Virus record (IMG/VR): IMGVR_UViG_3300005606_000004
Coordinates: 1 to 26,398 of that record
Source of the DNA: a virus
Strand: one strand, 5' to 3'
Length of the DNA: 26,398 nucleotides
Part shown: piece after piece, positions 1-26,398 of the stretch
Numbering within the stretch: the first letter of the stretch is position 1
Layout: the number at the start of each line of letters is the position of its first letter
Notes under the pieces: model-generated
The model's input: the letters and a program-made list of their open reading frames with translations, nothing else
What the model was told of the DNA's origin: nothing
The model's database searches: none
Program-made: the position numbers and the translations under genes

Positions 1-867
1 TAATCTAAAATCAATAACATCTTGGATTGCTTCTCCTACTTGTATCCTTTTAGTAAACATACAACCTGTTAAATTTGCGTTAAAAAAGGTTGAACCATTT
101 ACTAATGTCTTTATAGCGATATTACTGTTTGTTGAAAAATCAAAAAATGTACTTGAATTTGTTGAAGTTACAAATTGAGTAATATTTCCTGATACAATTC
201 TATCTTCTAAAAAGAATCCATTAGGATACATTGCGTTTGTATTGTTTGTGACTGAAAGACTATTTTGTAAAGTTTCATATCCTTTAAAATTAGTATTATT
301 CTGAACACTTAATGTAGTGTTTACTAGGTTAGGAACATCTGCTCCTCCTATCTCTACATCTAAAACTGGTGTGGTGGGAGTGTATGTTGCACTTGATGAT
401 ACTACAGAGCCTGGAACTGTGTATGTTGAATTTCCTACCCTTGTTAATTTTTCTCCTTGTCCACTTACGTTTAGAGTTAGAGGTCTTTCTCTTTCAAATA
501 CAAAATCGCCTGTTTTTATGTGGCAGTTTTCTATTTTAAAAGCACTCTCAGTACTTACAATATACAAGTCAAAAGTTTTTATTAATTGTTCTCCTGAACT
601 TGTATCGTATTCCGTTAAAAGACTTTTTACTATGGTTTCATCTTTTTCTTCTGTAAGATAAACACCAAACGAAAAATTTGCAGGGTTTGCTTTTGTTATT
701 GTTGTCCCATTAAACATTTTAGTCTGGTCGTGCAAAGTCTTTACTGAGTACGAGTCTTCCGCAAATGTTTGGGAAATCGACACTTCGGGAGTGGTATATA
801 TTCTATACCTGCTCCCGCCGTGTACTATGAATACAGAGCTTTCTTTACGAAAGTTGTATACAGTCAT
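1..867 (-). CDS. Phage virion (probably tail) structural protein, partial
   Basis: The frame is open from the ATG to the left edge of the window, so only the first 289 residues are seen and the C-terminus is missing. The protein starts MTVYNFRKESSVFIVHGG. It is rich in Ser, Thr, Asn and Val with short alternating hydrophobic stretches, as in beta-rich phage tail proteins. I see no signal peptide, membrane segment or catalytic motif. The start lies two bases after the stop of the tail tube gene, so it is the next cistron in the structural operon. A tail or baseplate protein fits the position. I do not recognise the family. Confidence 0.7.
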   Translation of the reverse strand, partial: MTVYNFRKESSVFIVHGGSRYRIYTTPEVSISQTFAEDSYSVKTLHDQTKMFNGTTITKANPANFSFGVYLTEEKDETIVKSLLTEYDTSSGEQLIKTFDLYIVSTESAFKIENCHIKTGDFVFERERPLTLNVSGQGEKLTRVGNSTYTVPGSVVSSSATYTPTTPVLDVEIGGADVPNLVNTTLSVQNNTNFKGYETLQNSLSVTNNTNAMYPNGFFLEDRIVSGNITQFVTSTNSSTFFDFSTNSNIAIKTLVNGSTFFNANLTGCMFTKRIQVGEAIQDVIDFRL

Positions 868-869
868 GA

Positions 870-2456
870 TTAGACTGTGTGATTAGTAGCATAAGTACTA
901 TCACTGTGAGAAGTTAATCCCTTATATTTAACAGTCATTTCATCAGCTGCAGTTATATCTGAGCCATGAGCTGCAAATTCAACAGATACTGAAATCAAGT
1001 CTGCGACTTCAATAGCTGGAACTTGGAAATGCGCTCTTGGAAGGTCAAATTCTACGACTGGTGTGTCAGAAGAACCTCCTCCCATAAATAAACTCATATC
1101 AAAAGAGTTTCTAACTAAGTCAGTTGCTGCAGATAAATCAGCTAGTAATTGGTTTGAACCATTACCTGAACCACTTGAACCTGTAGTGTTTAAGTACATA
1201 GTTAAGCTTCCACTAATTTGTCTTGCACCTGAGAAAGAACCAATTGGTTTATCAATAACCCCTAAAGTTTCAGGAGTTACATAAGTGATGTTATTTGCTA
1301 TAGTTATTGAACCACCTGTGATTGCAATATCATAAGTTTTTGCATCTAGTCCACCACTTGCTGCTCCACTTCCTTGTTCTAAAGTTGAAAGTGTTAGCGT
1401 TGATAATTTATTTCTTAAATAGTCTGCATCATCAGGACCAGTAGTATCTACATAATTAAAAGCTTCTGCATTATTAATTGTAGAATTAGCTGAATATGCT
1501 CCACCAGTATCTCCTGAGACTGAACTATAAGCTGTATTAGGGTCTTCCATTGGAGTAGTAATTTGGTCAATAGTAGTTGAGTTACCAGACCATGCAATTG
1601 TTGCTATTCCATCTATAGAGAAGTCTATTTCTGCTTGGTTTACTTGACATTCATTTAGTCTGTAAGTTGTATTTTCCAAAGCAAAGAAAATTGAGAGTTT
1701 TAATAACTCGTGGTGTTCTGACCTTGCAAAACTAACATCTGCATCAGTTGAATCTACTGTTACTGCTGCAGCACTTGTTCCGCTTAGTGCACCACCTGTA
1801 ATGTCTTTACCTGCAATAGCTGCCCATAGTATGTTTTCAACCATACCCATGTCGTTTTCTGAGCCATTACTATTTGCTCCATGTTTGAAAGGTCTTACAT
1901 AAGTTGAGAAAGACCATTCTGCAGGAGGTAAAGAGTCATTAAATCTTTTCTGTCCTCTGTTTGGAGTTGCTCCAGCTTCGTTGATTACAACATCAGTTGC
2001 ATCACTTCCTTGCGAGAAGCTGTAACCATCTAACACACCTACTCTGAAAGTGTTGGCATTTGTGCCATTACCTTTAAATAAGCCAGTTCCTATTCTGCTA
2101 CCATCTACTGTGGTTGTTCCTGCGATTGTTGCTACTGTTACAACAAGTCCAGTTCCTGAACCTGTAGAATCACTTGCATCACCTTGAGTCAATGTTTCAC
2201 TTGCTGCAAATCCGCTTCCTCTGAAGTTATTTGGTATGTTTACTCCTGTAACACCACCACCACTTACTGCAGAAACAATAACTTTCGCATTGATTCCACT
2301 TCCTGAAGTATCATTTGCATTAAAAGATATAACATCGCCCACCGCATGACCAGAACCCGCAGTAGTAACAGTAACAGTCTTGATGCCGCCTGTAGCGCCT
2401 ACACCATTTACTGAACTGACATATACCTTGGTATTTCTTGATAGATTAAGTGCCAT
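870..2456 (-). CDS. Putative phage tail tube protein with Gly/Ser-rich insert
   Basis: This 528-residue protein begins MALNLSRNTKVYVSSV, an opening I associate with tail tube proteins of marine tailed phages. Residues about 15-125 form a Gly/Ser-rich insert with repeated GSG turns (GSGHAVGD, GSGINAKV, GSGFAAS, GSGTGLVV), like decorating beta-domains in phage structural proteins. The rest is Thr/Ser/Asn-rich and beta-prone, with no signal peptide. A Shine-Dalgarno sequence (TAGGAG) precedes the ATG. It follows the tail terminator gene, the usual order in siphoviruses. At 528 residues it is long for a tube protein, because of the insert. Tube identity rests on position and general character. 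Another major virion protein is possible. Confidence 0.6.
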   Translation of the reverse strand: MALNLSRNTKVYVSSVNGVGATGGIKTVTVTTAGSGHAVGDVISFNANDTSGSGINAKVIVSAVSGGGVTGVNIPNNFRGSGFAASETLTQGDASDSTGSGTGLVVTVATIAGTTTVDGSRIGTGLFKGNGTNANTFRVGVLDGYSFSQGSDATDVVINEAGATPNRGQKRFNDSLPPAEWSFSTYVRPFKHGANSNGSENDMGMVENILWAAIAGKDITGGALSGTSAAAVTVDSTDADVSFARSEHHELLKLSIFFALENTTYRLNECQVNQAEIDFSIDGIATIAWSGNSTTIDQITTPMEDPNTAYSSVSGDTGGAYSANSTINNAEAFNYVDTTGPDDADYLRNKLSTLTLSTLEQGSGAASGGLDAKTYDIAITGGSITIANNITYVTPETLGVIDKPIGSFSGARQISGSLTMYLNTTGSSGSGNGSNQLLADLSAATDLVRNSFDMSLFMGGGSSDTPVVEFDLPRAHFQVPAIEVADLISVSVEFAAHGSDITAADEMTVKYKGLTSHSDSTYATNHTV

Positions 2457-2515
2457 TTTTATCTCCTATCTACGTTGAAAGGGCTTAGCTAGATATTTAT
2501 CTGCTTCGCCGTTTC

Positions 2516-2968
2516 TTAATATCGTACGGTTACCGACATTTCCCCAATTCCTAAAGGAGCAATCACTCCTTCATCAGTACTAATACTATCAACTGTCATT
2601 GAAGTAGTAGTTCCATTAGGTACTACGCTAGTGTCGTACACTAAAGCATCGTTTTCATCGATAATCTTTTCGATATCTTCGAATAACAATGCTAGTTCTT
2701 CTTGAGCATCGTCTTCATCTTTGACATATGCTCGAATACTTAAAGTTAAGAATCTCCATTTAAATCCAGCAGTTTGATATTCTCTAGATTCATCTCCTGC
2801 AACTACGCAGAGTTTTGGATACTCTTCTATTTCATCTAAAAACTTTAAGCCTCCACTTACATTATTAAATACATTTCCATTGTAAGGGTGCTGTCCATTT
2901 ATTAGTTTTAATTTTGCTACTAAAGCGTCTACAATTTTTCTACGCTTAGTTCTATACTCAGTAGACAT
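2516..2968 (-). CDS. Putative tail terminator / tail completion protein
   Basis: A 150-residue soluble protein opening with a helical segment (MSTEYRTKRRKIVDALVAKL) and followed by beta-rich sequence: LSIRAYVKDEDD, an acidic helix around residues 90-105, and a closing strand EMSVTVRY. This resembles gpU/minor-tail-U-like tail terminators, which cap the tail tube and join it to the head. The start overlaps the stop of the neck gene by one base and the tail tube gene follows, matching head-to-tail gene order. A 47-bp spacer downstream contains no gene. The family assignment comes from fold-like pattern and position, not from a diagnostic motif. Confidence 0.6.
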   Translation of the reverse strand: MSTEYRTKRRKIVDALVAKLKLINGQHPYNGNVFNNVSGGLKFLDEIEEYPKLCVVAGDESREYQTAGFKWRFLTLSIRAYVKDEDDAQEELALLFEDIEKIIDENDALVYDTSVVPNGTTTSMTVDSISTDEGVIAPLGIGEMSVTVRY

Positions 2969-4500
2969 TAACCTCTCCTGAGTATAAATTTATCATTAAT
3001 TGTTCCCATCGCTAAGTTTCTAATACTTTTTGCTATTAAAGGTTTTGGGTTATATCCTGCGGGCCATTCCCTGCTTCCTGTATTTTCAAAAGTTTCATAA
3101 GGTCTTAGTTGATAAGTATATGTTCCAATTATAGAATTCTGTGCTTGTCTTAAAGAAACTAATTCTGCACTATCAGAAAATCTTCCTGTTTGATTTATTA
3201 GTGCTGGTCTGCCCATGTTTCTTCTTATTTCTGCTCCTAGTCTTCTGTTTATTCTAGTTCTAATTGGGCCTAAATTAAGTTCCTCTTTTCCTTTTTCTTT
3301 TCTTCTTTTTACTCTACCTTTTGCTGGAACTTTAATGCTAATTTTTGTAGTTAATGCTTTAGGGGCAGAACCTTTTTTACCTGCTGTTATTTTTCTTTTT
3401 GTCCTTTTTCGTACTTTTGGTTGTTTTTTAATAGTTACTTTTTTATTTTTAAGTCTCTTTTTAGGTTTAGCTTTATTTGTTATTTCTTCTACTACTTCAC
3501 TTACTATATTTTCATCTATTGAAGGGCTTCCTGTTGCACCAACTGATGCTGCTAATCCTCCTCTTCTCTTCTCTCCTTCAAAGTGTTCTGGAAGATTTTT
3601 TCTTAAAAATTCTATTGCACCATCTTCAATTAATGCTCTTACTCCTCCACCTAAATCTTTTCGTGCTTTCCAATCATCTGCTCTTTTGCTTCCTTGAGAT
3701 TGGATTACTCCGTTTACTGTTAGCTTTCTTGTTTCACCTGTTGTTTGTCCTGCTGAAAATTCTGGACTAAAGTCTACTGAAAATTTCATATTTGCTCTAC
3801 TAACTATGTACTCCAACATATTAACGGTAGTAATATTAACATCAAAAGATGCTTCAGGTTGAGCGTCAGAGCTAAAGCACTCTTTAACAAACTTTTCAAA
3901 CCCTGCTCTACCAATAGTTCTTGATTTATGTGAGAAGTCAGTACTATTTGAAATGTCTTTTGTTGCTGCTGCCGCCTGTGCAGATGTCAAAGTTTTGTTT
4001 GTTCTTCTTAGCCATCTATGAAATATTTCTTTTCTCAGTTCTCTGCATATTGTATAAATATTAAAAGTATTTGAAGCTCTTTCTGCATCTACTTGAAAAA
4101 TTAATCTATTTACATTACTGCCTTCCAGTATTGCAAACTCTTTACTAGTGCCTCCTGCTCCGCTTACGAAAAAATCAGAAAATTTTATTAGTGTTTTTTC
4201 TGCTACTTTTTTTGTACTTTTAAGTTTTACAGCTCCTGATATTAAATCACTAAAAATTTCTCCAATCACCATCTGGTATTCAAATTTTGTATTATTAGCT
4301 CTAAGTACTGCTACTAAATCATCATTTTGGTCTAATCCATTAATAAATTTTTCTGTTCCACTTACAAATGCTCCTGCAGATTCAAATGCAGTTATTTCAA
4401 CTATATGATTAAATCTTTTACTCTCTTCTTTTCTCATTGCTTCATCAGAGTGTTTTGATAGTAATCTTTCAACTTCATTTAGTACTACTTCTGCGCCCAT
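2968..4500 (-). CDS. Putative neck / head-tail joining protein with polybasic linker
   Basis: This 510-residue protein has three parts. Residues 1 to about 325 are mixed alpha/beta. Residues about 340-405 are a very Lys/Arg-rich linker (KPKKRLKNKKVTIKK and similar). The C-terminal 100 residues contain GRPALINQTGRFSDSAEL and YETFENTGSREWPAG, which resemble HK97-gp10-type neck proteins. It lies between the adaptor and the tail terminator and shares one base with each. The basic linker is unusual for a neck protein and might touch DNA in the portal channel, or reflect a fusion. The role is inferred from position and the C-terminal domain. The N-terminal part is unrecognised. Confidence 0.55.
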   Translation of the reverse strand: MGAEVVLNEVERLLSKHSDEAMRKEESKRFNHIVEITAFESAGAFVSGTEKFINGLDQNDDLVAVLRANNTKFEYQMVIGEIFSDLISGAVKLKSTKKVAEKTLIKFSDFFVSGAGGTSKEFAILEGSNVNRLIFQVDAERASNTFNIYTICRELRKEIFHRWLRRTNKTLTSAQAAAATKDISNSTDFSHKSRTIGRAGFEKFVKECFSSDAQPEASFDVNITTVNMLEYIVSRANMKFSVDFSPEFSAGQTTGETRKLTVNGVIQSQGSKRADDWKARKDLGGGVRALIEDGAIEFLRKNLPEHFEGEKRRGGLAASVGATGSPSIDENIVSEVVEEITNKAKPKKRLKNKKVTIKKQPKVRKRTKRKITAGKKGSAPKALTTKISIKVPAKGRVKRRKEKGKEELNLGPIRTRINRRLGAEIRRNMGRPALINQTGRFSDSAELVSLRQAQNSIIGTYTYQLRPYETFENTGSREWPAGYNPKPLIAKSIRNLAMGTINDKFILRRG

Positions 4501-5129
4501 TATTTATATAATTTATAGAAATCAAGAATCCTTTTTATGTGGTCAGGAAATCCTATATTTTCTCTTAGGCTGGTAGTAACTTGGTTACTAATCTGAGCTC
4601 CACTTATAGAAAGTCTTTCTTTTCTTTCATCTTTTAAGTAATATTTTACTAAGTCAAAAAGTGCTAGTTTTAAATCTCCAGGAGTACTTGCGTATCCTGC
4701 TCTGTAAACTACTTTTACTGCTTTTCTTCCTTTCGGAAAAGCTTTGTCAGCAGTATCTTCAGTTCTAAAAATAGTATCAGTTTCTTCGTCTACAGTATAT
4801 TCATATTTGCCACTACCATCAGAATTTTCGGATATGAGGGTCACATATGCACTGCCTTGTCCATCTCTTTCTTGGACTGAAGTTATAGTTACTATTGGAC
4901 TTTCATCTAGCATTATTGCAGTAGTATGATTATCTTTTATATCGAAGAACTCCGTTTTAGCAGAGCTATAAAAGTCTACAAACGAAGTTCCGCAATATGT
5001 TTTTACGGCTTGGCTCACAGACGGAATGATAACATTCAATTTCGCATCTTCCGATACGCCATTGAGCCCAGCAAAATCTTTGTACTGTGCTAATGTTATC
5101 AAATTTGTTCCGCCTTGTGATACTGCCAT
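4500..5129 (-). CDS. Head-tail adaptor (gp6-like connector)
   Basis: A 209-residue protein from MAVSQGGTNLITLAQYK. The early segment, an acidic-helical opening then IIPSVSQAVKTYCGTSF, and the later all-helical part (DLKLALFDLVKYYLKDERKE) match the gp6-like head-tail connector pattern, whose ring sits under the portal. I chose the internal ATG because 30 upstream in-frame codons would overlap the end of the capsid gene and lie across a stable hairpin. No strong Shine-Dalgarno is visible, so translation may depend on coupling to the capsid gene. It follows the major capsid gene and overlaps the neck gene by one base, the normal position for an adaptor. Confidence 0.65.
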   Translation of the reverse strand: MAVSQGGTNLITLAQYKDFAGLNGVSEDAKLNVIIPSVSQAVKTYCGTSFVDFYSSAKTEFFDIKDNHTTAIMLDESPIVTITSVQERDGQGSAYVTLISENSDGSGKYEYTVDEETDTIFRTEDTADKAFPKGRKAVKVVYRAGYASTPGDLKLALFDLVKYYLKDERKERLSISGAQISNQVTTSLRENIGFPDHIKRILDFYKLYK

Positions 5130-5138
5130 AATTATAAG

Positions 5139-5160
5139 TGAGGGGATAAGGCTCCCCTCA
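5139..5160 (-). other. mRNA hairpin between capsid and adaptor genes
   Basis: A perfect 8-bp inverted repeat (TGAGGGGA / TCCCCTCA) with a 6-base loop lies 15 bases downstream of the capsid stop codon and 9 bases upstream of the adaptor ATG. In the leftward transcript no run of U follows, so it is a poor intrinsic terminator. It may be a processing or 3'-end stabilising hairpin that keeps capsid mRNA abundant, or it may restrict adaptor translation. Confidence 0.6.
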
Positions 5161-5175
5161 AGCCATATCAATCTA

Positions 5176-7212
5176 TTAGTTAGATTTGTATTTAAGAGCT
5201 TGTACTGAGTCAGCACCATCGATTAGGTCTAAGAAACCTATTCTTTGAGAAGCCACTAGGACTCTTCTTTGGTTTGCGACATCGTAGTCAGATTCTACTG
5301 TAACACCTCTTAATCTAGGCATTACGTAGTTTCTTGGGTATACAGCTACAGAGTTAAATTTAGAGTGAGCTTTAGCAGCGAACTCATCACAGATAAGTAC
5401 TCTTGAACCAAATACTTGCCCGATTTCACCACTTAGCTTAGTAGCCATGTCACCAACTAAGTTCACATCTTGGAACTCAGCGTCGTTTAACAAGTCATAG
5501 TACACATCTTGAGATACTATGTAAACTACTTCACTTGGGTTAACACCATATTTACCCATTGCTTTTCTTAAGCTTAGTAAGTCAGCTGCAGTAACAGCGT
5601 CAGTAGCAGCAAATGTACCACTTGGCTGTGTAGTGTTTGAGTCGTTTGCCGCTAAGTGACAAAGTCCTTCAAAAGATGCTCCAGAAGTTCCGAATGCACC
5701 ATCAGCGTCATCTCCTACTAAGATAGCGTTTTCAATTGCTCTAGCATGAGACCTAACCATTGACTCTCTAATTAACGGAAGAATAGGCAAAATTGCATCT
5801 TCTTCAGTTTCATTTCCTATAAAGGAAGTAGAGATTAATTTTTTAGTTGAGAGTGTTCTCTCAGTCATATCGATACCACCCGCTGAACCTGGGTTGTATG
5901 CGTCTCCTCTCTGAGCTAAGTTACCATGTGGTGAACTACCACTAGCAGCTTGGTTAGCAGTAAATTCTGCGTAACCAGAGTCAGGTAGGATTGGAATGAT
6001 TTGAGTTGCAGAAGTCATTGGTATTTCTCTAAATAGAGGTGCTAATACTAATTCATTCTGGATATCTCTTTCAATGTTAGTTGAAACAACTTGCTCAAAG
6101 TCAGCAGATGAAACGCCAACACCAGACATGCTGTTAACTTTTTCCATCACTGATTTTGCAAGGTCAGTTTCAAACCCTTTTCCAGTAGCTAGACCGAGCA
6201 TTTTTGCGTCCATAATGTCAGCTTCAAATGCTTTTCTCCAGTCACTATTTCCTCTGTCAGCGAAAACCCTTTTAGATTCTCTCATAGCTTCTATTTCAGC
6301 ACTTCTGTCTTTTAATTCAGACTCTAAAGACTTAATTACAGTCTCTAAATCTTCGTGCTTGTTAAGAACTCTATCTTCAACATCAGAAATTAGCTTTTCT
6401 GCTCCAGTCATAACTGATGTTACAACTGTTTTCTGTTCTTCCTGCTTTGCTTCTTCAGCAGCCTTCACTTCAGCTTCCTCAACAGATTTTTCTTCCGCCT
6501 CAGCAGCTTCTTTTGCTTTCTGCTCAGCTTGTTGCATAGCAATTTTAGCAGCAGTATCTTCTGCTACTTGTTTTGCGAATGCTTCAAGGTCAAAGCCTTC
6601 AGGAGTTGTTTTATTGTCTTCAGACATATTTTTCTCCAAAATTGAGGATTTCTCCTCGCTTGGCTGCTCAATTTCAACAGCGTCTGCTGAGTCCATTGAG
6701 TTAGCCTTTACAAAATTCTTCTTAAACTCCTCGTAATCTTCCATATTATCAAAAGACTTTGCTAGAGAGAATGTTGCTCCCTGATTGCAAGGTACTGATA
6801 CTACAGAAACTTCAAAAAGTTCAGCGTCCTTTATCTTGTATCCGTCGGTTTCGGTCATATAATCAGCGTCCTTCACTCTGAAACCAACAGAAAAAGCTCC
6901 AAGGACACCATCTTTAATTAAATCTTTAACATCGCCCGCTGCTTTAGATATCTTTGCTGAGATATCTAATCCTTTATCGTTCACTTCTAAACCTGTTGCT
7001 CTTCCAATAGGTTTATTGTAATCGTGATTAAACAATATAATAGGATTATTTTTAAAGTTTTCTAAACCACCTTTAGTCCAAGCATCTGCCTCGATAATAT
7101 CTCCAGCTCTATCAAGACCATTAGTACTAGCAGACCCTTTAATGTCTATACTACCATCATCTTGCTCGCCTAAACTTTTAAAAGTAGAAGTATAATGAAA
7201 TATTTTATTCAT
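5176..7212 (-). CDS. Prohead protease - scaffold - major capsid protein fusion (HK97 type)
   Basis: A single 678-residue chain carries three head-assembly functions. Residues 1 to about 150 are an HK97-type prohead protease, with NHDYNKPIGR around candidate catalytic His63, GAFSVGF around Ser108 and the acidic strand AELFEVSVVSVP. Residues about 200-315 are Glu/Lys/Ala-rich predicted coiled coil, as in scaffold (delta) domains. Residues about 320-678 are the HK97-fold capsid protein, ending in DYDVANQRRVLVASQRIGF. In many phages these are separate genes; fused forms are known. An internal ATG at codon 196 has a strong ribosome-binding site and could make scaffold-capsid (483 residues) without protease. 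The gene follows a small ORF and the portal gene, as expected. Confidence 0.88.
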   Translation of the reverse strand: MNKIFHYTSTFKSLGEQDDGSIDIKGSASTNGLDRAGDIIEADAWTKGGLENFKNNPIILFNHDYNKPIGRATGLEVNDKGLDISAKISKAAGDVKDLIKDGVLGAFSVGFRVKDADYMTETDGYKIKDAELFEVSVVSVPCNQGATFSLAKSFDNMEDYEEFKKNFVKANSMDSADAVEIEQPSEEKSSILEKNMSEDNKTTPEGFDLEAFAKQVAEDTAAKIAMQQAEQKAKEAAEAEEKSVEEAEVKAAEEAKQEEQKTVVTSVMTGAEKLISDVEDRVLNKHEDLETVIKSLESELKDRSAEIEAMRESKRVFADRGNSDWRKAFEADIMDAKMLGLATGKGFETDLAKSVMEKVNSMSGVGVSSADFEQVVSTNIERDIQNELVLAPLFREIPMTSATQIIPILPDSGYAEFTANQAASGSSPHGNLAQRGDAYNPGSAGGIDMTERTLSTKKLISTSFIGNETEEDAILPILPLIRESMVRSHARAIENAILVGDDADGAFGTSGASFEGLCHLAANDSNTTQPSGTFAATDAVTAADLLSLRKAMGKYGVNPSEVVYIVSQDVYYDLLNDAEFQDVNLVGDMATKLSGEIGQVFGSRVLICDEFAAKAHSKFNSVAVYPRNYVMPRLRGVTVESDYDVANQRRVLVASQRIGFLDLIDGADSVQALKYKSN
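6625..6637 (-). promoter_or_regulatory. Internal ribosome-binding site and in-frame ATG
   Basis: GGAG sits six bases upstream of an in-frame ATG (Met196, MSEDNKTTPEG) exactly between the protease and scaffold parts of the fusion. A start here would yield scaffold plus capsid alone, giving the excess of capsid over protease that head assembly needs. The motif and frame are seen directly. Its use is inferred. Confidence 0.6.
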
Positions 7213-7214
7213 AC

Positions 7215-7475
7215 TTAGTCTCCTTTCTTTTTAGTAGCTTTTGCAACTGTTTTCTTTGGTGTAGCTTTTGGTTTGTTAATTTCAGCTACCATTTCAGGTA
7301 AGTTGTAATTTAACATGCTGACCATACGAGCCCAAGAGTTAAAAGTTCTTTTAACTATTTGTACTCTAACAGGAGCGTCATCTTGTGCTTGATATTCTGA
7401 AATAGAAAGAATTTTTCCTTTCTTTTTAAAATACTCGCCAAGAGTTGTTAATGTTTTTATTTTAGGATTCGCCAT
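7215..7475 (-). CDS. Small protein with Lys-rich tail, between portal and capsid genes
   Basis: An 86-residue protein, MANPKIKTLTTLGEYFKKKG, with a possible globular part to about residue 68 and a C-terminal Lys/Ala/Thr tail (PKKTVAKATKKKGD) that looks disordered and nucleic-acid-binding. No membrane segment or Cys motif. A Shine-Dalgarno (GGAG) precedes the ATG, which overlaps the end of the portal gene by 14 bases. The stop lies two bases before the capsid-fusion start. The location suggests an accessory head protein. I do not recognise the family. Confidence 0.7.
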   Translation of the reverse strand: MANPKIKTLTTLGEYFKKKGKILSISEYQAQDDAPVRVQIVKRTFNSWARMVSMLNYNLPEMVAEINKPKATPKKTVAKATKKKGD

Positions 7476-8676
7476 CTATATTCTCCTCGTCTTGTGGTGG
7501 TCTTCCACCTTCTTCGGGATTTACCGCAGAACCTGCTATATTAGCTGGTACTCTTGGTTCATCAAATCCATCAACTGGTTCTTTGCCTAGTGCTTCTCTT
7601 GCTTCATTCGGGCTAATAATGCCTGTATTAACAAGAGTTGCATAGTAGGCGGCTTGGTCTCTCAACTCAGGTTGTAACGCAGGAATTCTGGTTACATCTT
7701 CCGCAAGTTCAAAACCAAAATATCTTTCAAAAGCATATGCTACTTTTCTAACTATAGGTAATATAGTTTCTAAGTAATAAAGCCTATGATTAGGTCTAAT
7801 ATTAGCATTATTACCGCTATCCATAAGGATTGGTGGTATTCCTAGTGCTTCTAATATAACTTTTTCATTTGCTTTGCAAGATTCTTGAAAGTCTAATTCT
7901 TTAAAATTGACTGTAGTTAAGTTATCAACTTCCAGTCCACCGTCAAGAATTAAAGGTCTTTTACCTCCAGTTTTAGGATTATATCTCATGCTCCAAGCTT
8001 GTAACATTCTTTCTTTTATTTTTTCAGAAAGAGTATTTGGACTTTTTAATACTAATCCAGGGACTGCTCCATTTTTAAAGAAGTTATCTTGAAAACTTCT
8101 CATATTGTCCAAGAGAACCATTGTTCTGTACGCTGGTTTCAATCTTGGTACTCCTCTATAAATTGAATTAAAACTATTTTCTTTTACATGAATTATCTCA
8201 TTGACTGAATACTCTATCGTTGAATCAAATTCATATTTTTCTACAAAAGTTTTATCGTCAGTATAGATTTTAACTTTATCTGCTGGTAAATGGTAAAGGT
8301 GAGCACCATCGTAGTAGATAAATATGTTTCCATCTATTATTAAGTCAATAATTAAATTTCTTTTAAAAGCACTAACATCTTGAAAAGGGTTTGGTGCTCT
8401 ATTAAGTAGTACATCTACTTTTGACCTTCTAATATCTTTTGCTACAGGAGTTATTCCTCTTAATTTTGCATTAACTGAAAAAGGTATTTCTCCTACATCG
8501 TCAACTATCATGTTGACAGCTCTGTTTACAACTTCTAAATTTTCATAAGCAGACCTATAATTCGTTTTTATTTCTCGAGTATCAACAGATAATCCTTCAT
8601 CTCGAGCTATAGTATATTGAGCAGGATTTAACTTTTCCTCTCTCTCAATACCTAAAAATCTGTCATACCACGCCAT
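7462..8676 (-). CDS. Portal protein (HK97 family)
   Basis: A 404-residue protein of normal length for HK97-type portals, which form the dodecameric DNA channel at one head vertex. It starts MAWYDRFLGIEREEKL and contains features I associate with the family: an N-terminal stretch leading to VVNRAVNMIVDDVGEIPF, a mid-segment LKPAYRTMVLLDNMRSFQDNFFKNGAVPGLVL, and EALGIPPILM followed by a long helical stem. The Pro/Glu/Asp-rich C-terminus (NPEEGGRPPQDEE) is probably disordered. It overlaps the HNH gene upstream and the 86-residue gene downstream by 14 bases each. Confidence 0.88.
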   Translation of the reverse strand: MAWYDRFLGIEREEKLNPAQYTIARDEGLSVDTREIKTNYRSAYENLEVVNRAVNMIVDDVGEIPFSVNAKLRGITPVAKDIRRSKVDVLLNRAPNPFQDVSAFKRNLIIDLIIDGNIFIYYDGAHLYHLPADKVKIYTDDKTFVEKYEFDSTIEYSVNEIIHVKENSFNSIYRGVPRLKPAYRTMVLLDNMRSFQDNFFKNGAVPGLVLKSPNTLSEKIKERMLQAWSMRYNPKTGGKRPLILDGGLEVDNLTTVNFKELDFQESCKANEKVILEALGIPPILMDSGNNANIRPNHRLYYLETILPIVRKVAYAFERYFGFELAEDVTRIPALQPELRDQAAYYATLVNTGIISPNEAREALGKEPVDGFDEPRVPANIAGSAVNPEEGGRPPQDEENIDGES

Positions 8677-9034
8677 ATTTATCCTTTTGTTTTAGAACCC
8701 ATCTTTTTTGTTTCATTGCCGTGACTAATTTAGGTCGTTTTCCATAAATTGAGTGTAATCGTAAATGATGCATATGGCACAGCGTCACAGCTTCATCGTA
8801 AAGTTCTTTTTCGTGTTTTTCTATGAATTCTTCCCTTAACCTTAGTATGTCCTCTTCGGTCTCTATTTTCTTTCCTGTTTTCTTTAACCAATGCTCTAAA
8901 AGTTCTGTCAGTCCAAAGAAATGGTGAAAATCCAAATTTTCGGTCTCACCACAGATAAAACAGTCATTATTCTTTTTGTACCGTGATTTAGCTTTATCTC
9001 GAACATACTTAACTAAATCTCTTTTTAATTTCAT
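8663..9034 (-). CDS. HNH endonuclease
   Basis: This 123-residue protein has a Cys25-x2-Cys28 pair, the core DFHHF (His37-His38), and CHMHHLRLH (Cys86, His89, His90, His94), an HNH zinc-nuclease arrangement. HNH proteins next to terminase often stimulate terminase cutting in HK97-like packaging, and this gene lies between TerL and portal, which favours that role over a homing nuclease. It is the first gene after a consensus promoter, with a short leader of about 14-20 bases and only a weak purine-rich ribosome site. It overlaps the portal gene by 14 bases. The packaging role is inferred. Confidence 0.8.
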   Translation of the reverse strand: MKLKRDLVKYVRDKAKSRYKKNNDCFICGETENLDFHHFFGLTELLEHWLKKTGKKIETEEDILRLREEFIEKHEKELYDEAVTLCHMHHLRLHSIYGKRPKLVTAMKQKRWVLKQKDKYGVV

Positions 9035-9054
9035 TTATTTTATCTCTTTCAGAA

Positions 9055-9094
9055 ATTATAGCAAAAATCACATTTGATGTCAAGAGGTATTTTT
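9055..9094 (-). promoter_or_regulatory. Consensus sigma-70 promoter for the head gene unit
   Basis: Read leftwards: AAAAATA, then TTGACA, exactly 17 bases, then TATAAT. Both hexamers match the sigma-70 consensus and AAAAATA could act as an UP element. It lies in the 70-bp gap between the terminase stop and the HNH start, so it would restart transcription for HNH, portal, capsid and tail genes. Confidence 0.85.
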
Positions 9095-9104
9095 AACAGG
9101 GGTC

Positions 9105-10403
9105 TTAAAAACTTGTCGCTGTAGTTTCAAACGTATACAAAGCATATCTCATAGCATCAGCCATATGCGATGCTTGATTATGTTTTGGCTTTTCTTTTAA
9201 TAAATTAGGGTTGGGGTCCCACTGATATTGGTCTAGTGACATTAAAGATTCTCTACATTTTTGGTCTACAATAAGTTTTTTATTATCAACAATTCCTGCA
9301 ACATGACCAATACCATCTAATACTGATTTCTTTGCATTTATAGTACTTATATCATAATTTTGTGCAAAATCAAATCTTGTTTGTGCTGCTGCTGAATCAA
9401 TATAAATATAATCTATCTCCCACTTATCTATGAGTTTTTGTATTTCTATTGCATGCTGTTCAGTAGTTCTTTCACTATCTAAATACTCATCAACTAAGTA
9501 AAATTTTTCTTCGTCCCAATCATATGCCATAACACAAAAAGCTGTAGGGTCTTTATAGCCAACATCAAGACCTGCAAAAACATCCATTCGTGAAGTATCA
9601 AAATTAGACAAGTCTGCTATACATTCTTCATGATTAAATGACCAAACTTGACCTTCAAATACATTAAAGTCTGCCATATATTCTTGATTAAATTCTGCTT
9701 GTGACATTCCTTTTTGTGCTTCTATAATATCTGATTCAGATACTCTTGGGTTTTCATGCCAAGTTGCTTTTATAGAACACCACTCAGGAAACTCATCAGT
9801 AAATCCTCTATAATAAAATTCTGCAAAGTAATTATTTCTACCTCTAGGAGTTGAAATAAATATTGCTTTGGAATTATCTTTGTCTAGTGTAGGTCGTAGT
9901 GCAACATTGAAAGCATCTCTACCGTCTGTAAGTGCTGCCTCATCAAATATAATTAAATCATAACTTCTACCTACTACTGAGTCTACTTGATTTATTGAAC
10001 CCATACGAATTGTAGAACCATTTGAAAGTTCAATAACTTTATCTTTTGCATTATCTCTTACCATTTCTAAATCAAAATGTTTAATTAGTTGTCTTTGTAA
10101 ATCAAAAGATATTTGAGATAGAGAATAATTAGGAGACATTAATAAAACATGACTATTAGGTACTAAACATACTAACTGTCCAATTATATTTGATATATAA
10201 GTTTTACCTTGTCTACGGGCTACTGCCGCACACACAAATCTATATTTAGGATTACTTACTGCATTGATAAGTGCAGTTTGGGAAGTATTAGGAGTAACTC
10301 CTAGTAACTGCAGGTAGGATTCTATAGGAAGTTTGATGAATCTGTCGTCATCAAACTTCATTAGATAATCGGGGATTATATCTTTTCTACTAACTTCAAT
10401 CAA
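9105..10403 (-). CDS. terL: Terminase large subunit
   Basis: A 432-residue packaging motor. The ATPase half has a Walker A-like ARRQGKT (residues 62-68), Walker B LIIFDEA (150-156, catalytic Glu155) and a coupling motif ISTPRGR (183-189). The RNase H-like nuclease half has AGLDVGYKD (Asp280), YIYIDSAAA (Asp336) and HMADAMRYAL (Asp416), the usual metal-binding acidic triad. Length is normal. Its start overlaps the upstream 81-residue gene by four bases (ATGA type), so translation is probably coupled. The putative small subunit is unusually far away, about 10 kb upstream in the same direction, unless the 81-residue neighbour fills that role. Confidence 0.93.
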   Translation of the reverse strand: MIEVSRKDIIPDYLMKFDDDRFIKLPIESYLQLLGVTPNTSQTALINAVSNPKYRFVCAAVARRQGKTYISNIIGQLVCLVPNSHVLLMSPNYSLSQISFDLQRQLIKHFDLEMVRDNAKDKVIELSNGSTIRMGSINQVDSVVGRSYDLIIFDEAALTDGRDAFNVALRPTLDKDNSKAIFISTPRGRNNYFAEFYYRGFTDEFPEWCSIKATWHENPRVSESDIIEAQKGMSQAEFNQEYMADFNVFEGQVWSFNHEECIADLSNFDTSRMDVFAGLDVGYKDPTAFCVMAYDWDEEKFYLVDEYLDSERTTEQHAIEIQKLIDKWEIDYIYIDSAAAQTRFDFAQNYDISTINAKKSVLDGIGHVAGIVDNKKLIVDQKCRESLMSLDQYQWDPNPNLLKEKPKHNQASHMADAMRYALYTFETTATSF

Positions 10404-10645
10404 TGTATAGTCTCAAAGTTATTAGGTTTTTCTTTCTCATCGTCGCTAAGTGCAAGATTTAGAAAATCTTTTAGCTCCGCCATTTTGTATAAGTACAAAA
10501 ACGCACCACATAGACTTACCATATTATTTTCTTTATCAGTTAGTTTTCTAACTTGAGATAAAGTATGTAAATTATTTAAGTCTTTTTCTACAAGCGCAGC
10601 GACTTCATCAAGCCATGCTTGTTTTTTGTGAATTGTTTGCGTCAT
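10400..10645 (-). CDS. Small helical protein directly upstream of terL
   Basis: An 81-residue protein, probably all-helical, starting MTQTIHKKQAWLDEVAALVE with an acidic tail (DDEKEKPNN). It has no membrane segment and no Cys pair. The stop overlaps the TerL start, so the two are translationally coupled. Small terminase genes often sit here, but this product is short and I see no clear helix-turn-helix. It might be a reduced small subunit or a terminase accessory factor. Function unassigned. Confidence 0.65.
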   Translation of the reverse strand: MTQTIHKKQAWLDEVAALVEKDLNNLHTLSQVRKLTDKENNMVSLCGAFLYLYKMAELKDFLNLALSDDEKEKPNNFETIH

Positions 10646-10897
10646 TTATCTGCCTCTACGTCTTCCAGGGAATCTTGGTCTTTTAGGGTTTGCAGTTTTA
10701 CCGAATCTAGGTCCGATAGCTTTTGGTGCTGCAGAATATCTAAATGATTCCATAGAGTTTGGGTTTTTCGAATTCACAGGAACTCCTGCCGCAGCATTCA
10801 TGTCACGAGTAACTCCTCGATTCAATCTATGCTTACGAATTTTTTGAGTATTGTGAATACCAGTAGGTCCGCTTAAAAAGCCTCCTTGTCTAGCCAT
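10646..10897 (-). CDS. Small basic Gly/Pro/Arg-rich protein
   Basis: An 83-residue protein, MARQGGFLSGPTGIHNTQKI, with a very basic C-terminus ending PRFPGRRRGR. Low hydrophobicity suggests little folded structure alone and nucleic acid binding. Its stop is immediately followed by the start of the 81-residue gene, and a weak GGAG-like site lies upstream. It belongs to the run of tiny basic proteins in this operon. Not recognised. Confidence 0.6.
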   Translation of the reverse strand: MARQGGFLSGPTGIHNTQKIRKHRLNRGVTRDMNAAAGVPVNSKNPNSMESFRYSAAPKAIGPRFGKTANPKRPRFPGRRRGR

Positions 10898-10908
10898 AAC
10901 TTTCTCCG

Positions 10909-11055
10909 TTACTTAGCGCTTTGCGCTTTTTCTTTTGCTTTTATTAAATCGTCTTTAATATCTACTTTACCGTCTCTATTTTTATCTTTTCCGATAAATA
11001 TATTCCAGTATTTTTTTATGTAGTCTTTAAGTTTTTGCCAACTTTTCTTCAACAT
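10909..11055 (-). CDS. 48-residue EF-hand-loop protein
   Basis: A short reading frame starting MLKKSWQKLKDYIKKYW. Residues 24-35, DKNRDGKVDIKD, form an exact EF-hand calcium-loop pattern: D1, N3, D5, G6, V8, D9, D12. A Lys-rich helix precedes the loop and a charged helix (DLIKAKEKAQSAK) follows, as expected for a single helix-loop-helix. The ATG lies within the end of the preceding 58-residue gene, in keeping with coupled genes here. A lone EF-hand usually pairs by dimerising or with another protein. Calcium binding is predicted from the motif only. Confidence 0.6.
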   Translation of the reverse strand: MLKKSWQKLKDYIKKYWNIFIGKDKNRDGKVDIKDDLIKAKEKAQSAK

Positions 11056-11203
11056 TTACTAACCTCTTTATTTCTGTTGTATTATTTAATTTAAGTGATT
11101 TTTGAAGTTTTTTACTCCATTCCATTTTTTGCTTATATCTTGCTTGAAGTTTTTTTACCAAATCATGAGTTCTCTGAATTTCCTCTTGTAAACTCTCGTC
11201 CAT
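11027..11203 (-). CDS. 58-residue coiled-coil protein
   Basis: Starts MDESLQEEIQRTHDLVKKLQ and is almost entirely charged amphipathic helix, a likely coiled coil. I chose this ATG because AAGGAG lies seven bases upstream. A longer frame from a GTG would run far into the preceding gene. The ATG is one base after the stop of the 93-residue basic protein and the end overlaps the EF-hand gene by 29 bases. Function unknown; a small oligomerising accessory protein is plausible. Confidence 0.6.
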   Translation of the reverse strand: MDESLQEEIQRTHDLVKKLQARYKQKMEWSKKLQKSLKLNNTTEIKRLVNVEEKLAKT

Positions 11204-11204
11204 A

Positions 11205-11486
11205 TTATCTCCTTTTTCGGCGCCTCCTTTTAGTGAACGTTTTGACATTGGTGGGTTTCCCTCCAACACCTTGAGCTTTTGCTCTTTTCCTACGGACTGC
11301 CGACTTTTTTTCGTTTGCGGTCATTCTTGCCGCTACTCGCTGAGGGACACACTTGGGATATCCTCCTCTTGCTGTCCTCGCTTTCTTACGACCACAAGGC
11401 GGGTGTTTACCATTTTTCTTTTTACGACTAATGTCTACCCAGTTCTCCTTGAACCAAGTAGTTAATCCACCTTTTGGTTTTGCCAT
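11205..11486 (-). CDS. Conserved-looking basic protein with WFKENWVDI motif
   Basis: A 93-residue, strongly basic protein. The N-terminal half reads GLTTWFKENWVDISRKKKNG, then PPCGRKKAR and GYPKCVPQRVAARMT, then NEKKSAVRRKRAKA and an Arg-rich tail. I recall this order (WFKENWVDI, PPCGR, YPKCVP, KSAVRRKR) from small uncharacterised proteins of phages and other viruses, but cannot give a function. Two Cys residues (CGR and KCVP) might bind metal. Its ATG overlaps the stop of the 54-residue gene (TAATG), indicating coupling. Confidence 0.72.
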   Translation of the reverse strand: MAKPKGGLTTWFKENWVDISRKKKNGKHPPCGRKKARTARGGYPKCVPQRVAARMTANEKKSAVRRKRAKAQGVGGKPTNVKTFTKRRRRKRR

Positions 11487-11650
11487 TATCTTCCGACTCT
11501 GCGCATAGCTGTCTTATGTGCTTGTGTAAAAGTTTTTCCTTCTAACATAAGTTTTCTCATAAGAGTCATATGTTTCTTGGTATGGTGTCTACGATGTCTT
11601 CGCATAGCTGACTGTTGTCGTTTAGTCAAAGATTTTCGTTTCTTAGCCAT
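11486..11650 (-). CDS. 54-residue Arg/Lys/His-rich mini-protein
   Basis: A very basic protein, MAKKRKSLTKRQQSAMRRHR, with a His/Arg cluster (RRHRRHHTKKH) and a helix MRKLMLEGKTFTQAHKTAMR. The start overlaps the previous stop and the stop overlaps the next start (both TAATG), so it is embedded in a coupled chain of genes. This placement is the main reason to accept such a short frame. Its charge suggests DNA or RNA binding. Function unknown. Confidence 0.65.
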   Translation of the reverse strand: MAKKRKSLTKRQQSAMRRHRRHHTKKHMTLMRKLMLEGKTFTQAHKTAMRRVGR

Positions 11651-11841
11651 TATCCCATTCTATATCTGCCACCTCTTGCCTTATATGTTCTTACTAGCCA
11701 GCCGTTTGCATAAGCACTAGGGTATACCTTAAACTTCCTTTTTGCTTCGGCTTTCACTCGAGCATAAAGAGCTTTATTAGTAGGTACAGGTCTCTTTTTC
11801 TTAGCAGTTTTTCTTCTTCGCTTTCTAGTATGTCTTGGCAT
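11650..11841 (-). CDS. 63-residue basic protein with YPSAYANGWLV motif
   Basis: MPRHTRKRRRKTAKKKRPVP is followed by TNKALYARVKAEAKRKFKVYPSAYANGWLVRTYKARGGRY, which I quote only as a pattern of short motifs: ALYARVKAEAKRKF, VYPSAYANGWLV, YKARGGRY. I recall this domain recurring as a small protein, or as the tail of larger ones, in marine phages. Its function is not known to me. The start and stop are both in TAATG overlaps with neighbours. Confidence 0.7.
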   Translation of the reverse strand: MPRHTRKRRRKTAKKKRPVPTNKALYARVKAEAKRKFKVYPSAYANGWLVRTYKARGGRYRMG

Positions 11842-11981
11842 TATCTACAAGGTCTGTTTTTCTTACGAATTGCAGCTTGAAGTGCTTTAGGTAACTTCTT
11901 TTGTTTTGCTGTAAGACAAGGTTTCATTCCACCTTTCTTTTTAGCACCGTTTCTTTTCTTTTTTCTACTGTGCATTGGCAT
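11841..11981 (-). CDS. 46-residue Lys-rich mini-protein
   Basis: MPMHSRKKKRNGAKKKGGMK is followed by PCLTAKQKKLPKALQAAIRKKN, a likely basic amphipathic helix, and a final PCR. The stop overlaps the next ATG (TAATG) and the start is two bases after the preceding 19-codon frame. Two Cys (22 and 45) could pair. Accepted because of the chain of overlaps and the similar composition of neighbours. No function assigned. Confidence 0.6.
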   Translation of the reverse strand: MPMHSRKKKRNGAKKKGGMKPCLTAKQKKLPKALQAAIRKKNRPCR

Positions 11982-11983
11982 AA

Positions 11984-12043
11984 TTACTTCCTCTTTTTCT
12001 TACCTTTTTTCTTCTTTTTCTTTTTTCCACTATGATAGGGCAT
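11984..12043 (-). CDS. 19-residue polylysine microprotein
   Basis: ATG preceded by GGAG at six bases opens a 19-codon frame MPYHSGKKKKKKKGKKKRK. Two thirds of the residues are Lys or Arg. Its good ribosome site and fit between the zinc-ribbon gene and the 46-residue gene support it, but a frame this short could be chance in A-rich sequence. If made, it would be a polycation able to bind nucleic acid. Confidence 0.45.
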   Translation of the reverse strand: MPYHSGKKKKKKKGKKKRK

Positions 12044-12052
12044 TACTGTCTC

Positions 12053-12292
12053 CTAAGTCCAACGAGGGGGCTCGTCAGGACACTCTGCCCATCGAAGTTT
12101 AGTCTTGAGGGGCATAAAGCAACCACAAAGGTTGCAAAATTTCCAAAACTTGTTTAGGTGTTCACACTCTAAACAAATTTTATATCGTTCATGATGACTT
12201 CTTTTTGCCTTCTTCCATCGCTGCTTCTGCACTGGCTTTTGTGTTATATCCAGCGATGGCACCGTCATATGTCCAGAATCCGTCTTTTTCAT
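12053..12292 (-). CDS. Small zinc-ribbon-like protein
   Basis: A 79-residue protein with Cys40-x2-Cys43 and Cys53-x2-Cys56, then Cys58 and Cys71 (RYKICLECEHL, FCNLCGCFMP, ECPDEPPRW). I recall small C4 zinc-ribbon proteins of this pattern in T4-like and marine phages. The basic N-terminus overlaps the preceding 53-residue gene by about 100 bases in another frame, so the true start may be later, but no better ATG with a ribosome site precedes the Cys pairs. Role unknown; protein or nucleic acid binding is likely. Confidence 0.65.
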   Translation of the reverse strand: MKKTDSGHMTVPSLDITQKPVQKQRWKKAKRSHHERYKICLECEHLNKFWKFCNLCGCFMPLKTKLRWAECPDEPPRWT

Positions 12293-12350
12293 AAACTTTT
12301 GCCTTTTCTTTTTTAGATTTCATATCTTTTGTCCCATATCCTGCGAGCAT
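12189..12350 (-). CDS. 53-residue protein with aromatic beta-helix pattern
   Basis: A reading frame in a different phase from the zinc-ribbon gene. It starts MLAGYGTKDMKSKKEKAKVY and continues EKDGFWTYDGAIAGYNTKASAEAAMEE, resembling short phage domains with a strand-turn-strand and a helix. The ATG shares a base with the stop of the upstream membrane protein gene (TAATG), as at other junctions here. That coupling and a sensible composition suggest it is real, with the zinc-ribbon start nested inside it. Function unknown. Confidence 0.6.
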   Translation of the reverse strand: MLAGYGTKDMKSKKEKAKVYEKDGFWTYDGAIAGYNTKASAEAAMEEGKKKSS

Positions 12351-12490
12351 TACTCGCCTTTCTTAATCATACTAGATAATTTAGTTATCCAACCCATTAC
12401 TATTGATTGTACATAATTAGCCCAAGTAGGCTGTGGTAAATTCCAACCAATAAATAGTCCTATAATTATCCAAAAAATTGCATTAAACAT
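12350..12490 (-). CDS. 46-residue single-pass membrane protein
   Basis: MFNAIFWIIIGLFIGWNLPQ has one hydrophobic segment (residues 3-18), followed by PTWANYVQSIVMGWITKL and a basic C-terminus. I recall this FIGWNLPQP-W pattern in small membrane proteins of cyanophages and other marine phages. I chose this ATG because AGGAGA lies just upstream. The longer frame would overlap the upstream holin-like gene. It is next to that gene, so a role in lysis or membrane modification is possible but unproven. Confidence 0.65.
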   Translation of the reverse strand: MFNAIFWIIIGLFIGWNLPQPTWANYVQSIVMGWITKLSSMIKKGE

Positions 12491-12498
12491 ATGTTCTC

Positions 12499-12690
12499 CT
12501 ACATATTGAGCAATGTAATAACTAAACCTGCTCCACCTACAATTAAGCAGCCAGCACAAGAAATCATAACGGTTTCAATTCTACCAACTTGCCTATCTAA
12601 ATTATCAAAGCGGTTAAATGCAGTTTTCCATCTTTCCGCACAGACAGCTTCATGCTTTGCAAGTTCTAATGCCACTTCATCGGCTTCCAT
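12499..12690 (-). CDS. Holin-like (XhlA-type) protein
   Basis: A 63-residue protein with an N-terminal charged amphipathic helix (about residues 1-42, MEADEVALELAKHEAVCAER) and one C-terminal membrane segment (CAGCLIVGGAGLVITLL). This coiled-helix-then-membrane layout resembles XhlA-type haemolysin/holin accessory proteins. AAGGAG lies upstream of the ATG. It is the first gene after a consensus promoter, which would give lysis-like genes independent control. I see no endolysin in the window, so a holin role is tentative. Confidence 0.55.
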   Translation of the reverse strand: MEADEVALELAKHEAVCAERWKTAFNRFDNLDRQVGRIETVMISCAGCLIVGGAGLVITLLNM

Positions 12691-12737
12691 TGCTTTTTCT
12701 CCTTCTTAGTAAACTTAAAGTTTTACTTTTAATTGTA

Positions 12738-12777
12738 ATTATACCAAAAATATAGTTGATTGTCAAGACCTATTTTT
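12738..12777 (-). promoter_or_regulatory. Consensus sigma-70 promoter for the holin-like/terminase unit
   Basis: Read leftwards: AAAAATA, then TTGACA, 17 bases, TATAAT, all consensus. It overlaps the last codons of the adenylate cyclase gene and leaves a leader of about 40 bases before the holin-like gene. It would drive the mini-protein cassette and terL. Confidence 0.88.
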
Positions 12778-14542
12778 CAATGGTATAGATTTTAACTGGC
12801 TCAGATTTTCCTTTTACAGTTATCTCGTCTAAAAATTTATAAACAAATCCTTCAATCCTACTATACTCAGATATAATTAAATCAACATTATACTCCTTAC
12901 ATTGACTCTCTAACCTCGCAGCAAGATTGACAGCATCACCAAGAACACTATAATCGAAACGGCTACTGGAGCCAAAATTACCAACCACACACGGTCCCGT
13001 ATTAATTCCAGCTCCTGTTTTAATTTCATCAAGAGCTTCTTCTCTAAGTTGTTCATTTAATTCTCTTAGTGCTTTTCTCATTTCTAGTGCGCACTCTGTG
13101 GCTTTTCTTTCTTGTTCCTCACAATCTAGTGGAGCGTTCCAAAAAGCCATAATGCAATCGCCCATATATTTATCTATTGTGCCTCCATGTTTTAATATTA
13201 TCTCAGTTTGATTATCTAAAAAACGATTAATCAGAGTAGTAAGTCCTTGTGGATTCGACTGGTATTTTTCAGAGATGGGAGTAAATCCTCTGATGTCAGA
13301 AAAAAGAAATGTCATACGTTTTGTCACCCCACCCAATCTCAGTAACTTTGGATTATCTTGAAGTTTTTTAACCAGAGATGGGCTAACATAGGTGCCAAAT
13401 TGTTGCGAAATTCTGCGACGAAGTATAAATTGCTGGACGAAATTACGGAATGTAACAATACTCCAATAAAGAAAGCAGATTATAATTATGGCAGAAACGT
13501 CAAATAAGTAGGAAGACTGAAACAGATTCCAGGTAGTATATAATAAACCTGCAATACTAAGTAGTAAAGTTGGAACTGATAATATAATTGAATATGATGT
13601 AATTAGTAGTAAAATTATTAGTCCAACTGCAGTTCCCATCTCTGCAACTTGACCCCACTCAGGGGTTGATGGACTTGTACCTTGTATTAAATTATGTAGT
13701 AAATTTGCTTGAAGTTCGTGAGGATATTTCAAACCTGCAGGAGTAGGAACAGGATTAACTATTCCTTCAGCTGTAACTCCAAAAATTACAAAAGGTGCGT
13801 CAATAGGATTTTTCATAAACTCAGAAGCACTTTGTCTGTAAAAATTAACATTGTAATTTAACCAGACTTGAGCATTTGAGTCAGTATACATCGGGGGGTA
13901 GTTTGGGACTCTAACCCATTCTATACCCCCGTCTGTAGTCTTGATTTGATAGCTGGGGTCACCTACACCTACCCTTAGCATTTCAAGAGCAAAAGATGGA
14001 TATATTTTATCTTGACTTCCTACGGCGAGAGGTATACGTCTTACGACGCCGTCTATTTCGGGTGCGGTGTTTATTAGACCTACGCCTGTTGATAGATGTT
14101 CTTGTCGTAAAATGCCGGGATAACGATATAGCCATAGATGCGGATCACCTCCTATTTGAGCAGTACCAACATGTGGTCCTCCTTCATTGGCTTGTGTCGA
14201 AGCTACGAAAGCCAAGACAGCGGGGGATTTACGAAGTGCCGATGCTAATGTAGTATCGTGCTCCTTCCCTCTTATATCTGGGTCAGGCATCAAAACTGTG
14301 ATACCTGCTACACCAGAAGTTCTAGAAATTGCTTGAGCATAAAATGTGCGTGGTAGTGGATAACCTTTATATCCTTTTATAATTTCTTCATCTATGTCTA
14401 CTAATAAAATATTTTCATTTTGAATAGGCTCTTGACTCATCATTAGCCAATCAAAACTTTTTAATTCTAAAAGCTGAAAAGGATATGGATTCCAAAAGTA
14501 TAGTGCTAAAACTAGAATAGCACTACCTAGCCTTACTACCAT
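12770..14542 (-). CDS. CHASE2-domain adenylate cyclase (class III)
   Basis: A 590-residue membrane enzyme predicted to make cAMP from ATP. An N-terminal membrane segment (residues 4-19) leads to an extracytoplasmic CHASE2-like sensor (about 25-290; ILLVDIDEE, PLPRTFYAQ, HELQANLLHNLI). Three membrane segments follow (about 303-370), then the catalytic domain. Key residues are present: metal-binding Asp416 (LFSDIRGF) and Asp462 (KYMGD), adenine-selecting Lys458 and Asp536 (LGDAVNLAARLES), and transition-state Asn539 and Arg543. Lys plus Asp favours ATP over GTP. It lies downstream of curli-like and FecR genes and overlaps the preceding basic protein gene by seven bases. A full-length sensor cyclase is very unusual on a phage. 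Confidence 0.9.
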   Translation of the reverse strand: MVVRLGSAILVLALYFWNPYPFQLLELKSFDWLMMSQEPIQNENILLVDIDEEIIKGYKGYPLPRTFYAQAISRTSGVAGITVLMPDPDIRGKEHDTTLASALRKSPAVLAFVASTQANEGGPHVGTAQIGGDPHLWLYRYPGILRQEHLSTGVGLINTAPEIDGVVRRIPLAVGSQDKIYPSFALEMLRVGVGDPSYQIKTTDGGIEWVRVPNYPPMYTDSNAQVWLNYNVNFYRQSASEFMKNPIDAPFVIFGVTAEGIVNPVPTPAGLKYPHELQANLLHNLIQGTSPSTPEWGQVAEMGTAVGLIILLLITSYSIILSVPTLLLSIAGLLYTTWNLFQSSYLFDVSAIIIICFLYWSIVTFRNFVQQFILRRRISQQFGTYVSPSLVKKLQDNPKLLRLGGVTKRMTFLFSDIRGFTPISEKYQSNPQGLTTLINRFLDNQTEIILKHGGTIDKYMGDCIMAFWNAPLDCEEQERKATECALEMRKALRELNEQLREEALDEIKTGAGINTGPCVVGNFGSSSRFDYSVLGDAVNLAARLESQCKEYNVDLIISEYSRIEGFVYKFLDEITVKGKSEPVKIYTIEK

Positions 14543-14841
14543 TTAACTTTATCTGCCCAATATGCAGCCGACATTCTTCCTTTCGCTATATTTCTTCTAT
14601 GTCGTGCTTTGAAAGACTTTCGTTTTGCTTTCATTCTTGCAGACTCACCTTTTTTAGGTTTACCCGCAGTTTTAGCTCCTTGTTGTCCAAAGCGAATAGT
14701 CTTAATTTTATCTCCAACTTTTGCAACAACTATATGTGATTTAGTTGGGTGGCTAGGTGTTCTTTTTGGTTTATTAAAACCACTAACGCCTGCTCTTGCG
14801 AGTCTTGGGTCTCGTTTTTTTCGTCTTGTTTTTCTTGGCAT
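14536..14841 (-). CDS. Basic phage protein with C-terminal SAAYWADKVKW
   Basis: A 101-residue basic protein: MPRKTRRKKRDPRLARAGVS, GFNKPKRTPSHPTKSHIVVA, KTIRFGQQGAKTAGKPKKGE, and a C-terminal helix ending MSAAYWADKVKW. I recall this domain order in small conserved proteins of marine phages with no known function. GGAGGG precedes the ATG. The gene starts 59 bases inside the end of the 113-residue gene, in another frame, and its stop overlaps the cyclase start. DNA binding is likely from its charge. Confidence 0.75.
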   Translation of the reverse strand: MPRKTRRKKRDPRLARAGVSGFNKPKRTPSHPTKSHIVVAKVGDKIKTIRFGQQGAKTAGKPKKGESARMKAKRKSFKARHRRNIAKGRMSAAYWADKVKW

Positions 14842-15124
14842 TGTTTGCCCTCCTTAAACTAGCTTTTCCTGCTCGGAATATAGAAGCTACAGTTTTCTTT
14901 CCCATAACTCTAGCTCTTTGCTCTCCTACTGTAAGTATTTGAATCTTACGAGCATATGATTTACGAACTCTTTTTACTTTTCTGACAGTTGCTCTAGCGT
15001 CTTTCATAGTAGCAAACTTAATCCTAACGGTATCTTTAGGATTCTCGTCAGTATATAATCTTCTTCCAGAACCTTTTGGTTTTTTACCTGTTCCTTTTCT
15101 TGGGTCTTTTTTTCTTTTTGCCAT
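14783..15124 (-). CDS. 113-residue basic protein
   Basis: Starts MAKRKKDPRKGTGKKPKGSG, then RRLYTDENPKDTVRIKFATMKDARATVRKVKRV, a plausible small alpha/beta unit, and ends in an Arg/Lys-rich tail (TKKTRPKTRKSRR). I prefer this ATG to one 29 codons earlier because the earlier region is coded by the 49-residue gene in another frame. It overlaps neighbours at both ends. Part of the upstream basic-protein trio (49, 113 and 101 residues). Function unknown. Confidence 0.6.
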   Translation of the reverse strand: MAKRKKDPRKGTGKKPKGSGRRLYTDENPKDTVRIKFATMKDARATVRKVKRVRKSYARKIQILTVGEQRARVMGKKTVASIFRAGKASLRRANNAKKNKTKKTRPKTRKSRR

Positions 15125-15233
15125 AACCTGATGCGTATATTGCTCTGCCTTGCTTTTCAGCTTCTTTTTTTGTTTTGTAAATCTTTCCAGACTTACCCCA
15201 TCTGTAACCACCTTTTACTTTTCTAACAGGCAT
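15084..15233 (-). CDS. 49-residue MPVRKVKGGYRWGKSGK mini-protein
   Basis: MPVRKVKGGYRWGKSGKIYK continues with TKKEAEKQGRAIYASGYGKKKKRPKK. I recognise this as a common tiny protein of marine phages, in which a GYRWG turn is followed by a KEAEKQGRAIYASG helix. Its function is not known to me. AGGAG lies upstream of the ATG. Its end overlaps the 113-residue gene by about 40 bases in another frame. It follows the 78-residue gene by 11 bases. Confidence 0.72.
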   Translation of the reverse strand: MPVRKVKGGYRWGKSGKIYKTKKEAEKQGRAIYASGYGKKKKRPKKRNR

Positions 15234-15244
15234 TTATATACTCC

Positions 15245-15481
15245 TTATTGCACTACTGTCCATTTTTGAATTGTATCTTCTTGTATATCTTCCCATTTTT
15301 GAAACTCTAAATCATAACATAAAAGTTTGTCTCCTGACTGCTTTCTTATATGGTTAGGTATTTTCATATACTTTTCACTTAAGGTATACTCTCTGCTTTT
15401 TATGTCACCACTACGTAGTGAACGAAACTCTATGTTTACTATATTAGTTTCTAATTTTCTTTTTAATTTTTCAATATCCAT
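15245..15481 (-). CDS. 78-residue phage protein, WED/W-type
   Basis: MDIEKLKRKLETNIVNIEFR leads to a beta-rich core (SLRSGDIKSREYTL) and an ending CYDLEFQKWEDIQEDTIQKW. The order (a helix, a strand motif with a charged turn, then a D-x-E-x3-W segment) resembles small proteins of T4-like phages that carry an R-x-M-x-C-T-L motif, though that motif is not conserved here. Its start overlaps the stop of the beta-barrel gene (TAATG). Role unknown. Confidence 0.6.
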   Translation of the reverse strand: MDIEKLKRKLETNIVNIEFRSLRSGDIKSREYTLSEKYMKIPNHIRKQSGDKLLCYDLEFQKWEDIQEDTIQKWTVVQ

Positions 15482-16113
15482 TATAGTTTAACTCCTAAAT
15501 TTATTGTAAATATATTTTTACTAGTTACATTATCAGTATAAGTATTATTTAATCCTACTGATATTTTATCTGATAGTTTATACATTAGACTTGTTGCATT
15601 TCTCAAGTACATATCTTTTCCAGACTCAAATAATAAATTATTAGTAATACTTAATTTTTCTGAAAAGTTATAAGATACTCCTAAATTATTTCTTACTATT
15701 AATTCACTGCCACTACTCTGTAGATATGCTAAAGACGTTTCATTACTAAGTTTCCAAGTTTCTGTATCTATAAATTTATATCCATATCCAGCACCAAGTA
15801 CAGTTCTTAAATCATAATCTTTTCTAAACTTATCATAATCAAATTGTGCTATACCTAATGCATAACTTTTTTCTGTTAATTCATACTGTTCTTTGTATTG
15901 AAAATATAAATCGTTTGTTTTTTCTTTTCCATCTGAAGTTTTGTATGTATATGTAGTGTCAAAATTACTTGTCCACTTTCCTCTATCAATTATATGTTTT
16001 ACTTTACCAGAAAAACTAACATCACTATCTATTAGTGTTAGTCCTATATTTGCTGTTGTGTCTGCAATTAGTATTGCTGTAAATAATGTTATTATTGTTA
16101 ATATATATTTCAT
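15481..16113 (-). CDS. Putative outer-membrane beta-barrel protein
   Basis: A 210-residue exported protein. A signal peptide (MKYILTIITLFTAILIADTT) precedes alternating polar/hydrophobic strands with aromatic girdle residues (LDTTYTYKTSDG-like hairpins, LGAGYGYKF, LGVSYNFSEKLSI, LMYKLSDKISVGL), ending in a C-terminal strand FTINLGVKL. This matches a small outer-membrane barrel of about 10-14 strands, DUF481-like in feel. Its start overlaps the stop of the curlin-like gene (ATGA), so it belongs to the curli-like cassette. It may anchor the secreted fibre or act as a separate outer-membrane component. No direct evidence of partner or ligand. Confidence 0.65.
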   Translation of the reverse strand: MKYILTIITLFTAILIADTTANIGLTLIDSDVSFSGKVKHIIDRGKWTSNFDTTYTYKTSDGKEKTNDLYFQYKEQYELTEKSYALGIAQFDYDKFRKDYDLRTVLGAGYGYKFIDTETWKLSNETSLAYLQSSGSELIVRNNLGVSYNFSEKLSITNNLLFESGKDMYLRNATSLMYKLSDKISVGLNNTYTDNVTSKNIFTINLGVKL

Positions 16114-16793
16114 TGTTGTGTTACCGATATATTACACCCACCAACTGTAACACAGTTTTGTGTTATTTGATAGGTTTTGTTAACTGCACTATCTTGAAGT
16201 AAACTTAAAGTGGTAGGTCTATTTCCTCTAAGAACCACTCGTGCATTGTGACTCCCACTCCCCTTTTGTGTTATGCTAGTATTAGAACTATCTGAAACAT
16301 TGTAGTAGTAAATATGAGAATAGTGACTTCCACTACCTTCTTGCCATATATCATGGTCTACACTATCTACATGAATATCTAAATAATGAGTATGAGTACC
16401 ATTTTGGTATATGTCTACCTGATTTGAGTTACCCCAAATATGTCCACCATAAGTAGCTCCATCATGTTGTTCTACATTCAAAGTATTTGATACACCATCA
16501 ACATCTCCACCCCAGCCTTTACCTGAGCCCCAATAAGGAACCCAAGATATTTTATTATTTGCTCCGTACTGTAGTAAATTAAATGTATTATTGTTATGGT
16601 CAGTAGAAAAACGTATTTCATTGTTAGTACCAACTTGTGAAGCATTTATATTTATATCATCTCCACCATTTACTTGTTCAATATGTACATGATTATCGCC
16701 TGCATACAGATTATCAGAGATTAATATTAAAAGGAAAAATAAACTCCACCCAGCTATTAAAAAGTATTTTGTATTTTTATCAAAATCCATCAT
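16110..16793 (-). CDS. Secreted curlin-like repeat protein, His-rich
   Basis: A 227-residue secreted protein with a signal peptide (cleavage likely near NLYA-GDN). The mature part has about eight degenerate repeats of curlin type with Gln in a fixed register followed by Gly/Asn turns: VHIEQVNGG, NINASQVGTNN, FNLLQYGANN, LNVEQHDGA, VDIYQNGTH, DIWQEGSGSH, TSITQKGSGSH, LSLLQDSAVN. CsgA/CsgB repeats have similar spaced Gln and Asn that stack in an amyloid beta-solenoid. About twelve His residues suggest metal or pH sensitivity. Its start overlaps the FecR-gene stop (ATGA). It is a candidate substrate of the CsgG pore encoded upstream. Amyloid formation is inferred. Confidence 0.65.
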   Translation of the reverse strand: MMDFDKNTKYFLIAGWSLFFLLILISDNLYAGDNHVHIEQVNGGDDININASQVGTNNEIRFSTDHNNNTFNLLQYGANNKISWVPYWGSGKGWGGDVDGVSNTLNVEQHDGATYGGHIWGNSNQVDIYQNGTHTHYLDIHVDSVDHDIWQEGSGSHYSHIYYYNVSDSSNTSITQKGSGSHNARVVLRGNRPTTLSLLQDSAVNKTYQITQNCVTVGGCNISVTQQ

Positions 16794-17914
16794 TGTACTT
16801 GTAATATTTCTATTATTGCTCCTGAGCCATCACCGACAGTTATTACACTTTCTTTTTGGTCGGTTTCAGTTCTCAAATAAACATTTGCATCTATTGGCAC
16901 TCTTATACTAATTATACCATCAACTTGTCTATAAAACCAAATATACCCTGTATCTTCAACAATAGTATTATATTGTGTATCAGGGTCTAATCCTGGTTTT
17001 GTTCCTTCTATTGTTACTGAATCAAATCCTTCAGCAGATGTTCCTTTTTGTCCTCTACTGAGTAAATCTGCTTCCTCTATAATTTCTAATAAGTCTTGTA
17101 AGAAGTCTACATCTAATAAATCAATGTCTAACTCTGAGAAACTCCAGTCTTCACTTTCTTCTAAGTAGTCTTTTTCTAATTCATTAAATTCCAAAAAGTC
17201 TGCTGTTAATATATTATTAGAATTATTTTCTGTTGCTCTTTCTTCTCTAATGGCTTCTACCTCTGCAGGTGGTGATACAATAAATAAATTATTAATTTGT
17301 GGAACTGTAATATTTTGTATCTCAACAGGTTTTGCAGGTGGGGACGATATTGTAGAAACCATTGTTGCTTGAAATGCTTTATCTAATACAACTTCACCTC
17401 CTTCATTCCAAACAGTTATCTCACCTGATGCATCTCCATTTTCGTCTGGAAGTAGTATTACTAAACTTCTTCCTAATTCATCTATAGTTGTTGTAAAATC
17501 AGTTCCACGAATACCTATAGTTGCAGTAGGAGTTTGAATATCAATATTTGCTTTATTCATTATCCCAATCTTACCAGAGGTGAATCTGGCGGTTCCCATT
17601 GCAAATTGCATAACCATTTTTGATTTGCTAGGATTTGGGTCATAGATTACTTCATCTATTAATACTCTACTATGCTCTGTAAGTCTTAAATTTGACTCAT
17701 CTAAAAATTCTATTGCTATTCTGCCATTACCTGTATTTAGTAAATCATATAACAATATATCGCTACCAACATCAGCAGATAACTCTTGGTCTTCTCGTGT
17801 CAGTACTCCAAACCCTGTCCTCTCTATGATATCACCTATCGGAGAGGATAGGGCTAGGGGTGATACGAGGCTAATCGCCAGTATCTTTTTGATTGATAGT
17901 AACTGTTGCATCAT
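16790..17914 (-). CDS. FecR-domain exported protein
   Basis: A 374-residue protein with an N-terminal signal sequence (hydrophobic to about residue 23) and a FecR domain at about 45-145: NTGNGRIAIEFLDESNLRLTEHSRVLID and TPTATIGIRGTDF are the usual hallmarks, quoted as motifs of residues 61-87 and 128-140. A long acidic segment follows (about 235-285, Glu/Asp/Leu-rich), then a C-terminal beta-rich part. FecR domains act in the periplasm as sensors or scaffolds, and in bacteria I recall them beside CHASE2 cyclases, matching the cyclase downstream here. The ATG lies 44 bases inside the preceding curlin gene, in another frame. It may pass a secretion state to the cyclase; this is inference. Confidence 0.8.
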   Translation of the reverse strand: MMQQLLSIKKILAISLVSPLALSSPIGDIIERTGFGVLTREDQELSADVGSDILLYDLLNTGNGRIAIEFLDESNLRLTEHSRVLIDEVIYDPNPSKSKMVMQFAMGTARFTSGKIGIMNKANIDIQTPTATIGIRGTDFTTTIDELGRSLVILLPDENGDASGEITVWNEGGEVVLDKAFQATMVSTISSPPAKPVEIQNITVPQINNLFIVSPPAEVEAIREERATENNSNNILTADFLEFNELEKDYLEESEDWSFSELDIDLLDVDFLQDLLEIIEEADLLSRGQKGTSAEGFDSVTIEGTKPGLDPDTQYNTIVEDTGYIWFYRQVDGIISIRVPIDANVYLRTETDQKESVITVGDGSGAIIEILQVQ

Positions 17915-18587
17915 CTGAAGTTATATCAATATTGATTATGCCTGAACAGCTTGATATACCTTGTGGGCATGTGCCAGATTGTTGAATTATATCAATGTCT
18001 CCGTCACTTCCTTCAAAGGTAGCTGTTAAAAGTTGGTCTGCATCTTTTTGCATAGTATTAAAATCATTATTACCACCAGTAATTGTCCAATCCCATTTAA
18101 CATTATCAGAATCAACAACTGTAGTAAATACATTTGAACTTCCTGTTAGTGTTAAATCGTAATTCAAAAACGTGGCAGATTGATTATATCCTATGTCTAC
18201 ATCCCATTGGTTAGAACTACCTGTAACTGCTAAATCTAAGTCTAGATTATCAGCTGCAGTATTATATCCAATGTTCCAATCATAAACATTGCTATCACCA
18301 GTAAAAACCATATCAATATTAGAATTACCTAATACTATTGGTCCGTACAACTGATTTGAGTTTCCAATTTGGTCTAAGTTAAAAGTTATGTTGCTTCCAG
18401 TAATTACCATGTCGCTCGCGCAAGCTCCACTAGATATACTACCACATAACTTATTACCATAACCAACTTGGTCAATTGTTAGGTTTAGCGTATCTCCAGA
18501 CTGTTCAAGAAATATTTCATTATCTGTAGAATCAGCTAATACCCATGTAGAAAAAGCGAGAACAAATAGTGCACATAATTTATTCAT
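17871..18587 (-). CDS. Secreted curlin-like repeat protein
   Basis: A 238-residue secreted protein. The start is the ATG after AAGGAG; MNKLCALFVLAFSTWVLA is a clear signal peptide. The mature part has repeats of curlin type: IFLEQSGDTL, LTIDQVGYGNKL, FNLDQIGNSNQL, then degenerate Asn/Asp/Thr-rich units with TGSSNVF, TGSSNQW, TGGNNDF turns, and a final IDIIQQSG and VTINQKD. Gln-x-Gly-x2-Asn spacing is as in CsgA/CsgB. It starts eight bases before the CsgG gene's stop, so it is coupled to its likely transporter. Nucleator and major-subunit roles cannot be told apart. Confidence 0.7.
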   Translation of the reverse strand: MNKLCALFVLAFSTWVLADSTDNEIFLEQSGDTLNLTIDQVGYGNKLCGSISSGACASDMVITGSNITFNLDQIGNSNQLYGPIVLGNSNIDMVFTGDSNVYDWNIGYNTAADNLDLDLAVTGSSNQWDVDIGYNQSATFLNYDLTLTGSSNVFTTVVDSDNVKWDWTITGGNNDFNTMQKDADQLLTATFEGSDGDIDIIQQSGTCPQGISSCSGIINIDITSDDATVTINQKDTGD

Positions 18588-19407
18588 CTTTCTCTCCTTG
18601 CTCTTGGATTTTCCAAAAGCCTCTGTCATCTCCTTGACGAATCAAGGCAACAACACCAGCCTCAATGGCTGAACGAACTGCTACGGTAACGCTTTCATTA
18701 TCAGCGACACCATCTTCTATCTCTATTAAATTTGTATCGGTATCAATAAATTTAAAAACATCAAATCCTGTACCAACAGATAGAATAGTTTTCTTTGTTT
18801 GAACATTTAGTAATATTTCGCCTGTAAGCACACTTATACCTCGCAAACTAATAGTAACTACATCTCGTCTATATGAAGTAGTTTGTCCTATACCTAATGC
18901 TCTTGCTCCTCTGCCTCCGCTTGTAATATTTGTATCATATCCTATGATACCTCCTTCTATTATTACACCTGCGAATAGTAAAGGTTGTAAATCTTTATTT
19001 TCGTCATGCTTTTCACGAGTACTTCTTACTATTTGTCTTTCTCTTACTAGATGGTCAATACCATGTCTTTCTACTACTCTAAACCACTTTCCACCTGCTG
19101 CTGTTTTTAGTGCATCTATTAATAATTCTGTACAACCTTGAGTTACTGCAGTACTAAAATCAGCCAAACTATCTCTTCTTTTTCTTTGTCCTGTTAAATC
19201 TTTACAGTTGTAAACTGCAACTATTGGCATAACTTCTGCTGGCGGAAACTCAAGTAATTCTTTATAAGTAGGTAATTTAATTATTTCTGGTTCTTCTATA
19301 CATTCACCATATACTTGCATTCCACTTTTAGTACAACTATCAGTCATAGAAGGAATACTTGCACAGCTAGCAAGTAGTAAAACTAGCAATGCTGCTAACA
19401 CTTTCAT
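18580..19407 (-). CDS. csgG: CsgG-like curli secretion pore lipoprotein
   Basis: A 275-residue lipoprotein with lipobox LASC and lipidated Cys15. The mature part is about 261 residues, close to E. coli CsgG. Family motifs are strong: VAVYNCKDLTGQ, DFSTAVTQGCTELLIDALK, WFRVVERHGIDHLVRERQI, VIIEGGIIGYDTN, SGGRGARALGIG, RDVVTISLRGISVLTGEIL, KTILSVGTGFDVFKFID and GVVALIRQGDDRGFW. CsgG forms a nonameric outer-membrane channel that exports curli subunits. Around the constriction loop, E. coli Tyr51/Asn55/Phe56 correspond to a charged RKRRDSLADF here, with Phe84 kept. Its start overlaps the stop of the CsgF-like gene by one base. The rest of the cassette supports a working pore. Confidence 0.93.
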   Translation of the reverse strand: MKVLAALLVLLLASCASIPSMTDSCTKSGMQVYGECIEEPEIIKLPTYKELLEFPPAEVMPIVAVYNCKDLTGQRKRRDSLADFSTAVTQGCTELLIDALKTAAGGKWFRVVERHGIDHLVRERQIVRSTREKHDENKDLQPLLFAGVIIEGGIIGYDTNITSGGRGARALGIGQTTSYRRDVVTISLRGISVLTGEILLNVQTKKTILSVGTGFDVFKFIDTDTNLIEIEDGVADNESVTVAVRSAIEAGVVALIRQGDDRGFWKIQEQGEKDE

Positions 19408-19868
19408 TAAAAACCTCCAGTACCTATAGGGATAACAATTTCAGTTGATGAACCATCTCCGTCTTGTATAGTCATTATTATAGCATCTACACAAATACCA
19501 TCTTCATCACATTGCTGTCCTCTAGTGTAACTTATTGTGTTTCCTTCGAGTGCAAAAGACCCAGTATAATTATTTTCTTCATTACCAAACATATTATCAA
19601 CTAGTTGTTTTGATAGTTGAGCATATATTCGACTTTCTAAATTTCTTACAAATTTTGCAAGAGTAGTATTTTCTCCTGCTCGTTGTTCTGCTTTTAATGC
19701 AGCTTCAACATCATCTTGTATTTTTTCTTTTCTTGATTTTTCTTGATTCTCAATAGTGAGATAGTGTGCAGATGTACCACTACCATTAAATGATGGGCTT
19801 TTAAATTCATGTACTATTTCGTCACTTAGTAGTATCGGACTTATTAGTATTAGTAATAGAAACCTCAT
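19407..19868 (-). CDS. csgF: CsgF-like curli assembly factor
   Basis: A 153-residue exported protein with a signal peptide (MRFLLLILISPILLS). The mature N-terminus DEIVHEFKSPSFNGSGTSAH keeps the F-x2-P-x-F-x-G pattern that in E. coli CsgF (F-R-H-P-N-F-G-G) inserts into the CsgG channel. Next come a helical neck (LAKFVRNLESRIYAQLSKQL) and a beta-rich C-terminal domain (TGSFALEGNTISYTRGQ, IIMTIQDGDG), longer than E. coli CsgF by about 20 residues. CsgF couples the pore to fibre nucleation. The gene is directly upstream of csgG with a GAGG ribosome site. It overlaps the preceding membrane protein gene by 47 bases in another frame. Confidence 0.85.
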   Translation of the reverse strand: MRFLLLILISPILLSDEIVHEFKSPSFNGSGTSAHYLTIENQEKSRKEKIQDDVEAALKAEQRAGENTTLAKFVRNLESRIYAQLSKQLVDNMFGNEENNYTGSFALEGNTISYTRGQQCDEDGICVDAIIMTIQDGDGSSTEIVIPIGTGGF

Positions 19869-20106
19869 TAAGTTTTCCCTCTTCTTTTAATTCTGTCACA
19901 GTATTTACTTTTTGCTGTAAACGAATCATATCTTGGTCTAGTAACCTGAGTTGGTCTGTAAGTCTTATAATTGTGGCTCTCATTGCAGCCAAAGCGGGGT
20001 TGATAGTTTTATTTATAGTTTGCCACACAAAAAATACAAAGTAGCCAAGACCAACTATCATAACTACCTCAAATCCAAAGGTTTCTATTAAATAGACTAT
20101 ATCCAC
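19822..20106 (-). CDS. Small membrane plus coiled-coil protein, upstream of CsgF
   Basis: A 94-residue protein with one N-terminal membrane segment (about 12-32, GFEVVMIVGLGYFVFFVWQT) and a long amphipathic helix after it (AMRATIIRLTDQLRLLDQDM). The start codon is GTG, overlapping the previous stop as TAGTG and preceded by GGAG. It resembles its upstream neighbour (98 residues) in layout, so they may be paralogues. The layout is also that of BhlA/UviB-type holin-like proteins. Being just ahead of csgF, it may serve lysis or the secretion cassette. Confidence 0.6.
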   Translation of the reverse strand: MDIVYLIETFGFEVVMIVGLGYFVFFVWQTINKTINPALAAMRATIIRLTDQLRLLDQDMIRLQQKVNTVTELKEEGKLNEVSITNTNKSDTTK

Positions 20107-20402
20107 TAATCTCTCCTAGCGTCTATCTTTCCGTCCTCTACGAAGTTTTGTGCTCTCGCAATTCTATCTAAATCAGGGGATAATCCTATGACACTAGATA
20201 CTGAAGTATCTATACGAATAATGTCATTGTTCATAACGGTTGCTCTAGTGATTAACATTTTTGAAATGCCTTCTATGGCTTTAATTTGCGCAACCAAACC
20301 ATTCATCTGTTGTTTCATGATGATGAAAATAAAATAAGCCATAGTGATAGCCCCAGCTATAGGTAGTCCTAATTCTGCGACTAATTTGAAAATTTCTCCC
20401 AT
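20106..20402 (-). CDS. Small membrane plus coiled-coil protein, paralogous to the next gene
   Basis: A 98-residue protein with one membrane segment (about 10-30, GLPIAGAITMAYFIFIIMKQ) and then a helical region (QMNGLVAQIKAIEGI) and a charged C-terminus ending DARRD. It shares with the following gene the order Gly-rich helix, YF-x-F-x2 membrane end, long helix. The stop overlaps the next GTG start. Holin-like or a pair of inner-membrane adaptors are both possible. Confidence 0.6.
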   Translation of the reverse strand: MGEIFKLVAELGLPIAGAITMAYFIFIIMKQQMNGLVAQIKAIEGISKMLITRATVMNNDIIRIDTSVSSVIGLSPDLDRIARAQNFVEDGKIDARRD

Positions 20403-20417
20403 TGTTGTTTTTGTTTT

Positions 20418-20549
20418 TTAATCTTTGAGTATTTTCAGTATTTTTACTATATAAGGTTTTTTAAATGGACTCTCTGTTAATAAGTAGATTCCATAAATTC
20501 CCCAAAAAAACATAAATAATACTGCAACTCCAATAATACTGTTTACCAT
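20418..20549 (-). CDS. 43-residue single-pass membrane peptide
   Basis: MVNSIIGVAVLFMFFWGIYG has a hydrophobic core (residues 4-24) followed by a basic cytoplasmic-type tail (FKKPYIVKILKILKD). Its ATG begins three bases after the stop of the small terminase-like gene. There is a 15-base A/T-rich spacer before the next gene. No family recognised. It adds to the membrane proteins in this unit. Confidence 0.55.
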   Translation of the reverse strand: MVNSIIGVAVLFMFFWGIYGIYLLTESPFKKPYIVKILKILKD

Positions 20550-20552
20550 AAA

Positions 20553-21014
20553 TTATTTTTCTTTTAGCAGTTTTTTCATTAATTCTCCATAGTTGCCCTG
20601 TCCGAATGGAACTTCTGCGTTTATCTGTACATTATTTTGTGTTTTTATCTGTGACGCTTTTGCTTTTTCCAATTCAGTTTGAGCTTTCATCTCGTCCATA
20701 CGCATTTTGTGTGCTAATGCATATAAGTCTGCTAAATCTTTATTACTATATATTTCGGATTCTTCTGCCTCCTCCAGTTTTTTCTCTATCAATGTGTCTA
20801 GAGCTTGTCCAAGTTTAAAACGATTTCTATATCCTGTATCTAAAAACACTTGGTCTACATACGCTTTTACTTCTCTCTTTCCTAGAAACTCTGATACCTC
20901 TGCTTCATCTATATTTAAGTGTGCTGAAACTAACTGCACACTTCCAAGTTGAAGATAAGCATTCGCAATTTCTAATCCTTCTGGACTTATTCTAGTTGAT
21001 ATTTCTTTACTCAT
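20553..21014 (-). CDS. Putative terminase small subunit
   Basis: A 153-residue protein from MSKEISTRISPEGLEIANAY. Residues about 8-50 look like a helix-turn-helix with a gap between NAYLQLGSVQLVSAHLNI and EVSEFLGKREVKAYVDQVF, then helical parts (DTGYRNRFKLGQALDTLIEK and KDLADLYALAHKMRM) and a basic/charged tail. The order fits small terminases, with DNA-binding, oligomerising helices and a TerL-contacting tail. I start it at the second ATG because the first lies in the -35 box of the promoter. With this start the mRNA would be leaderless. The small subunit would be 10 kb from terL, which is unusual. Confidence 0.5.
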   Translation of the reverse strand: MSKEISTRISPEGLEIANAYLQLGSVQLVSAHLNIDEAEVSEFLGKREVKAYVDQVFLDTGYRNRFKLGQALDTLIEKKLEEAEESEIYSNKDLADLYALAHKMRMDEMKAQTELEKAKASQIKTQNNVQINAEVPFGQGNYGELMKKLLKEK

Positions 21015-21021
21015 ACCTTGT

Positions 21022-21061
21022 ATTATATCAATTTTAGAATCAAAAGTCAAGAAGTATTTTT
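21022..21061 (-). promoter_or_regulatory. Sigma-70 promoter for the curli/cyclase operon
   Basis: Read leftwards: AAAAATA, then TTGACT, 17 bases, TATAAT. Seven bases separate the -10 from the ATG of the small terminase-like gene, so transcription would begin on or next to the start codon. It appears to serve the unit that includes the curli-like genes and the cyclase. Confidence 0.85.
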
Positions 21062-21067
21062 GATATC

Positions 21068-22114
21068 TTAGTCATGACAAAAGCAACTAAAGTGTGTATC
21101 ATCTAATTCTGTTTCAAAATTTTTCTGCGATAAATCTACTAATTTTATGTAGTCTGGTCTATTTGTTCTAAACTTAGCTTTATGTTTAGTCTCCATGTCT
21201 GACCACCAGTTTGCTAACTGAGGTCTTTCTTTTAGTAAATTTAAAGTAGTTTGTGTACCTTTTAAAAAACATAAGTCACAGTTACCTGCAATTGTTTTTC
21301 CATTAATGCTAGGAAGTTTTAAATCAAAAGGACTATTTTTCCAGTACGCTAATATATCTTCATTAGTTACTTTTGCTTCATATAGTGGAGCAATATTTAT
21401 ATGTTTTTGTGAGTTTTTCTTTGAATCAGAAACTCGGCGGGGTTCATCATATCTCAAGCCTAAGGCTGAATACCATTCTTTATATCCTAGGCTTCTCATA
21501 AATCTATTAATAGTATTAATCTTAAGTTCTATAGTACAAGTTCTTTGGTGTAAGGAAGGTAACTTGCCCTTCTTTACTATAAGTTTTTCAAATGGTTCGC
21601 CATTTCTAGAAGCGGTTTCAAAAGACACTTCTTTACTTCTCCAGATTGGTGATGTAGTAGCAATATCTAGTTCCAACCAATGTATAGGTACATTCCATCT
21701 TTTTTCACACTCATGTACAAACTCTAAAGTTTCTTCTAGTTCTTTGCCTGTATTTGCAAAACAAACTATTATATCTTTTGGGAGTTTACCATTATATGCA
21801 TCTATAATCTTTTTTAGCATATATGCTGATGTACGGCCTCCTGAAAAAGATATAAGACTAGGTGTTGGTAACTTATATGATTTATCGTAAGTGTCTAAAT
21901 TTTTTGCTGCTGGCATATACTTTATCGGCCAGTACTCCATATTTGATGCCCATATTCTATCATATCTATACTCTTTAAATTTTTTACCATTTAGATGAAT
22001 AATCTGACCTTGTTTGTATGGTTGTTTAGTTTCTGGATTTAATAACAGTTTTTTAGTTTCACCAGCATCGTTAGTATGCCACCAAATATTATTTTCGTCT
22101 ACCCATTTACTCAT
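21068..22114 (-). CDS. PP-loop ATPase, PAPS-reductase-like, with C-terminal Cys cluster
   Basis: A 348-residue protein with the PP-loop SGGRTS (91-96), the usual ATP pyrophosphatase signature, followed by IIVCFANTGKELEETLEF and the Arg/Cys-bearing LHQRTCTIELK (around Cys193). Cys279-x2-Cys282 (CDLCFLKG) and a C-terminal SCFC (Cys344, Cys346) could, with Cys193, hold an iron-sulfur cluster. Family members include PAPS reductase, DndC (DNA phosphorothioation) and thiolation enzymes, so a role in sulfur or DNA/nucleotide modification is likely. No partner dnd genes are visible here. The N-terminal 75 residues (KWVDENNIWWHTNDAGETKK) are unrecognised. Its ATG sits six bases from the -10, so the transcript may be leaderless. 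Confidence 0.8.
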   Translation of the reverse strand: MSKWVDENNIWWHTNDAGETKKLLLNPETKQPYKQGQIIHLNGKKFKEYRYDRIWASNMEYWPIKYMPAAKNLDTYDKSYKLPTPSLISFSGGRTSAYMLKKIIDAYNGKLPKDIIVCFANTGKELEETLEFVHECEKRWNVPIHWLELDIATTSPIWRSKEVSFETASRNGEPFEKLIVKKGKLPSLHQRTCTIELKINTINRFMRSLGYKEWYSALGLRYDEPRRVSDSKKNSQKHINIAPLYEAKVTNEDILAYWKNSPFDLKLPSINGKTIAGNCDLCFLKGTQTTLNLLKERPQLANWWSDMETKHKAKFRTNRPDYIKLVDLSQKNFETELDDTHFSCFCHD

Positions 22115-22120
22115 AATCTA

Positions 22121-22160
22121 ATTGTATCAAAGTTGAAGACAAATGTCAAGAAATATTTTT
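22121..22160 (-). promoter_or_regulatory. Sigma-70 promoter for the PP-loop ATPase gene
   Basis: Read leftwards: AAAAATA, then TTGACA, 17 bases, TACAAT. Only six bases separate the -10 box from the ATG of the PP-loop gene, predicting a start of transcription at the start codon. Confidence 0.82.
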
Positions 22161-22165
22161 AAGAA

Positions 22166-22180
22166 GTATCATTATGATAC
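22166..22180. promoter_or_regulatory. Perfect palindrome upstream of the PP-loop promoter
   Basis: GTATCATTATGATAC is a perfect 15-bp inverted repeat around one central T. It lies just upstream of the AAAAATA block, the normal place for an activator or repressor site. It has no U tract beside it on the leftward strand. No protein can be named. Confidence 0.45.
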
Positions 22181-22359
22181 CTGCTGGGCGTTTTTATTGT
22201 TTTTTAAAAATACTTAAAGTAGTACATGAAGATGTGTCCAGCGACAGAAAAAATTTTTAGGTCTAAGAACTGCCCTCCTTATAACTTTTTGTTCTTATAA
22301 CTTTTGGTTATTAAAAATATTTCTCAATTTTTTTATGCTTAAAACTGAGGTTTTTACCC

Positions 22360-22387
22360 TTGATTTAAACTGTCAATTTGCTAATAT
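22360..22387 (+). promoter_or_regulatory. Possible rightward promoter for the small-gene cluster
   Basis: TTGATT, 16 bases, TAATAT preceded by TGC (an extended -10). A weaker match than the leftward promoters. If used, the transcript would have a leader of about 310 bases before the 103-residue gene. Confidence 0.35.
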
Positions 22388-22701
22388 TCTTATTAGGAAA
22401 TTCGTATTATTGACTTTTAAATTAGATTAACGCAGATTTCCCCAACTGAAATGTTGGCGTACTCCGAAAGGACGCAGACGAAACACGAAGGCGTTGGTTA
22501 AATTTTAACCACTGATTAATTTTTAACCACCTAATAGAAACGCAGATAAGATTTAAAATGTGACAGGTTTTAAATCTGAACGATAAAGCAAGGGAATTTG
22601 CATAAGGTCGAAACTAGGAGAGAGAAAAAACTCTAGCAATATACTGCCGAAAATATAGACATTATTGTAATTTTAAACTTTTCTTAAAATGAGGTTTTTC
22701 A
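22388..22701 (+). other. Gene-free, hairpin-rich leader
   Basis: No credible gene. Several inverted repeats are visible. CCAAC/GTTGG starts at 22442. GCG with TCC-GAAA-GGA-CGC forms a GNRA-capped hairpin near 22458-22474. GGTTAAA/TTTAACC is near 22496-22510. AGATTTAAAA/TTTTAAATCT is near 22550-22580. CTAG-AGAG/CTCTAG is near 22614-22638. This looks like a structured 5' leader, but I cannot match it to a known riboswitch class. The 22181-22359 part, between the two opposing units, is AT-rich, with nothing else I can name. Confidence 0.4.
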
Positions 22702-23013
22702 ATGAGGAAAAAATTTATTTCTGAATTGGGAATGTCTGAGAAAAATAAATTAATATCTGATATTAATTCGGGCAAGGTTATGAAACTTGAAGATAAGGTT
22801 GCATACTTCGGTATGGTACTTGTTCAAGGGGCATTATTACCAAGCCATTTTTCAGGCTCATTTCCACATTGGTCTTTACCTTTCTTTTTGGTCTTAGGTC
22901 TATGTTGTTATCAATATAGAGCGTATGTTCAACGAGATATGGTTTATACTATTGGGAATATGACAGGAATATTTTTAAATGGCTCTATGCTGTTTAGAAT
23001 TTTTTGGTCATAA
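22702..23013 (+). CDS. Small multi-pass membrane protein
   Basis: A 103-residue protein with a charged N-terminus (MRKKFISELGMSEKNKLISD) and two or three hydrophobic segments: VAYFGMVLVQGALLPSHF, PFFLVLGLCCYQY and YTIGNMTGIFLNGSMLFRIF. A single GAGG ribosome site precedes the ATG. The three-helix layout with conserved-looking Pro and Asn positions recalls a one-bundle SemiSWEET transporter, but the similarity is weak. It is the first gene of the rightward cluster. Confidence 0.6.
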   Translation: MRKKFISELGMSEKNKLISDINSGKVMKLEDKVAYFGMVLVQGALLPSHFSGSFPHWSLPFFLVLGLCCYQYRAYVQRDMVYTIGNMTGIFLNGSMLFRIFWS

Positions 23014-23020
23014 GGTTCAA

Positions 23021-23050
23021 GGCTCGGCTACCTTTTTCAAATGCCGAGCC
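23021..23050 (+). promoter_or_regulatory. 5'-UTR hairpin H1 with TACC..TTTTCAAA loop
   Basis: An 8-bp perfect stem GGCTCGGC / GCCGAGCC with a 14-base loop TACCTTTTTCAAAT, 20 bases upstream of the next ATG and just ahead of its ribosome site (AAGGTGG). The loop is shared with two other hairpins in this cluster. Confidence 0.65.
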
Positions 23051-23070
23051 ACTTTTTGCAAGGTGGAATT

Positions 23071-23316
23071 ATGGAAGATGAACTTTTTATAAATTCAACT
23101 GTGTATGTTGTTCGCACTTATGAGAATGATAATACATTTAAAAAAGCATACTGTTTTATGAATGAAGAAATTGCTAATGCTACTCATTCGATGTTTCAAT
23201 CGAAAGGAAAAGCAACTCTTAGAATTTCCAAAGCGAAACAGGTAATGAAACAATCAGGTAGCAATGCTATCTATTTTTCTGATGGCTTACCTAGATTTTA
23301 TAATCTGATTAAATGA
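23071..23316 (+). CDS. Small soluble protein, rightward cluster
   Basis: An 81-residue protein, MEDELFINSTVYVVRTYEND, with mixed strands and helices (AYCFMNEEIANATHSMFQSK, ISKAKQVMKQSGSN). I use the ATG after AAGGTGG rather than one ten codons earlier, which lies in the loop and stem of hairpin H1. Its stop overlaps the next start (ATGA). No motif recognised. Confidence 0.65.
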   Translation: MEDELFINSTVYVVRTYENDNTFKKAYCFMNEEIANATHSMFQSKGKATLRISKAKQVMKQSGSNAIYFSDGLPRFYNLIK

Positions 23317-23528
23317 GATTTTTTCAAAAGAAAAAATACATTGAAACAGAATATGAAGAAAGGCACATTGACAATTTAAACAAAGCTGGTGTGCCTTATG
23401 TCATCAAAGAGAGGAGAGAATTTACTTCTCTTCTCTCAATGGTGTACTTCATATATTCAATCATTCTTGATTGTTTTGTATTACTAGGTATTGCGTACGC
23501 AATTCTAAATATCGATAAGATATTATGA
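23313..23528 (+). CDS. Small protein with C-terminal membrane segment
   Basis: A 71-residue protein, MRFFQKKKYIETEYEERHID, with a charged N-terminal half and one membrane segment (about 42-66, SMVYFIYSIILDCFVLLGIA). ATGA overlap with the preceding gene shows translational coupling. Tail-anchored topology is likely. Function unknown. Confidence 0.6.
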   Translation: MRFFQKKKYIETEYEERHIDNLNKAGVPYVIKERREFTSLLSMVYFIYSIILDCFVLLGIAYAILNIDKIL

Positions 23529-23539
23529 ATATAGGAGAA

Positions 23540-23563
23540 GGGAACACTCCTTTTGATGTTCCC
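23540..23563 (+). promoter_or_regulatory. 5'-UTR hairpin H2
   Basis: A 7-bp stem GGGAACA / TGTTCCC with loop CTCCTTTTGA, 19 bases before the next ATG. Its loop only partly resembles those of H1, H3 and H4, so membership of that family is tentative. Confidence 0.45.
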
Positions 23564-23582
23564 ATTTTGCAAGGAAATGCTC

Positions 23583-23738
23583 ATGAGCGAAGAAAAGCAA
23601 AAAGAGAAACGACCTTCTAAAAAGGTTGTAATCAGAGAAATCGTTGAACTCAACGATAGATTTGATTTTAATTCTCTTGAGAGAACAAATCTTGAAAACC
23701 TTTTGGTTATTAAAGATTTGCTTTTGAAAGAGAGTTAA
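23583..23738 (+). CDS. 51-residue charged protein
   Basis: MSEEKQKEKRPSKKVVIREI continues VELNDRFDFNSLERTNLENLLVIKDLLLKES, an acidic/basic helical peptide. AAGGAAA lies before the ATG. A start ten codons earlier would lie in hairpin H2. No motif recognised. Confidence 0.55.
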   Translation: MSEEKQKEKRPSKKVVIREIVELNDRFDFNSLERTNLENLLVIKDLLLKES

Positions 23739-23750
23739 TTCTTTTATAAA

Positions 23751-23815
23751 GGGGTTCGGAAAATTTTTCCAACAACCCCATTAGGTGTCTAAGAATGGTT
23801 AACAGACTTCTTAGA
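23751..23815 (+). other. Two intergenic hairpins
   Basis: GGGGTT / AACCCC (23751-23756 with 23774-23779) encloses a palindromic A/T centre. TCTAAGAA / TTCTTAGA (23788-23795 with 23808-23815) has a 12-base loop. The two occupy the spacer after the 51-residue gene, before hairpin H3. There is no clear U tract, so processing or regulatory roles are as likely as termination. Confidence 0.5.
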
Positions 23816-23827
23816 TGATAGGGTTAA

Positions 23828-23853
23828 GGGTGGCTACCCTTCTAAAGCCACCC
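23828..23853 (+). promoter_or_regulatory. 5'-UTR hairpin H3 with TACC..CTAAA loop
   Basis: A 7-bp stem GGGTGGC / GCCACCC with loop TACCCTTCTAAA, 17 bases before the ATG of the next gene. The stem shares its sequence with H4 and the loop follows the TACC-N-TT-x-AAA pattern. Confidence 0.62.
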
Positions 23854-23870
23854 ACCCATTGAGAAAATAT

Positions 23871-24047
23871 ATGACTGAAATAAATGCTATATATTGTTTC
23901 ATGTATGATGATGAACTATCTTTTGATAGGAATTATCAAATATGGAAAGCACTTAATGAAAAAGAGAGAACTGCATATAACTTAGATTTATATACAGATG
24001 ATAAATCTTTTAAAACATTTTGTGAAATCTGGGGTGATAAACAATGA
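23871..24047 (+). CDS. 58-residue protein
   Basis: MTEINAIYCFMYDDELSFDR then YQIWKALNEKERTAYNLDLY, acidic, probably helical. The ATG is preceded by GAGAAAA. A longer frame starts at TTG four codons earlier but ATG is preferred. The end overlaps the next gene (ATGA). Not recognised. Confidence 0.6.
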   Translation: MTEINAIYCFMYDDELSFDRNYQIWKALNEKERTAYNLDLYTDDKSFKTFCEIWGDKQ

Positions 24048-24280
24048 AAAAGGGTAAACCTTCAGACCCGATTATTGATTATCCTGAAATTAAGACTGCC
24101 GATGTTAGCACTATAAAAGATTGGCTTGGTTTATGTAAAACTGCCAACGATTTTTATGCTATCAAATGGTATATCAACTATTTAGAAGATGAATATCAAT
24201 TCTATTCTGATAGGGATAATTTCATGGTTATTCATAAAATCGAGATTATCAATTCTTATATTAAGAATTTCATTGTTTAA
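24044..24280 (+). CDS. 78-residue acidic protein
   Basis: MKKGKPSDPIIDYPEIKTAD leads to two helical segments (STIKDWLGLCKTANDFYAIK, YINYLEDEYQFYSDRDNF). It is coupled to the preceding gene by an ATGA overlap. No membrane segment or recognised motif. Confidence 0.62.
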   Translation: MKKGKPSDPIIDYPEIKTADVSTIKDWLGLCKTANDFYAIKWYINYLEDEYQFYSDRDNFMVIHKIEIINSYIKNFIV

Positions 24281-24290
24281 TATGGTTTAT

Positions 24291-24320
24291 TGGGTGGCTA
24301 CCATTTTCAAACGCCACCCA
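24291..24320 (+). promoter_or_regulatory. 5'-UTR hairpin H4 with TACC..TTTTCAAA loop
   Basis: An 8-bp stem TGGGTGGC / GCCACCCA with a 14-base loop TACCATTTTCAAAC, 18 bases before the ATG. The loop differs from H1 at a few positions, while the stem differs from H1 with pairing preserved. Confidence 0.65.
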
Positions 24321-24338
24321 TAAAATGAGGAATAACTT

Positions 24339-24776
24339 ATGACACTATTTGACGAGATAACTGAAAAGCTATCTAAGAAATGTTTATATGTTGTTTCACT
24401 TCCTAACTACCCAAAGGGCGAAATATCACGACCTGATACCATAACCAAGGGTGGTTATACAGAAGATGAACTAGAATATAGAATTTCAAAATTCAACTTC
24501 TCTGGGAAGATGAAAGGCAAGGAGAAAGATATTCAAATTGATTATCGCCATTTCCGATTTAATGCAGATAGCTTGGAAAAGCTATTGCACTTGGTTTTAA
24601 GAATTAAGGGCATTGAAAAGGTAAATGATAAAAATCTTGGCTCAGGTTATACTGAATGGTACTTTTGTTCTCCGAAACAAATGAACGCTCATGTATTAAC
24701 CACGATACGAGCCTATCGCCAAATCTTGAAAAAGAAAAAAGCGAAAAAGATTTTAAAGAAAATCAAGAAAGGCTAA
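24339..24776 (+). CDS. 145-residue protein with basic tail
   Basis: MTLFDEITEKLSKKCLYVVS leads to an alpha/beta body (RPDTITKGGYTEDELEYRIS; DYRHFRFNADSLEKLLHLVL) and a very basic C-terminus (ILKKKKAKKILKKIKKG). ATG preceded by GAGG. The basic tail suggests DNA or RNA contact. No family recognised. Confidence 0.68.
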   Translation: MTLFDEITEKLSKKCLYVVSLPNYPKGEISRPDTITKGGYTEDELEYRISKFNFSGKMKGKEKDIQIDYRHFRFNADSLEKLLHLVLRIKGIEKVNDKNLGSGYTEWYFCSPKQMNAHVLTTIRAYRQILKKKKAKKILKKIKKG

Positions 24777-24790
24777 ACCTTGCCAAAGGG

Positions 24791-24822
24791 TGTAAGGGCA
24801 ATTAATTTTGCCCTTACATTTT
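24791..24822 (+). terminator. Intrinsic terminator after the 145-residue gene
   Basis: An 11-bp perfect stem TGTAAGGGCAA / TTGCCCTTACA with a 6-base loop, then a short T run. It lies 14 bases after the stop. Partial read-through would feed the next two genes. Confidence 0.7.
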
Positions 24823-24847
24823 AATTAACTTTTTAACTTGGAGAATT

Positions 24848-24964
24848 ATGAAAACTTTAAGGACACGAAAAAAAGAAATAAATACTGAATTATATTTTTA
24901 TAGATATATGGCAATATTTATTATTGGTTTTTCTATTGGCTACTTTGTTGGTGGCTCAATATGA
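24848..24964 (+). CDS. 38-residue single-pass membrane peptide
   Basis: ATGAAAACTTTAAGGACACG begins a 38-residue frame MKTLRTRKKEINTELYFYRY followed by MAIFIIGFSIGYFVGGSI. The N-terminus is basic and the second half is one membrane helix with Gly-x3-Gly spacing. TTGGAG lies upstream. The stop overlaps the next ATG (ATGA), which supports its reality. Confidence 0.6.
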   Translation: MKTLRTRKKEINTELYFYRYMAIFIIGFSIGYFVGGSI

Positions 24965-25437
24965 AACCTTTACTAAGAAACTTTGATATTATTTTTTTAG
25001 ATATAGACGGAACTATTGTAAATTCTAATCATAGACAAAATGCAGAGGGAAAACCCAATGCACTTGACCTAGATTATTGGATTGAAAATTCTACTAGAGA
25101 AAATATTTTCAAAGATACTTTAATGGATAACCTTGTTTATTACATTAAGAAAAAATATCTGCATGGACATTATATTGTTCTTTGTACTGCTAGAACTCTA
25201 TCAGATAATGATATGGATTATTTGCATGATAAAGGAATACCTTATCATTCAATAATTAGCAGACCTGAGAATTGCACAACTCCAGACGCAGAATTTAAAT
25301 TTAATCAAATGAAAAAATTTCTTAATCTCAAATGGACTAAGAGAAAAAAGAAATTTCTTTATGACGATAAATGGGACAATTTGATTGCTGGTGTTAGGCT
25401 CGGAATTACTCCGAGATATGCACACGATTGGATTTAA
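24961..25437 (+). CDS. HAD-superfamily phosphatase
   Basis: A 158-residue soluble protein with HAD motif I FLDIDGT (nucleophile Asp14, Asp16), motif II around LCTAR (Thr76, Arg78), motif III around Lys113 and motif IV FLYDD (Asp135, Asp136), ending near residue 158. It is a small HAD phosphatase without a large cap. Phage members include the phosphatase part of polynucleotide kinase and nucleotidases, so a nucleotide or nucleic acid phosphate substrate is likely, though none is proved. There is no kinase domain. It is translationally coupled to the 38-residue gene. Confidence 0.82.
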   Translation: MKPLLRNFDIIFLDIDGTIVNSNHRQNAEGKPNALDLDYWIENSTRENIFKDTLMDNLVYYIKKKYLHGHYIVLCTARTLSDNDMDYLHDKGIPYHSIISRPENCTTPDAEFKFNQMKKFLNLKWTKRKKKFLYDDKWDNLIAGVRLGITPRYAHDWI

Positions 25438-25484
25438 TACCTTGAATTATCCTACCCCAATTATAAAAAACCTTGCCTGAGGTT

Positions 25485-25521
25485 ATGACCGAGCCGAGCA
25501 AATCGGCTCGGTCATTTTTTT
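25485..25521 (+). terminator. Strong intrinsic terminator of the rightward cluster
   Basis: A 13-bp perfect stem ATGACCGAGCCGA / TCGGCTCGGTCAT with a 5-base loop, followed by an eight-T run. In the other direction a second small hairpin and T run (AACCT / AGGTT then T6 near 25466-25485) would stop leftward transcripts, so the site is close to bidirectional. Confidence 0.85.
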
Positions 25522-25524
25522 ACA

Positions 25525-25601
25525 GCGCCCATGGGCGCCAAAGTGCCAAACTGAAATTTTCGTATGTGGCGCCTGCGCCAAACTAAGTGCGAAACTGAAG
25601 T
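25525..25601. repeat. Iteron-like repeats with GC palindromes
   Basis: Repeats of the unit GTGCCAAACTGAAATT: an exact copy at 25543-25558, GCGCCAAACTAAGT at 25575-25588 and GTGCGAAACTGAAGT at 25587-25601. The same 16-mer recurs exactly at 26062-26077, and a looser copy at 26260-26274. GCGCCCATGGGCGC (25525-25538) is a perfect palindrome, and TGGCGC-CT-GCGCCA (25567-25580) is near-perfect. Such repeats beside DnaA boxes are typical of replication initiator binding sites. Confidence 0.55.
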
Positions 25602-25628
25602 CTTAAAGTATACTTTCTTGGCAAGATG

Positions 25629-25660
25629 TTATCCACAGGTTATCCACAAGTCTATCCACA
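25629..25660 (+). other. DnaA-box cluster, candidate replication origin
   Basis: TTATCCACA at 25629-25637 and 25640-25648 match the R1 DnaA-box consensus exactly. CTATCCACA at 25652-25660 has one change. The boxes are direct and spaced 11 and 12 bases apart, about one helical turn, so DnaA would align on one face. An AT-rich tract (25726-25784) follows and could unwind. No chromosomal dnaA gene is present. The exact boxes are seen; origin activity is inferred. Confidence 0.6.
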
Positions 25661-25696
25661 GGCAAACTCCAGACTCAGCCCCTGACCCACCCTGGT

Positions 25697-25725
25697 ATTA
25701 TATCACATTTTTTGAGCGGGGTCAA
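25697..25725 (-). promoter_or_regulatory. Leftward sigma-70 promoter at the origin
   Basis: Read leftwards: TTGACC, 17 bases, TATAAT. The transcript would run through the DnaA boxes and iterons and stop near the terminator at 25485. No gene lies in its path, so it may make a regulatory RNA or primer. Confidence 0.65.
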
Positions 25726-25781
25726 GATATTTCTTATACCGATTTGGAATAAAAAATATTATACTTAGCGTAATTTATTAT

Positions 25782-25810
25782 TTGACAATTTCTAATTCGC
25801 TGTCTATAAT
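25782..25810 (+). promoter_or_regulatory. Consensus sigma-70 promoter for the 46-codon gene
   Basis: TTGACA, exactly 17 bases, TATAAT, both consensus. It leaves a short leader of about 18-20 bases ending in AGGAGA before the ATG. This is one of the best promoter matches in the window. Confidence 0.87.
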
Positions 25811-25834
25811 TATACCATAAATCAGGAGAAAAAC

Positions 25835-25975
25835 ATGGAAAAAGCTAAAATTAAAAAACCTACTAAAAAAGAGCTTTACGCTCAAATCATCGCCAAAGGC
25901 GTAGACAAAGGCATCGCTGACAGCCTAATGAGAAGCAACATCGCTACTATGGAGTTTGTTCGCGACCTAATCTAA
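25835..25975 (+). CDS. 46-residue mini-protein with own promoter and terminator
   Basis: MEKAKIKKPTKKELYAQIIA continues KGVDKGIADSLMRSNIATMEFVRDLI. AGGAG lies before the ATG; a consensus promoter is upstream and a strong terminator follows at once, so it is an isolated, probably highly expressed gene. It uses more GCC, GGC, ATC, GAC and AGC codons than its neighbours, suggesting selection for expression or recent arrival. The basic N-terminus and helical rest could bind DNA. Not recognised. Confidence 0.7.
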   Translation: MEKAKIKKPTKKELYAQIIAKGVDKGIADSLMRSNIATMEFVRDLI

Positions 25976-25981
25976 CCAAAG

Positions 25982-26004
25982 ACCCCGCTTCGAGCGGGGT
26001 TTTT
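25982..26004 (+). terminator. Strong intrinsic terminator after the 46-residue gene
   Basis: ACCCCGC / GCGGGGT (7 bp) with a 5-base loop TTCGA and a T5 run, seven bases after the stop. It would also halt leftward transcripts from the promoter at 26054, although without a good U tract on that side. Confidence 0.9.
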
Positions 26005-26053
26005 ATTGCCTCTCAGCAATAGTGAGTACTTACTATCCGCCGAAGGCGCGCCC

Positions 26054-26082
26054 ATTATACAGTGCCAAACTGAAATTGTCAA
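26054..26082 (-). promoter_or_regulatory. Leftward sigma-70 promoter containing an iteron
   Basis: Read leftwards: TTGACA, 17 bases, TATAAT. The spacer and part of the -35 are covered by the exact repeat GTGCCAAACTGAAATT at 26062-26077. A repeat-binding protein would cover the promoter. The transcript, beginning near 26047, would be about 65-70 bases before the terminator of the mini-gene. No protein frame is evident in it. Confidence 0.75.
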
Positions 26083-26084
26083 TA

Positions 26085-26352
26085 CTTTTTTGATGCCACG
26101 CTTAAAAAAGAGAAACCATTAGTCTTCCCAGAGAAGACCCTGACAAATTAAATGGCGTCCTGAGACCCCCATAAAACAAACTTTAGACATTTTGAGAAGA
26201 TAAAAGAAGTAAGTGCGGAATAAAAATGAAACATTTTTAGCGCGCTTGCGCGCCTATAAGTGCTAAAACTAAGTACAAAAGTGGGGTATGCTCGCCGCTT
26301 TGCTCAAGTGCGAGTCTGAGAAGTCTCCTCTACCCTCCCTCTCCTCCCGTAT
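26085..26352. other. Gene-free region with hairpins and a looser repeat
   Basis: I see no gene. GTCTTC / GAAGAC (26122-26138) and TAAAAATG / CATTTTTA (26221-26239) followed by GCGCGC-TT-GCGCGC (26240-26253) are inverted repeats. GTGCTAAAACTAAGT (26260-26274) resembles the iteron. Beyond, a C/T-rich tract leads to the last promoter. Confidence 0.4.
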
Positions 26353-26382
26353 AGTATACCATAGCGGCTGCAGCCATGTCAA
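26353..26382 (-). promoter_or_regulatory. Leftward promoter with a palindrome in its spacer
   Basis: Read leftwards: TTGACA, 18 bases, TATACT. The 10-bp palindrome GGCTGCAGCC (26366-26375) occupies the spacer, a classic place for a repressor site. The transcript would enter the gene-free region to the left. Confidence 0.6.
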
Positions 26383-26398
26383 GAACAATCTTATGCGG

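Follow-up and report, generated by a model that had tools for sequence, protein, structure and literature searches.

A FecR–CHASE2 adenylate cyclase pair in the curli gene unit of a T5-like marine siphovirus: a candidate sensor of curli export

The 26.4-kb marine virus fragment analysed here (26,398 nucleotides; "the window" denotes this whole stretch) encodes a CHASE2 adenylate cyclase and a FecR-domain protein in the same unit as its curli genes. The best reading of this arrangement, and on balance a probable one, is a phage-borne FecR-to-CHASE2 cAMP sensor that would monitor curli export. Curli genes are abundant and unexplained in ocean phages, and the neighbouring cyclase has so far been treated as accessory; the FecR–CHASE2 pairing, the curlin-like end of the FecR protein and the near-core status in a third (T5-like) lineage turn it into a testable sensor circuit. 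The combination of a T8SS with FecR and an adenylate cyclase was already described in pelagiphages by Wittmers et al. in 2022 (PMC9599517). The initial annotation, which had described a phage-coded sensor cyclase as highly unusual, thus overstated the novelty: relatives of the cyclase are encoded on 151 viral-contig stretches, nearly all adjoining curli/FecR genes where the contig suffices.

Gene unit and carrier phage

The curli, FecR and cyclase genes form one compact unit of 12 genes, all on the minus strand, with intergenic gaps of at most 33 bp and overlaps at 10 of the 11 junctions (Table 1). Of the constituents of a T8SS (curli), the CsgG pore, CsgF and a curlin-repeat subunit are present, and the FecR gene is indeed located between the two curlin-like genes, as initially annotated. 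For the first of these, curA, the repeat Q.G..N columns are conserved among 13 viral homologues, and the homologue in HTVC008M carries a CsgB annotation. For the second, curB, the profile matches curlin structures, 8c50 with E 1.3e-14 and 8enq with E 6.5e-5, the match to NCBIfam CsgA is weak (E 0.0014), and Foldseek returned no match to the model at E <= 0.001; its assignment as a curlin is therefore based on the sequence profile and not on the fold search. Pfam recognised CsgE, which is dispensable for curli in E. coli, in none of the ORFs submitted to it. It is reportedly absent from pelagiphages as well (PMC9599517).

Of the remaining members of the unit, the 94-aa protein displays a single hydrophobic N-terminal segment followed by a hydrophilic tail in the hydropathy profile, and homologues of the 142-aa basic protein vary in position among related contigs. 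The DUF481 gene has no homologue in the viral loci compared; among those contigs, it is present in this window alone.

The homology of the terminase large subunit (TerL), portal and major tail protein, together with the head–tail gene order, identifies the carrier as a T5-like siphovirus with relatives in the Demerecviridae. No T5-like curli phage was found in the literature searched; to our knowledge, this lineage is new as a carrier, as is the near-universal presence of the cyclase within it. The same holds for the Ser532 assignment alongside otherwise conserved catalytic residues, the grouping of FecR with the CHASE2 cyclase, the curlin-like end of the viral FecR proteins and the scarcity of cNMP-binding proteins and class III cyclases in the SAR11-type family described below. 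No tRNA was detected in the window and no host link was found.

Table 1. Coordinates of the genes of the curli–FecR–cyclase unit and of two genes that place the carrier phage
Feature	Position	Strand	Basis
Major tail protein, T5 pb6 relative	870..2456	(-)	phrog_3575; 33-36% to T5-like major tail proteins
Terminase large subunit, T5-like	9105..10403	(-)	48-49% to Demerecviridae TerL
CHASE2 - transmembrane - predicted class III adenylate cyclase, 590 aa	12770..14542	(-)	Pfam CHASE2, Guanylate_cyc; CyaB 3r5g
Small basic protein, 101 aa	14536..14841	(-)	phrog_7595
Small basic protein, 142 aa	14783..15211	(-)	
WYL_2-like small protein, 78 aa	15245..15481	(-)	Pfam WYL_2 E 0.013, weak, below cut-off
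DUF481 outer-membrane-type protein, 210 aa	15481..16113	(-)	Pfam DUF481 E 1.4e-22
Second curlin-like subunit (curB), 227 aa	16110..16793	(-)	curlin structures matched by profile
Secreted FecR-domain protein, 374 aa	16790..17914	(-)	Pfam FecR; AlphaFold2 model
First curlin-like subunit (curA), 252 aa	17871..18629	(-)	conserved repeat columns
CsgG, curli secretion pore	18580..19407	(-)	Pfam CsgG E 1.3e-47; E. coli CsgG structures E 3e-50
CsgF, curli pore partner	19407..19868	(-)	Pfam CsgF E 5.4e-13
94-aa protein	19822..20106	(-)	phrog_18771 E 9.5e-21
98-aa paralogue of the 94-aa protein	20106..20402	(-)	phrog_18771 E 9.5e-23

The cyclase, the FecR protein and their bacterial counterparts

Two Pfam domains are recognised in the cyclase, CHASE2 with E 9.9e-34 and Guanylate_cyc with E 4.8e-21, both nearly full length and far exceeding the curated cut-offs. 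Hydrophobic segments lie at the N-terminus, as read from the sequence, and at 299-358. Its best solved adenylate cyclase relative is CyaB (3r5g, E 3e-38). The catalytic set comprises D416, K458, D462, S532, N539 and R543, that is, the two metal Asp residues, the Lys and Ser of the base pocket and the transition-state Asn and Arg of a class III cyclase. In the alignment with CyaB, where DYSVLGDAVNLAARLES stands opposite DYTIIGREVNLASRLES, the Thr of CyaB at the base-selecting position is paired with Ser532, and Asp536 is paired with an Arg. This pairing places base selection at Ser532 and rules out Asp536, which had been proposed as an adenine-selecting residue; the sensor cyclase of the initial annotation otherwise stands, including CHASE2, the membrane segments, Asp416, Asp462, Lys458, Asn539 and Arg543. 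The Lys/Ser pocket favours ATP as the substrate, and cAMP is probably the product.

The FecR protein (Pfam FecR E 3.3e-9) consists, in the AlphaFold2 model, of a hydrophobic N-terminus, the FecR fold (about residues 25-210), a disordered linker and a C-terminal beta domain that ends in a curlin-like IxIxQ strand. This terminal motif is found in all 53 viral FecR proteins, vs none of 42 CsgG, 38 CsgF and 32 bacterial FecR neighbours; from curA, 44 C-termini were extracted, many of them misframed, and the in-frame ones alone were used. A true curlin homology of the whole C-terminal domain was rejected, as the profile–profile comparison aligned another region with a probability of 13%. The claim is consequently restricted to the terminal strand motif, which could also have arisen by convergence in a terminal beta strand. 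The curlin-like C-terminus was unexpected, and suggests a role in sensing secretion. The model contains no outer-membrane barrel; a separate outer-membrane-type protein, DUF481, is encoded in the unit.

FecR-domain proteins next to CHASE2 cyclases in some bacteria had been anticipated, and such pairs are found. A FecR ORF lies within 200 bp of the bacterial CHASE2 cyclase in 18 of the 57 adequately flanked loci, and CsgG/CsgF stand beside none of 80. On pSymB of S. meliloti, a FecR-domain gene, which place and size identify as nsrA, lies directly upstream of and overlaps cyaK, whose product has the CHASE2 and Guanylate_cyc domains. NsrA is the receptor for CyaK and stands genetically upstream of cAMP, and CyaK signalling depends on it (PMC7529298). 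In Campylobacterota, the gene clusters of CHASE2 cyclases include a FecR outer-membrane protein (PMC9239204). The phage unit thus resembles NsrA–CyaK in encoding a secreted or outer-membrane FecR-domain protein together with a CHASE2 cyclase. Unlike the phage protein of 374 aa with its curlin-like end, NsrA is a 1190-aa protein with TPRs and a C-terminal barrel, and cyaK has no curli genes beside it. The Campylobacterota clusters also hold a phosphodiesterase and a TPR protein, neither of which is seen in the phage unit.

On these grounds, the module would combine two ancestrally separate bacterial units, a curli export unit formed by the CsgG/CsgF pore and two curlins, and a FecR/CHASE2-adenylate-cyclase pair of the NsrA–CyaK kind. 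The phage curlins would leave the infected cell through CsgG/CsgF, and the curlin-like strand of the secreted, presumably periplasmic FecR protein may engage curlin, pore or nascent fibre. The FecR domain would then alter the state of CHASE2 and, with it, the rate of cAMP synthesis.

Output of the predicted cAMP signal

No cNMP-binding receptor (PF00027) was detected in 17 phage records, two of which are complete phage genomes and the remainder mostly fragments. In a SAR11-type family of 147 genomes, cNMP-binding proteins occur in nine and class III cyclases in three, with a positive control for the receptor search found in 143 of the 147. The family is so named because three 16S probes for SAR11 match one member exactly. 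SAR11 is a putative host of this phage, by extension from its relatives. The lack of an obvious cAMP receptor in this family leaves the output step without a known target. Reprogramming of the host by cAMP, as proposed in the initial annotation, consequently finds no support. The scarcity of these proteins raises the question of what purpose viral cAMP serves there, and the answer would bear on phage-infected cells of the surface ocean.

One bold version of the sensor reading, doubtful at present, is that the phage installs a fibre-secretion checkpoint, from curlin-tagged FecR to CHASE2 cyclase, in a host devoid of both class III cyclase and any recognisable cAMP receptor, where cAMP would serve a non-CRP purpose. 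It is also rather unlikely that an active cyclase operates without any CRP-type receptor, either adjusting the nucleotide or energy balance or producing exported cAMP as a cell–cell or anti-competitor signal. The conserved active site, combined with the lack of a cNMP-binding receptor in 138 of the 147 SAR11-type genomes and in the phage records, is consistent with such a role. However, simple ATP consumption needs neither a regulated sensor domain nor a conserved FecR partner, the receptor search covered the PF00027 type alone, and the SAR11 host is itself extrapolated from relatives.

Related phage modules and conservation of the cyclase

HTVC008M and Melnitz both carry the module. Like the pelagiphages of the HTVC008M/HTVC023P type, the unit begins with one or two small proteins and continues in the order CsgF-CsgG-curlin-FecR-curlin-adenylate cyclase; the cyclases are 36.5% identical over 98%. 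Unlike those T4-like or T7-like phages, the carrier here is T5-like, its cyclase belongs to a separate clade, and extra DUF481, WYL_2-like and basic genes are inserted between curlin and cyclase. In the 2022 proposal (PMC9599517), FecR is an iron/ferric-citrate regulator that governs T8SS expression jointly with cAMP and a histidine kinase, in the manner of enterobacterial CsgD/CRP-cAMP. The fold agrees with this to the extent that the FecR model matches the cell-surface-signalling domain of PupR, the periplasmic domain of an anti-sigma regulator (6ovk, Z 15.4 over 136 residues). Unlike the FecR/PupR regulators, however, the phage unit has neither a cytoplasmic anti-sigma domain, since only a short hydrophobic stretch of ~24 residues precedes the FecR domain, nor a sigma-factor partner: Pfam detected no ECF sigma factor among the genes of the unit, and none of the annotated ORFs of the window encodes a sigma factor. 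The 94-aa and 98-aa proteins, presumed to be the same two genes before csgF that the paper labels as histidine kinase, have no significant Pfam match and no kinase domain, so that this label was dropped. As a cNMP-binding domain is also seldom encountered in the SAR11-type family and was not found in the phage records, this regulatory reading appears improbable, and the assignment of FecR to the CHASE2 cyclase instead is well supported by the bacterial gene pairs.

The Methylophilales phage Melnitz (PMC9004378) has its genes in the same order. Its cyclase, likewise of the CHASE2 type, is 36.3% identical to the present one, but has Asp in place of Ser532 and Ser in place of Asn539. The Melnitz paper discusses neither FecR nor the cyclase (PMC9004378); from synteny and modelling, it interprets CsgG/CsgF as a pore that is gated to time lysis and does not serve fibre export. 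In such a reading, the cyclase would be part of the trigger. That argument presumed that curlins were missing, whereas two curlin genes are found here and Melnitz itself holds two annotated curlin-repeat genes, which makes a lysis pore quite improbable.

The cyclases of the T5-like lineage form a separate deep clade, and the gene lies upstream of TerL in 24 of the 25 T5-like contigs able to show it. Across 96 viral cyclases D416, K458, D462 and R543 are invariant and N539 is kept in 90, the other six, of the Melnitz group, having Ser. Within the T5-like clade, the most similar pairs give a dN/dS of 0.13-0.24 for the cyclase and 0.14-0.15 for FecR, values which indicate that the viral cyclase is under purifying selection. 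The single T5-like relative in which the flanks are kept and the cyclase is missing at this place might suggest a passenger that came in together with FecR, is decaying and does nothing for the phage, but this is very improbable.

The co-occurrence of cyclase and curli-like genes in related phages, on which the initially proposed circuit depended, is borne out, as the curli/FecR/cyclase module recurs on dozens of viral contigs. In this window, FecR and cyclase share the unit but are not adjacent; in one related locus, curB alone separates them.

Gene unit and the FecR/CHASE2 pairing

The ORF check of the window recovered the open reading frames of the initial annotation at their coordinates, and the FecR gene lies, as proposed there, between two curlin-like genes, one on each side; domain matches place CsgG and CsgF genes next to it. 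The second curlin-like gene gives profile matches to solved curlins, and in the first the repeat columns are kept across 13 viral homologues. Twelve genes run in the same direction from 20402 to 12770, with overlaps at 10 of 11 junctions and a 33-bp gap at the remaining one, a layout compatible with a single transcription unit. The DUF481 gene, inserted 3' of the second curlin, has no homologue among the other viral loci compared. In related contigs, homologues of the small basic proteins take up varying positions in the stretch from cyclase to TerL, which suggests gene mobility there.

Features of the window and the basis of their assignment
Feature	Coordinates	Strand	Basis
CHASE2 + class III cyclase protein, 590 aa	12770-14542	-	domain matches
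Small, very basic proteins	14536-15211		
DUF481 outer-membrane-type gene	15481-16113		
Second curlin-like gene	16110-16793	-	profile matches
FecR-domain protein, 374 aa	16790-17914	-	domain match
First curlin-like gene	17871-18629	-	repeat columns
PAPS-reductase-like protein	21068-22114		Pfam, E 1.7e-7
HAD/PNKP-type phosphatase	24961-25437	+	weak match

The statement that FecR proteins accompany CHASE2 cyclases in some bacteria is confirmed by a sample of 80 bacterial CHASE2-cyclase loci: a FecR ORF lies at most 200 bp away in 18 of the 57 loci with 1.5 kb on both sides, and CsgG or CsgF occurs in 0/80. The start of S. meliloti cyaK, on pSymB, is overlapped by a gene whose 1190-aa product carries a FecR domain (E 1.8e-15) and TPRs and weakly matches a barrel; from its location and length this gene is identified here as nsrA. 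NsrA is described as the outer-membrane receptor needed for CyaK signalling (PMC7529298; PMC13001267), and Campylobacterota show the pairing likewise (PMC9239204). The phage unit thus looks like a curli operon joined with a FecR/CHASE2 sensor pair. A role of FecR as an iron regulator loses ground, because the phage protein, by sequence and model, has no cytoplasmic anti-sigma part.

The motif [IVLFA]x[IVLFT]xQ stands within the last residues of all 53 distinct viral FecR proteins and at the C-terminus of 33 of 36 second curlins, against 0/42 CsgG and 0/38 CsgF. Inside the viral FecR sequences, away from the end, the pattern has a frequency of 4.2%. Among the bacterial FecR neighbours 0/32 end in it, a control weakened because contig ends or the stop-to-stop reading truncate some of these ORFs. 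In the phage FecR model (mean pLDDT 68; about 80 in the FecR part), the FecR fold is followed by a linker of low confidence and a C-terminal domain of six strands, the last of which is the motif. This terminal strand might contact curlin or the pore. Homology of the viral FecR C-terminus to curlin beyond the motif is unsupported.

Catalytic residues and distribution of the cyclase

Asp416, Lys458, Asp462 and Arg543 do not vary in 96 viral cyclases, and Asn539 is present in 90; the remaining six, Melnitz among them, carry Asp at 532 and Ser at 539. These paired changes, common to the Melnitz-group cyclases (contigs L003, L069, L070, L076, L079 and L081), may alter activity or specificity. Asp536 had been named as base-selecting, a position that alignment with CyaB moves to Ser532; with this one residue corrected, the original observation is sound. 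The closest T5-like pairs give a cyclase dN/dS of 0.13-0.24, and the window cyclase is probably catalytically active.

A phage-encoded sensor cyclase had been considered highly unusual, which does not hold: relatives are encoded in 151 viral stretches, and where the contig is long enough nearly all of them adjoin curli or FecR genes. Wittmers et al. 2022 (PMC9599517) had already reported curli secretion (T8SS) modules from pelagiphages of the T7-like and T4-like kinds; these modules include FecR, a second curlin and an adenylate cyclase, and their expression is seen in ocean metatranscriptomes. The HTVC008M and Melnitz records have the module in the same order, with an annotated cyclase, and PHROG families already exist for each of cyclase, FecR, CsgG and CsgF. 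The system is in kind already described; new are the carrier lineage and a better-founded sensor hypothesis.

In a tree of 50 viral and 45 bacterial cyclases, read without a rooting test and with long branches flagged, all viral sequences lie on one side of a single branch (support 100), the window clade (n=12) being deeply split from the others. The cyclases of L046 and L051, contigs that are T5-like by TerS or TerL, fall within the other viral clade, which suggests that T5-like phages acquired the gene on two or more occasions. In both contigs the cyclase sits before the curli genes.

Search for a receptor of viral cAMP

A SAR11-type genome was found with three presumed SAR11 16S probe sequences. 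Of the 147 genomes in its family, 9 have cNMP_binding and 3 have a class III cyclase, with 143 positive for the response-regulator control; cNMP_binding occurs in 108/143 genomes of a class-wide sample and in 0/17 phage records. The search used PF00027, whose absence is compatible with other receptor types. If the host is of SAR11 type, viral cAMP would have no obvious receptor there, and the step downstream of it is the clear missing piece.

Carrier virus

TerL of this 26.4-kb virus record shares 48-49% identity with its counterparts in T5-like (Demerecviridae) phages and the portal about 41%; the major tail protein is a T5 pb6 relative. Together with the order TerL, small gene, portal, small gene, protease/capsid, connectors, major tail protein, as in Vibrio phage X1, these likenesses mark the virus by sequence as a T5-like siphovirus. 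The cyclase lies 5' of TerL in 24 of the 25 contigs found with the window TerL and having at least 3.5 kb upstream, a frequency that holds for the window lineage only, because the sample comprises the 80 closest TerL relatives. A T5-like relative (TerL 91%; L085:1196-2256) has the curlin, both basic genes and those downstream but no intervening cyclase, which makes it a natural case of absence at this site. In the window, the PAPS-reductase-like gene adjoins the small terminase gene.

Follow-up and report, generated by a model that had tools for sequence, protein, structure and literature searches.

A 26.4-kb viral record (the window, by which we mean the whole stretch of DNA that was analysed) carries on its minus strand, between the genes for the small and large terminase subunits (TerS and TerL), a block of genes that is probably a compact, phage-borne form of the type VIII (curli) system of alphaproteobacteria. 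In such a system CsgG and CsgF would export two curlin-like proteins, here called CrlA and CrlB, and a FecR-domain protein and an adenylate cyclase would add a signalling function. The original prediction was made from the sequence alone; the cassette is not new, since phage modules of this type had already been published between 2020 and 2022, by Zaragoza-Solas et al. 2020 (PMC7029224), by Wittmers et al. 2022 (PMC9599517), who described the block in HTVC023P-type podoviruses and T4-like myoviruses, and by Buchholz 2022. Many ocean viruses carry phage curli genes, the roles of which are so far putative. What is new here is a T5-like carrier lineage, which bears the block as a standard feature, and the location of the block between terminase genes; no report of T5-like phages with a curli module was found in the literature searched, which is not proof of absence.

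Composition and layout of the block

In the direction of transcription, the block consists of the genes for TMb, TMa, CsgF, CsgG, CrlA, the FecR-domain protein, CrlB, a DUF481 protein, a few short proteins and a CHASE2-adenylate cyclase, and it extends from position 20402 (upstream end) to 12770 (downstream end); all coordinates below refer to the minus strand. The range first proposed, 16110-19868, does contain the four genes named for it (CsgF, CsgG, CrlA and CrlB), but its limits were too narrow, and the FecR gene inside it was overlooked, as were the DUF481, cyclase and TMa/TMb genes. The observation that the genes overlap or are coupled agrees with the gene coordinates, in which the members from TMb through DUF481 overlap or touch.

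The identification of CsgG, of an adjacent CsgF with an F-x2-P-x-F-x-G motif, and the absence of CsgE have all withstood closer analysis. CsgG (18580..19407), an outer-membrane pore lipoprotein, matches the Pfam CsgG family with an E-value of 1.3e-47; its residues 44-273 match E. coli CsgG structures in a PDB search (E 3e-50), and the lipobox cysteine, Cys15, is invariant in 34 aligned sequences. CsgF (19407..19868; Pfam CsgF 5.4e-13) has a predicted N-terminal CsgG-binding motif, F22-x2-P25-x-F27-x-G29, which is invariant in 26 aligned sequences. CsgE had no match in the window, in five related viral contigs, in the phages HTVC008M and Melnitz, or in the Hyphomonas genome discussed below. Since CsgE is reported to be absent from alphaproteobacterial-type curli operons as well (PMC9599517), it is not required in the wider type VIII family.

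The two secreted curlin-like proteins of the original prediction are CrlA (17871..18587; the ORF is open from 18629, but 18587 is the more likely start) and CrlB (16110..16793). The only Pfam Curlin_rpt hits in the window, three in number, fall within these genes, at 18453-18527 in CrlA (E 7.7e-4) and at 16563-16664 (E 1.1e-3) and 16395-16433 (E 2.5e-3) in CrlB. These hits are below the curated cut-off, whereas those in Melnitz, in HTVC008M and in two further related records exceed it; among relatives, 16 of 41 CrlB and 10 of 31 CrlA proteins match the family. Each of the two proteins also has two copies of Q-x-G-x-x-N (shuffle p 0.006 and 0.012). When profiles were compared with the PDB, CrlB found the solved curlins 8c50 (1.4e-4) and 8enq, a CsgA (0.004), and CrlA found nothing meaningful. 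Structure prediction, which had been proposed as a check on both repeat proteins, yielded all-beta models (pLDDT 80 for CrlA and 79 for CrlB), but comparison of the folds fails to single out curli. Foldseek gave no PDB match below E 0.001 for either model, and by VIA-align both resemble the right-handed beta-helix type (SufB/SufD, Z 16), with CsgA 8enq matched by the CrlA model only (Z 11.4, rmsd 8.9). Many unrelated beta-helices score alike, so the fold comparison does not decide whether the proteins are amyloid. We regard CrlA and CrlB as putative curlin-like proteins, and infer that they may form amyloid.

A separate observation concerns the CrlB gene. Between the window and its closest relatives, contigs L002 and L004, CrlB is only 38-39% identical though CsgG is 87-88% identical, an apparent allele swap of this cargo gene between sister phages. 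At three other loci (L234, L241 and L273) CrlB lies upstream of CsgF, not downstream of FecR.

The FecR-domain protein (16790..17914; Pfam FecR 3.3e-9) lies between the two cargo genes, and the last gene of the block (12770..14542) encodes a CHASE2 domain (Pfam 9.9e-34) joined to a class III adenylate cyclase (Guanylate_cyc 4.8e-21). Across 70 homologues, the cyclase catalytic residues D416, K458, D462, D536 and R543 are invariant, and N539 is present in 68, with Ser in the other two. L002 and L004 have no CHASE2 domain anywhere in their whole records. In these cyclase-less sisters the FecR domain has an identity to that of the window of just 0.59-0.60, despite their very similar CsgG, whereas in more distant, cyclase-bearing relatives (CsgG approximately 70-78% identical) it reaches 0.77-0.82; the C-terminal part of the FecR protein shows no comparable drop in L002 and L004. 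This drift of the FecR domain where the cyclase is missing suggests that the CHASE2 cyclase may be its partner, the covariation stemming from one loss event, and the natural loss variant makes the partnership testable.

At the upstream end, TMb (20106..20402; 98 aa; phrog_18771) has a single predicted membrane segment at its N-terminus, followed by a helical tail, and TMa (19822..20106; 94 aa) is a paralogue-like companion that shares its PHROG. The small upstream genes of the published module were labelled histidine kinases (PMC9599517), to which TMa and TMb, at 94-98 aa, appear to correspond by position. No HisKA/HATPase match was found with Pfam in 20 TMb relatives, nor in the window's TMa, and we doubt the kinase label, though not the membership of these genes in the module. 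The DUF481 protein (15481..16113; Pfam DUF481 1.4e-22) is of outer-membrane barrel type and its gene is translationally coupled to CrlB; it was found in the block at 1 of 110 loci, namely the window, and not in 7 related records searched.

The window has five promoters of the extended -10 sigma-70 type, against 0.02 expected. One of them, TTGAC-N15-TGNTANAAT (21022..21050), reads into TerS (20553..21014, with 21014 its probable start; PHROG 3802, E 1e-39) and the block. Another, at 12738..12766 and conserved in position in most relatives, lies directly behind the cyclase gene and opens the next unit. TerS and the block thus look like one transcription unit, presumably driven as a whole by the promoter at 21022..21050 and with TerS as its presumed first gene. 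Immediately upstream of TerS is a PAPS-reductase-family gene (21068-22114) with its own strong promoter. In this gene and in TerS a strong -10 box precedes the start codon by 7-8 bases (22114-22149 and 21014-21050, respectively), which suggests that both mRNAs may be leaderless. An Rfam search found no RNA elements.

Conservation and relatives

IMG/VR holds 486 stretches that encode a relative of CsgG, and the loci studied were the best 80 of these 486 together with 30 from a FecR query. Co-occurrence was counted only for loci on contigs that reach far enough, and a few contigs entered twice. On this basis, CsgG is accompanied by CsgF (102/102), TMa (102/102), TMb (101/101), CrlA (92/92), FecR (86/86) and CrlB (53/53) without exception, and by the cyclase at 38 of 42 testable loci, the four misses all coming from just two contigs (L002 and L004). 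The block genes have a median dN/dS of 0.06-0.18, compared with 0.06-0.16 for terminase, portal and capsid. Every block gene is under purifying selection and the block is kept whole. The selected unit is therefore the entire block, that is, the pore, its plug, two cargo proteins, FecR, two membrane proteins and usually the cyclase. A search for the gene order in viral genomes, one of the checks proposed initially, recovered the same order in about 100 viral loci; together with the selection on each gene, this bears out the claim of a phage-borne type VIII cassette that is no stray host fragment.

The pelagiphage module (Wittmers 2022) has the identical order of two small genes, CsgF, CsgG, a curlin, FecR, a second curlin and adenylate cyclase. 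The window differs from it in its T5-like carrier and in that CrlB and the cyclase are separated by an additional DUF481 gene and by short genes for basic proteins. The isolated Kyanoviridae HTVC008M and Melnitz, which infect Pelagibacter and OM43, also have the full module, including FecR, two curlin-like proteins and the cyclase, but are T4-like, with a CsgG that is 42-48% identical to the window's and a different genome context. Compared with E. coli curli (csgBAC-csgDEFG), the window shares homologues of CsgG and CsgF and a putative curlin-repeat cargo; however, neither CsgD nor CsgC was seen in the operon and CsgE is missing, whereas FecR, the cyclase and TMa/TMb are added and the cargo repeats are strongly diverged.

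Among bacteria, a single operon of Hyphomonas sp. TMED17 (L120, a 705-kb contig) encodes CsgF and CsgG together with a curlin-repeat protein, a FecR protein and a CHASE2 cyclase, and the genes for the last two overlap. Unlike the block in the window, this operon is chromosomal, lacks TMa/TMb, and has one long curlin-repeat protein (504 aa) in place of the window's pair of short ones. As a correction, then, a bacterial chromosome can also hold predicted FecR and CHASE2-cyclase genes within its curli operon, although Hyphomonas is an exception. With a FecR profile, 385 genomes of the class to which Hyphomonas belongs were found to have widespread FecR domains, but a close match occurred only in the Hyphomonas genome itself; two weaker matches, in other Hyphomonadaceae genomes, adjoin genes of the CHASE2-cyclase type. 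Adjacency of this kind is an indirect hint that FecR and the cyclase may work as a pair.

Proposed function and alternatives

We propose that CsgG would form an outer-membrane pore in the infected cell, onto which CsgF would dock through its N-terminal motif. CrlA and CrlB would be exported by Sec and then exit through CsgG, and on the cell surface they would build up beta-structured material of the curlin type. The periplasmic FecR-domain protein and the inner-membrane CHASE2 cyclase would act as a signalling pair that reports, by way of cAMP, on export or on the condition of the envelope. We infer that the cargo would leave the cell and form amyloid, that FecR would signal to the cyclase, and that the phage would benefit; as to the benefit, we consider it more likely that the surface of infected cells is altered, so that they aggregate or shut out rival phages, than that lysis is controlled. 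Surface export of the curlin-like proteins is supported by the retention of cargo with the pore, by the intact motifs and by selection. It is weakened by curlin repeats that, in the window, fall below the Pfam cut-off and by the missing CsgE gate, and the fact that no clumping was observed in Melnitz cultures (PMC9004378) counts against it.

The original prediction listed several roles (an amyloid coat, binding of cells together, a block to superinfection, opening of the outer membrane, or fibre on the virion), which sequence does not separate, although some of them encounter contrary evidence. One could suppose that the pore itself is what matters, and that CsgG, with or without CsgF, permeabilises the outer membrane for uptake or for the timing of lysis, the cargo being secondary. 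Among the exported parts, CsgG shows the strongest conservation, no gate protein was found, and such a role in permeability or lysis timing was proposed for the CsgG of Melnitz, on the absence of curlin genes (PMC9004378). However, Melnitz has genes for two curlin-repeat proteins, FecR and a cyclase; judging from these predicted genes, the published absence needs correction, and the chief argument for a pore-only function in that phage is removed. Moreover, the cargo genes are under purifying selection and are not lost where the pore stays, a cargo gene being retained at 92 of 92 testable loci. We therefore consider this explanation unlikely.

It is also improbable that signalling is the main function, with the curlin-like proteins and CsgG feeding a sensor made up of FecR and the CHASE2 cyclase, the cAMP from which reprograms host transcription for the phage. 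The presence of FecR at all 86 testable loci, the conserved cyclase residues and the drift of FecR in the absence of the cyclase fit such a scheme, but the window's closest relatives, which have no cyclase, retain the pore, the cargo and FecR, so export seems useful without the cyclase. It is very unlikely that CrlA and CrlB belong to the virion, as fibres, instead of being surface material of the infected cell: the block does lie among packaging genes in T5-like phages and the models do resemble beta-helices, but both proteins appear to have signal peptides and are served by a dedicated exporter in the outer membrane, the block lies near replication genes (CobS, clamp, clamp loader) in T4-like phages, and tail fibre genes are elsewhere in a 103-kb relative (L007).

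Carrier phages and history of the block

The best matches of the window's TerL (9105-10403; 49%), portal (41%) and protease-capsid protein (38-40%) are T5-like phages, and L007 encodes a 1344-aa tape measure, PolA, an SbcC-like nuclease and a ribonucleotide reductase. By these predicted genes, therefore, the window is part of a T5-like phage, in the broad group of Demerecviridae and related siphoviruses. Among its 80 nearest terminase relatives, contigs that extend far enough upstream of TerL bear block genes, usually with the cyclase first; it is the cyclase only that is missing in the exceptions, namely L002, L004 and L195, the last of which is a short contig. This carrier differs from the 59-kb HTVC023P-type podoviruses and from the T4-like phages, which account for most of the remaining copies. 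Non-T5 loci were classed by CobS, clamp and clamp-loader genes; 25 loci stayed unclassified, and about a quarter of the loci outside the T5-like phages have no certain lineage. The flanking genes of HTVC008M and Melnitz were of no use for this classification.

In a tree, the phage CsgGs group with support of 100/99, apart from other cellular CsgGs, and the Hyphomonas CsgG falls inside this group on a long branch. An AU test does not reject a phage-only clade without Hyphomonas (p 0.105), so the tree is compatible with transfer between phage and Hyphomonas in either direction. A single clade of T5-like CsgGs is rejected (p 0.0003), which implies that the block has probably moved between phage lineages. 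A bolder scenario, to which we give little credence, is that the block evolved in phages as an export-and-signal device, in which FecR would sense curlin export to switch the cyclase, and that it spread among T5-like phages, T4-like phages and podoviruses with at least one exchange with a chromosome, possibly from phage to Hyphomonas. If true, a bacterial curli operon, that of Hyphomonas, would have a phage origin.

Contigs with phage-type curli genes are also found in bacterial MAGs of several phyla (L113-L119, L121-L123, L125 and L130) and are probably mis-binned phage DNA; Saprospirales, Planctomycetes, Synechococcus and others were accordingly not accepted as hosts of phage-type CsgG. Conversely, a 'Salmonella phage' CsgG (L112, OR851715.1, 1499 bases) falls with Pseudomonas in the tree, and the record probably contains bacterial DNA.

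Two further features of the window concern its T5-like background. A cluster of very Lys/Arg-rich mini-proteins (10646-11841 and 14536-15211) is conserved across the T5-like clade, with varying order. At 5176-7212, the head maturation protease and the major capsid protein are fused in one frame of 678 aa, whereas they are two genes in the best-matching T5-like phages.

Follow-up and report, generated by a model that had tools for sequence, protein, structure and literature searches.

Predicted H-type pseudoknots at the gene junctions of an early-side cluster in a T5-like marine phage: a family of candidate translational operators

Compact H-type pseudoknots near the ribosome-binding site are known from the preQ1-I and SAM-II riboswitches. 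The nearest architectural relative known for the elements described here is the gene 32 operator of the phages T4 and RB69, in which an H-type knot in the mRNA leader controls one autoregulated gene, that of a single-stranded-DNA-binding protein (SSB) (PMC535899). In addition, the E. coli rpsO pseudoknot, which is bound by ribosomal protein S15, is an operator at translation initiation, and T4 RegA is one translational repressor that acts on about 30 phage mRNAs (PMC3014915). Our elements resemble the gene 32 operator in that they are phage mRNA leaders with an H-type knot of near-equal size on the 5′ side of the ribosome-binding site. They differ from it in having an L1 of 2–4 nt instead of 1 nt and a distance from S2 to the start codon that is 15–25 nt in nearly all members, compared with 39 nt in T4 and 45 nt in RB69. 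Moreover, they have no sequence kinship with it, they precede several unrelated small genes of one cluster rather than one autoregulated gene, and no repressor is known for them, unlike for T4 gene 32. Operators of the T4 gene 32 type are bound and repressed by the phage SSB, with UUAAA/UAAA repeats following the knot. The RegA regulon would be the functional analogue, with one factor and many early ribosome-binding sites; however, RegA sites are unstructured, A+U-rich and overlap the AUG, whereas what ours have in common is a fold that precedes the Shine-Dalgarno sequence. The likeness to rpsO, a single autogenous gene, is drawn at the level of description.

The window, by which we mean the whole stretch of DNA analysed (26,398 bases), is the complete IMG/VR contig IMGVR_UViG_3300005606_000004. 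Its minus strand holds the genes at 1-22114, including those of the portal, the capsid/protease and the terminase large subunit. The terminase and portal are 40–49% identical to those of T5-like phages (Demerecviridae), the protein at 20553-21014 (-) matches the terminase small subunit of these phages, and the terminase occurs widely in marine metagenomes. Judged by these proteins, the window is a fragment of a T5-like marine phage. A plus-strand cluster (22702-25437) adjoins the terminase small subunit gene just beyond it. In the same neighbourhood Vibrio phage VspSw_1 carries a DNA transfer protein and a deoxynucleoside monophosphatase, which are of the T5 pre-early gene type, and the 158-aa phosphatase-like protein at 24961 of the window is perhaps the counterpart of the latter. 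Solely from the position of the cluster, where T5-like phages keep their pre-early genes, we infer that it is pre-early. The gene 1 protein had no Pfam or PHROG match, and the gene 7 protein has a relative at 88% identity. For gene 2 the ATG at 23071 has a Shine-Dalgarno sequence, and the ATG given by the ORF tool (23041) falls within the hairpin of site 1. On the minus strand, the best-matching relatives of a 590-aa protein (12770-14542) come from SAR11 and OM43 phages, where they are annotated as adenylate/guanylate-cyclase-like; the protein is 66–69% identical in other contigs of the same group.

A first-pass annotation of this sequence had described four hairpins, the one at 23540 as a weaker member, each 17–20 nt before a start codon, and all four were confirmed in position, stem and loop; they end at this distance from the ATGs at 23071, 23583, 23871 and 24339. 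The pairing it had noted as kept between the stems of sites 1 and 4 also holds (GGCTCGGC/GCCGAGCC versus TGGGTGGC/GCCACCCA). In all four, the 5′ half of the loop can base-pair with the flank immediately 5′ of the stem, which makes the predicted structure an H-type pseudoknot with an S1 of 5 bp, an L1 of 2–4 nt, an S2 of 7–8 bp, an L2 of 0–1 nt and an L3 of 5–8 nt (Table 1). The members show the predicted order S1, S2, S1′, S2′, with L1 and L2 both short and L3 longer, and 3 of 267 pairs over 22 members are non-Watson-Crick. By fold search the site at 23540 is a full member. The annotation had further proposed a free conserved loop that is read by a protein or an antisense RNA, and this part found no support, because the 5′ half of the loop (ACCNU; CUCCU/CGCUC at site 2) is one strand of the predicted S1. 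Its letters change together with those of the flank, its partner in that helix, and most of its conservation can be put down to the pseudoknot. What stood is that related RNA elements precede different genes, at four window sites and in relatives, and that their stems show compensatory changes. A common binding factor for the knots is possible.

Table 1. Genes and predicted pseudoknots in the early-side cluster of the window (S1 pairings also as RNA)
Feature	Position	Strand	Description
Gene 1	22702..23013	+	103 aa; first of cluster; without pseudoknot
Pseudoknot 1	23012..23050	+	fold search
Pseudoknot 1 S1	23012-23016 with 23030-23034		AAGGT with ACCTT (AAGGU/ACCUU); L1 TCAA
Pseudoknot 1 S2	23021-23028 with 23043-23050		GGCTCGGC; L2 T; L3 TTTCAAAT
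Gene 2	23071..23316	+	81 aa; downstream of pseudoknot 1
Gene 3	23313..23528	+	71 aa; without pseudoknot; 4-nt overlap with gene 2 (translationally coupled type)
Pseudoknot 2	23533..23563	+	fold search; previously 'weaker member'
Pseudoknot 2 S1	23533-23537 with 23547-23551		AGGAG with CTCCT (AGGAG/CUCCU); L1 AA
Pseudoknot 2 S2	23540-23546 with 23557-23563		GGGAACA; L3 TTTGA
Gene 4	23583..23738	+	51 aa; downstream of pseudoknot 2
Pseudoknot 3	23820..23853	+	fold search
Pseudoknot 3 S1	23820-23824 with 23836-23840		AGGGT with ACCCT (AGGGU/ACCCU); L1 TAA
Pseudoknot 3 S2	23828-23835 with 23846-23853		GGGTGGCT; L3 TCTAA
Gene 5	23871..24047	+	58 aa; downstream of pseudoknot 3
Gene 6	24044..24280	+	78 aa; without pseudoknot; 4-nt overlap with gene 5
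Pseudoknot 4	24282..24320	+	fold search
Pseudoknot 4 S1	24282-24286 with 24300-24304		ATGGT with ACCAT (AUGGU/ACCAU); L1 TTAT
Pseudoknot 4 S2	24291-24298 with 24313-24320		TGGGTGGC; L2 T; L3 TTTCAAAC
Gene 7	24339..24776	+	145 aa; T5orf172/MUG113 domain (GIY-YIG-like family; Pfam); downstream of pseudoknot 4

A search by fold only, using the geometry and no sequence motif, gave the four sites and nothing else on both strands of the 26.4 kb. In 150 dinucleotide-shuffled windows there were on average 0.09 matches at the same score, with a maximum of 2, and the chance of four such sites is ∼3e-6 (Poisson, from 0.09 per shuffled window). The same search recovers the experimentally established gene 32 knots of T4, [UGCC]A(GCUAUGA)[GGUA]AAGUG(UCAUAGC), and RB69, [AUACC]A(GCUACGA)[GGUAU]AAGUG(UCGUAGC). 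The summed stacking of S1, which describes S1 alone and not the stability of the whole knot, is -8.5 to -10.8 kcal/mol in the window knots, compared with -8.8 in T4 and -7.9 kcal/mol in RB69. This similar strength indicates that S1 helices like those of the window are strong enough in nature.

The whole cluster was found in one relative, L003 (IMGVR_3300030101_003177), and both T5-like records that carry the cluster are fragments. The fold search of L003 gave exactly the four orthologous sites. Comparison of the four site pairs gave 4 double compensatory changes in S1 and 11 in S2, 15 in all; one further pair changed to a wobble and none was broken, and hence both predicted helices are backed by compensatory changes. 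Site 1 of L003 (at 4698) reads AGGGU/ACCUU in S1 and differs in S2 by two compensatory changes. At site 2, S2 is identical and S1 reads GAGCG/CGCUC instead of AGGAG/CUCCU, with three compensatory pairs, which is the clearest comparative case for covariation of S1. Site 3 has the S1 AAGGU/ACCUU (one double change) and five compensatory changes in S2, and site 4 has an identical S1 and four compensatory changes in S2. The variable pair of N-GGU/ACC-N in S1 is A-U in 7 cases, U-A in 7, G-C in 2 and G-U in 1. The first-pass annotation had named a lack of further members or of compensatory changes in relatives as what would refute it, and the outcome was in its favour, with compensatory changes in L003 and further members there and in more phages. 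We also considered and rejected a promoter reading of TANGGTT, since there is no consistent -35 and the covariation indicates RNA pairing. Plain hairpins, with an S1 complementarity that is due to chance or to a nested alternative, would be compatible with a per-site chance of 1–10% for a 5-bp S1 (12-nt flank shuffled) and with site 3, where bases 3′ of S2 offer a second partner for the 5′ strand of S1 (window, GGGU/ACCC; L003, AGGUU/AACCU) and minimum-energy folding prefers this nested rival. However, S1 is present at 8/8 sites of the window and L003 (the product of chances for the window only is ∼1e-6), co-varies at sites 2 and 3 and is repeated in independent phages, and we therefore regard plain hairpins as extremely improbable.

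A covariance model of the hairpin only, built from sites 1 and 4 of the window and L003, found both copies of the site 3 hairpin, on which it had not been trained (E ∼2e-6 and 6e-5). In the long contigs of relatives the model gave just weak matches outside the window and L003, and these led to an element at the capsid/head-completion junction that is described below. Covariance models cannot hold pseudoknots and hence may miss such a class; here the model saw a hairpin with an oddly conserved loop. None of the 4227 Rfam models overlapped the sites, with E up to 5 for the window and up to 3 for four other contigs. In the open-access literature, with subscription papers outside the scope, we found no description of such a pseudoknot family. 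The loop pattern GGCTACCNTTNTNAAANGCC was also searched in IMG/VR, and its matches besides L003 were in other contexts and looked like chance.

In other phages there are ∼16 more copies, usually 16–25 nt before a start codon. We gathered 77 contigs by their terminase small subunit and inspected the early side. With a search that was agnostic to S1, a strong knot was present before 12/539 starts on the early side, compared with 4/1302 on the other side and 0/243 on the opposite strand, and a few of the 12 early-side matches are likely to be due to chance. Convincing members are in L137, L158, L159, L160, L163, L164 (three copies) and L197. A pseudoknot likewise precedes the homologue of gene 4 in L003 and in L159; that of L159 (S1 UAAGGU/ACCUUA, S2 GGGGUAGC) is in the same place with other letters. 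The stretches of Vibrio phage VspSw_1 and Serratia phage Slocum had no clear member. Patterns with fixed S1 and L1 and free S2 gave 135 distinct matches in viral contigs; S2 closes in 9 of these (1.6 in the shuffled arm), and 7 of the 9 precede an ATG (0.85 in the shuffled arm). Members found in this way had the letters GGU and UAA fixed, so that the apparent consensus is biased. Among them are members in an 87-kb phage, one cluster of which has several, in a 214-kb contig, in L416/L421, and in the contigs L250 and L299, the leaders of which look, in our reading only, like those of Bacteroidetes phages. A scan of a genome collection for one subtype gave 7 matches, and S2 closes in 0 of them. 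As a side observation, positions 1-9600 of the 87-kb phage (L389) hold a cluster of small genes with at least 5 pseudoknot-like leaders sharing UACC...AAAAU loops, and several of these genes encode repetitive hexapeptide/beta-solenoid proteins.

The position of the knots relative to genes is also regular. The stop codon of gene 1 (23011-23013) overlaps S1 of pseudoknot 1, pseudoknot 4 starts just 3′ of the gene 6 stop codon, and in 15/24 members the upstream stop codon lies at −11 to +5 nt relative to where the S1 strand begins. A stop codon inside L1 (UAA) was tried as a general feature and dropped, as it holds for L416 only. Among genes 1–7 a knot is present at every non-overlapping junction, and none at the 4-nt overlaps (2/3 and 5/6). 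A knot at a cistron junction might block ribonucleases and give the cistrons separate half-lives, in which case mRNA processing or stability, and not translation, would be the direct target. This would be in line with the knot directly after the upstream stop codon in the 15 members, with the GC-rich S2 in an AT-rich genome, and with the knot of L250/L299, which seems by eye to be near the transcript 5′-end (promoter-like sequence). Nevertheless, a constant distance of 15–25 nt to the next start is unexpected for a pure nuclease barrier, and a plain hairpin would suffice for it, yet covariation preserves S1; we consider such a role unlikely. Slightly more doubtful is a ligand-free insulator or ribosome gate, which would keep the downstream ribosome-binding site open or stop ribosomes coming from the upstream stop codon. 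The location between stop codon and Shine-Dalgarno sequence and the coupled, overlapping junctions without knots fit this proposal, but spacers of ∼20 nt already abolish termination–reinitiation coupling in E. coli and Haloferax (PMC10666635), and hence a knot is unnecessary for insulation. A general switch between the loop and the Shine-Dalgarno sequence was rejected as well, because the complementarity, seen by eye at several sites, was inconsistent (C/U-rich loops).

A compact H-type fold at the ribosome-binding site could also be a small-molecule aptamer of the preQ1-I/SAM-II class that is reused before several early genes. The letters that recur in unrelated phages, UAA often in L1 and AA often at the 3′ end of L3, would suit an aptamer, and part of the members was found with patterns that fix these letters. 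However, unlike preQ1-I and SAM-II, the sites match no riboswitch or other family of Rfam, the letters of S1 and S2 are freely replaced, and the downstream genes have no metabolic pathway in common. At site 2 S1 is fully replaced (AGGAG to GAGCG), which leaves few constant unpaired bases. A riboswitch is therefore very unlikely.

The element to which the weak covariance-model matches led is a GC-rich hairpin at the junction of the capsid gene and the next head gene in 29 distinct relatives including the window (5150-5200, -), followed by U's in most. By our count an upstream GGY matches the loop RCC in 18/29 of these hairpins (8 GGU/ACC and 10 GGC/GCC); 7/29 match at GG/CC alone and 4/29 not at all, and in some relatives there is a GNRA-type loop without GGY-RCC pairing. 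A T5-like phage has an annotated terminator at this junction. We interpret the element as a terminator in which a short S1 is optional, outside the pseudoknot family. Its terminator-like hairpin, the S1 of which is similar but weaker, the annotated terminator, and the U4–U5 after sites 1 and 2 might suggest that the knots themselves are intrinsic terminators or attenuators between genes. This is contradicted by the missing U-run in 17/24 members (it is present in 7/24), with sites 3 and 4 lacking it in the window and L003 alike. Moreover, the cluster has separate terminators of ordinary type at 24787 and 25485, and S1 would be irrelevant to termination, which makes terminators highly improbable.

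Comparison of sequences establishes the two predicted helices, their covariation, their position and their recurrence across phages. We favour, with a probability of about 45%, the reading that each site is a cis-acting translational operator at an independently initiated gene, on three grounds, namely the preservation of S1 next to an already strong S2, the knot-to-start-codon distance, and the fact that the nearest architectural relative known is an operator; from these we infer action at translation initiation. The knot would be a spacer element acting in cis between the end of one cistron and the next ribosome-binding site, where the folded form would lie against the 30S footprint at its 5′ edge and might, by itself or together with a factor that binds it, set or shut off initiation at its gene. 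The T4 gene 32 pseudoknot is a model for such control of initiation. With the same fold at every non-overlapping junction one factor could tune the whole set, and the overlapping genes 3 and 6 would follow by translational coupling. Since the knots precede unrelated genes, autoregulation of the gene 32 type cannot account for all of them. By Pfam and PHROG none of the window genes behind the four knots is an SSB gene, and the arrangement of gene 32, a knot that controls its own SSB gene, fits L416/L421 alone, where the knot precedes an Enc34-type ssDNA-binding-protein gene (Pfam E 4e-67).

More tentatively, these knots may form a phage pseudoknot regulon, that is, widespread uncatalogued operators before unrelated genes, with one phage or host factor switching an early block at translation. 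If true, this regulon would extend the gene 32 type of operator from one gene to many. A blastp of the window or L003 against the unrelated 87-kb phage gave no candidate binding factor, with zero proteins in common where the T5-like records are fragments; hence a host factor, a diverged phage protein and no factor at all are each possible. A single cluster uses this fold at four of its junctions; the fold persists despite complete turnover of its letters and recurs in unrelated phages, and if it is an operator, pseudoknots would be a general phage control at ribosome-binding sites.

Several other features of the cluster were observed. In its leader (22215-22310) the elements AAAGTAGTACATGAAG...GTGTCCAGCGA...CTTATAACTTTTTGTTCTTATAACTTT are strongly conserved between the window and L003, and TTATAACTTT is repeated. 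A further hairpin upstream of pseudoknot 3 (23788-23813) has a loop, TGGTTAACAGAC, that is identical in L003 and a stem that differs (CTAAGAA/TTCTTAG versus GCTAGGAA/TTTCTAGC in L003); its GGTTAA could compete for the loop of pseudoknot 3. The strong terminator at 25485-25515 has the stem GACCGAGCCGA/TCGGCTCGGTC with a GGCTCGG/CCGAGCC core that is common to it, S2 of pseudoknot 1 and S2 of L003 pseudoknot 4. At 25627-25661 there are two TTATCCACA repeats and one CTATCCACA repeat that are DnaA-box-like, with similar repeats at ∼7346-7370 of L003. Finally, perfect TTGACA-17-TATAAT promoters face each other at 25782 (+) and 26082 (-), and between them a 46-aa protein at 25835, followed by a terminator, resembles gene 4 by eye.
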